From Candidatus Contendibacter sp. (GTDB lineage: Bacteria; Pseudomonadota; Gammaproteobacteria; Competibacterales; Competibacteraceae), in the NCBI GenBank assembly GCA_008933795.1, contig WBUJ01000013.1, positions 1 to 44,381 on the forward strand: 44,381 nucleotides of DNA, read 5' to 3'. Numbering within the stretch: position 1 is the stretch's first letter; each line of letters starts with the position of its first letter. This document shows, piece after piece, positions 1 through 44,381 of the stretch. The notes under the pieces were generated by a model, which was not told the origin of the DNA, did no database searches, and worked only from the letters and a program-made list of their open reading frames with translations. A program made the translations under genes and the position numbers.

Positions 1-102
1 CGCGGGAACCACCCGACCCCATCCCGAACTCGACCGTGAAACCGCGCCGCGCCGATGATCGTGCGAGCATTACTCGCGCTAAAGTAGGTCATCGCCAGGC
101 AT
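1..102 (+). rRNA. rrf: 5S ribosomal RNA, 5'-truncated by the window edge
   Basis: The first ~100 bases carry the conserved 5S core: a CCCCATCCCGAACTC segment followed by GTGAAAC, a hairpin region, and a 3' end of the form GCCAGGCAT. Compared with the usual 115-120 nt, about 15-20 nt of the 5' end lie outside the window. It is followed at once by a strong terminator, as expected at the end of an rRNA operon, so 23S and 16S rRNA should lie to the left. Confidence 0.93.
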
Positions 103-110
103 CCTACGTC

Positions 111-138
111 AAAAAGCCCACTCAAAAGTGGGCTTTTT
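111..138 (+). terminator. rRNA operon intrinsic terminator
   Basis: A perfect 12-bp inverted repeat (AAAAAGCCCACT / AGTGGGCTTTTT) around a CAAA loop ends in a T run and lies 9 nt after the 5S 3' end. The A run on the other side makes it symmetrical, so it could also stop minus-strand transcription. Confidence 0.93.
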
Positions 139-183
139 GTTTTGCGGTGGAATCTTCACCATTTCCGAATCGCATCGGGTTCT

Positions 184-743
184 CTAGATGAGGCTCGCCG
201 CCTCCAGGCTCAGGAAAGCGATGGTGACCCCCGTCAGCGACCCCGTACACCACGTTGTACCAGCGACAGGTTGGTGAAATACCACAATAACCTTTAGCGT
301 ATTCCCGCCCACAGCAGAGCTGCGACGATACCGCCGACCAGTGCGTGCCGCAACGGCAACCGGCCCGCTGGCATCAGCGTGTAGAACAGAGTGCGTACTC
401 CCACCTGGCTCAGCAAACTGATGAGATAAAGCAGGGTGACCTTCAGATCGCCCGGCGACTACCCCCGGCCGAACAGCCAGATATCGCTGACCATCAGCTT
501 TTCCAGTACGCCAAAGGCCAGCGAGCTGAGAAACAGCAGGGTTTCCCCCATCATCCAGCCAGCGTTCGCCGATGGCCGAAAAACTGCGCGACTTATTCCA
601 TGATCGGTCCCGCCTCGCCCGGCACCAGTTGTTCCAGGTAATGATGCATCGACGCAATACGAAGCCGACAGGAGTGGATGGCATGGCGCAGCGTTCTCGA
701 TTTGAGGCCGAGGGCGTTGATGATGCCAAAGTAAGCCGGTTTT
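184..743 (-). pseudogene. Decayed YihY/BrkB-family inner-membrane protein gene
   Basis: Read on the minus strand across three frames, this stretch gives consecutive fragments resembling the YihY/BrkB (formerly RNase BN) membrane family: a segment with HHYLEQLVPGEAGPIME, then MMGETLLFLSSLAFGVLEKL, then LRHALVGGIVAALLWAGIR, and finally SLTGVTIAFLSLEAASLI. They come in the family's order (the VPxAG region first, the GGIVAALL and YGSLxGV helices last). Stops interrupt it at 593-595, 459-461 and 294-296, and two frame changes are needed (near 557 and between 294 and 250). The first ~50-60 family residues are not recognisable. I infer a dead gene. Identification is by eye, so a different integral-membrane family is possible. 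It fills the whole gap between the 5S gene and the phospholipase gene. Confidence 0.62.
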
Positions 744-902
744 TACATGCTATCTGGCCCGGTTTTTTGCTATGTGAAAATCTGGATTGACAACAGGACC
801 GGTTCGCCATGACAGCGCGGGTCGGTGGGTCTCCATCCCAAAATCGCGGCGGCAGCGAGCGTGAATATGGATAAAAGAGCCTTGAGACACTGTGAGGAAG
901 CC

Positions 903-2312
903 ATGACGCATGCGACTGACTACGCGACTTGGCGCGCGGCGGCGCGGGAGCATGACCGCTTGTCCGGCGGCGCCGACTGGCGGGAGCAGGACGAATCGCC
1001 CGATTACGATTACCGATTGATTCGGGAACGGTTGAACGAGTTGCGCGCGCTGCGTCGGCACGGTGATATCGCTCGGCTGGTGTATTCTTTGCACGAGGGC
1101 CTGCACGGCAATCTCGGCAACATCGCCAACCCGGTGCTTTATTCCCACTGCCTGTTCGGCACCAAGCGGTTGCTGACCGAGTATCTGGACGAGGTCGCCG
1201 CCACGCTCGACGACCTGTGCGACCAGGATTTCCCCGATTTTCCCTTGGCCGCCAAGCTGCGCTTTTTCGAGCGCACCGGCCAAAGCTTCGGACGCTCGGC
1301 GCTGATGCTCAGCGGCGGCGCCACCCTGGGGTTATTTCATTCGGGGGTCATCAAGGCGTTGTGGACGGAAGGACTGTTGCCGCGGGTCATTTCCGGCTCC
1401 AGCGCCGGTTCTATCGCCGCGGCGACGATCGGTACCCATACCGACGCCGAACTGGCGCGGGTGTTCAGCCCGGATGGATTCACGGCAGAGGCGTGGCGCA
1501 GCCTCGGATTCAAAAGTCTGCTCAGGGGCAGTACGCTGATGGACGGTAGCCAGTTGGAGCTTTGCATCGAGCAGAACGTCGCCGCGTTGACCTTTGAAGA
1601 AGCTTTCGACCGCACGGGCCGGATCATCAATATTCCGGTATCGCCGATCCAGGCGCATCAACATTCGCGGCTGCTCAATTACTTGACCGCGCCCAACGTG
1701 CTGATCCGGCGCGCCGCGCTGGCATCCAGCGCCATTCCCGGCGTCTTTCCGGCGGTGATGCTGGAAGCCAAGGATTTCAATGGCGCCGTCATTCCCTATA
1801 TGCCCAAGGACAAATGGGTGGATGGGAGCCTCAACAGTGATTTGCCGATGCTGCGGGTGGCGCGAATGCACAATGTGAACCACTATATCGTCAGCCAGAC
1901 CAACCCGCATATCGTCCCCTTCCTGTCCGAGCCCAAGCCGCGCGAGAAGGGTCTGTTGTCGTTCACCCGCGAGATTGCCAGCTCAACTTTCCATATCTAC
2001 GTCAAGCATATTCTCGACGTGGGCCGGCGGAATTTCGATTCCCACGCCCTGGGATTGCTGCTGGACAAGGCCTATTCGGTCGCTAGCCAGAATTACAGCG
2101 GCGACATCACCGTCTTTCCGCCAACCTGGCTGGGCACCCTGCGGGATATTTTCTCCAACCCCACCCCGGAACGGATCGCCGAATTTATCCGTACCGGCGA
2201 ACGAGCCATCTGGCCGAAGCTGGAGCGCATCCGCAACGCCACCCGCATCAGCCGCGCGTTCGAACGCGGCCTGGAACGATTGCGGACACGCGCCGCCATG
2301 GCGGCGTCCTGA
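903..2312 (+). CDS. Patatin-like phospholipase with N-terminal DUF3336
   Basis: A serine acyl hydrolase of the patatin family, expected to cleave acyl chains from phospholipids or acylglycerols at the membrane. The first ~120 residues match the DUF3336 region found before patatin domains of the TGL/SDP1 lipase type (LHGNLGNIANPVLY). The patatin domain follows: an oxyanion-hole glycine stretch GGATLGLFHSGV, the nucleophile elbow GSSAG, and a later DGS (WVDGSLNSDLP) supplying the aspartate of the Ser-Asp dyad. The start at 903 is preferred because GAGGAAG sits 2 nt before ATG; in-frame GTG at 825 and ATG at 867 would add up to 26 residues. It converges on the TIR-STAND gene with only 5 nt between stops. 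Patatins act as effectors in some defence systems, but this DUF3336 type is mostly metabolic, so linkage to its neighbour is only a hypothesis. Confidence 0.9.
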   Translation: MTHATDYATWRAAAREHDRLSGGADWREQDESPDYDYRLIRERLNELRALRRHGDIARLVYSLHEGLHGNLGNIANPVLYSHCLFGTKRLLTEYLDEVAATLDDLCDQDFPDFPLAAKLRFFERTGQSFGRSALMLSGGATLGLFHSGVIKALWTEGLLPRVISGSSAGSIAAATIGTHTDAELARVFSPDGFTAEAWRSLGFKSLLRGSTLMDGSQLELCIEQNVAALTFEEAFDRTGRIINIPVSPIQAHQHSRLLNYLTAPNVLIRRAALASSAIPGVFPAVMLEAKDFNGAVIPYMPKDKWVDGSLNSDLPMLRVARMHNVNHYIVSQTNPHIVPFLSEPKPREKGLLSFTREIASSTFHIYVKHILDVGRRNFDSHALGLLLDKAYSVASQNYSGDITVFPPTWLGTLRDIFSNPTPERIAEFIRTGERAIWPKLERIRNATRISRAFERGLERLRTRAAMAAS

Positions 2313-2317
2313 AGGGC

Positions 2318-5300
2318 TCAGGGTTTGGCGAGGTCGTCCAGAAGCAACTGGATGTCCGCCGCGTACTGGTAGTGCAAGTTTGGATCGGCGGCCAGCGCCG
2401 GATCGCGCGAGCCGGCCAGGATGGCTTGCAATTTGGTGATCAACAGTTTGCCGGCGGGCGGCACGTTGGGGCTGGCCACGATTTGCGCCAGCTTGGCGGC
2501 CAGCGGCGCGGTGTCGCCAGAGCGGATGGCCTGCCCGATTTGCGCGCACAATCGGGAACCCGGATTGGCGTTGTCGCCGCCGGCCCGCCGATAAGCCAGG
2601 TATTTCTCGATCGATTGCCGGCGGGCTTCGTCGGCCACGCTGGAGTTTTCGACCGCTTGACCGACATCGCGCAGACCGCGGCGGATCGCCCAGTTGCGGG
2701 CAGTCGGGCTTTCGGGCAGGTTGCACTCGCTAGCGCGGTACAGTTCCTGGCGGGCTTCGTCATGCCGCCGTAATTGAATCAGCACGTTGGCCAGCTTGTT
2801 GCGGCTGGCTTCCTCGCTGCGGCCGTCGCCTAGTTCCGCGTACAAATCCGCCATACGCCGGTAAGCCAGCACCGCTTCCTCGAGCTGGTTGAGGACATGG
2901 TGCAAGTGGCCAAGCTCGCCTAGAACCTCGGCTACCCCGGCGCGGTTGCGTAGCTGCTCGTATAGATACAGCGCTTGCTGGCAGGCTTTGAGCGCCGGCT
3001 CGATCTCCCCGAGCAGCTTGCGGGCCAAGCCGAGCTGCCGCCAAGCCTGGGCCGCTTCTTCCGGTTCGCCCAGCGCTTCGAAGGCTTGCCGCGCGGCGTC
3101 GTAGAGCGCGGCGGCTTCGGAGTACCGGCCCTGCCGTTGGCGCACCAGCCCCAGTTGCAACTGGTTGGCGGCGACCATGGGGTGATTGGTGTTCGGCGCG
3201 ACGTGGGCAAGCGCGGCCTCGTAGGCGACCGCTGCGTCCTGCAACCGCCGTAGATAGCTCAGACAGTCGCCAGTTTCGGCGCCGGCCACCGCAGCCATGC
3301 GAGCGGCGCTGGCATTGCCGGCGTCGGCCAAGCTTTGGAACTGTTGGCGGGCCTCGCTCAGCTCTCGGGCCGCCGGTTCGGCGGCGCTGGCCATTTTCAG
3401 CAGCTTGCCCAACTGAAAATGCGCACGCGCCTGATCGTAGGCGGCCCCGGGGTAGGCGCTGGCCCCCGCTTCCTGGCACTGGCGCAGGAGTTGCCGGGCG
3501 GCTTGCAGAGCGTCCTCCAGCGCCTCGTTGTCGCGCAGGCGCTCGATCCGTAGCCGCTCGGTTTCAAAGCGCGCCCGGCTCCAGCCGAGCAGGGCCTGAC
3601 TGGCTCGCTCGCGGGCGGCCTTGGCTTCCTCCAGCGCGGCGGCGATTCCGAGACTGGCCAGCAGTTGCTCCATCTGGGAGGCGATTCGCGCGATCCGTTC
3701 CGTGGGGACGCTCTGTTGGTTGTCGCGCAGCAGGGCGAGCAGGTTGGGCAGTTCCAGTCGCAGCAGTCGCTTGGCGCGGGCGCTATCCTTGAAATGTTGC
3801 CGATAAAGTTCCGCCAGGAACTGTTCCATGCCGGTTCGCCAGCGCTCCCGCCAAGCCGCCCGCGCGTTCGGGTCCAGTTGGCCGGACAGGTAGCGCGCCA
3901 GAGCCGGATCGAAGCGCAGGTGGCCATGACCCCGATCCTCGGCCAACCCCAGGGCGATAAGCCGCGCGCAAAGCGTCTGGGTGGCGAGCGTGTCCAGTTC
4001 CAGTGCATGGCCCAACGCGATGCGATGGACGCCATCCTTGAAGAACGCCAGAACGGTCAGCAGGTCCCGGTCGCTGGCGTGTAGCCGCCGCGAATCCAAT
4101 TCCAGCGCCAAGTAGAGCGGCCATTGCGGATCGTCGTCGTGGCGGCGCAGCAGTTCGGCCCGGAGCGGGCGCAGCAGCGCCAGAGCCGCGCTTACACCTT
4201 GAGCGCCGATTTCGCGCGCCAAGCGAAGCAGGGCACCGGGATGGCCGCCGGCCAGGGCCACCAGTTCGCGCAATTGCCGAAAGCTGGCGCCGTTATCGGC
4301 GGAAGGAGGCGCTTGCCCAGCCGCGATCAGCATCTGGCCGAGCAGAGCGATAGCGTCGGTTTCATCCAGGGCCGCCAGCTTTATTTCGACCCAAGGCTGC
4401 GCGAAGGACGGTGGTCCGGCGCGGCCGAGCGCCAACAGGCGCAACGCCGGCCATTCGCTCAGCAAGTCCTTCCAAAATTGGTCGAAAGCCTCGTCGTGTT
4501 CGGCGGGCCAGCGTTCGATCTGGTCGAGCACGATCAGGGCCGAACCTGGACGCAGCGTCTGCCGGAGATGATCGAGCGCCTGCCATTGAGTTGGATATTG
4601 TCCGACCGTCCAGTGGTCGCCGGCGGGGAGCAGTTGCCGGCCCAGGGTTTCCAGCAGCGCGCGCGGGTTGCTGGCGTCATCGGCGTGGACATAGGCGATA
4701 TGGCGATAGCGGTCGATGCGCGCCAACCAGCCCGCCAAGTCTGCCGCCAGGGTGGTTTTGCCACTACCGCCGGGACCCTTGATGAAGACGGCGGGCCGAT
4801 TTTCCAGCAGCCGTTCGGCAATGAGCAACTCGCGCGTCCGCGCCAGACAGCCGGTCGGAGGCAGGGGGGGCATGGATCCCAGGGAGGTGGATCGCGACTG
4901 ACCGGCCAGCCGACGCCAAAGCTCCAGCGCGGGGCGTAGTGCGAGACGGGGGTCGTGCTGGCCCAGATACGCGGTGAAGGCGAACCAGTCCCGCAGATAA
5001 ACGTCGCCGCCGCCCAGACCGGGACCGCGGTAGCTGTCGCCGGCCAGCCGGCGCTGGCCGGCGAACAGCGCTTGGCTGATCCGGGCGCCTCGCAGCAACT
5101 CTTCGTGGAAGGCGGTCCAGAACCGGTGCAGGGTTTCCGCTGGGGTGTCGGGATGGACGGTGATCACCGCCGCGATTCCCGCCGCCAGCAGGGCGGACGC
5201 CAATTGCACGGGCTTGACGGAACTGGCCGTTTCCTCCGGGCGAATCAGTACGACCAAACGGATACGATAGGTGGCCAGCAGAGTTGCCAGCGCCGCTACG

Positions 5301-6580
5301 GATACGAACTGGGCGTCGCGGCAGAGCGGGACGTGCAGGTCATAGCTGGCTTCGAATCCAAACAGAGGGGCGCCCTCCTCGGGATCTTGGCGGAAGCGTC
5401 CGTCCAGATGCACGGCGGTGAAGGGGCGTCCAGCGGACCAAGCGTCGTTCAACTCCTTTTCCAGCGCCGCCAGGGTGGGGGGAGCCAGCACCCGAACTTC
5501 GACCAGGGCGCCCAGCCCCTCCAGCGCCTCCAGCAAGGACAGCGCGCCGCGCCGGTAATCGGGCTGGCCGGTGGGTTCGGTATCGGGACGCGGGCTGAGG
5601 GTCAATATCCGCAGGGGCGGCGGCGCGGGGGGGAAGGCTTCGCCTCCGCCAGCGAGTCGGCGCTGGAACTGAACCGGTTGCTTGCCCTGCAGCAAAAAAC
5701 CGGCGCCATCGCTTAGCAGTTCCCAAGGCAGATCGAGCAGCGCGGCGGCGGCGGGATGCGCATCATCGGTTCGCAGCGTCAATCGGCGTTGGCTGGAGTC
5801 TGGCGCTTGGCGCCACTCGGCGGTCAAAGCCGCCATTTCGGGGAGCGCGAGCGTGGCTTGATACAGGGCTTGGCCCCAAGCTTCAAACCGGGCGCCGACG
5901 CGCTGAGCGAGTTGTCGAACCGTATCGGTTGGCCAGGCGAGGTGGCCGCGTAGATACCAGCGTGGGAGGTCTAGAGCGATGGCTCGGGGTAGCGGACCCA
6001 GAGTCAGGCGAACGTTGGAGACCGAGGCGGGCTCGGGACGGCGGTTCAGGCGGGCGGCGAGCCGCCATGGGTTGACGGGAGACGCGGCGGCGCGGTCAAA
6101 GGTTAGCTCCAATTCCGCCAGGAGCGGCGGACCGCGTTCGGCGGCCGTATCGCCGGGCGGCGGCTCGCCCAGGGCAGCCAGCAATGCCGGCAGAGCGGCG
6201 CCCAGACCATCAGCGGGTAGTTGAATCGGCGGGGTTTGCGGTGGCGGGGTGAACCAGGAGCCAAGCAGGGCGCTATCCACGCCAGGCAATAGCAGCGGAA
6301 TGACCCGATAAGTACTGGCGCGACGTCGTTCCATTTCTTGCGCGAGTTCGATTTCCCGACGCATCCAGACGGCCTCGCCCGTATTGAGACTGAGCACTAC
6401 AATGACTTGGCGGGCCTGCTCGATGGCCCAACGCACTTCCAAGGCCAGCCGGTCGCCGCCGCGCCGGTTGCGGGTATCGCGCCAGACGTTCAGGCGACAG
6501 GTTTCCAACGCTACCGCCAAATCCTCGGCGAAGGCGGCATCGGGCCGGGCGTGGCAGACGAAAAGAGAGGTAGCGGCCAT
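2318..6580 (-). CDS. TIR / degenerate CHAT / STAND ATPase / TPR protein, putative anti-phage sensor
   Basis: A 1420-residue multidomain protein. Residues ~1-145 form a TIR domain: SLFVCHARPD strand, DxxNRRGGDRL loop, VIVVLS strand, then WMRREIELA, where E76 matches the catalytic glutamate of NAD-cleaving TIRs. Residues ~280-545 look like a CHAT (caspase-like) fold: LDLPWELL entry, VHLDGR strand, VVLIRPEETASS strand, LLAAGIAAVI helix; the family's GHG histidine and strand cysteine are absent. Around residue 600 is Walker A GPGGSGKTT, near 680 Walker B ALIVLDQIE, and later GGHPGALL resembling the GLPL motif of NB-ARC ATPases, then a winged-helix-like segment. Residues ~1030-1275 hold TPR-like repeats (YSEAAALYDAARQAFEALG type). 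The plan effector / NTPase / repeat sensor is that of STAND immune receptors. ATG at 6580 has GGA 7 nt upstream; TTG at 6592 would add 4 residues. A signalling regulator is the main alternative. Confidence 0.85.
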   Translation of the reverse strand: MAATSLFVCHARPDAAFAEDLAVALETCRLNVWRDTRNRRGGDRLALEVRWAIEQARQVIVVLSLNTGEAVWMRREIELAQEMERRRASTYRVIPLLLPGVDSALLGSWFTPPPQTPPIQLPADGLGAALPALLAALGEPPPGDTAAERGPPLLAELELTFDRAAASPVNPWRLAARLNRRPEPASVSNVRLTLGPLPRAIALDLPRWYLRGHLAWPTDTVRQLAQRVGARFEAWGQALYQATLALPEMAALTAEWRQAPDSSQRRLTLRTDDAHPAAAALLDLPWELLSDGAGFLLQGKQPVQFQRRLAGGGEAFPPAPPPLRILTLSPRPDTEPTGQPDYRRGALSLLEALEGLGALVEVRVLAPPTLAALEKELNDAWSAGRPFTAVHLDGRFRQDPEEGAPLFGFEASYDLHVPLCRDAQFVSVAALATLLATYRIRLVVLIRPEETASSVKPVQLASALLAAGIAAVITVHPDTPAETLHRFWTAFHEELLRGARISQALFAGQRRLAGDSYRGPGLGGGDVYLRDWFAFTAYLGQHDPRLALRPALELWRRLAGQSRSTSLGSMPPLPPTGCLARTRELLIAERLLENRPAVFIKGPGGSGKTTLAADLAGWLARIDRYRHIAYVHADDASNPRALLETLGRQLLPAGDHWTVGQYPTQWQALDHLRQTLRPGSALIVLDQIERWPAEHDEAFDQFWKDLLSEWPALRLLALGRAGPPSFAQPWVEIKLAALDETDAIALLGQMLIAAGQAPPSADNGASFRQLRELVALAGGHPGALLRLAREIGAQGVSAALALLRPLRAELLRRHDDDPQWPLYLALELDSRRLHASDRDLLTVLAFFKDGVHRIALGHALELDTLATQTLCARLIALGLAEDRGHGHLRFDPALARYLSGQLDPNARAAWRERWRTGMEQFLAELYRQHFKDSARAKRLLRLELPNLLALLRDNQQSVPTERIARIASQMEQLLASLGIAAALEEAKAARERASQALLGWSRARFETERLRIERLRDNEALEDALQAARQLLRQCQEAGASAYPGAAYDQARAHFQLGKLLKMASAAEPAARELSEARQQFQSLADAGNASAARMAAVAGAETGDCLSYLRRLQDAAVAYEAALAHVAPNTNHPMVAANQLQLGLVRQRQGRYSEAAALYDAARQAFEALGEPEEAAQAWRQLGLARKLLGEIEPALKACQQALYLYEQLRNRAGVAEVLGELGHLHHVLNQLEEAVLAYRRMADLYAELGDGRSEEASRNKLANVLIQLRRHDEARQELYRASECNLPESPTARNWAIRRGLRDVGQAVENSSVADEARRQSIEKYLAYRRAGGDNANPGSRLCAQIGQAIRSGDTAPLAAKLAQIVASPNVPPAGKLLITKLQAILAGSRDPALAADPNLHYQYAADIQLLLDDLAKP

Positions 6581-6652
6581 CAGGGATTCCAATGCGGCAA
6601 GGGAAGGTTAAAGCGATGAATAGCTTAGCGCAAAAACCGACCGGTCGCCGCC

Positions 6653-6680
6653 CTTGAAATCGACCGGGTTGCCCCCATTT
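6653..6680 (+). promoter_or_regulatory. Sigma-32 (heat-shock) promoter of the hsp20 gene
   Basis: CTTGAAA at 6653-6659 and CCCCATTT at 6673-6680 are separated by 13 nt, matching the sigma-32 consensus CTTGAAA-N13-15-CCCCATNT at essentially every position. Transcription would begin near 6687, giving a ~55-nt leader before the small heat-shock gene. Confidence 0.88.
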
Positions 6681-6742
6681 GAAAACCAACCCGAAAAGGC
6701 GTTCCTGGAACGCCGCAACCCGAAATTCGAGGAGGTGCAACC

Positions 6743-7183
6743 ATGGCTCTGATGCGTTATGAACCCTTGAATCTGTTGAATCAGTTACAGCGGGAAGTTA
6801 ACCGCCTGTTCGAAACCAGCCGGTTTGGCGATGAGGAAACCGGGCATATGCTGGCGGACTGGATGCCTGCGGTGGACATCAGGGAAGAACCGAACCAGTT
6901 TGTGATCCATGCGGACCTGCCGGGCGTGGAGCTCAAGGATATCGAGGTCACGCTGGAGAATGGCGTGCTGACCCTGAAGGGCCAGCGGGCGAGCGAGAAG
7001 AAGGAGGAAACCGAGCAGTATCGGCGGGTCGAGCGGGTGCGCGGCACCTTCCTGCGGCGGTTCTCGTTGCCGGATGTGGCTGACGCCGACAAGGTGGCCG
7101 CCAAGTGCAAGGATGGCGTGCTGGAGGTGATCGTGCCGAAGCGCGAGGCGGCGCAGCCGCGCAGGATTACCGTTGAAGGTTGA
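6743..7183 (+). CDS. Small heat-shock protein, Hsp20 / alpha-crystallin family
   Basis: An ATP-independent cytosolic holdase that binds unfolding proteins during heat or other stress and passes them to DnaK/ClpB. The 146 residues have a short N-terminal arm (MRYEPLNLLNQLQREVNRLF), an alpha-crystallin domain from about residue 43 (MPAVDIREEPNQFVIHADLP opening strand, ENGVLTLKG, CKDGVLEVIVPK) and the C-terminal I-x-V anchor (RITVEG) used in oligomer assembly. Length is typical. GGAGGTG sits 5 nt before ATG, and a near-perfect sigma-32 promoter precedes it, so heat-shock control is directly visible. It appears to be monocistronic, with a hairpin starting 10 nt after the stop. Confidence 0.95.
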   Translation: MALMRYEPLNLLNQLQREVNRLFETSRFGDEETGHMLADWMPAVDIREEPNQFVIHADLPGVELKDIEVTLENGVLTLKGQRASEKKEETEQYRRVERVRGTFLRRFSLPDVADADKVAAKCKDGVLEVIVPKREAAQPRRITVEG

Positions 7184-7192
7184 TCGGGTCTC

Positions 7193-7223
7193 GCCGGAAC
7201 GCGACCGGGCGCCGCGTTCCGGC
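7193..7223 (+). terminator. Hairpin after hsp20, possible terminator without U-tract
   Basis: A perfect 11-bp GC-rich inverted repeat (GCCGGAACGCG / CGCGTTCCGGC) with a 9-nt loop starts 10 nt after the hsp20 stop. No T run follows, so it may pause polymerase or protect the mRNA 3' end rather than act as a full intrinsic terminator. Confidence 0.5.
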
Positions 7224-7360
7224 TGATTGAGTGCCGCCGCCGAGTATCGAAGGCTGGGGGTCGGATCGACACGGCTTCAGCAGCGAGACGGCGGCGGTGT
7301 CCATCGGGTCTACGGCCCTGGCAAAATCCGTGATGATCCACCTCGACGCATGCCCATGGG

Positions 7361-7390
7361 TTGACTACACTTGGCTGAAGCCCCAATAAA
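7361..7390 (+). promoter_or_regulatory. Candidate promoter of the parA-like gene
   Basis: TTGACT at 7361-7366 and AATAAA at 7385-7390 are 18 nt apart. Initiation would fall near 7397, on or just before the start codons at 7395 and 7407, suggesting a leaderless or near-leaderless transcript. Prediction only. Confidence 0.35.
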
Positions 7391-7394
7391 ACCC

Positions 7395-8171
7395 ATGGAA
7401 ACCACCATGCGCCGAGTCGTGTTCAATCAGAAAGGGGGGGTGGGTAAATCCACCATCGCGTGCAATCTGGCCGCTATCAGCGCCGCGCGCGGGCGGCGAA
7501 CCCTCCTTGTGGACTTGGACCCACAGGCGAATGCCTCCCGCTACCTGCTGGGCACCGCCCTGGACGAGCAGAAGAAAACCCTCGCCCATTTTTTCGATGA
7601 CATTCTGGCTTACAAACTGTTCGCCGACAAACCGGCTGCCTACGTTGTCGAGACCCGCTTCGCCAACCTCGGCGTTCTGCCCTCCGATCCCCGGCTCGAA
7701 GACCTGCAAATCAAGCTGGAGTCGCGCTACAAGATGTACAAACTGCGGGAGGCGCTGGAGACCTTCAAGGAGCTCGACGAGATTTTCATCGATACCCCGC
7801 CCGCGCTGAATTTTTACACCCGTTCGGCGCTGATCGCCGCTGATACCTGTCTGATCCCGTTCGATTGCGACGATTTCTCCCGCCGCGCCCTGTATACGTT
7901 GATGGACAGCGTGCGCGAAATCCAGGCCGACCACAATCGCGCGCTGCGGGTGGAAGGCATCGTGGTCAACCACTTTCAGGCCCGCGCCAATCTGCCGATG
8001 CGGCTGGTCGAGGAGCTGCGCGCCGAGGGGTTGCCGGTGCTGGAGGCGTTTCTGTCGGCCTCGATCAAGATCCGCGAATCGCACGCTCAGGCGTTGCCGA
8101 TGATCCACCTCGATCCCAAACACAAGCTGAGCCGGGAATTCGAGGCGCTTTACCGCCTGCTGGCCACCTGA
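7395..8171 (+). CDS. ParA/MinD-family ATPase (orphan, no ParB)
   Basis: A deviant-Walker ATPase of the ParA/Soj/MinD group, which dimerise with ATP and position DNA, protein clusters or organelles. Visible: KGGVGKST at residues 13-20, LLVDLDPQANAS (the DPQ box typical of ParA), and FIDTPPALNFYTRSAL for the Walker B/switch region. At 258 residues it lacks the N-terminal HTH of P1-type ParA. No ParB or centromere-like repeats lie next to it, and the chromosomal parAB context is absent, so its cargo is unknown. The start is uncertain: ATG 7395 and ATG 7407 are both in frame, TTG at 7371 less likely, and none has a good Shine-Dalgarno. The sirtuin gene begins 37 nt downstream and may be co-transcribed. 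Confidence 0.88.
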   Translation: METTMRRVVFNQKGGVGKSTIACNLAAISAARGRRTLLVDLDPQANASRYLLGTALDEQKKTLAHFFDDILAYKLFADKPAAYVVETRFANLGVLPSDPRLEDLQIKLESRYKMYKLREALETFKELDEIFIDTPPALNFYTRSALIAADTCLIPFDCDDFSRRALYTLMDSVREIQADHNRALRVEGIVVNHFQARANLPMRLVEELRAEGLPVLEAFLSASIKIRESHAQALPMIHLDPKHKLSREFEALYRLLAT

Positions 8172-8208
8172 TCCCGTCACTCGACCCCTGATGCAGCGAG
8201 GCTGCGCC

Positions 8209-8976
8209 ATGACCGACCCCGATTCGACCCTCGTCGCCCAAATCGTTGAAGAACTGCGTCGCGCCCGCCGGTTATTGTTCATCACCGGGGCCGGCATCTC
8301 CGCCGATTCCGGCCTGCCGACTTATCGTGGTATCGGCGGGTTGTACAACAATCAGACGACCGAGGAGAACTTCTCCATCGAGACCGCTTTGTCCGGGTCG
8401 ATGTTGGAAGCCAACCCGGCCATCACCTGGAAATACCTGCACCAGATCGAAAACTCCTGCCGGGGAGCGCGCTTCAACGATGCTCACGCCATCATCGCCG
8501 AGTGGCAGAACCAGTTTGACGTGTGCGTGCTGACTCAGAACATCGATGGTTTCCACCGCGACGCCGGCAGTCGTAACCTGATCGAGATTCACGGCGACAT
8601 CCACGATCTGTACTGCACCCGCTGTAACTACGCGACTACGGTCGCGGATTACAGCGAACTGGACCTGCCGCCCTCCTGCCCGCGCTGTCATGCCCTGGTG
8701 CGGCCGCGGGTGGTGCTGTTCGGCGAGGCGCTGCCGTCCCATGCCATCCAGCATTTGTACGCGGAACTGGATCGGGGCTTCGACTTGGTGTTCACCATCG
8801 GCACCACCAGCGTGTTTCCCTACATTGCCGGGCCGGTGGTGCAAGCCAGCCAGATGGGCATCCCCACGGTGGAGATCAATCCCACCGATACCAACGTCAC
8901 CCGGTTCGTAGACTACAAGCTGGCCACGGGGGCGGCGGCGAGCTTGCGGGCGATCCGGACAGCCTGTCAGGGATAG
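8209..8976 (+). CDS. Sirtuin, NAD-dependent protein deacylase (Sir2 family)
   Basis: Removes acyl groups from lysines while consuming NAD+, giving nicotinamide and O-acyl-ADP-ribose in the cytosol. All diagnostic elements are present: GAGISADSGLPTYRG (residues ~27-41) for NAD binding, TQNID (109-113), catalytic His128 in EIHGD, a zinc ribbon with Cys136/139/157/160 (CTRC and CPRC), and the GTTSVFP and EINPTDT nucleotide contacts. It lacks the Y-x-x-R pair that marks CobB/SIRT5 desuccinylases in the usual place, so acetyl-lysine is the likelier substrate. ATG at 8209 has GAGG 7 nt upstream, preferred over ATG 8191. It follows the ParA-like gene on the same strand. Confidence 0.93.
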   Translation: MTDPDSTLVAQIVEELRRARRLLFITGAGISADSGLPTYRGIGGLYNNQTTEENFSIETALSGSMLEANPAITWKYLHQIENSCRGARFNDAHAIIAEWQNQFDVCVLTQNIDGFHRDAGSRNLIEIHGDIHDLYCTRCNYATTVADYSELDLPPSCPRCHALVRPRVVLFGEALPSHAIQHLYAELDRGFDLVFTIGTTSVFPYIAGPVVQASQMGIPTVEINPTDTNVTRFVDYKLATGAAASLRAIRTACQG

Positions 8977-8981
8977 TTCGT

Positions 8982-9004
8982 GGCCGGAGGCGCTCCCTCT
9001 GGCC
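8982..9004. terminator. Hairpin between convergent sirtuin and yrdA genes
   Basis: A 9-bp stem with one G-U pair (GGCCGGAGG / CCTCTGGCC) and a 5-nt loop sits in the 54-nt gap between two converging genes. There is no T run on either side, so intrinsic termination is uncertain. Confidence 0.4.
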
Positions 9005-9030
9005 TCCTAATCAGGCGTCAGCGACCAATC

Positions 9031-9597
9031 CTACCTGCTTGAAGGGTCGTCCGTCCGGGGCAGGGTGGACGGCGAACGATGTCGCTCCTTCAGTCGCCGG
9101 TAGTTCTGGGCCGAGTATTCGAGAAACTCCAGTTCGCGGTCGTTCAGTAGGCGGACCTGTTTGACCGGGCTGCCGACGTACAGATAACCGCTTTCCAGAA
9201 CCTTGCTGGGCGGCACCACGCCGCCAGCGCCGATGGTCACCCGCGACCGCACCACCGCCTTGTCCATCACGATGGCGCCCATGCCGATCAGGCAGTAATC
9301 CTCGATGGTGCAGGCGTGCAGGATCACCCGGTGGCCGACCGTGACATCGTTGCCGATCACGGTCGGTTGGCCGCCCGGACAAAACCGGCTGTCGTGGGTA
9401 ACGTGAATGATGGTCCCATCCTGGATGCTGGTGCGCGCGCCGATGCGGATGCTTTGAATATCGCCGCGAATCACGCACAGCGGCCACACCGAACTGTCCT
9501 CCCCGATTTCGACATCACCGATTACCACAGCGGTGTTGTCCACATAAGCGGAAGGATGGATGCGGGGAGTCTGTTGCTCGAAGGGGCGGATCGGCAT
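9031..9597 (-). CDS. yrdA: Gamma-carbonic-anhydrase-like hexapeptide-repeat protein
   Basis: A left-handed beta-helix protein of the YrdA/PaaY/gamma-carbonic anhydrase group. The 188 residues show repeated hexapeptide turns (IGEDSSVWPLCVIRGD, IRIGARTSIQDGTIIHVTH, TVIGNDVTVGHRVILHACTI, LIGMGAIVMDKAVV), and the three histidines in IHVTH, VGHR and LHAC are placed as the trimer-interface zinc ligands of the family. Enzyme activity of YrdA-type proteins is unproven, so carbonic anhydrase function is a family inference. Start ATG 9597 matches the family N-terminus MPIRPF; the open frame extends further upstream without homology. The lipoprotein gene lies 22 nt upstream on the same strand. Confidence 0.9.
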   Translation of the reverse strand: MPIRPFEQQTPRIHPSAYVDNTAVVIGDVEIGEDSSVWPLCVIRGDIQSIRIGARTSIQDGTIIHVTHDSRFCPGGQPTVIGNDVTVGHRVILHACTIEDYCLIGMGAIVMDKAVVRSRVTIGAGGVVPPSKVLESGYLYVGSPVKQVRLLNDRELEFLEYSAQNYRRLKERHRSPSTLPRTDDPSSR

Positions 9598-9619
9598 GAT
9601 GGTTCTCGCGGTGAGGCAA

Positions 9620-10012
9620 TCAGCGGTCGTTCTGGAGCAGCCAGCCCTGCTCGGTTTTGTGGAAAGTGACCTTTTCGGTGCGATGGCGGCGTTCACCGGC
9701 CTGAAACTGGCCGTATTTGATGCCTAGTTCCACTAGGTCCAACCCGGCCAGCAACGGATCCTTACTGTCGCGCAGGTTCAGCGCCAGATCGGCCAGGCTT
9801 TTCTGGAACACCAGATCGTATTCCACCTCGGCGACGTAGACGTTCTGGCCCGGCTCGAAGCCGTTGGTTTTACGAAAGTTCTCGACGATGTAGAGGCTGC
9901 CGCCCTCCCGCAACAACCGCTCGTTGACTTGCCGCTCGATATTGCCATCGCTGGGCCGGTTGGCGCAGGCCGCCAGCAGCAGGATAAAAATTGTCAGGAA
10001 CAGGCGTTTCAT
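9620..10012 (-). CDS. Small predicted lipoprotein of unknown function
   Basis: A 130-residue protein beginning MKRLFLTIFILLLAACANRP, a type II signal peptide with lipobox LAAC, so it should be lipidated at the cysteine and anchored in the inner or outer membrane facing the periplasm. The mature part is charged and soluble and ends in a strand-rich section (ERRHRTEKVTFHKTEQGWLL) that could be an NTF2- or DUF4878-like alpha+beta fold; I do not recognise the family. ATG 10012 has GAGG 9 nt upstream; ATG 10021 is in frame but too close to that site. It lies between gor (17 nt upstream) and yrdA, all on the minus strand. Confidence 0.82.
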   Translation of the reverse strand: MKRLFLTIFILLLAACANRPSDGNIERQVNERLLREGGSLYIVENFRKTNGFEPGQNVYVAEVEYDLVFQKSLADLALNLRDSKDPLLAGLDLVELGIKYGQFQAGERRHRTEKVTFHKTEQGWLLQNDR

Positions 10013-10029
10013 CTCGGGCATCCTCGCGC

Positions 10030-11379
10030 TCAGCGCATCGTCACCAGTTCTTCGGCGCTGGTGGGGTGAATGGCGACCGTGTCATCGAAATCGCGCTTGG
10101 TCGCGCCCATGCGGATGGCGACCACGAAGCCTTGCAGCATCTCGTCCGCGCCCTCGCCGATGAGATGGCAGCCGACGATTTTTTCCTCGGGGCCGACGCA
10201 GACCAGCTTCATCACCGTGGGCGGTTGGCGGGTGGTGAAGGCGTGATACATCGAGCGAAACCGAGTTTGATAAATCCGCACCGCGTCCCCGTATTGCCGC
10301 CGCGCGTCCTCCTCGGTCAGGCCGACCGCGCCGATGGGCGGATGGCTGAAGACCACCGTGGGGATATTCTCGTAGGGCAGATGGCGTTCCGGCTGGTTGC
10401 CAAACAGTCGGTCGGCCAGCCGGCGACCGGCGGCGATGGCTACCGGGGTCAGGTGGAAGCGCTCGGTCACGTCGCCGATGGCGTAAACGCCGGGGATGTT
10501 GGTATTCTGGTAAGGATCGGTGGGAATGGAACCGTCCGGATTCAGCGTCGCGCCCGCCGCCGCCAGTTCGAGCGCATCGGTGTTGGGCTCGCGGCCGATG
10601 GCCCACAGCACGGCGTTCACGTTCGGTGCGTGGCCTGCGCCTTCGCAATGCAGGCTGAGCGCGCCGCTGGCCAGCCGCGCCACAGCCCGAACCTGAGTGC
10701 GGGCCAACACATGAATGCCGTCCTCGCGCAGCCGTTCCATCAATTGCTCGCGCAGCATGGCGTCGAACGACCGCAAGACCTGATCCTTACGAACCAGCAG
10801 GGTGACCTCGGCCCCCAGCGCTTGCAGCATGCCCGCCAACTCCACCGCGATATAACCGCTGCCCACGATGGCGACCCGCGCCGGGCAGGCGTTTAGCTCG
10901 AAAAAGCCGTTCGAGGTGATGCCGAATTGGGCGCCGGGCAGGTTGGGAACCTGGGGCCGGCTACCGGTGGCGATGACGATATGGTCGGCGCTGTAGCGTT
11001 CGCCGCCAACCGCCAGGGTGTGGGCATCCACGAATCGGGCGAAGCCGCGAATCAGCGTGACTCCGGCTTTGGCTAAATGGCCCAGATACCACTCGTTGAG
11101 GTCGCTCACGAAGCGGTCGCGCGCCATTTTCAGTTTTTGCCAGTCAAAGCCGAAGTAATCCAGCCGGAAACCATAACCCGGAGCATCATCGAGCGCATGG
11201 GCAAGATGGGCGGCATGCCACATCACCTTCTTGGGCACGCAACCCACGTTGACGCAAGTACCGCCGAGTCGGGCGGCTTCGATCAGGGCGCAGCGGGCGC
11301 CGTATCGGGCCGCCCGTTCCACCACCGACAGGCCGCCGCTGCCGCCGCCGATGGCGATGAGATCGTAATGCTGGGCCAT
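10030..11379 (-). CDS. gor: Glutathione-disulfide reductase
   Basis: A cytosolic FAD flavoenzyme that reduces glutathione disulfide with NADPH. The 449-residue length matches E. coli Gor (450). The N-terminal FAD-binding [18 protein letters not shown] is followed by the redox-active disulfide Cys42/Cys47 in [28 protein letters not shown] forms the second dinucleotide fold, YAIGDVTE the second FAD contact, and the C-terminal [13 protein letters not shown] carries the catalytic His-Glu pair. The full-length family hallmark VMWHAAH supports Gor over lipoamide or mercuric reductases. AGGAGG lies just before ATG 11379. It appears to head a minus-strand unit gor / lipoprotein / yrdA. Confidence 0.96.
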
Positions 11380-11514
11380 GAATCCTCCTGGTCATTGCCA
11401 ATGGGTGGTCTGCATGGGAAGCGGCAAATTCTCGTTTGCCGTTACTATAGCGTGTAGCCGGCGATCGTGTCTGTCCGGGTAGGCGGATCGGTGGAATGTT
11501 TGGAGAAAACGATC

Positions 11515-12324
11515 ATGTGGATATGGATGGGGTTGATCGGATTATTGCTTTGGCCGTGGAGCGGGGGGGCCGGCGAACTGAACTGGCAAGGATCGCTGAC
11601 CCAGGGGGGGTTGATCACGGGCCGGGCCTTGCCGGGAACCCGGCTGGAACTGGACGGCCAGCCGGTGTCGGTGGGGCCGGAGGGCTCGTTTGTGTTCGGG
11701 TTTGGCCGCGCCGCGCCGCCGCAAGCGCGGTTGACCGCGATCTTTCCCGGCGGCGCCCGCGAGGAACGGCTGCTGCCGATTGCCCAGCGCCAGTACGACA
11801 TCCAGCGCCTCGACGGTCTGCCACCGAACCAGGTGACGCCGCCGCCGGCGCTGCTCGACCGCATCCGCCGCGAGAACGCCTTGGTGGATGACGCCCGCCA
11901 GCGGGACATTCCGCAAGCGTATTTTCTGAGCGGCTTCGCTTGGCCAACGGTCGGCCGCATCAGCGGAGTGTACGGCAGCCAGCGCATTCTCAATGGCGAG
12001 CCGCGCCAGCCGCATTATGGCGTGGATATTGCCGCACCGGTCGGAACGCCGGTGCGCGCGCCGGCCGACGGGATCGTGACGCTGGCCGAACCGGATCTGT
12101 ACTACACCGGCGCGACGCTGATCATTGACCACGGGTTCCGGCTGAGTTCCACGCTGATGCATCTGGACCGGATCGACGTCGGGGTCGGACAGCGGGTGCG
12201 CCAGGGCGACGCGGTCGCCACGGTCGGCAAGAGCGGCCGGGCCACGGGGCCGCATCTGGACTGGCGGATGAACTGGCGCGAGGCGCGCATCGATCCGGCG
12301 CTGCTGGTTCCGCCGATGCGTTGA
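11515..12324 (+). CDS. M23 (LytM-type) metallopeptidase, exported
   Basis: A zinc peptidase of the M23 family that cuts peptidoglycan cross-bridges or, when inactive, activates amidases. It has an N-terminal signal (MWIWMGLIGLLLWPWSGGAG), a beta-rich N-terminal domain (~20-110), and a C-terminal LytM domain from about residue 160. The metal and catalytic residues are intact: H and D in HYGVDIAAP, His in LMHLDR, and His in GPHLDWRMNW, so this one should be active in the periplasm. ATG 11515 follows GGAG by 9 nt; an in-frame GTG at 11467 is less likely. Monocistronic, and convergent with glgP, which has its own terminator in the gap. Confidence 0.92.
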   Translation: MWIWMGLIGLLLWPWSGGAGELNWQGSLTQGGLITGRALPGTRLELDGQPVSVGPEGSFVFGFGRAAPPQARLTAIFPGGAREERLLPIAQRQYDIQRLDGLPPNQVTPPPALLDRIRRENALVDDARQRDIPQAYFLSGFAWPTVGRISGVYGSQRILNGEPRQPHYGVDIAAPVGTPVRAPADGIVTLAEPDLYYTGATLIIDHGFRLSSTLMHLDRIDVGVGQRVRQGDAVATVGKSGRATGPHLDWRMNWREARIDPALLVPPMR

Positions 12325-12334
12325 AGGCGAGGCG

Positions 12335-12359
12335 AAAAAATCCCCCCATGCGGGGGGAT
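12335..12359 (-). terminator. Intrinsic terminator of glgP
   Basis: On the minus strand an 8-bp GC-rich stem (ATCCCCCC / GGGGGGAT, 4-nt loop) is followed by TTTTTT, 25 nt after the glgP stop. This is a textbook intrinsic terminator; the plus-strand M23 gene has no T run here. Confidence 0.9.
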
Positions 12360-12383
12360 GGATTGGAACGGATGGGAGACCGG

Positions 12384-14894
12384 TTACGCCAGCGGCATCT
12401 TCGGGAGTTGCTTCAGCTTCCAGATTTCGGTGTTGTACTCCAGCATGGTGCGGTCGGTGGAGAACTTGCCGCTGGTGGCGGTGTTGAGGATGCTCATCCG
12501 CGTCCAGCGCTCCTGATCCTGATAGGCCTGCGCCGCCAGGCTCTGGGCGTCGATGAAGCCGCGGAAATCAGCGATCGTCAGCCACGGATCGTGCGGGCTG
12601 GTCAGCGAGTGCAGGATCGAATCGAAGATGCCCTGCTCGAACTGGTTGAAGTGGGCGCTTTCCAGCAGGTGCATCACCCGGGCGATGTCGGAATCGCTGT
12701 GGATGATCGCCGCCGGATCGTAATTCTGCCGCCGCGCCTCAACTTCCGGGGCGGTCAGCCCAAACAGGAAGAAGTTTTCGTCGCCGCATTCCTCGCGGAT
12801 TTCGATGTTGGCGCCGTCCAGGGTGCCGATGGTGACCGCGCCGTTCATCATGAATTTCATGTTGCCGGTGCCCGAGGCTTCCTTGCCGGCGGTCGAGATC
12901 TGTTCGGACAGGTCGGTGCCGGGACAGATCACTTCCATCGCCGAGACCCGGTAGTTGGGCAGGAAGGCGATCTTCAGCTTGTCGCCGATGTCGGGATCGT
13001 TGTTGATCACCCGGGCGACATTGTTGGTCAGCTTGATGATCAGCTTGGCCATGTAATAGCCCGGCGCCGCCTTGCCGCCGATCAGCACGCAGCGTGGAGT
13101 CCAGTTGGCGGTATCGCCGCGCTTGATGCGGTCGTACAGGTGAACGACGTGCAGGATGTTGAGCAACTGGCGCTTGTACTCGTGAATGCGCTTGACCTGG
13201 ACGTCGAACAGGGCGCTGGTGTTGAAGGTCACGCCGCAATCGGCTTCGACCAGAGTGGCCAGCCGCACCTTGTTGTCCTGCTTGATCTGCCGCCACTTCG
13301 CCCGGAACTTCGCATCGTCGGCGTGGGGAATCAGCTTGCGCAACTCGTCCAGTTGGGTGACCCAGCCCGGTCCGATGGTGTCGGTGATCAGCGCGTTCAG
13401 GCCGGGATTGCAATTCGCCAGCCAGCGGCGCTGGGTGACGCCGTTGGTCTTGTTGTTGAACTTCTCCGGCCATAGTTCGTAAAAATCGCGGAACAGGCCC
13501 TGTTTGAGTAGTTCCGAGTGCAGTTCGGCGACGCCGTTGACCGAGATGCTGCCGACGATGGCCAGATAGGCCATGCGGACCTGCTGCTCGTACCCTTCCT
13601 CAATCAGCGACATGCGGCGCTGGCGGTCGATGTCGCCGGGCCAGCGGCGCGCGACCTCGGCCAGGAAGCGGGCGTTGATCTCGTAGATGATGTCCAGAAT
13701 GCGCGGCAGCAGTTGCCGGAACAACCGCACCGGCCAGCGCTCCAGGGCTTCCGGCAACAGCGTATGGTTGGTGTAGGCCATCACCTGGCTGGTGATCTCC
13801 CAAGCCCGATCCCACACAAGTCCGTGTTCGTCCAGCAGGATCCGCATCAATTCCGCCACCCCGATGGTGGGATGGGTATCGTTGAGCTGGAAGCAGTTTT
13901 TCGCGGCGAACTGGCTAAAGTCCTCGCCATGCACGCGCACCCACTGCCGGATCACGTCCTGCAGGCTGGCGGAGGCCAGGAAGTATTGCTGGCGCAGCCG
14001 CAGTTCCTTGCCGCTCTCGGTGGCGTCGTTGGGATAGAGCACCATCGTGATGTTTTCCGCCATGTTCTTGGCGCCGACGGCCTCGGTATAACTGCCGGAG
14101 TTGAAATCCTCAAAATCGAACTCGTCGGTGGCGGCCGCCGACCACAGCCGCAGGGTGTTGACGGTACCATTCTGGTAGCCGGGAATGGGCACGTCGTAAG
14201 GCACCGCCAGGACGTCGTGGGTGTCCAGCCAGCGCCAGCCCATTTCGCCATCGGCTTTCGGATAGCCCTCGGTGCGGCCGCCGAACTTGATTCGTTGCGT
14301 GTACTCGGGCCGCTCCAACTCCCACAGGTTGCCGCTGCGCAGCCAGTGGTCCGGCTCCTCGATCTGATAACCGTTTTCGATCCGCTGGCGAAACATGCCG
14401 TAGGCGTAGCGGATGCCATAGCCGACCACCGGCAGCCGCAGGGTGGCGCAACTGTCCATGAAACAGGCCGCTAGCCGGCCCAGACCGCCGTTGCCCAGAC
14501 CGGCGTCGTTCTCGCACTCGGCCAGTTCCTCCAACGTCAGCCCCATTTCATACAGCGCCTTGTTGGCCGGCTCGGCGACGCCCAGATTGAGCATGGCGTT
14601 GCTCAGCGCCCGGCCCATCAGGAATTCCATGGACAGATAGTAGGCGCGGCGGACGCCGCCGTCCGCCTCGTAAGCATAGCGGGTGTTTTTCCAGCGCTCC
14701 CACAGCCGATCGCGCAGGGTCAGCACCAGCGCCTCGTACATGTAGTAGGCATATTTGGTATGCCGGTCGCGGCCTAGCGTGTGACTGAAGTAGTGGCGGA
14801 AATCGGCGGCGATGCTCTTGGCGTCCATGCCCAGGGGTGGCAGTTCCGTCAGCCAGGAGGCGGGCGTGCTTCTTTCCAGGAGTTTGATCGTCAT
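12384..14894 (-). CDS. glgP: Glycogen / maltodextrin phosphorylase
   Basis: A PLP enzyme that releases glucose-1-phosphate from the non-reducing ends of alpha-1,4-glucans, mobilising glycogen in the cytosol. At 836 residues it is close to GlgP (815) and MalP (797). The GT35 family signature EASGTGNMKFMMNG near residue 680 carries the PLP-binding lysine. Other conserved stretches are NDAGLGNGGLGRLAACF, LNDTHPTIGVAELMR and VQVKRIHEYKRQLLN. ATG 14894 gives the family-like N-terminus; the frame is open for 18 more codons. No other glg gene is in the window, so it seems to be transcribed alone from its own promoter and terminator. glgP versus malP cannot be separated from sequence alone. Confidence 0.95.
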   Translation of the reverse strand: MTIKLLERSTPASWLTELPPLGMDAKSIAADFRHYFSHTLGRDRHTKYAYYMYEALVLTLRDRLWERWKNTRYAYEADGGVRRAYYLSMEFLMGRALSNAMLNLGVAEPANKALYEMGLTLEELAECENDAGLGNGGLGRLAACFMDSCATLRLPVVGYGIRYAYGMFRQRIENGYQIEEPDHWLRSGNLWELERPEYTQRIKFGGRTEGYPKADGEMGWRWLDTHDVLAVPYDVPIPGYQNGTVNTLRLWSAAATDEFDFEDFNSGSYTEAVGAKNMAENITMVLYPNDATESGKELRLRQQYFLASASLQDVIRQWVRVHGEDFSQFAAKNCFQLNDTHPTIGVAELMRILLDEHGLVWDRAWEITSQVMAYTNHTLLPEALERWPVRLFRQLLPRILDIIYEINARFLAEVARRWPGDIDRQRRMSLIEEGYEQQVRMAYLAIVGSISVNGVAELHSELLKQGLFRDFYELWPEKFNNKTNGVTQRRWLANCNPGLNALITDTIGPGWVTQLDELRKLIPHADDAKFRAKWRQIKQDNKVRLATLVEADCGVTFNTSALFDVQVKRIHEYKRQLLNILHVVHLYDRIKRGDTANWTPRCVLIGGKAAPGYYMAKLIIKLTNNVARVINNDPDIGDKLKIAFLPNYRVSAMEVICPGTDLSEQISTAGKEASGTGNMKFMMNGAVTIGTLDGANIEIREECGDENFFLFGLTAPEVEARRQNYDPAAIIHSDSDIARVMHLLESAHFNQFEQGIFDSILHSLTSPHDPWLTIADFRGFIDAQSLAAQAYQDQERWTRMSILNTATSGKFSTDRTMLEYNTEIWKLKQLPKMPLA

Positions 14895-15044
14895 GGCGAT
14901 AGGGTCCGTGAGGTGTGCTTGGGGAATTGGAAACACCCGGCGTCCCAAACCGGGCCGGATAGCTTCGAAAAGACTTTGGTGGTTTCAGCCGCAAACGTGG
15001 CGTTAGGGTGGGTTGTTCGTTGTTTGCCGCGAACCTCATGAACA

Positions 15045-15072
15045 ACAATAGTCGGGTTGTTTCCAAATGCAA
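15045..15072 (-). promoter_or_regulatory. Candidate sigma-70 promoter for glgP
   Basis: On the minus strand TTGCAT (15067-15072) and TATTGT (15045-15050) are 16 nt apart, about 150 nt upstream of the glgP start. A 7-bp inverted repeat GTTGTTC / GAACAAC (15012-15018 and 15040-15046) overlaps the -10 side and could be an operator. Confidence 0.4.
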
Positions 15073-15138
15073 GGCGCCGGCTGGGGAGCCGGCGGCAAAA
15101 GAAAACGGGCGGGGACGAGAATCCAGGCGGGCGCGACG

Positions 15139-15456
15139 CTAATCCGGGCAATGAGCGGCTTGTTCGCGGGTGTAGAAGCAACCTTGGCGGATGAAGCCGG
15201 CGACGACGCTGGCTTTGATCGCCGTGATATGACCACCGCGATCCCGCTCCCGAATCAGGTGAGCGGGTAAGCCATCCAAGGCGTGAAAGGGAGCGGGACG
15301 ACCATCCGCCCAGCACGAGCAGTAAACCGCGCCGGTTTCGCGATCCAGGAAGCCGGGGATGAACCCGCGGCACTGGTTTTCTGCGCTGACGCCGCCCGTG
15401 CCTGCGAACAATTGGTTGTCGGCCTCCAGCATTTCAGGTGTAAGCATCCGCGCCAT
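15139..15456 (-). CDS. Conserved small protein of unknown function
   Basis: A 106-residue soluble protein without signal or membrane segment. It begins MARMLTPEMLEADNQLFA and contains GFIPGFLDRETGAVY, LDGLPAHLIRERDRGG and GFIRQGCFYTREQAA. The spacing of small turns and aromatic residues looks like a compact single domain, but I cannot name the family. Four cysteines (NQCRG, YCSCW, QGCFY) are spread unevenly and do not form an obvious metal site. ATG 15456 is chosen because GAGGG sits 7 nt upstream; the open frame reaches 15507. It has its own upstream region, shared back to back with the glycosyltransferase gene. Confidence 0.72.
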   Translation of the reverse strand: MARMLTPEMLEADNQLFAGTGGVSAENQCRGFIPGFLDRETGAVYCSCWADGRPAPFHALDGLPAHLIRERDRGGHITAIKASVVAGFIRQGCFYTREQAAHCPD

Positions 15457-15525
15457 GATGATGCCCTCACGATGGGTGAATCGAATCAAACTGGAACCGT
15501 CCCGCACAGAAGTTGTATCATTAAA

Positions 15526-15558
15526 ACAACTCTTTGTCGAAGCGAGACAAACTGTTGT
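15526..15558. repeat. Imperfect 13-bp inverted repeat in a divergent promoter region
   Basis: ACAACTCTTTGTC (15526-15538) and GACAAACTGTTGT (15546-15558) match as an inverted repeat at 11 of 13 positions around a 7-nt spacer. GTTGTAT also occurs at 15512-15518 and 15554-15560, and inverted (ATACAAC) at 15587-15593. The centre lies inside the promoter spacer of the glycosyltransferase gene, so a repressor or activator site is plausible. Confidence 0.5.
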
Positions 15559-15563
15559 ATTTT
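15535..15563 (+). promoter_or_regulatory. Candidate promoter of the glycosyltransferase gene
   Basis: TTGTCG (15535-15540) and TATTTT (15558-15563) have a 17-nt spacer on the plus strand, about 100 nt before the ATG. The spacer contains most of the inverted repeat at 15526-15558. Confidence 0.42.
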
Positions 15564-15667
15564 AGTCTAGAAGTTTCTGGTGAAACATACAACCTGAAAT
15601 TGCCATTCAGCTACCGTCGGTGGGCGCTGCGGTTCGGTCCGCATCGCCGAGCGGGAAAGAGTTTCGA

Positions 15668-16756
15668 ATGTCCATGACTCCTCATCTTTATGTTGCCCTG
15701 TCCGGGCATGGTTTTGGTCATCTGGCGCAGGTTGCCCCGGTACTGAACGAATGGCGTCGCCGCTGGCCGGAGGCGCGGTTGACTCTGCAAAGCGTGCTGC
15801 CGGAGGCGGTGGTGCGCGAGCGCATCGCTGGCCCATTGGCGCTGGTGGTTGGCGCGGCCGATTTCGGCATGGTGATGGTGGATGCCCTGGACGCCAACAT
15901 TGCCGAGAGTCTGGCAACGTATCGGGACTTTCATGCCGAATGGGACGTGCGGCTGGCTTGGCAGGAGCGCGTGCTGCGGGAAGCGGCGCCGAGTCTGGTG
16001 CTGGCCGATATTCCCTACCTGAGCCTGGCGGCGGCGGCCCGGCTGGATATCCCAACGCTGGCGCTCTGTTCGCTGAACTGGGCGGACATTCTGGCCGGCT
16101 ACTGCCCGGATGAACTTGATCTGCAAGCACTGCGCGCGCCGATGCTGACGGCTTACCACAGCGCCGTCGCCTTTCTGCAACCGACCCCGTCCATGCCGAT
16201 GCCAGATTTGCGGAATGCCCGATCCATCGGTCCCATTGCCGCTCTGGGCCGGGATCGGCGGCCGGAGATCAATCGCCGGCTCGGCTTGGGCGGGAGCGAA
16301 ACGCTGGTGTTGATGGGATTGGGAGGCGTGGCCATGCGTCCGCCGCTGGAAGCATGGCCGGAGTTGCCGGGGGTGCGCTGGCTCGCCCCGCCGGATTGGA
16401 GCGTGGCGCGGCCAGACATGGCGAACTGGGCGATGCTGGACGATTGCGGGATGCTGGATTTAATCCGCTCGTGCGATGTCCTGTTCACCAAACCCGGTTA
16501 TGGCGCGTTCACCGAGGCGGCCTGCAACGGGACGCGGGTGCTTTACGTCGAGCGCGACGACTGGCCGGAGGAGCCGTGGTTGAGCGATTGGTTGCTGGAG
16601 TACGGGAACGGCGTGAAAATCGACCGCCGGCAACTGGCGAGCGGCGAGTTGGCGAAACCGCTGCGGGAGTTGCTGGCCCAGCCCGCCAAGCCGCCGGTGG
16701 CGCCGACCGGCGTGCATGATGCCGCCGATTGGCTGGATCGACTGCTCGCGGGCTAA
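15668..16756 (+). CDS. Predicted GT-B-fold glycosyltransferase-like protein
   Basis: A 362-residue cytosolic protein whose ends resemble GT-B glycosyltransferases of the MGT / MurG-like or UDP-sugar type. The N-terminus HLYVALSGHGFGHLAQVAPV has the GHGFGH glycine loop for the acceptor side, seen also in L-arabinokinase-type N-domains. The C-terminal half has ETLVLMGLGGVAMRP (start of the nucleotide-sugar domain) and LFTKPGYGAFTEAACNGTRVLYV, the donor-binding GxxxxxEA helix. No membrane segment is visible. Acceptor and donor are unknown. ATG 15668 is preferred, with a GGAAAGAG stretch upstream. Its stop interlocks with the stop of the converging methyltransferase gene (CTAA, 16753-16756). Confidence 0.8.
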   Translation: MSMTPHLYVALSGHGFGHLAQVAPVLNEWRRRWPEARLTLQSVLPEAVVRERIAGPLALVVGAADFGMVMVDALDANIAESLATYRDFHAEWDVRLAWQERVLREAAPSLVLADIPYLSLAAAARLDIPTLALCSLNWADILAGYCPDELDLQALRAPMLTAYHSAVAFLQPTPSMPMPDLRNARSIGPIAALGRDRRPEINRRLGLGGSETLVLMGLGGVAMRPPLEAWPELPGVRWLAPPDWSVARPDMANWAMLDDCGMLDLIRSCDVLFTKPGYGAFTEAACNGTRVLYVERDDWPEEPWLSDWLLEYGNGVKIDRRQLASGELAKPLRELLAQPAKPPVAPTGVHDAADWLDRLLAG

Positions 16757-17511
16757 CGCGGAAGTCGCCGCAGGACGTAAAAGGCGTAGCCGCAATCCTC
16801 GGCGTAGCGGGCCATCAGCGCCATTTCGGATTCCGTCAAATCGGCCACGGCCCGGGCGTCCGCGTCTCCCGCATGGGCCGCGCGAAAGGCCGGCAGGCGC
16901 TCCCGCAGCGGATCGTAATACTCCTCCCAGGCCGACCACGGCAACGGAAAATGGCCGATCACTTGCCAACCCTGTTGGCCCGCCGCCGTCAGATTGGCCT
17001 CAATGTCACGCATGGCCGGATATTCCACGTCCAGGAAAGCCTTTAACTCCGCTGGCCGATCCGACCGGAACCAGGACAATTCGGAAACCGCCAAATATCC
17101 CCCGGGCTTGACCCACGACCGCCACTGCGCCAATCCCGCGTCAAAGCCCATGATATAAACCGCCCCTTCGCTCCAGATCAGATCGAAACGGGCTTCCCGG
17201 AACGGCAACACCTGCATGTCGCCCTGACAGACCCGCACGCGCGAGGTCCAGCCCCGGTCGGTCGTGGCCCGGCGCAGCGACCGGAGAAACCCCAGAGATC
17301 GGTCGAGCGCCGTGATGCGCCCGGTCGTGGCCGCCGCCAGCGTCAAGGTCTGCGCGCCGGTTCCACAGCCGATATCCAGAATCTCCGGTGCGTCCGGCAA
17401 CGCCGCGCAGAGCGCCAGCGCCCGCCGAGTCGATGCGGAATCGCCCGGACCCTGGCGCGGCAGGCCCTCATGCAATGCGATCAACAGCTCGATCAGTCGC
17501 TCTTCATCCAC
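16753..17511 (-). CDS. Class I SAM-dependent methyltransferase
   Basis: A 252-residue Rossmann-fold methyltransferase. Motif I ILDIGCGTGAQTLTLA, the acidic ribose contact ITALDRS, CQGDMQVLPF and FDLIWSEGAVYIMGF follow the class I order, then WVKPGGYLAVSELSWF. The N-terminal HEGLPRQGPGDSASTRRALAL resembles a sub-family of small-molecule methyltransferases whose substrate is unknown. The open frame starts with TTG codons at 17565, but GTG at 17511 is preferred since AAGAGG stands 8 nt upstream and the family begins shortly before HEGLPRQGPG. The prpE terminator hairpin lies immediately upstream, so the gene must have its own promoter or depend on read-through. Confidence 0.85.
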   Translation of the reverse strand: MDEERLIELLIALHEGLPRQGPGDSASTRRALALCAALPDAPEILDIGCGTGAQTLTLAAATTGRITALDRSLGFLRSLRRATTDRGWTSRVRVCQGDMQVLPFREARFDLIWSEGAVYIMGFDAGLAQWRSWVKPGGYLAVSELSWFRSDRPAELKAFLDVEYPAMRDIEANLTAAGQQGWQVIGHFPLPWSAWEEYYDPLRERLPAFRAAHAGDADARAVADLTESEMALMARYAEDCGYAFYVLRRLPR

Positions 17512-17563
17512 GCCAATGGCCTCTTTCAACGTGCTGAACTGGGATGCGCCTTGGACCAACAAC

Positions 17564-17596
17564 AAAAAATCCCTTCCCCGATTGGGAAAGGGATTT
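17564..17596 (-). terminator. Intrinsic terminator of prpE
   Basis: On the minus strand the inverted repeat AAATCCCTT(C)CCC / GGGAAAGGGATTT, with one mismatch and a short loop, is followed by TTTTTT, about 90 nt after the prpE stop. Confidence 0.8.
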
Positions 17597-17626
17597 GGCG
17601 TCGTAACGGTTATCGCCCCCTTTCCG

Positions 17627-17651
17627 GCCCTCCCCCGCCAAGGGAGAGGGC
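17627..17651. repeat. Second hairpin in the prpE 3' region
   Basis: GCCCTCCCCC / GGGAGAGGGC pair with one mismatch around a short loop, 30 nt before the prpE terminator hairpin. The CCCTC...GAGGG composition is reminiscent of dispersed intergenic hairpin repeats; only one copy is in the window. Confidence 0.45.
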
Positions 17652-17682
17652 ATTTGGCCGGTCAGGGCGATAGACGCTCGGG

Positions 17683-19575
17683 TTAATGATGCTCGATCGC
17701 CCGGCGGACTTCTTCCAGCGAGTTCGGATCGTCGAGCGTGGACAGATCGCCCGGATCGCGGCCTTCGGCCAGCGCCTGGATGGAACGCCGCAGCAGCTTG
17801 CCGGAACGGGTCTTGGGCAGCGAACTGACGAAGTGGACGTTGTGCGGCTTGGCCACCGCGCCGAGCAGTTCCTGGACCTTGGCGATGATTTCCTTCTCCA
17901 ACCGCTCGGAGGCGCCCGCCACATCGAGCTGGGTCGGATCCTTCAGGCGGCAGAAGCCGACCGGCACTTGACCCTTGACCTTGTCCGCCACGCCGATCAC
18001 CGCCACTTCGGCGACGGCCGGATGGTTCTGGATCGCCTCTTCGATTTCGCGGGTGCCCAGCCGGTGGCCGGCCACGTTGATCACGTCGTCGGTGCGGCCC
18101 AGGATGAAGAAGTAGCCATCCTCATCGCGCACCGCCCAGTCGGAGGAGGTGTACAGCATCTCCTTGAAGCTGGTGAAATAGCTCTGGACGAAGCGCTTGT
18201 CGTCGCCCCACACCGTGCTCAGACAACCTGGCGGCAGTGGCGGCTCCACCACCAGCACACCCTTTTCGCCCCGTGGCATTTCCTCGCCGGTCCCTTCGCT
18301 GATGACCCGGATGTTATAACCGTAGACCGGAAATCCGGGCGAGCCGAAGCGGTTGGGCTTGAGATCCACGCCCGGCAGGTAGGACAGCATCGGCCAGCCG
18401 GTCTCGGTCTGCCAGTAGTGGTCGATGACCGGAATTTGCAGGGCGTCGGTGATCCAGCGCGAGGTTGGCTCGTCCAGCGGCTCGCCCGCCAGGAACAGGT
18501 AGCGCAGACACGACACGTCGTGCATCGTCATGTACTTCTGATCCTGCGACTTCAGCACACGCACCGCCGTCGGCGACGAGAACATCGACCGCACCTGATA
18601 TTCGTTGACGATCTTCCACCAGATGCCGGGATCCGGGCGAATCGGCAGACCCTCGTAGAAAATCGTGGGCGAGCCGTTGATCAGCGGAGCGTAGACGATA
18701 TAGGAGTGGCCCACCACCCAGCCGATATCGGAGGTGGCGAACATGGTCTCGCCGGGGTTGATGTGATAGAGATGCTTCATGGTCGAGGCCAGCGCCACCG
18801 CGTAGCCGCCGACATCGCGCTGCACGCCCTTGGGAATCCCAGTGGTGCCGGAGGTGTAAAGGATGTAGCTCGGCTCGTTGGATTCCAGCCAAGTGATCGG
18901 GACCTCAGCATCCATGTGCTGGGCGCGCAGGGTCGCGTAATCCAGATCGCGGCCTTCGACCAGCGTCAGGCCCTTGTCGAGGCCACGGTTGCAGATCACG
19001 ACGTTTTGCGGCGGGAACTTGGCCAGGCTGCACGACTCGTCCACCAGATGCTTGTAGGGCACCGCCTTGCCGCCGCGCATGCCGGCGTCGGCGGTGATCA
19101 TCAGTTTGGGCTTGGCGTCGTCGATGCGCACCGCCAGGTTGTAAGCCGCGAATCCACCGAACACGACGGAGTGAACCGCGCCGATCCGGGCGCAGGCCAG
19201 CATGGCGAAGGCGGCTTCGGCGATCATCGGCATGTAGATGATCACCCGGTCGCCCTTGCCCACGCCCAGCGACTGCAACACCGCCGCGAACCGGTTTACC
19301 TCGCGATGCAGCTCGGCGTAGGTATAGATTTTGGTTTCGTCGGTTTCCGTCGAGATGTAGATGACTGCCCGTTGATCGGCGCGGTCGGCCAGATGCCGGT
19401 CCACCGCGTTGTAGCAGAGGTTGGTCTCGCCGCCGACAAACCACTTGCAAAACGGCGGTTTGCTGTAGTCGCGCACTTTCTGTGGCGGCTTGTTCCAGTC
19501 GATCAGCTTCGCCTGTTCACCCCAGAAACCCTCGGGGTCATCGATGGACCAGCGGTGAAATTCTTCGTAATTCAT
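17683..19575 (-). CDS. prpE: Propionate-CoA ligase (propionyl-CoA synthetase)
   Basis: An AMP-forming acyl-CoA synthetase activating propionate to propionyl-CoA in the cytosol. The 630 residues carry the adenylation P-loop YTSGTTGIPKGVQRD near residue 238, the YWQTETGWPM A5 motif, the hinge region LGRTDDVINVAGHRLG, and the C-terminal acetylatable catalytic lysine in PKTRSGKLLRRS near 592. PrpE rather than Acs is indicated by the 628-630 length (Acs is about 650), and by DIGWVVGHSYIVYAPLINGS and VQRDVGGYAVAL, which follow PrpE. No prpBCD genes are next to it. GGAGG lies 11 nt before ATG 19575. Acetyl-CoA synthesis as a side activity is likely. mdh is 130 nt upstream on the same strand. Confidence 0.92.
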   Translation of the reverse strand: MNYEEFHRWSIDDPEGFWGEQAKLIDWNKPPQKVRDYSKPPFCKWFVGGETNLCYNAVDRHLADRADQRAVIYISTETDETKIYTYAELHREVNRFAAVLQSLGVGKGDRVIIYMPMIAEAAFAMLACARIGAVHSVVFGGFAAYNLAVRIDDAKPKLMITADAGMRGGKAVPYKHLVDESCSLAKFPPQNVVICNRGLDKGLTLVEGRDLDYATLRAQHMDAEVPITWLESNEPSYILYTSGTTGIPKGVQRDVGGYAVALASTMKHLYHINPGETMFATSDIGWVVGHSYIVYAPLINGSPTIFYEGLPIRPDPGIWWKIVNEYQVRSMFSSPTAVRVLKSQDQKYMTMHDVSCLRYLFLAGEPLDEPTSRWITDALQIPVIDHYWQTETGWPMLSYLPGVDLKPNRFGSPGFPVYGYNIRVISEGTGEEMPRGEKGVLVVEPPLPPGCLSTVWGDDKRFVQSYFTSFKEMLYTSSDWAVRDEDGYFFILGRTDDVINVAGHRLGTREIEEAIQNHPAVAEVAVIGVADKVKGQVPVGFCRLKDPTQLDVAGASERLEKEIIAKVQELLGAVAKPHNVHFVSSLPKTRSGKLLRRSIQALAEGRDPGDLSTLDDPNSLEEVRRAIEHH

Positions 19576-19665
19576 GCTTGGGTAGCCTCCAGTTCGGTGG
19601 TTTGGAAACGCGACGTTATGATTATCGCCAGCAATGAGTGTAGTCGCTCGATCGGAAATTTCCCG

Positions 19666-19698
19666 CCCGCCGTCCCCGAAATCATCGGAGACGGCGGG
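19666..19698 (-). terminator. Hairpin after mdh, probable terminator
   Basis: A 9-bp perfect stem CCCGCCGTC / GACGGCGGG, extendable inwards, begins 7 nt after the mdh stop on the minus strand. Only a short AAATTT follows, so termination may be weak and some read-through to prpE possible. Confidence 0.6.
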
Positions 19699-19705
19699 AT
19701 GCTGC

Positions 19706-20686
19706 TTACTTCAACAGGTCTTCGATGCTGGCGCGTTCCTCGCGCAACTCCTGTTCGGTGGCCTTCATCTTCTCGCGGCTGAATTCGTCAACCGGCAGAC
19801 CCTGCACGATCTGGTAGTCGCCGTTCTTGCAGACGCACGGATAGGAGTAAATGATCCCCTCGCCGACGCCGTAGGAGCCGTCAGACGGCACCGACATGCT
19901 GACCCAGTCGCCGTCTGGAGTGCCCAGCGCCCAGTCGCGCATGTGGTCGATGGCCGAGGAGGCGGCGGAGGCGGCGGAGGACGCGCCGCGCGCCTTGATG
20001 ATCGCCGCGCCGCGCTGCTGCACGTCGGGGATGAAGGTGTCGCGGTACCAGCTCTGCTCGACCAGCTTGGTCGCCGCCTGGCCCTTGACGGTGCATTGGC
20101 TGATATCGGGATACTGGGTCGAGGAGTGGTTGCCCCAGATCGTCATCTTCCTGATGTCGTTGACGTGGGTCCCGGTCTTCTCGGCCAGTTGGCTCAGGGC
20201 GCGGTTGTGGTCCAGCCGGGTCATGGCGTGGAACCGGCGACGGTCCCGATCCGGGGCGTTGCACGCGGCGATCAACGAGTTGGTGTTGGCCGGGTTGCCG
20301 ACCACCAGCACCCGGATGTCGGCGGCGGCATAATCGTTGATCGCCCGGCCCTGCGGCCCGAAGATGGCGCCGTTGGCGGTCAACAGGTCCTTGCGCTCCA
20401 TGCCGGGGCCGCGCGGCCGGGCGCCGACCAGCATGGCGAAGTTGGCGTCCTTGAACGCCACTTCCAGTTTGTCGGTGGCGACCACGCCGGCCAGTAGCGG
20501 GAACGCGCAGTCGTTCAGTTCCATCACCACCCCCTGCAACGCCTGGAGCGCCGGGGTGATTTCCAACAATTGCAGGATCACCGGCTGATCGGGACCCAAC
20601 ATGCTGCCCGAGGCGATCCGGAAAGCCATGGCGTAGCCGATGTTGCCAGCGGCGCCGGTGATAACGACGCGGACGGGTGCTTTCAT
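19706..20686 (-). CDS. mdh: Malate dehydrogenase
   Basis: NAD-dependent oxidation of malate to oxaloacetate in the TCA cycle. The 326 residues are of the cytosolic-MDH-like bacterial type (as in Thermus and Burkholderia) rather than the 312-residue E. coli type. Visible: the NAD-binding [19 protein letters not shown], the mobile loop [14 protein letters not shown] with substrate arginines, [19 protein letters not shown] and the catalytic histidine in [12 protein letters not shown]. The Ala/Ser-rich [19 protein letters not shown] is normal for this group. AAGGAG stands 8 nt before ATG 20686. Confidence 0.96.
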
Positions 20687-20955
20687 GCGTGTGCTCCTTT
20701 GACGTTAGCGAGGATGCCAGTGCGGCTGAGAATGCTCCGGGGCCGTAACCGAAGTACGTTCCCGGAACTGGGTAGAACGATGATGGACATGAGGTGGCGA
20801 AAACCTGCCAAGCGGCGAACGGAACCGTGGCGATATTTTTATAATGGGGCGCCGACCGACCGCGGCGGCGTCTGGCTTTAAAGTTGAAAAATAGTAACGT
20901 AGATTGCCGTGTTTTGAAACGAATGCCGGTTTTGCCGGCGGGGAAGTCTATCGCG

Positions 20956-21693
20956 ATGAGCAATTCGTTCACCCGGGGCGCGGGTTATGTGCTGACTGGC
21001 CTGCGCTGGTTGCCCAAGGCTGGCCTGCGCGGCTTCGTGGCGATTCCGCTGCTGATCAATACCCTGTTGTTCGGTGGCGGCATCTGGCTGGCCGCGAGCC
21101 AGTTGCAGCGCCTCGATCAGGCGGTGCAAGGCTGGCTGCCGAACTGGCTGGCCTGGCTGCACTGGCTGTTGTGGTTACTGTTCGTCCTGACCGTGCTGGT
21201 GGTGATTTTTTACGCCTTTTCCCTGGTGGCCAACCTGATTGCCGCGCCTTTCAATGGTCTGCTGGCCGAGCGGGTCGAAAAGATGATCAAACCGGATGGT
21301 GGCATCCAGCCGCCACCCGCTGAAGCGTCGTGGCGGGAGCTGTTGTTCAGTCCGCTGACGGAACTGCGCAAGCTGCTGTACTTCATCGCCTGGGCCATTC
21401 CCGTGATAGTGGTGTCGTTCGTGCCGGTGGCGAACGTGGCCGCGCCAGTGCTCTGGGTGGTTTCCACGTCCTGGATGCTGGCGCTGGAGTACGCTGACTA
21501 TCCGCTCGGCAACCGGGGGGTGAACCCCCAGGCGCAGCGCCGGCTACTGCGCCGACACTGGCCGCTCACGCTGGGCTTCGGCGGCATGACCCTGCTGCTC
21601 ACCCTGATCCCCGGACTGAATTTGCTGGTCATGCCGGCGGCGGTGATCGGCGCGACGTTGATGTGGAATAAAGAGTTGTCGGATTCGGCATGA
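20956..21693 (+). CDS. cysZ: CysZ-type sulfate transporter (EI24 domain)
   Basis: An integral inner-membrane protein of the CysZ/EI24 family, which imports sulfate for cysteine synthesis. The 245 residues begin FTRGAGYVLTGLRWLPKAGLR, the conserved N-terminus, and show hydrophobic segments near residues 25-50, 65-95, 140-185 and 205-235. The family motif ANLIAAPFNGLLAERVE follows the second segment and LALEYADYPLGNRG the third. ATG 20956 fits the family start; the frame is open from 20884. Its stop overlaps the waaA start (ATGA), which suggests translational coupling. CysZ function is a family inference, as no cys genes are nearby. Confidence 0.9.
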   Translation: MSNSFTRGAGYVLTGLRWLPKAGLRGFVAIPLLINTLLFGGGIWLAASQLQRLDQAVQGWLPNWLAWLHWLLWLLFVLTVLVVIFYAFSLVANLIAAPFNGLLAERVEKMIKPDGGIQPPPAEASWRELLFSPLTELRKLLYFIAWAIPVIVVSFVPVANVAAPVLWVVSTSWMLALEYADYPLGNRGVNPQAQRRLLRRHWPLTLGFGGMTLLLTLIPGLNLLVMPAAVIGATLMWNKELSDSA

Positions 21694-22979
21694 AGGAGGC
21701 GAAGACTGGGCGGGAGCTGATCTTGCGCCTGCTGTATGGCGGCCTGCTGTACCTGCTCCTGCCGCTGGCGTTGCTGCGGCTCTATTGGCGTGGCCGGCGA
21801 GATGCGGGACACCGCCGGCGTTGGACCGAGCGGCTCGGCTTTGTTCCATTGTTGCCGTCGACCGGCTGCCTGTGGCTTCACGCCGTGTCGGTGGGCGAAG
21901 CCCGCGCCGCCCTGCCGCTGATTCGCGCCCTGCTGAACCGCTATCCCGGGCTACCGCTGCTGGTGACCACCACCACCCTGACCGGCTCCCGCCAAGTGCG
22001 GGAGGCGCTGGGCGAACGAGTCCATCACGTCTACGCTCCTTACGATCTGCCCGGCGCGGTGCGGCGGTTCCTGCGCCGGACCCGGCCCCGGCTGGCGGTG
22101 ATCATGGAAACCGAGTTATGGCCCAATCTGCTGCGGCAGTGCGCGATCGCCAGCGTCCCGGTGCTGATCGCCAACGCCCGGCTGTCGGAGCGTTCGGCGC
22201 GCGGCTATGCCCGGATGGGCTGGCTGACCGCCGCCATGATGCGCGACATCGCCCTGATCGCGGCCCAGGCGGAGGCCGACGCCGACCGCTTTCGCGCCCT
22301 GGGCGCGTCCAGGGTGCAAGTGGCCGGCAATCTCAAGTACGACCTGACGCTGCCCGACGATTTGCCGGAGCGGGGACGGCATCTACGGCGGGATCTGTTG
22401 GGAGACGACCGGCCGGTCTGGATCGCCGCCAGCACGCACGCCGGCGAGGACGAGCACATTCTGGACGCCTTCGCCCGGCTTCGCGCCCGCTGGCCGGAAC
22501 TGTTGCTCCTCCTCGTGCCGCGCCACCCGGAACGCTTCGACGATGTGGCGGCGCTCTGCCGGCAGCGGGGTTTCGGCGTGGTCCGGCGCGGCGAACGACG
22601 GCCCTGCGCACCGAATGTCGCCGTGTTCCTCGGCGACAGCATGGGCGAGTTGCTGCTGTTCTACGCCGCCGCCGATCTGGCTTTCGTCGGCGGTAGCCTG
22701 GTTTCCACCGGCGGCCATAACGTGCTGGAACCGGCGCTGCTGGGGTTGCCGGTGCTGTTCGGGCCGCACATGTTCAACTTCACCGAAGCCGGCGAGCGAC
22801 TACTAGAAGCGAAAGCGGCCTGGCAGGTTACCGACGCGGCGGAACTGGCGGCGATGGTGGACCGGCTGCTGGCCGATCCGGAGTTGCGTCAAGGCGCGGG
22901 TCGGCGCGGCCGGGCGGCGGTGGAACGCCATCGCGGGGCGCTGACGGCGCTGCTGGGCTGCATCGAAACCCTGCTTTGA
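21690..22979 (+). CDS. waaA: 3-deoxy-D-manno-octulosonic-acid (Kdo) transferase
   Basis: Transfers Kdo from CMP-Kdo to lipid IVA at the cytosolic face of the inner membrane, an essential step of LPS inner-core synthesis. The 429 residues fit E. coli WaaA (425). An N-terminal membrane anchor (LILRLLYGGLLYLLLPLALL) precedes LWLHAVSVGEARAALPLI, with the catalytic glutamate in SVGEA, then YAPYDLPGAVRRFL, METELWPNLL and the C-terminal donor-site GGSLVSTGGHNVLEPA and FGPHMFNF. The ATGA overlap with cysZ indicates one transcript. Confidence 0.95.
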   Translation: MKEAKTGRELILRLLYGGLLYLLLPLALLRLYWRGRRDAGHRRRWTERLGFVPLLPSTGCLWLHAVSVGEARAALPLIRALLNRYPGLPLLVTTTTLTGSRQVREALGERVHHVYAPYDLPGAVRRFLRRTRPRLAVIMETELWPNLLRQCAIASVPVLIANARLSERSARGYARMGWLTAAMMRDIALIAAQAEADADRFRALGASRVQVAGNLKYDLTLPDDLPERGRHLRRDLLGDDRPVWIAASTHAGEDEHILDAFARLRARWPELLLLLVPRHPERFDDVAALCRQRGFGVVRRGERRPCAPNVAVFLGDSMGELLLFYAAADLAFVGGSLVSTGGHNVLEPALLGLPVLFGPHMFNFTEAGERLLEAKAAWQVTDAAELAAMVDRLLADPELRQGAGRRGRAAVERHRGALTALLGCIETLL

Positions 22980-23030
22980 CAAAACCCGTTTCGGTTGCGC
23001 CGAAGCCTTGGAGCATCGAGATATCGAGAC

Positions 23031-26000
23031 ATGAATATCGCTTGGCTGCGCTACCTTGCGCCACTGTTGCTCCTGCTATCGGTATTTTGGACGGGCAACG
23101 CCGCTTCTCAGTCCACCAGCCCGGCATCGCCCGCCGCCGCGTCCGCCGCCCCCACGCTGGAAGAGGCGCAGGCCAGGCTGGCCGTTCTCGCCACCCTCCG
23201 CGATCTGCCGGACAGCGAGCGCACCCAGGCAAAGGAGTTGTATCAACAGGCCATCAGTCAGTTGCAGGCGGCGAAAAGCTACGCCGACACCGTGGCCTAC
23301 TACCAGCAGCTCCAGCAGTCGGCCCCGTTGGAAACCACTCGCCTGCAACAAACCCTGAGCGGCGAGCCGCCGCCCGAGCCATCGCCAAAGCTGTCCACCG
23401 AAGATCTGTCCCGGCAACTGGCGCAAACCCAGGCCAGCCTGAGCGACGCCCAGAAGCGCTTGGCCGATGTGGACCAGCAACTGACGGTCCAGCAGGCGCG
23501 CCCCAAGAATATCCCAAACGAACTGGACGGACTCAAGCAGCAAGCCGCCGAATTGGAAAGCAAGCTGCAAGCAGCCATGCCGACCACCACCCTGTTGCTG
23601 GCCCAGGCGCGACTGCTGGCGTTAACCACTCAGCGGCAGGCGCTGAACCAGCAGATCGCCATGCTGGAGCAGGAACGGCTGAGCTACGATGTCCGTCACG
23701 CCCTGTTGAACGCCCAGCGGGCGGTGGCGGCGCGGGAAGTCGCGCAAGCCCAGGCCCGGGCCCAACAACTGCAATATCTGCTGAACGCTCGCCGCCGCGA
23801 TGAAGCGGCCGTGGTCGTGCGCCAGACCACCGAAGCCACGCAGGAGGCCGCCGCCAAACCGGCCGTGGTCCAGGCCGCCGCCGCCGAAAACGCCGCCATC
23901 AGTCGCCGGTTGGCGGAACTGGTTCGGAGTAGCGACGACATCAATGATCGCCAAGCGCGGGTCGGCGAACATCTGGCGCAATTGACGGAACGGATGCGGG
24001 GAATCCGGCAACAGCTCGGCATCGCCGGCTTCAGCGACGCCATCGGGCCAATTCTGCTGGAAGAACGGCGCAATCTGCCGGATGTCCGCCAGTATCAGCG
24101 CAACGCCAGGGAGCGCCAGCAAGGCATCGTCCAAGCTCGCCTGGAACAATTCAAGACCGAGGAACTGCTGCGTCGCTCCCGGGCTATCGAGGAGAGTCTT
24201 CAGGAACTGGCCGCCAAATTCGACCCGCAATGGTCGGATGCGCAGCAGCAGGCAACGCTGGCGGAACTACGGCAACTGCTGGTCGAACGCCAACAACTGC
24301 TGGAAAAACTCAGCAGCGGCTACTCGAACCTCACCTCCGGCTTGGTTGCCCTGGACGAAGCCCAGCGCAAGTTGATCGACCAAGCCGAGCTGTACGGGGC
24401 CTTGCTCGACCGCCATCTGCTGTGGATTCGCAGCAGTCTGCGGCTCGGCTTCGAATGGCTGAAGACGCTGGGGCTGGCGTTGGACTGGCTGACGGAACCA
24501 TCCCACTGGGAGGAAGTTTGGCAAAACCTGGGGCGTGGAGCGCGCAATCAGCCGGAATGGGCGATTCTCGGCGCGCTGGTTTTTTTGGGTTTGCTGTATT
24601 ACCGCCGCTTGCTGATCAAACGGCTGGGCGAAGGGGTGGACGCCATCGGCGATGTTCGCCGCGATCGTTTTAGACTCACCGCCCGCGCCTTGGCGATGAC
24701 CGTGTTGCTGGCGCTACCCTGGCCCTGGCTGATGGCGTGGCTGGCTTGGCTGTTGTCGGTCTCCGGCAACGCCGCCGACTTCTCGCGGGGGCTGGGTCTT
24801 GGTCTCGTCGCCGGCGCGTTCCTGACCGTGAATATTAACTTCCTGCGCCAGCTTTGCCGTCCGCAGGGGTTAGCGATGGCCCATTTTGGCTGGAGCGAAG
24901 CCGGTTGTCGGTTGCTGCGCCGCCACCTCAACTGGTTTCTGTGGATCGAACCGTCGGGCCCAATCATCGTCGGGCTTTGCGAAACGCAACCCGATACGCT
25001 GTACGGCGATACCCTGGGACGGCTGGCGTTTTGCGTCAGCTCGCTGGCGCTGACCGGCGTGCTCTGGCGGGTGCTGGATCCTCGCCGAGCATTGCTTGCC
25101 GGTCTGGCGGCGGGTCGTGCCGGCGCAACCTGGCGGTTGCGTTACCTGTGGTATCCCCTGATCGTGGGGACGAATGCATTGATCGTTTTGCTGGCGTTGT
25201 CCGGTTACTACTACACCGCGATGCAGTTGCGCGGTCGCATGATGCTCACGGCCTGGCTGCTGCTGGGCGCGGTGCTATTAGTCAATCTGTTTTTGCGCTG
25301 GCTGAACATCAGCCAGCGCCGTTTGGCCCTGCAACACGCCCTCGCCAAGCGCGAAGCGCAGTTGGCCGCCCGCGCCAGCAAGGACGCCGCGCCGGCTTCC
25401 GGGGAAGGCGTGCCGGAACTTCCCAGCCTGCCCGACCTAGATCTGACCACTATCAGCGAGCAAACTCGTAGCCTGATGAGCCTGACCGTTCTGCTGGGAC
25501 TGGGCTTCGGGTTGTGGCAAATCTGGGGCGGTCTGATTCCGGCTTTTTCCATTCTCAACGAGATCACCCTCTGGCATCAAACGGTGCAGACCGCCACGGG
25601 CGCGCAGGTCGCGGACATCACCTTGGGAAGCATCGTGGTCGCGGGGGCGTTGTTGCTGTTGATCGGCTTCCTGGCCCGCAATCTGCCTGGGGTGTTGGAA
25701 CTGGTGGTGTTGCAGCGTCTGGAGGTAGACCCCGGCAATCGCAACGCGATCATAACGATCAGCCTCTATCTGATTACCGCCGTCGGGCTGGTGACGGCGT
25801 TGGACATCATCGGCGTCGGCTGGGATCAGGTGCAGTGGCTGGTCGCCGCCCTTGGCGTGGGTTTGGGATTCGGCCTGAAGGAGATTTTCAGCAATTTCTT
25901 TTCGGGGTTGATTCTGCTGCTGGAACGGCCGATCCGGGTCGGCGACACGGTGACGCTCGACAATTTGAGCGGCACGATATCGCGCATCAACATCCGCGCC

Positions 26001-26510
26001 ACCACGATCACCGACTGGGATCGCAAGGAAATCATCGTCCCCAACAATACCTTCATCACTGGTTCGCTGATCAACTGGGCCCGGAACGATCCCATCACCC
26101 GGGTGGTGATTCCGGTGGGGGTCGGTTACGACAGCGATCCCGCGCGGGTGCACGAGGTGCTGTTGGCGGTGGCGACTTCCCACTCGCTGGTACTTAAGGA
26201 GCCGGCCCCGGCGGTGGTGTTCCTGAAGTTCGGCGACAGCGCGCTGGAATTCGAGGTGCGGGTGTTCGTGCGGGAACTGGCCCACCGTCTGCCGCTGACC
26301 CACGAGTTGCACAACCTCATTCTGCGGGCGTTGCGCGCGAACCAGATCGAGATTCCCTTTCCGCAGCGGGACGTGCATCTGCGCGGTGTGGCGGCGGTGC
26401 AGCGAAACCCGTTGGACAAGGATTCGGATCCTCCGTCCGGATTGCGCTTGGAGTCCAGTCCTTCCCGTTACTCCCCCGACTGCAACAGCGATCCCCGCTC
26501 CCGCGCCTGA
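23031..26510 (+). CDS. mscK: Large mechanosensitive channel, MscK/KefA type
   Basis: A stretch-gated channel that relieves osmotic pressure; MscK is also potassium-sensitive. The 1159 residues (E. coli MscK 1120) begin with a signal peptide (WLRYLAPLLLLLSVFWTGNA), then a long periplasmic, coiled-coil-rich domain to about residue 480. Many hydrophobic segments follow (~505-900), and the pore helix plus MscS-like domain lie from about 920: GVGLGFGLKEIFSNFFSGL, LLERPIRVGDTV, IIVPNNTFITGSLINW, and the C-terminal FPQRDVHLRG. ATG 23031 gives the signal peptide; the frame is open from 22995. It starts 51 nt after waaA and its last 43 nt overlap the end of the converging ABC permease gene. Confidence 0.94.
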   Translation: MNIAWLRYLAPLLLLLSVFWTGNAASQSTSPASPAAASAAPTLEEAQARLAVLATLRDLPDSERTQAKELYQQAISQLQAAKSYADTVAYYQQLQQSAPLETTRLQQTLSGEPPPEPSPKLSTEDLSRQLAQTQASLSDAQKRLADVDQQLTVQQARPKNIPNELDGLKQQAAELESKLQAAMPTTTLLLAQARLLALTTQRQALNQQIAMLEQERLSYDVRHALLNAQRAVAAREVAQAQARAQQLQYLLNARRRDEAAVVVRQTTEATQEAAAKPAVVQAAAAENAAISRRLAELVRSSDDINDRQARVGEHLAQLTERMRGIRQQLGIAGFSDAIGPILLEERRNLPDVRQYQRNARERQQGIVQARLEQFKTEELLRRSRAIEESLQELAAKFDPQWSDAQQQATLAELRQLLVERQQLLEKLSSGYSNLTSGLVALDEAQRKLIDQAELYGALLDRHLLWIRSSLRLGFEWLKTLGLALDWLTEPSHWEEVWQNLGRGARNQPEWAILGALVFLGLLYYRRLLIKRLGEGVDAIGDVRRDRFRLTARALAMTVLLALPWPWLMAWLAWLLSVSGNAADFSRGLGLGLVAGAFLTVNINFLRQLCRPQGLAMAHFGWSEAGCRLLRRHLNWFLWIEPSGPIIVGLCETQPDTLYGDTLGRLAFCVSSLALTGVLWRVLDPRRALLAGLAAGRAGATWRLRYLWYPLIVGTNALIVLLALSGYYYTAMQLRGRMMLTAWLLLGAVLLVNLFLRWLNISQRRLALQHALAKREAQLAARASKDAAPASGEGVPELPSLPDLDLTTISEQTRSLMSLTVLLGLGFGLWQIWGGLIPAFSILNEITLWHQTVQTATGAQVADITLGSIVVAGALLLLIGFLARNLPGVLELVVLQRLEVDPGNRNAIITISLYLITAVGLVTALDIIGVGWDQVQWLVAALGVGLGFGLKEIFSNFFSGLILLLERPIRVGDTVTLDNLSGTISRINIRATTITDWDRKEIIVPNNTFITGSLINWARNDPITRVVIPVGVGYDSDPARVHEVLLAVATSHSLVLKEPAPAVVFLKFGDSALEFEVRVFVRELAHRLPLTHELHNLILRALRANQIEIPFPQRDVHLRGVAAVQRNPLDKDSDPPSGLRLESSPSRYSPDCNSDPRSRA

Positions 26511-27268
26511 TGGACGGTGGCCAGGAATACGCCGATGCCAAGGCCGAGGTAGCCGGCGTTCAGCAGCAGGGCGTAGAGCAAATAATCCAGCCGGACCGCA
26601 TGGTCCAGCAGCACCGCCCGCATGCCCTCGAACACGTAGCTGGCTGGCAATGCCCAGGCCAACGGTTGCAGCCAGCCGGGCAGGATGGCAACGGGGTAAT
26701 AAATGCCGCACAGCGGGGCCAGGGCAAAAATGGCTGCCCAAGCGATACTTTCCGCACCCATGCCGTAGCGCAACACCAACGCCGATACCAGCAGGCCGAT
26801 GGCCCAGCCCATCAACAGTAGGTTGAGGAAGAACCCCGCCAGCGGCGCGCCGAGATCGAACAGGTTGAAGCCGTAGAACGGCATCGCCAGCAGGACCGCG
26901 ATGCCGACGCCGAGCACGGTGCGCACCAGGCTGATGGACATCAGTGCAACGATGAGTTCGATGGGTTGCAGCGGGCTGATGAACAGTTGCGCCAGATTGC
27001 GGGCGTGCAATTCCTCGAAAAACACTACCGACAGGCCCAGTTGGCTGCGAAACAGAATGTCCCACAGCAACACGCCCGACAGCAGCAATCCCGTCGCTTG
27101 GTTCAACACATCGCTGTGGCTGGCCAGATAGCGGGTGATAAAGCCCCACAGGATCATCTGCACCGTCGGCCAATAGGCCAGTTCGATGATGCGAACCCGC
27201 GAACTCCGCAGCAGATAGAGATAGCGCAACGCCAGCGCGCCGATCCGGTGGGGGGAGATGCCATTCAT
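26468..27268 (-). CDS. ABC-2 type transporter permease
   Basis: The membrane subunit of an ABC-2 exporter, 266 residues with about six hydrophobic segments: VQMILWGFITRYLA, LLLSGVLLWDILFR, TVLGVGIAVLLAMPF, FLLNLLLMGWAIGLLVS-like, WAAIFALAPLCGIYYPVAIL and YLGLGIGVFL. The conserved ABC-2 loop LPGWLQPLAWALPASYVFEG sits before the last helix. ATG 27268 overlaps the stop of the upstream ATPase gene (ATGA), so the pair is coupled. The substrate is unknown; the NodJ/YadH-like style allows a lipid, polysaccharide or drug. The last 43 nt are shared with the converging mscK gene. Confidence 0.88.
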   Translation of the reverse strand: MNGISPHRIGALALRYLYLLRSSRVRIIELAYWPTVQMILWGFITRYLASHSDVLNQATGLLLSGVLLWDILFRSQLGLSVVFFEELHARNLAQLFISPLQPIELIVALMSISLVRTVLGVGIAVLLAMPFYGFNLFDLGAPLAGFFLNLLLMGWAIGLLVSALVLRYGMGAESIAWAAIFALAPLCGIYYPVAILPGWLQPLAWALPASYVFEGMRAVLLDHAVRLDYLLYALLLNAGYLGLGIGVFLATVHQARERGSLLQSGE

Positions 27269-28017
27269 TCGAGGACCTCGCCGCTTTGAATCCCCCGGGC
27301 AATATCGAGAAAGACTTCCTCCATGTCCTTGCGACCGTAGCGGTGAATCAACTCGCGCGGCGCGCCGGTGGCGACGATGCGACCGGCTCGCAGCATGATG
27401 ATCTGGTCGCACAACCGCTCGACTTCGCTCATGTTGTGCGAGGCCAGCAACAGCGTCGCGCCGCTCCGGCGCTGGTAATCGATCAATATGCGGCGCATCC
27501 GGTCGGCGGTATCGGGATCGAGCGAAGCGGTCGGCTCATCAAGCAGCAGGATTTCCGGTTGGTTCAGCAGCGCCTTGGCCAGCGCCACGCGGGTTTTCTG
27601 ACCGGCGGACAGGCTGCCGTAGGGGCGCTGGAAGAAAGCCTCGATGTCCAAATCCCGGCCCAACGTCGCTAGTCGTTCCCGCACCCGGCGCACGCCGTAC
27701 AGCCGGGCGTAGACCGTGAGATTTTCCGCCACGGTCAGCCGTTGCGGCAAATCCACGTAGGGCGAGGAAAAGTTCATGCGCGGCAACACCCGCTGGCGGT
27801 GGCGCGGCACGGCCTCGCCGAGAATCCGAATCTGGCCACTGGTCGGCAGCAGCAAGCCCAGCAGCATGGCGATAGTGGTGGTTTTGCCAGCGCCGTTGCC
27901 GCCCAGCAGCGCGCAGGTGGCGCCACGGTCGATGGCGAAGTTGATTCCGTCCACCGCCCGCACCGGGCCGTAGTGCTTGCGCAGGTCCTCGACCTGGATG
28001 ATGGGCGGTTCAGCCAC
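27265..28017 (-). CDS. ABC transporter ATP-binding protein (ABC-2 exporter)
   Basis: The cytosolic ATPase that drives the following permease. The 250 residues have Walker A GGNGAGKTTT, Q-loop region MNFSSPYVDLPQRLTV (the usual glutamine is not obvious), signature SLSAGQKTRVALAKAL, Walker B ILLLDEPTASLD and the switch histidine in LLASHNMSEVERL. The signature reads LSAGQ instead of the common LSGGQ, a known variant. It starts with GTG at 28017, one base after the ubiI stop, so it is very probably part of the ygfB-pepP-ubi transcript. Confidence 0.92.
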   Translation of the reverse strand: MAEPPIIQVEDLRKHYGPVRAVDGINFAIDRGATCALLGGNGAGKTTTIAMLLGLLLPTSGQIRILGEAVPRHRQRVLPRMNFSSPYVDLPQRLTVAENLTVYARLYGVRRVRERLATLGRDLDIEAFFQRPYGSLSAGQKTRVALAKALLNQPEILLLDEPTASLDPDTADRMRRILIDYQRRSGATLLLASHNMSEVERLCDQIIMLRAGRIVATGAPRELIHRYGRKDMEEVFLDIARGIQSGEVLE

Positions 28018-28018
28018 T

Positions 28019-29236
28019 TCAACCCGCCGTTCGCGCCAGCTTCGGCAAATCGCCCGCTAAACCCATCGCCCGGCGGGCGATCAGGTTTTTGAGCGGCCCG
28101 GCGGCGTCGGTCAGGTTGAGGCCGATGTTGCGCAGCAACCGCACCGGTGGCAGGGTATTGCCGAACAGCCGCTTGAAGCCGTCCATTATCCCCAGCATCA
28201 GCAGGTTGTCGCCCTTCCGCCAGCGTTCGTAGCGACGCAACACCTTGAGCGCGCCGAAATCCTGGCCGGCGGCATGGGCGTCCAGAATCACCTCGGCCAA
28301 CGTCGCCGCGTCCAGCAAACCCAGATTCACCCCTTGGCCGGCCAGCGGATGAATGACGTGAGCGGCATCGCCGATCAGGGCCAAGCCTGGTTTGACGTAG
28401 GCATGAACGTGTTGCAACCGCAGCGGGAACGCCGCCCTTGGCCCTACCTCAACGATAGCGCCCAACCGCAAGTCAAAGGCCGCCGCCAGCGCCGCGCCGA
28501 AATCGCGCTCGTCCAGGGCCAGCAGGGTATCGGCCTTCTCCGGCGCGGTGGCCCAGACGATGGAACAGCGGCCGTCGTACAGCGGCAGGAACGCCAATGG
28601 TCCAGTCGGTAAAAAACGCTGCCAGGCCGTTTCCTGATGCGGTTCGGCGGCGCGCACGTTGGCGACCACCGCGTGCTGTTCGTAACTCCAGCCGCCGGCC
28701 TGGATACTGGCCAGTTGCCGGACCTTGGATGATGCGCCGTCCGCGCCGACCAGCAGCCGGGTGATGAATTCGCGCCCGTCGTTCAAGCACACCCGCCAGC
28801 CGCCTTCGTCCAGCGTCTGCGCGGTTTCCAGCGCCGCCGGACAAAGCAGCTCCACCGCCGGCAGGCGCCGCGCCCGTTCCAGCAGGGCGTATTGGATCAC
28901 CCGATTCTCGATGATCCAGCCCAGCAGCGGTTCGCCGATGGCGGCGCTGTCGAAGTGGATACTCCCGAAACCGGTCGCGTCCCAGACGCGCATGTCGCGG
29001 AACGGGCTGACCCGCCAGGCGGCGATGCCGTCCCAGGCGCCGACGGCGGCGAAAATGCGCTGCGAGGCGCGGCTGATGGCGGACACGCGCGAATCGAGGT
29101 CCGCGCCGGGGCGGATGCGGTCCAGCGGAGCGCCTTCCAGCAGGGCGATTTTCAGATCGGCATCGCCCAGCGCGCAGGCCAGCGCCGAACCGACCATGCC
29201 GCCGCCGGCGATGATGAGGTCGTAGTCGGTATTCAT
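28019..29236 (-). CDS. ubiI: UbiI/VisC-type ubiquinone biosynthesis FAD hydroxylase
   Basis: A flavin monooxygenase acting on the ring of polyprenylphenol intermediates of ubiquinone; UbiI performs the C5 hydroxylation. The 405 residues show DYDLIIAGGGMVGSALACAL (FAD GxGxxG), a DG motif in LLVGADGASSKVRQL, and GLALIGDAAHVIHPLAGQG (second FAD site). It is the downstream partner of ubiH, as in E. coli. ATG 29236 overlaps the ubiH stop (ATGA); an upstream extension of the frame to 29374 is only the antisense of nothing conserved. Assignment to UbiI rather than UbiF rests mainly on gene order. Confidence 0.85.
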   Translation of the reverse strand: MNTDYDLIIAGGGMVGSALACALGDADLKIALLEGAPLDRIRPGADLDSRVSAISRASQRIFAAVGAWDGIAAWRVSPFRDMRVWDATGFGSIHFDSAAIGEPLLGWIIENRVIQYALLERARRLPAVELLCPAALETAQTLDEGGWRVCLNDGREFITRLLVGADGASSKVRQLASIQAGGWSYEQHAVVANVRAAEPHQETAWQRFLPTGPLAFLPLYDGRCSIVWATAPEKADTLLALDERDFGAALAAAFDLRLGAIVEVGPRAAFPLRLQHVHAYVKPGLALIGDAAHVIHPLAGQGVNLGLLDAATLAEVILDAHAAGQDFGALKVLRRYERWRKGDNLLMLGIMDGFKRLFGNTLPPVRLLRNIGLNLTDAAGPLKNLIARRAMGLAGDLPKLARTAG

Positions 29237-30465
29237 GTTGTCAGCGCCAGTCCCCGCGCCAGTTTCGGCAAGCGCCCATCCAGGCCCATCATCTGGCGGG
29301 CGAAAAGATGTTTGACCGGCGGGCAGAGATCGAAAGCCAGCAGCCCCAGGTTGCGAGCGGCCTGCGCCGGCCATAACGGATTGGCGAACAGCCGGTTCAG
29401 GGCGTCGGTGAACGCAATCGTTTGGCGCTGATCCCAGCGCCGCCAGTCGGCGTAACGGTTCAACGCGCGGATGTCGCCGATGTCCTGTCCCAGCCGCTGG
29501 GCGTCCGCGATCACCTCGGCCAGCGCCGCCACGTCGCGAATCCCGAGATTGAAGCCCTGGCCGGCGATGGGATGCAGGGCGTGGGCCGCGTTGCCGATGA
29601 TGGCCACGCGGGCGCGGGCGTGTTCGCGGGATTTCAGCAGAAACAACGGATACGCTTGTCGGTGGCCCACCCGCGGCAATGGTCCCAGCCGGTCGCCGAA
29701 CCGCTCGCTCAGCAGGGCAAGAAAACCGGCGTCGTCCAACTCCATGACCGCTGGAACCTCGGCCTCGTTCACCGTGCAGACCACCGCGCAGCGATTTTCG
29801 CTCATGGGCAAAAACGCTACCGGGCCATCGGCGGTAAAACGCTCGTAGGCAACATTGTCGTGGGGCAGAGTCGGCGTGACGTTGGCGATGATCGCCTGCT
29901 GGCCGTAGTCCCAGCGCAGGGCGGCGATGCCGAGGTGCTCGCGCACCTGCGAATTCGCGCCGTCGGCGGCGACCAGCAGTCGGGCGCGGAATTCGACGGT
30001 TCGTTTATCGCCATGGCGAACGGTGGCCCGGGCAGCGCCCGCTTCGACGGCGACCTGCTCCAGCCGGGCCGGACATAGCAGTTCGACGCCGCGCAACGTC
30101 GGTAATTTCGCCAGCAGCGCCGCGCCGATTCCGCGCGCCTCAACCACGTAGCCGAGCGCATCCACGCCCTCCTCGCGGCTGTCGAGATGGGCGAAACCAG
30201 GGCTGCCACGTTCGGAGATGTGAATCTGGCGGATCGGGGTGGCGCTCGCCGCCAGCGCCTCCCACAGGCCCAGGGTCTGGAAAATGCGCCGGGTACCCTG
30301 CGCCAAGGCCAGGGTGCGGTCGTCGTAGCTGGGATGTTGGCTGACGGTCAGCGGCGCGGCCTCGACCAGACCGATGCGCAGCCCCAGCCCGTCCAGCGCG
30401 CAGGCCAGGCTGGCCCCCACCAGACCACCGCCGATGATGAGCAGATCGTAATCGGTGGCCGTCAT
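29233..30465 (-). CDS. ubiH: 2-octaprenyl-6-methoxyphenol hydroxylase UbiH
   Basis: An FAD monooxygenase hydroxylating C1 of the ubiquinone ring precursor. The 410 residues contain DYDLLIIGGGLVGASLACAL, the DDRTLALAQGTRRIF segment, LLVAADGANSQVREHLGI (DG motif) and VAIIGNAAHALHPIAGQGFN. In the last motif the usual GDAAH of this family reads GNAAH, seen in UbiH proteins and the reason for the UbiH call. It overlaps pepP upstream and ubiI downstream by 4 nt each (ATGA), so the three are translated from one message. Confidence 0.93.
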   Translation of the reverse strand: MTATDYDLLIIGGGLVGASLACALDGLGLRIGLVEAAPLTVSQHPSYDDRTLALAQGTRRIFQTLGLWEALAASATPIRQIHISERGSPGFAHLDSREEGVDALGYVVEARGIGAALLAKLPTLRGVELLCPARLEQVAVEAGAARATVRHGDKRTVEFRARLLVAADGANSQVREHLGIAALRWDYGQQAIIANVTPTLPHDNVAYERFTADGPVAFLPMSENRCAVVCTVNEAEVPAVMELDDAGFLALLSERFGDRLGPLPRVGHRQAYPLFLLKSREHARARVAIIGNAAHALHPIAGQGFNLGIRDVAALAEVIADAQRLGQDIGDIRALNRYADWRRWDQRQTIAFTDALNRLFANPLWPAQAARNLGLLAFDLCPPVKHLFARQMMGLDGRLPKLARGLALTT

Positions 30466-31829
30466 CGTCCTTCCCGCATCAGCGCCTCAATGTCGGCGAT
30501 TTCCTTGGGCGCGGCGGCGGTCAACACCTCGTTGCCTTCGGTGGTGACCAGCACGTCGTCCTCGATGCGGACGCCGATCCGCTGCCAGCATTCGTCCAGT
30601 TCGGTTTCCAGGTAAACTCCCAGCCGCGCCCAGTGGGCGTCCATGACCTTGCCGCCGGCCGGGATGTACAGTCCGGGTTCGATGGTGGTGACCATGCCCG
30701 GTTCAAACAGCCGCCAATCTTCGCCGGTCTTATAGTCGCCGACGTCGTGAACGTCCATTCCCAGCCAGTGGCCGGTACGGTGCATGTAGAACGGTTTGTG
30801 CTGCTCCGCCGCGATCAGTTCCTCGACATCGCCGTGCAACAAACCGAGCGCTGCCAGCCCTTCGGTCAGGGTCCGCACCGCCGCATCGTGCGGTTCGTTG
30901 AAGTGGCAACCGGGCCGAACCTTGCCAATCGCCGCTTTTTGCGCGGCCAGCACCAGTTCGTAAATGGCGCGCTGTTCGCCGGAGAAGCGGCCGTTGACCG
31001 GGAAGCTGCGGGTGATGTCGGAAGCATAGCCGTCGAGTTCCGCGCCGGCGTCAATCAGCACGATATCGCCATCGCGCAAGGGAGCATTGTTCTCGGTGTA
31101 GTGCAGGATGCAACTGTTATCGCCCCCGCCGACGATGGACGGGTAGGCCCAGCCCGCGCCGTTGCCAACGAAGGTATGCAGAATTTCCGCTTCGAGTTCG
31201 TATTCCATCATTCCTGGCCGGCAGGCGCGCATCGCCCGTTGATGCGCCTCGGCGGCGATCCGGGCGGACTCGCGCATCACCGCGATTTCCTCCGGCTCCT
31301 TGCGCAGGCGCATGGCGTGCAGCGCATGCTCCAAGGCGACGAACGTGACCGGCGCCCGCACCCCGGTCCGGGCCTTGCCACGCACTTGGTTGAGCCAGCC
31401 CATCATCCGCCGGTCGAAGTCCGGGTTGTAGCCGATGGCGTAAAACACCCGCTCGCGGTTTTCCAGCAGCGGCGGCAACAACTGGTCGATCTCGGCGATG
31501 GGATGGGCGTTATCCACCCCATGGCGATCCATCGCCCCTTGCGGCCCGGCGCGGCGGCCATGCCAGATTTCCATGTGCGGGTCGCGCTCGCGGCAGAACA
31601 GCAGGAATTCGTGTTCGCCGCCGGGCGCCAGCACGGCGATAGCCTCCGGTTCGGGAAAGCCGGTCAGATAATAAAAATCGCTGTCCTGACGGAAGGGATG
31701 ATGGACATCGCGGTTTCGGGGCGTGGACGGCGCGGCGGGCAGCAGGGCGATCGAACCTGGCCCCATGCGCTCCATCAGGGCGCGGCGACGACGGGCGAAC
31801 ACGGCGGCGGGAATGGCGCGGGCGAGCAT
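30462..31829 (-). CDS. pepP: Xaa-Pro aminopeptidase P
   Basis: A dimanganese peptidase removing N-terminal residues that precede proline, in the cytosol. The 455 residues have the creatinase-like N-domain (DFYYLTGFPEPEAIAVL) and the pita-bread catalytic domain with metal ligands visible in order: D in VLIDAGAELDGYASDITRSF (two Asp), H in MHRTGHWLGMDVHD, E in VTTIEPGLYIP and E in RIEDDVLVT. The order ygfB-pepP-ubiH-ubiI is the conserved gammaproteobacterial cluster. It starts 14 nt after ygfB. Confidence 0.96.
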   Translation of the reverse strand: MLARAIPAAVFARRRRALMERMGPGSIALLPAAPSTPRNRDVHHPFRQDSDFYYLTGFPEPEAIAVLAPGGEHEFLLFCRERDPHMEIWHGRRAGPQGAMDRHGVDNAHPIAEIDQLLPPLLENRERVFYAIGYNPDFDRRMMGWLNQVRGKARTGVRAPVTFVALEHALHAMRLRKEPEEIAVMRESARIAAEAHQRAMRACRPGMMEYELEAEILHTFVGNGAGWAYPSIVGGGDNSCILHYTENNAPLRDGDIVLIDAGAELDGYASDITRSFPVNGRFSGEQRAIYELVLAAQKAAIGKVRPGCHFNEPHDAAVRTLTEGLAALGLLHGDVEELIAAEQHKPFYMHRTGHWLGMDVHDVGDYKTGEDWRLFEPGMVTTIEPGLYIPAGGKVMDAHWARLGVYLETELDECWQRIGVRIEDDVLVTTEGNEVLTAAAPKEIADIEALMREGR

Positions 31830-31843
31830 CGATGGATTCCGGT

Positions 31844-32395
31844 TCAGTGCAGGCGAGCAGGGGAGACGGAACGGCGCAGGTCCTCCAGGACCATCAGCAA
31901 CCCGACCCGCAGGTATTCGACTACTTCGGCGTAGGCGGTTTCATCGGCTTCGCTAGCCTCATCAGTCTCGAAGCCGACCTGGGCGATTTCCGTGGCGTCG
32001 CGCAGGAATTCCCGGCTTTCCACGGACAACTGGCCACGTCGGTCGGCTTGGCCCAGCCCCAGTCCATACAGCAGACCCTGGCACCAGGCACCGAGGGCGT
32101 CGGCGCGCTGGCGCAAGGGCGCGTCGTCGTCGGGCAACAGCGGAGTCACGGAACCGTCGGCGGCGTTCAGTTGGGCGGCGCCAAACTCGAGCAACTTGGA
32201 AAGAAGATCGCGAACCGGCTCGGTCAGTTCCGCGCCCTCGGCCAACTCGTCGCGCGCCAGAGCGAGCCAGTGGTCGCGATCCAGGGCGGGATCGGCGCAA
32301 AGGAGACCGCATAGCAGGCCGTGCAGTTCCGCGGGATCGAGTGGGTCGAGCAGGCGAGACAGGCGTTCGAACAGGGGCAGATGAGCGGTGGACAT
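31844..32395 (-). CDS. ygfB: YgfB / UPF0149 family protein
   Basis: A 183-residue helical cytosolic protein of the UPF0149 (YecA/YgfB) family. Visible: LFERLSRLLDPLDPAELHGLLCGLLCADP, the family opening read in two halves, then DALGAWCQGLLYGLGLGQ and DEASEADETAYAEVVEYLRVGLLM near the C-terminus. It lacks the SEC-C metal motif of YecA. In Pseudomonas YgfB represses the alpA lysis/ampicillin-resistance programme; whether that holds here is unknown. It is the promoter-proximal gene of the pepP-ubi run, and its upstream region is shared with the divergent coiled-coil/zapA unit. Confidence 0.92.
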   Translation of the reverse strand: MSTAHLPLFERLSRLLDPLDPAELHGLLCGLLCADPALDRDHWLALARDELAEGAELTEPVRDLLSKLLEFGAAQLNAADGSVTPLLPDDDAPLRQRADALGAWCQGLLYGLGLGQADRRGQLSVESREFLRDATEIAQVGFETDEASEADETAYAEVVEYLRVGLLMVLEDLRRSVSPARLH

Positions 32396-32489
32396 GCGGT
32401 GAACTCCAGCGCCCGGACGGCGCAACGCGCGATTATCGTAGCATTCCGCGCCCAAACTCCGAAATTATGGTCGGAAGGGGCGGTTGAAA

Positions 32490-32519
32490 TTGACCGGGGC
32501 GGAATGGCCGCTCTATAGT
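32490..32519 (+). promoter_or_regulatory. Sigma-70-like promoter directly before the coiled-coil gene
   Basis: TTGACC (32490-32495) and TATAGT (32514-32519) have an 18-nt spacer. The predicted transcription start at about 32526 falls on the base before the ATG at 32527, and no Shine-Dalgarno is visible, pointing to a leaderless transcript. Confidence 0.55.
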
Positions 32520-32526
32520 AGTTAAC

Positions 32527-32814
32527 ATGGAAAATGATAATTTTGCTGAAAACGAACCGCTGGCCGAGGCGGACGACTTCGACGCGATGCCCGAAGCCGT
32601 TGAAACCGTCGAAACCAACTTGATCATTCTTGCCGAACGGATGGATCGACTGGCAGGATGGTGCGAGTGCTTGGCGCGGGAAAACCGATCCTTGCACGAG
32701 CGGATAGCCATGCTTCAGGCCGAACGCGATGCCCTGCGCGAGAAAAATGAACAATTACGCGCGCGGATCGACACCATGATCGTGCGGTTGAAAGGGTTGG
32801 GACAAAGCTTGTGA
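32527..32814 (+). CDS. Small coiled-coil protein next to ZapA (TIGR02449-like)
   Basis: A 95-residue acidic then heptad-rich protein: an acidic N-terminal third, followed from residue ~33 by a continuous coiled coil (LAERMDRLAGWCECLARENR, LHERIAMLQAERDALREKNE). This matches the small family (TIGR02449 in older models) found next to zapA in many gammaproteobacteria, resembling ZapB in build. A role in Z-ring organisation is inferred from position only. Its stop overlaps the zapA GTG start by 4 nt (GTGA), so the two are coupled. See the promoter at 32490-32519 for the likely leaderless start. Confidence 0.85.
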   Translation: MENDNFAENEPLAEADDFDAMPEAVETVETNLIILAERMDRLAGWCECLARENRSLHERIAMLQAERDALREKNEQLRARIDTMIVRLKGLGQSL

Positions 32815-33128
32815 GCCAAAAAACCGTTAGTGTGGCCGTGCAGTTGGCCGGTTGCGATTATCGCTTCGCCTGTTCGCCCGCCGAGCGGGATGAATTGCTC
32901 GAAGCGGCCCACCATCTCGACCGGAAGATGCGGGAGATTCGCGATCACAGCGGCAAATCCCTGGCCTTGGAATCGGTCGCGATGATGGCCGCGCTGAATC
33001 TCAGTCACGAATTGTTGCGACAGCAACGGCATGCCACTGAAACGGATGCCCTGCTCAGCCACCGCCTGCGGGATTTATTGCGGAAAGTTGACGCTGTCTT
33101 GAGTCAAGCAACCTTGAATGAGGTATAA
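32811..33128 (+). CDS. zapA: Cell division protein ZapA
   Basis: A cytosolic FtsZ-associated protein that bundles FtsZ filaments in the Z ring. The 105 residues have the ZapA N-domain (VAVQLAGCDYRFACSPAERD, LLEAAHHLDRKMREIRD) and the C-terminal helix that forms the tetramer coiled coil (SVAMMAALNLSHELLRQ). Start is GTG 32811, overlapping the upstream gene. The stop codon TAA (33126-33128) is part of the TATAAT box of the 6S RNA promoter. The order zapA / 6S RNA / ygfA is the classic gammaproteobacterial arrangement. Confidence 0.93.
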   Translation: MSQKTVSVAVQLAGCDYRFACSPAERDELLEAAHHLDRKMREIRDHSGKSLALESVAMMAALNLSHELLRQQRHATETDALLSHRLRDLLRKVDAVLSQATLNEV

Positions 33129-33129
33129 T
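33099..33129 (+). promoter_or_regulatory. 6S RNA promoter overlapping the zapA stop codon
   Basis: A perfect TATAAT occupies 33124-33129, with a weaker TTGAGT at 33099-33104 (19-nt spacer). Initiation is expected near 33136, giving a precursor slightly longer than the folded 6S RNA. The zapA stop TAA (33126-33128) is inside the -10 hexamer. Confidence 0.65.
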
Positions 33130-33149
33130 ACGCATAGAGATTGATTTTA

Positions 33150-33352
33150 GTTCGGGCGCTCCCTGCAGTGTTCGAGTAATAGGTCGGGCAACCCCTTGAT
33201 CCTAATTAATCTGACCCGGGGTGTGCGGTTGTCGGCGTCAATGTGCATGTCCGCCTTGCCGCGGAAAGCCTGGTGCGCCGCTCTGTTCCCCCACTTGAAC
33301 CTTGCGGTTCAAGGGTAACGGCTAAAAACGGCACAGGTGGAGAGCGCCCCCT
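33150..33352 (+). ncRNA. ssrS: 6S RNA, RNA polymerase regulator
   Basis: 6S RNA mimics an open promoter and sequesters sigma-70 RNA polymerase in stationary phase. The call rests on three points. It lies between zapA and ygfA, its usual site. The ends pair: GGGCGCT (33154-33160) with AGCGCCC (33343-33349). The conserved 3' hairpin ACTTGAACC..GGTTCAAGGGTAACGGC (33294-33322) closely follows the E. coli sequence CCTTGAACCAAGGGTTCAAG plus GGTTACAGCC. Length about 200 nt is slightly above the E. coli 184. Precise ends are estimated from the closing stem. ygfA follows on the same strand after a terminator, so a shared transcript is possible. Confidence 0.88.
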
Positions 33353-33365
33353 CCTTGCAACTCAG

Positions 33366-33392
33366 GCGACGCCTCAGCGTCGCTTTTTTTTT
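33366..33392 (+). terminator. Intrinsic terminator after 6S RNA
   Basis: A 7-bp stem GCGACGC / GCGTCGC with loop CTCA is followed by nine T. It ends 17 nt before the ygfA start, so it can end 6S RNA or attenuate transcription into ygfA. Confidence 0.88.
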
Positions 33393-33409
33393 GCCGCTTC
33401 GCGACCTTC

Positions 33410-34027
33410 ATGACCGACGACCCGCGCGAATTGCGCCAACGGTTGCGCGCCCTGCGCCGCGCCTCGTCCCCCGCCGAGCGACGCCAAGCGGCATTGGCTG
33501 TCGCCTGCCGGCTGGAGAACTGGCCGGTGTGGGTCGGTGCGACCCGGGTGGCCGGTTACTGGGCCTGCGATGGCGAACTGGACCCCGCGCCACTGCTGGA
33601 ACACGCCTGGGTCGCCGGTCGGTCGGTTTATCTGCCGGTGCTGGACGGCGAATGCTCGCTCCGCTTCGCGCCGTACCCACCTGGCGCGCGCTTGCGCCGC
33701 AATCGGTTCAATATCCCCGAACCCGAAGTCTCGCCGATGGAATGGTTGGAACCCTCGCGTTTGGATGTGGTATTGGCGCCGCTGGTGGCTTTCGACCGGA
33801 CGGGAACGCGCCTGGGTATGGGCGGGGGATTTTACGACCGCGCCTTCGCGTTTTTGCGCGATCCAAGCTATCGTGGCCACCGGCCCGTGCTGCTGGGTCT
33901 GGGCTACGAATTCCAGAAGGTTGTCGAACTGATCCGGCAACCGTGGGATGTGCCGCTGGACGCAGCAGTCACCGAGGCGGTGCTGCATGTATTTTTCGCC
34001 GAAGGTTCGGCTCCCACCGCCGTTTAA
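33410..34027 (+). CDS. ygfA: 5-formyltetrahydrofolate cyclo-ligase
   Basis: Converts 5-formyl-THF to 5,10-methenyl-THF with ATP, salvaging folate in the cytosol. The 205 residues begin with the basic helix DDPRELRQRLRALRRASSPA, and contain YLPVLDGE, the folate-site segment and the ATP-binding signature RLGMGGGFYDRAFA near the middle, with VPLDAAVTEAVLH at the end. Its place after 6S RNA is the conserved one, where it is linked to persister and multidrug tolerance in E. coli. Its stop interlocks with the ilvA stop (TTAA, 34024-34027). Confidence 0.94.
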   Translation: MTDDPRELRQRLRALRRASSPAERRQAALAVACRLENWPVWVGATRVAGYWACDGELDPAPLLEHAWVAGRSVYLPVLDGECSLRFAPYPPGARLRRNRFNIPEPEVSPMEWLEPSRLDVVLAPLVAFDRTGTRLGMGGGFYDRAFAFLRDPSYRGHRPVLLGLGYEFQKVVELIRQPWDVPLDAAVTEAVLHVFFAEGSAPTAV

Positions 34028-35544
34028 CCGCCTCCAGCCAGAAACATCCGATAAGCCGGATTTTGGGTCTCGTCGCGCCAGGGATAGCCCAGTTCGCGGA
34101 CGTACCGAACGAACCGCAACCGTTCGTCTTCCGGTACCTGAATGCCTACCAGCACCCGGCCGTAGTCGGAACCGTGATTGCGATAATGGAACAGGCTGAT
34201 GTTCCAGCCGTGCGCCATGCCAGTCAGGAATTTCAACAGCGCGCCGGGCCGTTCGGGAAACTGGAAGCGGTAGAGAATTTCGTCGCGAATGTCGGGCGCG
34301 TGGCCGCCGACCATGTAGCGGACGTGCAACTTGGCCATCTCGTTGTCGCTCATGTCCACCACCGGGTAGCCGTGCTCGCGCAGGGCTTCGATGATCCGGT
34401 TCTTTTCGTCCTCGCCCTCGGTGAGTTGCACGCCGGCGAACACCCGCGCCTGCCGGGCATCGGCGTAGCGATAGTTGAACTCGGTAATGGAGCGTCGGCC
34501 GATTACCTGGCAGAATTTGCGGAAGCTGCCGAGCTGTTCGGGAATGGTCACCGCCAGCAGCGCCTCGCGCCGCTCGCCCAGTTCGGCCCGTTCGGCGACA
34601 TGGCGCAATCGGTCGAAGTTGATGTTGGCCCCGCAGTTGATCGCGATCAGATTCCTGCCAACGACGCCGGTTCGCTCCACGTACTTCTTCAGGCCAGCGG
34701 CGCCCAGCGCGCCGGCCGGTTCGGCGATGGAGCGGGTGTCGTCGAAGATATCCTTGATGGCGGCGCAAATCTCGTCGGTGGAGACCACGATGACGTCGTC
34801 CACCAGTTCCCGCGCCAGCCGGAAGGTTTCCTCCCCCACCTGCCGCACCGCCACGCCGTCGGCGAAGAGCCCTACCTGATCGAGCGTCACCCGCTGACCC
34901 TGGTTGAGGGCCTCGTACATGGAGGCGGCGTCGTCCGGCTCCACCCCGATGATTTTGATGTCGGGCCGCAGGAACTTGACGTAGGCGGCGACCCCGGCGA
35001 TCAGGCCGCCGCCACCGACCGCGATGAAAATCGCCTCGATAGGATCGGGATGTTGGCGCAGGATTTCCATGCCGATAGTGCCATTGCCCGCGATCACGTC
35101 AGGATCGTCATACGGATGGATGAAAACCATGCCTTTTTCCGCTTCCAACTGGCGGGCATGCTGGTAGGCTTCATCGTAGGTATCGCCGAATAGCACCACC
35201 CGGCCACCCCGGTCGCGCACCGCCTGGACTTTGATCGCCGGGGTGGTGCGCGGCATGATGATGGTGGCCTTGGCGCCGAGTTTTTGGGCGGCCAACGCCA
35301 CACCTTGGGCATGGTTGCCGGCAGACGCGCAAATGATGCCCCGCTCCAGCATTTCGCGCGGCAGCTTGGCAATTTTGTTATAAGCGCCGCGCAGCTTAAA
35401 CGAAAACACCGGCTGCAAATCCTCGCGCTTGAGCAGCACCCGGTTGTTCAGTCGCCGCGAGAGCCGGGGCATCACGTCCAGCGGCGATTCGATGGCGACA
35501 TCGTAGACGCGGGCGGTCAGAATTTTTTTGATGTAGTCGTGCAT
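34024..35544 (-). CDS. ilvA: Threonine dehydratase, biosynthetic
   Basis: A PLP enzyme deaminating threonine to 2-oxobutyrate, the first step of isoleucine synthesis. The 506 residues fit E. coli IlvA (514). The PLP lysine K50 is in [11 protein letters not shown]; the glycine phosphate cradle is [16 protein letters not shown]. Two C-terminal ACT-like regulatory domains (from ~330: [20 protein letters not shown] and [15 protein letters not shown]) bind isoleucine and valine, so feedback inhibition is expected and the single-ACT catabolic form is excluded. Start ATG 35544 is taken over a TTG 9 nt upstream. Back to back with rpiA across a 33-nt gap. Confidence 0.96.
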
Positions 35545-35577
35545 GATGATCAATCGGAATTCAGGGGAGAACTATCC

Positions 35578-36246
35578 GTGTCCACCGAAGACATGAAAAA
35601 GCGCGCCGCCGAGGCGGCATTGGAGTATATCGAGGACAATGCGGTTTTGGGCGTCGGCACCGGCTCGACGGTGAGCTATTTTATTGACGCCCTGGCGCGC
35701 ATCAAGCACCGGCTCGACGGCGTGGTGTCGAGTTCCGAGGCGACCACACGGCAGTTGAAGGCCTGCAAGATTCCGGTGCTGGATTTGAACGCCGCTGGAC
35801 CGTTGCCGCTGTACGTGGATGGCGCGGATGAGGTGAATCGCCAGTTGCAACTGATCAAGGGCGGTGGCGGGGCATTGACCCGCGAGAAGATTATCGCCGC
35901 CGCCAGCGAGTTGTTCGTTTGCATCGCCGATGAAACTAAGCAGGTGGATGTGCTGGGGGCGTTTCCGTTACCGGTCGAGGTGATTCCGATGGCGCGCAGC
36001 CATGTGGGGCGGGAATTGCTCAAGCGCGGCGGCCAGCCGGTGCTGCGCGAAAACGTCGTCACCGACAACGGTAACCTGATCATCGATGTCTATAACCTGC
36101 AAATTCTGGAGCCAGCCAAACTGGAAGCGGAATTGAACAACATCGCTGGCATCGTCACGGTGGGGTTGTTCGCGTTGCGGCCAGCGGATGTGCTGCTGCT
36201 GGGAACGGAGCAGGGCGTTCAGGAAATCAAGGGCAAGGATTGCTAA
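35578..36246 (+). CDS. rpiA: Ribose-5-phosphate isomerase A
   Basis: Interconverts ribose-5-phosphate and ribulose-5-phosphate in the pentose phosphate pathway. The 222 residues (E. coli 219) show [17 protein letters not shown] for phosphate binding, [30 protein letters not shown], and [13 protein letters not shown] with the catalytic glutamate/lysine set, then [14 protein letters not shown] 35578 is preferred because GGGGAG lies about 9 nt upstream; ATG 35593 is the alternative. ilvA-rpiA side by side is frequent in gammaproteobacteria. Confidence 0.96.
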
Positions 36247-36264
36247 TCAACAAGGGTCCATGCG

Positions 36265-36897
36265 ATGAATACAGAACTCACCCTCGAAGATATTCGGGGG
36301 TTGTTTGCGGACGTTGCTCTCCGCTTTCAGGAAACCGACCGCAAGTTTCAGGAAACCGACCGCAAGTTTCAGGAAACCGACCGCAAGTTTGAGAAGACGG
36401 ATCGGTTAATCGATAAACTGTCGCGGGAAAACAGTCAGAAAATCCGTGAACTCGGCCAGCAAATCGGCGGACTGGGTAACAAATTTGGCAGTTTCACCGA
36501 GGGGTTGGCCTTACCGTCCATGGAAAAAATCCTGCGCCAGCGCTTTGGCGTGGACACCATCAGCCCTAGCGTCCGGATTTCCAGGAAAGGCAAACATCTG
36601 GAAATCGATGTGCTCGCATATGCCAATGGCGAAATCAATACGGCTTACGTCGTCGAGGTGAAAAGCCATCTGCGCGAAGAGAACATTCAGCAATTGCTAG
36701 AGATTCTGGAACACTTCGCCGAGTGGTTCCCGGAACACCGGGATAAAAAACTGTATGGCATTCTGGCGGCGGTGGATATCCCCGAATCCTTGCGCCTGCG
36801 GATTCTGGAGCAGGGTCTCTATCTGGCCCAGATTCACGAGGACCTGTTCGAGCTGCAAGTTCCCGATGATTTCCGGCCCCGGCGTTTCGATCAGTAG
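36265..36897 (+). CDS. DUF3782-like protein: coiled-coil stalk plus PD-(D/E)XK nuclease fold
   Basis: A 210-residue protein of unknown role. After a short N-terminus come four heptads (residues 21-48), three identical FQETDRK and one FEKTDRL, predicting a coiled-coil stalk. The C-terminal half has a PD-(D/E)XK-like core: HLEIDVLAYANGE with D115, then VVEVKSHL with E131 and K133, followed by a helix. This is the architecture of the DUF3782 group, abundant in filamentous and Competibacter-like gammaproteobacteria and cyanobacteria, whose function is not known. The catalytic residues look intact. It starts 18 nt after rpiA and may share its transcript. Confidence 0.8.
   Translation: MNTELTLEDIRGLFADVALRFQETDRKFQETDRKFQETDRKFEKTDRLIDKLSRENSQKIRELGQQIGGLGNKFGSFTEGLALPSMEKILRQRFGVDTISPSVRISRKGKHLEIDVLAYANGEINTAYVVEVKSHLREENIQQLLEILEHFAEWFPEHRDKKLYGILAAVDIPESLRLRILEQGLYLAQIHEDLFELQVPDDFRPRRFDQ
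36325..36387 (+). repeat. Three perfect 21-bp tandem repeats inside the DUF3782-like gene
   Basis: The 21-bp unit TTTCAGGAAACCGACCGCAAG occurs three times in a row without a mismatch (36325-36345, 36346-36366, 36367-36387) and encodes exactly one heptad, FQETDRK. A fourth, degenerate unit follows. Confidence 0.95.
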
Positions 36898-36904
36898 GCG
36901 CAAT

Positions 36905-36933
36905 AAAAAACGGGCACTGTCGCCAGCGCCCGT
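36905..36933 (-). terminator. Intrinsic terminator of the first porin
   Basis: On the minus strand a stem with ACGGGC / GCCCGT outer and CTG / CAG inner pairs ends in TTTTTT, 34 nt after the porin stop. It also lies 8 nt beyond the plus-strand DUF3782-like gene, but lacks a T run on that side. Confidence 0.8.
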
Positions 36934-36966
36934 CGCTGCCCTTACGCCTGATGTCAGGCTTTGGTG

Positions 36967-38145
36967 TTAGAAATCCACTCGCGTGCCGATGGAGACGCCG
37001 TTTTGATCACCGTAGAAAATGGTGCCTGGATCGGACGCCAGAATAGCGCCATCGGCGGTTATGCTGGGTTGCTGAGCATCGCGGCCGACGTATTCAATCC
37101 ATAGCCGGGTCCGCTTGCTCAGGTTGTACTGATAGCCCAAGACGTAGTTCTGGATGGGGTCGGCTCCTGGAAGCCCGGTGTCCAATTGACCGTAGGCAGC
37201 GCTGATCATATTGTTGCCGAAGGTGTAGGAACCGGTCAGGTAGGCGGCCCAAGGCGTGTCGAATCCATCGAAGGCTTGTGCGAAGAAAGGCTCGTAGATC
37301 CCCCATTGATTCATGTCGCCTTGCTCGTAGGTCAAGCCAATGCTGAACGCTCCAGTCTGATAACCCAGGCCAATAGCCCACTGATCCCGATCGAGGTCAA
37401 TGATCGGAATGCCCGCGCTATCATAGAGCGTGCTTCCATTCAGGGCGAGATAGGTGGCGCCGACGAAGAACGGTCCATGGGTGTATTTCAGGGCGACCGT
37501 CCACTCATCAATCCCGTCCGACCACCCGTTCGCCTCGTTAGTGGGAAAAGTCCCTATATTATCGTCGGTAATGCTGCTCGCCATGACCAGCATGGCCGAG
37601 GCGCTGAATCCACCAAAATCCGGCGTCGAATAGTAAACGCTGCTCGGCAGGCGCTCCAAGGTTCCCGCCGATTGCGACTTGCCGACGTCCGAACCGGAAA
37701 TACGGATGAAACCGTTATTGGAGCCTCCCAGCCATACCGACGGGCCAAACGTCATGCCGCTGTTGAAGATATCGTTGATGCCCACGACTTCGTAGTAGGG
37801 CGTGGTCTGCGTGCCGACCGTCAACTGACCGAAACCGCCCTTCAGGCCGACGAACTTGGGCCGATTGCCCTGAAGATTACCGCCATCGGTAACATCCACG
37901 CCAAACTCGTATTGGTAGACGGCGCTCAGACCGCCACCCAGATCCTCGGAGCCCATGACGCCGAGCCGGGAGGCATTGTTGACCACGTCCCAATTGGCGT
38001 CGCCTTCAAAGTCATTGAACAGGTTGTTATCATCGTTATAGTCGATGGATACCCGCGCCGACCCATACAGGATGGTATCGGCCTGCGCGGCTAGGGGAGC
38101 GGCAAGGGCGGCGGCAACCGCCAAGGCAAGAACGGACTTTTTCAT
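36967..38145 (-). CDS. Outer-membrane porin (general Gram-negative type), copy 1
   Basis: A trimeric beta-barrel channel of the outer membrane. The 392 residues begin with signal peptide MKKSVLALAVAAALAAPLAA, cut after AQA, then DTILYGSARVSIDY, the usual first strand. Markers of the family: VNNASRLGVMGSEDLGGGLS, YQYEFGVDVTDGG, FVGLKGGFGQLTVGTQ, and a C-terminal aromatic residue (GTRVDF) for BAM assembly. Alternating strands fill the rest. It is about half identical to the next porin, with most divergence in the loops. GGGAA precedes ATG 38145 by 8 nt. A ~100-nt leader with a strong hairpin and a promoter almost the same as that of copy 2 are visible. Confidence 0.93.
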   Translation of the reverse strand: MKKSVLALAVAAALAAPLAAQADTILYGSARVSIDYNDDNNLFNDFEGDANWDVVNNASRLGVMGSEDLGGGLSAVYQYEFGVDVTDGGNLQGNRPKFVGLKGGFGQLTVGTQTTPYYEVVGINDIFNSGMTFGPSVWLGGSNNGFIRISGSDVGKSQSAGTLERLPSSVYYSTPDFGGFSASAMLVMASSITDDNIGTFPTNEANGWSDGIDEWTVALKYTHGPFFVGATYLALNGSTLYDSAGIPIIDLDRDQWAIGLGYQTGAFSIGLTYEQGDMNQWGIYEPFFAQAFDGFDTPWAAYLTGSYTFGNNMISAAYGQLDTGLPGADPIQNYVLGYQYNLSKRTRLWIEYVGRDAQQPSITADGAILASDPGTIFYGDQNGVSIGTRVDF

Positions 38146-38193
38146 GGCATGATTCCCAAGTTGTGGCGCATGTTCAACCAAGTTCAAAATTTT

Positions 38194-38226
38194 CTTTCCA
38201 ATCAAACAGATGGGCTGATTGGAAAG
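38194..38226 (-). repeat. Perfect 11-bp inverted repeat in the leader of porin 1
   Basis: CTTTCCAATCA (38194-38204) and TGATTGGAAAG (38216-38226) are perfectly complementary around an 11-nt loop, within the predicted 5' leader of the porin 1 mRNA. No T run follows in the transcript direction, so it looks like an RNA structure or a protein site rather than a terminator. Confidence 0.75.
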
Positions 38227-38251
38227 CAATCTCAAACCAATGTTGGAATAA

Positions 38252-38280
38252 TTTATATACTCGTCGCGGTAAAAAAGCAA
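38252..38280 (-). promoter_or_regulatory. Promoter of porin 1
   Basis: On the minus strand TTGCTT (38275-38280) and TATAAA (38252-38257) have a 17-nt spacer; A/T-rich sequence upstream could be an UP element. Transcription would start near 38245. Confidence 0.65.
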
Positions 38281-38353
38281 CTGTTTTTTTATAAAAAATA
38301 CAACTTTTGGTTTCAACGCAACGAATCCAATAAAACCAAGGATGCCGGAGCGG

Positions 38354-38382
38354 AAAAAAACGGACGCCCGTGGGCGTCCGTT
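38354..38382 (-). terminator. Intrinsic terminator of the second porin
   Basis: On the minus strand a 10-bp perfect stem AACGGACGCC / GGCGTCCGTT with 4-nt loop is followed by a run of T (the A run 38354-38360). It lies 27 nt after the porin 2 stop. Confidence 0.92.
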
Positions 38383-38409
38383 GGTTTCGAGCGGATTCAG
38401 GAGTCCGAA

Positions 38410-39558
38410 TCAGAAGTCGACGCGGGTACCGATGGAGACCGTTTGCCGGCTGCCGACCAGATCGGTGTCAATATCTTGGCCGAGGTACTCGACCCAGACC
38501 CGGGTGCGCTTGCTGAAGTTGTACTGGTAGCCCAGAACCCAGTTGTTGATGTCGCTTTGCTCGAGAATGTTTCCATTGGCGAGGAAGAGCAGCTCATCAT
38601 CGGGGGACATGAAGCCATAAGCGGCCCGGATGATGTTGTTGCCAAAGGTGTACTGACCGGTCAGGTAATAGTTGTCGGTCTCGCCGAAGTACTGGGTGTT
38701 GACGTCACCGCGTTCCCAGTTGAAGGTAACGGCGAAGGGGCCCGAATTGTAGCCGAACGCCAAGCCATACTGCTCGCCATCATAGGCGGGCCGGGTGAAG
38801 AACTCATCGAAGCTGGGGCCTTCGAGCGCCATGTAGGTTCCACCCGCGAAGAATGGGCCATTCTTGTAGGACATCGAGATGCCCCACATGTCGATGTCGT
38901 CGGAAAGATTGGCGGGAACCAGATTGGTCGTGCCGGAGACGCGAGTGTCGCCGCACGCCGTGCCATAGCGAAGTTCCGAAGGCACCTGCGGATCGGTGGG
39001 CGGGCACTGGCCGTTCATCACCAACATCGCCTGGGCGCTGAAGCCGCTCCAGTTGGGCGTGGTGTAGATCAGGCTGTTATCCATGCGCGTGCCGAAGGTG
39101 TTGCCCAGATAGATGCTGTCGCTACTGAACACCTTGCTGCTGTTGAAGATATCAGCAATGCCCATCACGTTGTAGTAGGCAGTCCATTGGGTGCCGACGG
39201 TCAACGAACCCCAGCCTGAACCCTTCAAACCGACCCACTTCGGGCGGTTGCTGTTAAGATTGCCGCCGTCGGTGACGTCTACGCCGAACTCGTACTGATA
39301 GATGGCGCTCAGACCGCCGCCCAAGTCTTCCTCGCCCCGCACGCCCAGGCGGGACGCATTGTTAAAGACATCCCACGAATCGGTGCCAGGGGTAACGCGC
39401 ACCAGCGAACCATTGGGCGCTAAAGCATAGTTGGCGTTGAAATCGCTGTAGTCGACCGACACCCGGGCGGAACCGTACAGGGTCGTATCCGCGTAGGCGG
39501 CGGAACCAAAACCAACCAGCGCAGCGGCAACGGCCAGCGCAAGAGCAGACTTTTTCAT
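38410..39558 (-). CDS. Outer-membrane porin (general Gram-negative type), copy 2
   Basis: A paralogue of the neighbouring porin, 382 residues. Signal peptide MKKSALALAVAAALVGFGSA with cleavage after AYA, first strand DTTLYGSARVSVDY, FNNASRLGVRGEEDLGGGLS, YQYEFGVDVTDGGNL, WVGLKGSGWGSLTVGTQ, and C-terminal SIGTRVDF. A long insertion (GQCPPTDPQVPSELRYGTAC, with two cysteines that could form a disulfide in an extracellular loop) is absent in copy 1. AGGAG lies 7 nt before ATG 39558. Own promoter and terminator show it is a separate unit from copy 1. Substrate unknown. Confidence 0.94.
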   Translation of the reverse strand: MKKSALALAVAAALVGFGSAAYADTTLYGSARVSVDYSDFNANYALAPNGSLVRVTPGTDSWDVFNNASRLGVRGEEDLGGGLSAIYQYEFGVDVTDGGNLNSNRPKWVGLKGSGWGSLTVGTQWTAYYNVMGIADIFNSSKVFSSDSIYLGNTFGTRMDNSLIYTTPNWSGFSAQAMLVMNGQCPPTDPQVPSELRYGTACGDTRVSGTTNLVPANLSDDIDMWGISMSYKNGPFFAGGTYMALEGPSFDEFFTRPAYDGEQYGLAFGYNSGPFAVTFNWERGDVNTQYFGETDNYYLTGQYTFGNNIIRAAYGFMSPDDELLFLANGNILEQSDINNWVLGYQYNFSKRTRVWVEYLGQDIDTDLVGSRQTVSIGTRVDF

Positions 39559-39623
39559 GACTGAACTCCTAGGTTTGTGTTGTATGTACACAACAAAAGG
39601 GCATTCGCAACTCATGGAGTAAA

Positions 39624-39652
39624 TTTATACGCATTCTGAAGCGGAAACGCAA
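39624..39652 (-). promoter_or_regulatory. Promoter of porin 2
   Basis: On the minus strand TTGCGT (39647-39652) and TATAAA (39624-39629) have a 17-nt spacer, with long A/T tracts upstream (39655-39720) like an UP element. The sequence around both boxes (CAGTTGC..., GTATAAATT) repeats that of porin 1. Confidence 0.68.
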
Positions 39653-40052
39653 CTGATATTTTCAAAAAAAACACAAAATCTTCATTTTGTTTTAAAAAAA
39701 CCACCAATTGTTGTTTTTCTGATTATGACAACAAGCTCCGCACACTTCGAAAGTCGGTTGTCTGGATTTAGACTCGTGGGTGGACAACGGCAGTCAGACG
39801 AATAACGTATTTGGGCAGCGGCATGGTCAAGCTCCTGGTCAGGGATCCCCCTTCAGGAAAACCAATCCCCGACTTAAAGTCAACTAAGGTCGGTTGAACT
39901 ACTAGCCGCCTCCACCGCCAGCGTGATCGAAGCGGCGCGGCTGGCCGAGGCGCGGTTCGGCGGCGAACGAGGCGGATGTAGACGTAGCGCGGGCGGATGG
40001 GGTGCTGCCGCTGGCGGCGAGAGTGCTGGGGCTGGTCTGAGCGCCGACGGGA
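39653..40052. other. 400-bp region without an intact gene; possible coding relic at its right end
   Basis: The left part (to ~39740) is A/T-rich and belongs to the porin 2 upstream region. The middle contains a short palindrome (GACTTAAAGTC, 39871-39881) and nothing coding that I recognise. From ~39890 to 40041 the plus strand reads as two abutting frames, SVIEAARLAEARFGG then NEADVDVARADGVLPLAARV followed by LGLV and a stop. That looks like the C-terminal end of a gene broken by one frameshift, but I cannot name it and it has no start. Confidence 0.35.
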
Positions 40053-40844
40053 TCAATCGGGGTCGGGACCGCGCGGATCGCCCAGCAAATACTGCCCGGT
40101 CAGCTTGTGAAACGCGCTCGAGGTTCGTGGACCGGCTAGACCGTCCACCTTCAGGTAAATTCCGGGCAGGGTGTTCAAAAACCGTTGCAGCGCTTCCGCC
40201 CAGGGCGAGGCTTCCGTCTCGGCGTAGCGCAGCAGACCAGGGGCAGATTCGCCATGGGCGGCGAACTCGATCAAATCCCGTTCCGCCAGCCGTCGCAGCA
40301 ACACCGCCACGCCGCAGCGCTGGGCGACGGCGGTTTCGTTCCAGACGTCGTCGGCGACGTATTTGCCTTGGTGGTAATGGGTCGAATAGTTCCACAGGTA
40401 GGGCGAAGGCACTTCGGGATGATGCAGCCGGTAACCCCAGCCGCCGTGGCCCTCCAGCTTGAACAGCACGCCGGCGATGCTCCAGTCCGACCACCGATCG
40501 AAATGATAGAGGTGCAAGGCGTCGGCGGCGCTGTCCTCCCAGGCGAACGGCGGTTCGCCCGCGACCGGCCGCCCGTCCGGCAGGTGACGGGTGCGTTCGG
40601 TCAGCGGGTCGCCGTTGTGCAAATGCACGGTGAAATCGCGGCCCGTATCCGCCTCATGCAATACCGCCACCACGAACCAGGGCACGTCCAACCGCCGGCC
40701 CACGGTCTGGTAACGATCCCGATCCGCCATGACGGCTTCTACCCATTCCTCCACCTCGGCGGCCCGTTCCGGGCGAATCGCGCAGGCGGCGAACAGCCGT
40801 TGATATTCGTGCTGCAACTCTGGGGTCAACGCGATGCGGCTCAC
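40053..40844 (-). CDS. Putative peptidoglycan-hydrolase-like protein with peptidoglycan-binding-like C-terminus
   Basis: A 263-residue protein without a signal peptide. The central part (VPWFVVAVLHEADTGRDFTV, LHNGDPLTERTRHLP, WSIAGVLFKLEGHGGWGYR, YLWNYSTHYHQGKYVADDVW) resembles lysozyme-like proteins found in phages and bacteria next to peptidoglycan-binding domains; the glutamate in LHEADTG is placed like a lysozyme catalytic acid. The C-terminal segment (FLNTLPGIYLKVDGLAGPRT, SSAFHKLTGQ) has the VDGxxGxxT pattern of PG_binding_1-type domains. Start is GTG 40844 with GAGG 5 nt upstream. Lack of an export signal suggests holin-dependent or intracellular use, possibly prophage-derived. Identification is moderate. 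Confidence 0.62.
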   Translation of the reverse strand: MSRIALTPELQHEYQRLFAACAIRPERAAEVEEWVEAVMADRDRYQTVGRRLDVPWFVVAVLHEADTGRDFTVHLHNGDPLTERTRHLPDGRPVAGEPPFAWEDSAADALHLYHFDRWSDWSIAGVLFKLEGHGGWGYRLHHPEVPSPYLWNYSTHYHQGKYVADDVWNETAVAQRCGVAVLLRRLAERDLIEFAAHGESAPGLLRYAETEASPWAEALQRFLNTLPGIYLKVDGLAGPRTSSAFHKLTGQYLLGDPRGPDPD

Positions 40845-40926
40845 TGAAGCCTCCCTCTTTTGGTTTTATGATAGCGGGCGCTGCGGGGACGCGAAGCGCC
40901 GCTGAATTCTGCTAAATTTGCTCATC

Positions 40927-42225
40927 ATGATACCAGCCTCAATCCCCCTGCTCGCGCCGGCTGCGCCGGATACGCCCATCGCTTGGCGGGATGGACAACC
41001 CGTCAGCCGCGCGATCTTTCTGCGCCATGTCGCCAGCGTTGCCCGTTGCCTGCCGGCCGCGCGCTTCATCCTCAATCTGTGCGAGGATCGCTACCGATTC
41101 CTGGTGGCGTTCGCCGCCGTGGGCGCGAACGGCCAGACCAATCTGCTGCCGTCCAGCCGCGCCAGCCTGCACCTGCGCCAGTTGGCCGAGGATTATCCCG
41201 ACAGCGGCCAACTGATGGACCGCGATATCGACGCTGGATTGGCGCCAGCCGCGCCGGAGGACCATCCCGGATTCGCCGTTCCCAAACTGCCGAGCGAACA
41301 CATGATGGCCATCGCCTTCACCTCCGGCAGCACTGGTCGCGCCAAACCCAATCCCAAAACCTGGGGCGAGTTGGTCAGCGGCGCAGCGCAAGCGCGGCAA
41401 CGCTTCGGTTTCGCGCCGGGCATGACCCTCGTAGCGACCGTGCCGCCGCAGCACATGTACGGTCTAGAAACCTCGATCATGGCGCCGCTCGCCAGCGGCG
41501 CCAGCGTTCACAGCGGGCGACCGTTCTTTCCGGCCGACGTGCGCGCCGCGCTGGAGGCCGCGCCGGCGCCGCGCGTGTTGGTGACCACGCCGGTTCATCT
41601 CCAGGCCTGCGTCCAGGCGGGCTTGCGCTGGCCAAAAACCCGCTTCCTGATTTCGGCGACCGCGCCCCTGTCCCCCGCGCTCGCCGCTCAGGCCGAGGCC
41701 GCGTTCGCCGCGCCGGTGCTGGAAATCTACGGCTGCACCGAGGCCGGCTCCATCGCCAGCCGCCGCACCCTGGACGGCGATCGCTGGCGGCTGTACGACG
41801 GTTTCCAGTTACACGACGGTTCCCTGTCCGGCGCTCATCTGCCGGAACCGGTCGCCCTGAACGACCTGATTGAGGAATGCGGCGAGGCGGAATTCAGGTT
41901 GCTGGGCCGCTGCGAGGATCTGGTCAACATCGCCGGCAAACGCACCTCGCTGGGGTATCTCAACCATCAACTCAACGCCATCGAAGGGGTGGCGGAGGGT
42001 GTTTTCGCGATGCCAGACGAGGCGGGAACCGAGGTTCGGCGGCTGTTGGCCGTGGTGGTCGCGCCTGGGTTGGATGAACGACAATTGCTCGCCGCCTTGG
42101 CCGAACGTCTCGATCCGGTGTTTTTACCCCGGCCCCTCGTCAAGGTGGACGCTCTGCCGCGCAATGATACCGGCAAGGTGACGCGCGCCGCCCTGCTGGC
42201 CCTGATTGCCGCAATCCGCCCATGA
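40927..42225 (+). CDS. AMP-dependent acyl/aryl ligase of an aryl-polyene-like locus
   Basis: An adenylate-forming enzyme of 432 residues, shorter than acetyl-CoA synthetases, as in the ligases of aryl polyene and xanthomonadin clusters (ApeH / XanA2-like) that activate hydroxybenzoate starters for an acyl carrier protein. Motifs: P-loop FTSGSTGRAKPNPKTW, core EIYGCTEAGSIASR, LLGRCEDLVNIAGKRTSLGY and the C-terminal lysine in LPRNDTGKVTRAAL. The linker before the P-loop is short. ATG 40927 is preferred to TTG 40918; no clear Shine-Dalgarno. It overlaps the dehydratase gene by ATGA. Substrate assignment rests on the neighbouring chorismatase and dehydratase. Confidence 0.8.
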   Translation: MIPASIPLLAPAAPDTPIAWRDGQPVSRAIFLRHVASVARCLPAARFILNLCEDRYRFLVAFAAVGANGQTNLLPSSRASLHLRQLAEDYPDSGQLMDRDIDAGLAPAAPEDHPGFAVPKLPSEHMMAIAFTSGSTGRAKPNPKTWGELVSGAAQARQRFGFAPGMTLVATVPPQHMYGLETSIMAPLASGASVHSGRPFFPADVRAALEAAPAPRVLVTTPVHLQACVQAGLRWPKTRFLISATAPLSPALAAQAEAAFAAPVLEIYGCTEAGSIASRRTLDGDRWRLYDGFQLHDGSLSGAHLPEPVALNDLIEECGEAEFRLLGRCEDLVNIAGKRTSLGYLNHQLNAIEGVAEGVFAMPDEAGTEVRRLLAVVVAPGLDERQLLAALAERLDPVFLPRPLVKVDALPRNDTGKVTRAALLALIAAIRP

Positions 42226-42578
42226 GTCCCGAATCGCCACAACGCACCGCCGCGCCCTATGATCCGCCCCCGAATCCCGCCAGATGCCAGGCGATCGCCG
42301 CCGATCATCCCAGTCTGGCGGGGCATTTCCCCGGCAATCCGATCGTGCCGGGTGTGGTGATTCTGGAACAAGTGATGCAAGCGTTCGCAGCATGGCGGCC
42401 AGAGCATCAGGTGATTGGGATGCCAGTCGTGAAGTTCCTCGCGCCGCTACGGCCGGAACAGCCGTTCGCCATCCGGTTTGCGGAGTCCGGCGGGTGCGGG
42501 GTTCGGTTTGAATGCGTCCGGGACGACGGTCGATCGCTGGCGCAGGGTTGCCTGACGGTCGCCCATGCCGATGGTTAA
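42222..42578 (+). CDS. Hotdog-fold 3-hydroxyacyl-ACP dehydratase (FabZ/ApeI-like)
   Basis: A 118-residue thioester dehydratase that removes water from 3-hydroxyacyl carrier proteins. The core GHFPGNPIVPGVVILEQVMQ has catalytic His35 and, as in FabZ, Glu49 rather than the Asp of FabA. The remainder (VKFLAPLRPEQPFAIRF) is the second hotdog strand set. Small dehydratases directly after an AMP-ligase are typical of aryl polyene clusters, where they create the conjugated double bonds. Housekeeping FabZ normally sits with lpxD/lpxA, which is not so here. The stop interlocks with that of the converging methyltransferase (TTAA, 42575-42578). Confidence 0.85.
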   Translation: MSPESPQRTAAPYDPPPNPARCQAIAADHPSLAGHFPGNPIVPGVVILEQVMQAFAAWRPEHQVIGMPVVKFLAPLRPEQPFAIRFAESGGCGVRFECVRDDGRSLAQGCLTVAHADG

Positions 42579-43345
42579 TCGCCCGCCGGCTCTGCCCCAC
42601 TCTGCTTGCGGCCAAAATAAGCCCGGAACAGGTCCAGTTCGATGTGACAACCGACTTCGGCGAAGCCGGCGGCGCGGATGGCCTCAAGGATGGTTTCGGG
42701 TGGGACGCAGTTCTCGATAGTGTCCCAGTAATAATGCATCAGGGTTTGAAGGTCTCGCTGGCCGGTGGTCAGCCAGCCGAGTAGCGGCACCAGTCGCCCC
42801 AGATAGAACTTGAGCAGGGCGCGCTTGACTGGATGGGCGGGTCGGGTGATTTCCAGGATCAGCAGTGCGCCGCCCGGCCGCAACGCGCGGTGAAATTCGC
42901 GGAAGGTGACGTTGAGATCGGCGATGTGGCGCAGCGCGTAGCCCATGCTGACCAGATCGCAACAGGCGTCGGCGACCGGCAACTGCTCCATCAGGCCCTG
43001 AATCAGCGGAATACCCAACAGCCGGCGCACTTCGGCCAGCATTCCGGCGCTGATGTCCAGCCCGATGACCGCCTGCGGGTCGCCGGTGATGGCCAGCGCC
43101 TGCCGGGCCACCAGCCCGGTGCCGATGGCGACATCGAGCACGGTCAGGCCGGGGCGCAATCCCACCCGCAGCAGCGCCCGGCGGCGGTACCAGCCGCCGG
43201 AGCCGAACGACAGCAGCCGGTTGATGTGATCGTAGTGGCGGGCGGTGCGGTCGAACAGCCCGCGCACGAAGGTCGGCCGTTGCGCCAGATCGGGGTAGTA
43301 GTCCGGCAGCGTTGGATGCGGTTCGAGTGGTTGGTCGGGTTTCAA
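42575..43345 (-). CDS. UbiE/MenG-like SAM methyltransferase
   Basis: A 256-residue class I methyltransferase of the UbiE/COQ5 type. FVRGLFDRTARHYDHINRLL and SFGSGGWYRR give the UbiE-like start; motif I is VLDVAIGTGLVARQAL; GLDISAGML, YALRHIADLNVTFREFHRAL and LRPGGALLILEITRPAHP follow. Ring C-methylation of a quinone or aryl polyene head group is inferred from its neighbours. It is not clearly the housekeeping UbiE, whose motif I is usually DLAGGTGD. Start TTG 43345 overlaps the chorismatase stop (TTGA); the frame is open from 43423. It follows the chorismatase gene as one unit. Confidence 0.82.
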   Translation of the reverse strand: MKPDQPLEPHPTLPDYYPDLAQRPTFVRGLFDRTARHYDHINRLLSFGSGGWYRRRALLRVGLRPGLTVLDVAIGTGLVARQALAITGDPQAVIGLDISAGMLAEVRRLLGIPLIQGLMEQLPVADACCDLVSMGYALRHIADLNVTFREFHRALRPGGALLILEITRPAHPVKRALLKFYLGRLVPLLGWLTTGQRDLQTLMHYYWDTIENCVPPETILEAIRAAGFAEVGCHIELDLFRAYFGRKQSGAEPAGD

Positions 43346-44343
43346 GGAGCGTGGTCCTGACGGTGGCGGGTAGCGGCGCCAACCGCCAGCCCTTCGATTT
43401 CGATTAGCAAATCCTGGCGGCAAATGTCGGCGCGCAGGAAGAGCAACGGGATATCCGGCCCGAACGCCTGGGCGATCCGTTCGCGCACCGGCGTCGGATC
43501 GAGGTCTGGCCGGGCGTACACTCGAAACAGCACCGGGCGCGGTGGCGTCGGCGTCCGTCGGTTGGCCTGGGCGATCAGCGCGGCCAGATTCAACAGGGTT
43601 TCGTCCAGTTGCGCCATCAGGTCAAGGTGCTGGCTGGCGTGACCGACCACGCTGGCGGTGCCGGAAATATAGAGATGACAATCCCGCTCCCCCCAGTGCT
43701 TGAGGATGGCCCGCGAGAACGAAGGGCTTTGCGGGCCGTACTGGGTCGGATAATGGAAGGCGCTGACCTGGCGAGGATTTTCGATTTGCACGCCGGGGTC
43801 CCGACCGGCCAGCGCGTACAACCGCAGGCCAGGTGCGCGGGTTCCAATGGCGGAAGCCGCCGGCAGATGGGTTTCCAGTTCCGCCCGTTCCGCCCGCAGG
43901 GCCGAGTGCCGGCCCACGCAAAACGCGCGATACCGCTCCAGACCGCCGGTTTCCTGGTTGATGGCGGGGAAATAATTCCAAATCCGCAGCAGATGCGGAT
44001 AGCCCCGGGCGCGCGCCGCCGCGAACAGCCGTCGATAGGCGGCGGCGGTCAGGGGACTCAGGGCGTCCGGGGCCGATTCGTCCAGATGAAGATGCAGGAA
44101 CAGGGCGTCGCCACTGTCCGCGTAATGCACGCCGTCCAGAACGCCGGTTTGCGCAGGCCGCGCGCCGAGCCAAACCTCGGCGGTCGCGCCGTTGCCCAGT
44201 TCCGGCAAGGGAATGACGCAAACCCGCTGGTCGGCGGGGGGAGCGGCCGGCGAGCCAAACCGGATCAGCGCCAGCAGGCGGTCATCATTCAACCAAGCGT
44301 CCGCTGGCGCGGCGTCGCAGTGAAAAACGGTGAAGGGCGTCAT
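43342..44343 (-). CDS. Chorismatase (XanB2 / FkbO / Hyg5-like)
   Basis: A 333-residue enzyme of the chorismatase family, which cuts chorismate to pyruvate plus 3-hydroxybenzoate, 4-hydroxybenzoate or dihydroxycyclohexadiene-carboxylate. The sequence shows the family blocks LLRIWNYFPAINQETGGLER, YRAFCVGRHSAL and the RidA-fold C-terminal half with HLYISGTASVVGHASQHLDL and LDETLLNLAALI. Length is close to XanB2 (~340). In Xanthomonas XanB2 feeds both xanthomonadin and ubiquinone synthesis. The position beside an AMP-ligase and a dehydratase supports a hydroxybenzoate-starter role. Which product is made cannot be told from the sequence by eye. ATG 44343 lies 38 nt from the window edge, so more pigment genes may continue to the right. 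Confidence 0.87.
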   Translation of the reverse strand: MTPFTVFHCDAAPADAWLNDDRLLALIRFGSPAAPPADQRVCVIPLPELGNGATAEVWLGARPAQTGVLDGVHYADSGDALFLHLHLDESAPDALSPLTAAAYRRLFAAARARGYPHLLRIWNYFPAINQETGGLERYRAFCVGRHSALRAERAELETHLPAASAIGTRAPGLRLYALAGRDPGVQIENPRQVSAFHYPTQYGPQSPSFSRAILKHWGERDCHLYISGTASVVGHASQHLDLMAQLDETLLNLAALIAQANRRTPTPPRPVLFRVYARPDLDPTPVRERIAQAFGPDIPLLFLRADICRQDLLIEIEGLAVGAATRHRQDHAP

Positions 44344-44381
44344 TCGGTGGGATCGCGTGAATCGGACCCGCCCAAGGCGGG

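What the first reader, a model, noticed from the sequence alone, without database searches (positions are those of the whole stretch)
40927..44343. Edge of an aryl-polyene / xanthomonadin-like pigment locus
AMP-ligase and FabZ-like dehydratase (plus strand) converge on UbiE-like methyltransferase and XanB2-like chorismatase (minus strand). Established: aryl polyenes and xanthomonadin start from hydroxybenzoates made by chorismatase, activated by a ligase and extended with dehydratases. Carrier proteins, ketosynthases and ketoreductase should lie to the right. The methyltransferase inside it may give a modified head group.
Basis: partly seen in the sequence, partly recalled or inferred. Interest (0 to 1): 0.6.

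Follow-up and report, generated by a model that had tools for sequence, protein, structure and literature searches.

The report
Split xanthomonadin-like pigment gene cluster

Summary
The window is an entire contig (C225) of a Candidatus Competibacteraceae genome near Contendobacter, so it ends where the assembly cuts the cluster. It holds an AMP-ligase, a FabZ-like dehydratase, a UbiE-like methyltransferase and a FkbO/Hyg5/XanB2-family chorismatase at the stated coordinates. The missing genes (ACP, acyltransferase, second dehydratase, LolA-like carrier, MMPL exporter, ketosynthase, CLF-like partner, ketoreductase, glycosyltransferase) lie on contig C95 of the same genome. In two Contendobacter genomes all are contiguous and in the same order. 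The chorismatase keeps the catalytic Glu and has the A/G/C residues seen in nearly all pigment-cluster homologues, not the G/A/A of FkbO. The genome has separate ubiC and ubiE, so the two window genes look dedicated to the pigment. No tryptophan-halogenase and no DarB were found, so a non-brominated, non-dialkylresorcinol xanthomonadin-like pigment is predicted. The methyltransferase forms a clade apart from UbiE and accompanies chorismatases in 30 of 58 loci, always on the same strand; it is a candidate for the head-group methyltransferase, reported as unknown in Lysobacter. New member of a known kind; modest interest.

The parts
40927..42225 (+). AMP-ligase (ArcT/ApeH-like), predicted to activate 3-hydroxybenzoate and load it on the ACP
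   Evidence: Pfam AMP-binding 1.9e-24, motifs TSGSTG..K, YGCTE, C-terminal GK. 50-53% identical to the ligase between ACP and dehydratase in Aromatoleum and Thiobacillus clusters. Present in 8/8 chorismatase-positive and 0/6 chorismatase-negative Competibacteraceae tested.
42222..42578 (+). Short FabZ-like (ApeI/ArcS-type) dehydratase, ATG overlapping the ligase stop by 4 nt
   Evidence: FabA-like 4.5e-7; the FabZ-like stretch GHFPGNPIVPGVVILE is present; PDB 6qsr (119 aa) at E 0.003. Lies next to the ligase in Contendobacter, Aromatoleum, Thiobacillus and Thioalkalivibrio.
42575..43345 (-). UbiE-like SAM methyltransferase, predicted head-group methyltransferase; TTG start overlaps the chorismatase stop (TTGA)
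   Evidence: Ubie_methyltran 4.8e-28 but below every UbiE curated cut-off in NCBIfam. 35% to the genome's own UbiE. Clade of 31 rows (30 loci plus this one) separate from UbiE, all co-directional with the chorismatase.
43342..44343 (-). XanB2-type chorismatase, predicted 3-hydroxybenzoate (and possibly 4-hydroxybenzoate) synthase
   Evidence: TIGR04444 1.9e-66; Hyg5 structure 5ag3 3.8e-46. A165, G228, C308 and E315 at Hyg5 positions 173, 240, 327, 334.

Best explanation
This is the starter-unit half of a xanthomonadin-like aryl polyene pigment cluster, cut in two by an assembly break just upstream of the chorismatase. Proposed pathway: the chorismatase turns chorismate into 3-hydroxybenzoate; the AMP-ligase adenylates it and loads it on the ACP (contig C95); KS plus CLF-like partner, ketoreductase and the two dehydratases extend it iteratively to a conjugated aryl polyene; the UbiE-like methyltransferase methylates the aryl head group, most likely the 3-hydroxyl; the acyltransferase, glycosyltransferase, LolA-like protein and MMPL exporter attach the polyene to a lipid and place it in the outer membrane as an antioxidant pigment. 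Gene content and synteny are shown here. Enzyme reactions are inferred from characterised homologues (Azoarcus ArcB and ArcT, PMC3949708; Lysobacter cluster, PMC3691225; APE of E. coli, PMC8253772). The methylation position and the product are inferred only.
For: C95 matches Contendobacter L014 over 1-9916 at 85-87% apart from one missing gene, and its end lies about 50 bp, in L014 coordinates, from where the window begins. C95 genes match the Contendobacter and Competibacter proteins at 80-96% with Pfam support: ketoacyl-synthase, Ketoacyl-synt_2, KR/SDR, MMPL, LolA_3, Lip_A_acyltrans, PP-binding; the ACP Ser site and the KS CSSS motif are intact. NCBIfam's flexirubin reductase FlxB is among the best KR matches, below its cut-off. 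AMP-ligase and chorismatase co-occur 8/8 versus 0/6. Chorismatase residues agree with the pigment-cluster homologues. The genome has separate ubiC and a UbiE above cut-off.
Against: The C95-C225 junction has no sequence overlap and is inferred from synteny. The second dehydratase matches ApeP-like only weakly (6.8e-4, under the gathering score). Only one ACP was found, where E. coli APE has two. Product chemistry cannot be read from chorismatase sequence alone (PMC3949708). No expression or pigment data for this organism turned up in what I searched.
Confidence: 0.92

Rival explanations
1. The chorismatase and UbiE-like methyltransferase are quinone genes that merely sit beside a pigment cluster; in Xanthomonas XanB2 also feeds ubiquinone.
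For: The methyltransferase belongs to the UbiE superfamily, and XanB2 supplies 4-HBA for coenzyme Q in Xanthomonas (PMC3949708).
Against: The genome has its own UbiC-type chorismate lyase and a UbiE above the curated cut-off, in a different place. The window methyltransferase falls below all UbiE cut-offs and in a separate clade linked to chorismatases. The AMP-ligase of the pigment starter step co-occurs with the chorismatase.
Confidence: 0.04
2. The pigment is a hybrid such as arcuflavin (polyene esterified to a dialkylresorcinol) or a brominated xanthomonadin.
For: Similar chorismatase/ligase clusters make arcuflavin in Azoarcus and brominated xanthomonadins in Xanthomonas (PMC3949708).
Against: No Trp_halogenase match in the 99.97%-complete genome. 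Only two KAS III proteins: one on C294, the contig that also carries the best KS match, presumably FabH, and one scoring 33 bits against the 450-bit StlD/DarB cut-off.
Confidence: 0.05
3. The cluster is decayed or incomplete in this strain and makes no pigment.
For: This genome lacks the polysaccharide-deacetylase gene that most Contendobacter and Competibacter relatives have between acyltransferase and ACP, and several relatives in the genus lack the chorismatase altogether.
Against: The other reading frames are open and the motifs checked are intact. L012, a near relative, also lacks the deacetylase and is otherwise intact over the region held.
Confidence: 0.05

Closest known systems
Arcuflavin clusters of Azoarcus sp. 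BH72 (arcA-X; PMC3949708)
   Same: XanB2-type chorismatase, AMP-ligase, two dehydratases, KS plus N-terminal-KS protein, KR, acyltransferase, glycosyltransferase, LolA, exporter, ACP, an annotated methyltransferase (arcM).
   Different: No halogenase or DarB found here. Here the starter genes sit together beside the ACP; in Azoarcus the parts lie at two unlinked loci. No clear homologue of the window methyltransferase was found in related Aromatoleum/Azoarcus genomes (best about 31%); ArcM itself was not available for comparison.
Xanthomonadin cluster of Xanthomonas and the Lysobacter enzymogenes yellow locus (PMC3691225)
   Same: Type II PKS with KS and an unusual CLF-like half protein, ACP, KR, two DH, AT, chorismatase (XanB2/ORF5), exporters; Lysobacter also lacks a halogenase.
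   Different: The Lysobacter authors found no methyltransferase gene in the cluster; here one is coupled to the chorismatase by overlapping stop and start.
APE clusters of E. coli CFT073 / Xenorhabdus (ApeA-R; PMC8253772)
   Same: ApeH ligase, ApeI/ApeP dehydratases, ApeO/ApeC KS pair, ApeQ KR, LolA-like, RND/MMPL exporter and acyltransferase logic.
   Different: Those start from 4-HBA made by UbiC and carry no chorismatase; the methyltransferase there is ApeB.

Membership tests
Aryl polyene / xanthomonadin-like biosynthetic gene cluster | Ketosynthase with CSSS active site plus adjacent CLF-like partner | tested here: met
   C95 6810-8006 (CSSS at 164) and the Ketoacyl-synt_2 protein next to it
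Aryl polyene / xanthomonadin-like biosynthetic gene cluster | Dedicated ACP | tested here: met
   C95 13090-13359, PP-binding 2.3e-9, DSID motif
Aryl polyene / xanthomonadin-like biosynthetic gene cluster | Ketoreductase and dehydratase(s) | tested here: met
   KR C95 5312-6031; dehydratases at window 42222 and at C95 about 10904-11350; the ApeP-like match of the second is weak
Aryl polyene / xanthomonadin-like biosynthetic gene cluster | Benzoate-activating AMP-ligase | tested here: met
   window 40927-42225, orthologous by identity and context; substrate not assayed
Aryl polyene / xanthomonadin-like biosynthetic gene cluster | Acyltransferase, LolA-like protein, MMPL exporter | tested here: met
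   C95 8011-13043
Aryl polyene / xanthomonadin-like biosynthetic gene cluster | Produces an aryl polyene | not testable with these tools
   needs pigment extraction and mass spectrometry
XanB2-type chorismatase | Family fold, catalytic Glu, and residues distinguishing it from the FkbO type | tested here: met
   E315; A165/G228/C308 as in nearly all homologues aligned, against G/A/A in FkbO 4bps and G/G/C in Hyg5 5ag3
XanB2-type chorismatase | Makes 3-HBA and 4-HBA | not testable with these tools
   needs an enzyme assay; sequence does not decide (PMC3949708)
Brominated xanthomonadin | Halogenase gene | tested here: not met
   no Trp_halogenase in the genome
Arcuflavin/flexirubin (dialkylresorcinol hybrid) | DarB gene | tested here: not met
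   two KAS III proteins only; StlD/DarB model 33 bits against cut-off 450 for the one not in the C294 fatty-acid locus
UbiE (ubiquinone/menaquinone C-methyltransferase) | Score above curated UbiE cut-off | tested here: not met
   best 136 bits against cut-off 216; the genome's real UbiE scores 412 against 378

The most novel reading that the evidence does not exclude
The chorismatase-linked, UbiE-like methyltransferase clade (Competibacteraceae, Thiobacillus, Thioalkalivibrio) is the dedicated head-group methyltransferase of xanthomonadin-like pigments, a step whose enzyme was reported as unknown in Lysobacter, and it was recruited from quinone methyltransferases.
Probability: 0.5. Interest if true: 0.4.

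Novelty: new member of a known kind. Interest (0 to 1): 0.25.

Why it matters
It places a complete xanthomonadin-like aryl polyene pathway in a patchy set of Competibacteraceae, the glycogen-accumulating bacteria of wastewater plants, for which the literature I could search names biosynthetic clusters only in general terms. It also gives a concrete candidate gene family for the head-group methylation step. The pigment itself is of a well-known kind with an accepted antioxidant role.

Tried and rejected
An exact overlap between the ends of C95 and C225 was looked for and not found. A quinone role was considered and rejected because ubiC and ubiE are elsewhere. Halogenase and DarB searches were negative. 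Promoter and terminator scans gave no more than chance. A homologue of the window methyltransferase near the Aromatoleum ligase was looked for and not seen. The peptidoglycan-binding-like gene at 40053-40844 was considered as an ArcL counterpart, but it matches only Competibacteraceae neighbours and is left out. Structure prediction was judged unnecessary.

Full report
What was checked. The ligase and dehydratase form a plus-strand pair with a 4-nt ATGA overlap. The chorismatase and methyltransferase form a minus-strand pair with a 4-nt TTGA overlap. The two pairs converge with overlapping stop codons (TTAA, 42575-42578).

Where the window comes from. The window is the whole of contig C225 (44,381 bp) of a 4.38 Mb, 334-contig genome, 99.97% complete. 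The closest chorismatase relatives are Candidatus Competibacteraceae and Contendobacter MAGs at 80-84% identity. The window therefore ends at an assembly break, not at a cluster edge.

The rest of the cluster. In Contendobacter L014 and L015 the region beyond the chorismatase carries, on one strand, an ACP, a polysaccharide deacetylase, an acyltransferase, a DUF218 protein, a dehydratase, a LolA-like protein, an MMPL exporter, a ketosynthase, a CLF-like half ketosynthase, a ketoreductase and a glycosyltransferase. In the window's own genome these lie on contig C95 (13,494 bp) in the same order at 80-96% protein identity, apart from the deacetylase, which is missing. Pfam agrees, and the KS CSSS, KR YxxxK and ACP DSID motifs are intact. 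C95 ends, and C225 begins, within the ACP-chorismatase intergenic region of L014, about 50 bp apart. Adjacency of the two contigs is thus strongly supported by synteny but not directly shown.

The starter-unit enzymes. The chorismatase aligns with the Hyg5 and FkbO structures. It has Ala165, Gly228 and Cys308 where Hyg5 has Gly173, Gly240 and Cys327, and FkbO has Gly, Ala and Ala; the catalytic Glu334 is Glu315 (residue roles from PMC7170507). Nearly all other aligned homologues, including those beside pigment genes in Thiobacillus, Azoarcus and Aromatoleum, share the A/G/C pattern. A hydroxybenzoate product is therefore likely and an FkbO-type hydrolysis unlikely, although sequence alone does not fix the product (PMC3949708). 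The ligase is 50-53% identical to ligases that lie with ACP, dehydratase, acyltransferase, LolA and MMPL genes in Aromatoleum, Thiobacillus and Thioalkalivibrio. Azoarcus ArcT, the characterised counterpart, adenylates 3-HBA (PMC3949708). Among Competibacteraceae, eight of eight chorismatase-positive genomes tested have the ligase and six of six chorismatase-negative ones do not. In some of these genera the ligase is on another contig, so this module moves.

The methyltransferase. It scores below every curated UbiE cut-off. The genome's true UbiE is elsewhere and scores above its cut-off. In a tree, the window protein and those from 30 of the 58 chorismatase loci form one group, separated from UbiE by a fully supported branch; all 30 are on the same strand as the chorismatase, mostly within 2.5 kb. 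The tree tool warned of long branches, so only the separation is claimed, not the branching order inside. Xanthomonadin head groups are usually O-methylated, and the polyene half of arcuflavin takes a methyl from methionine (PMC3949708). The Lysobacter study called the responsible methyltransferase unknown (PMC3691225). This clade is a plausible candidate. Whether it acts on oxygen or on ring carbon is not shown; UbiE itself is a C-methyltransferase (general knowledge).

Predicted product. No Trp_halogenase and no DarB-like protein were found. The prediction is a non-brominated, non-resorcinol, methylated 3-hydroxyphenyl polyene, lipid-linked in the outer membrane. UbiC is present, so unlike in Xanthomonas the chorismatase is not needed for ubiquinone.

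Verdict. The system is a new member of a known kind. The papers I could search mention Competibacter biosynthetic clusters only in general (PMC9765116); subscription journals were mostly not covered, so an earlier description cannot be ruled out.

Noticed in passing
contig C95 (L078) 13043-13090, compared with L014 8501-9421: A polysaccharide-deacetylase gene present between acyltransferase and ACP in most Contendobacter and Competibacter relatives is cleanly absent in this genome and in its near relative L012.
   Followed up: partly
36325-36390: Exact 21-bp tandem repeat (3.1 copies) encoding QETDRKF units in a 210-aa protein; the homologue in L015 has more units, so copy number varies between relatives.
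   Followed up: no
36967-39615: Two tandem, related porin-like genes on the minus strand, also found in tandem beside the ligase gene in Contendobacter L014 and L015.
   Followed up: no
40053-40844: Conserved 263-aa protein without a Pfam or NCBIfam match, ending in a peptidoglycan-binding-like stretch; it stays next to the ligase gene even where that module lies on another contig (L138).
   Followed up: partly
L097 (relative G020, contig C2): A more distant chorismatase (44%) with one in-frame TGA in a Competibacteraceae genome, without the neighbouring methyltransferase.
   Followed up: no
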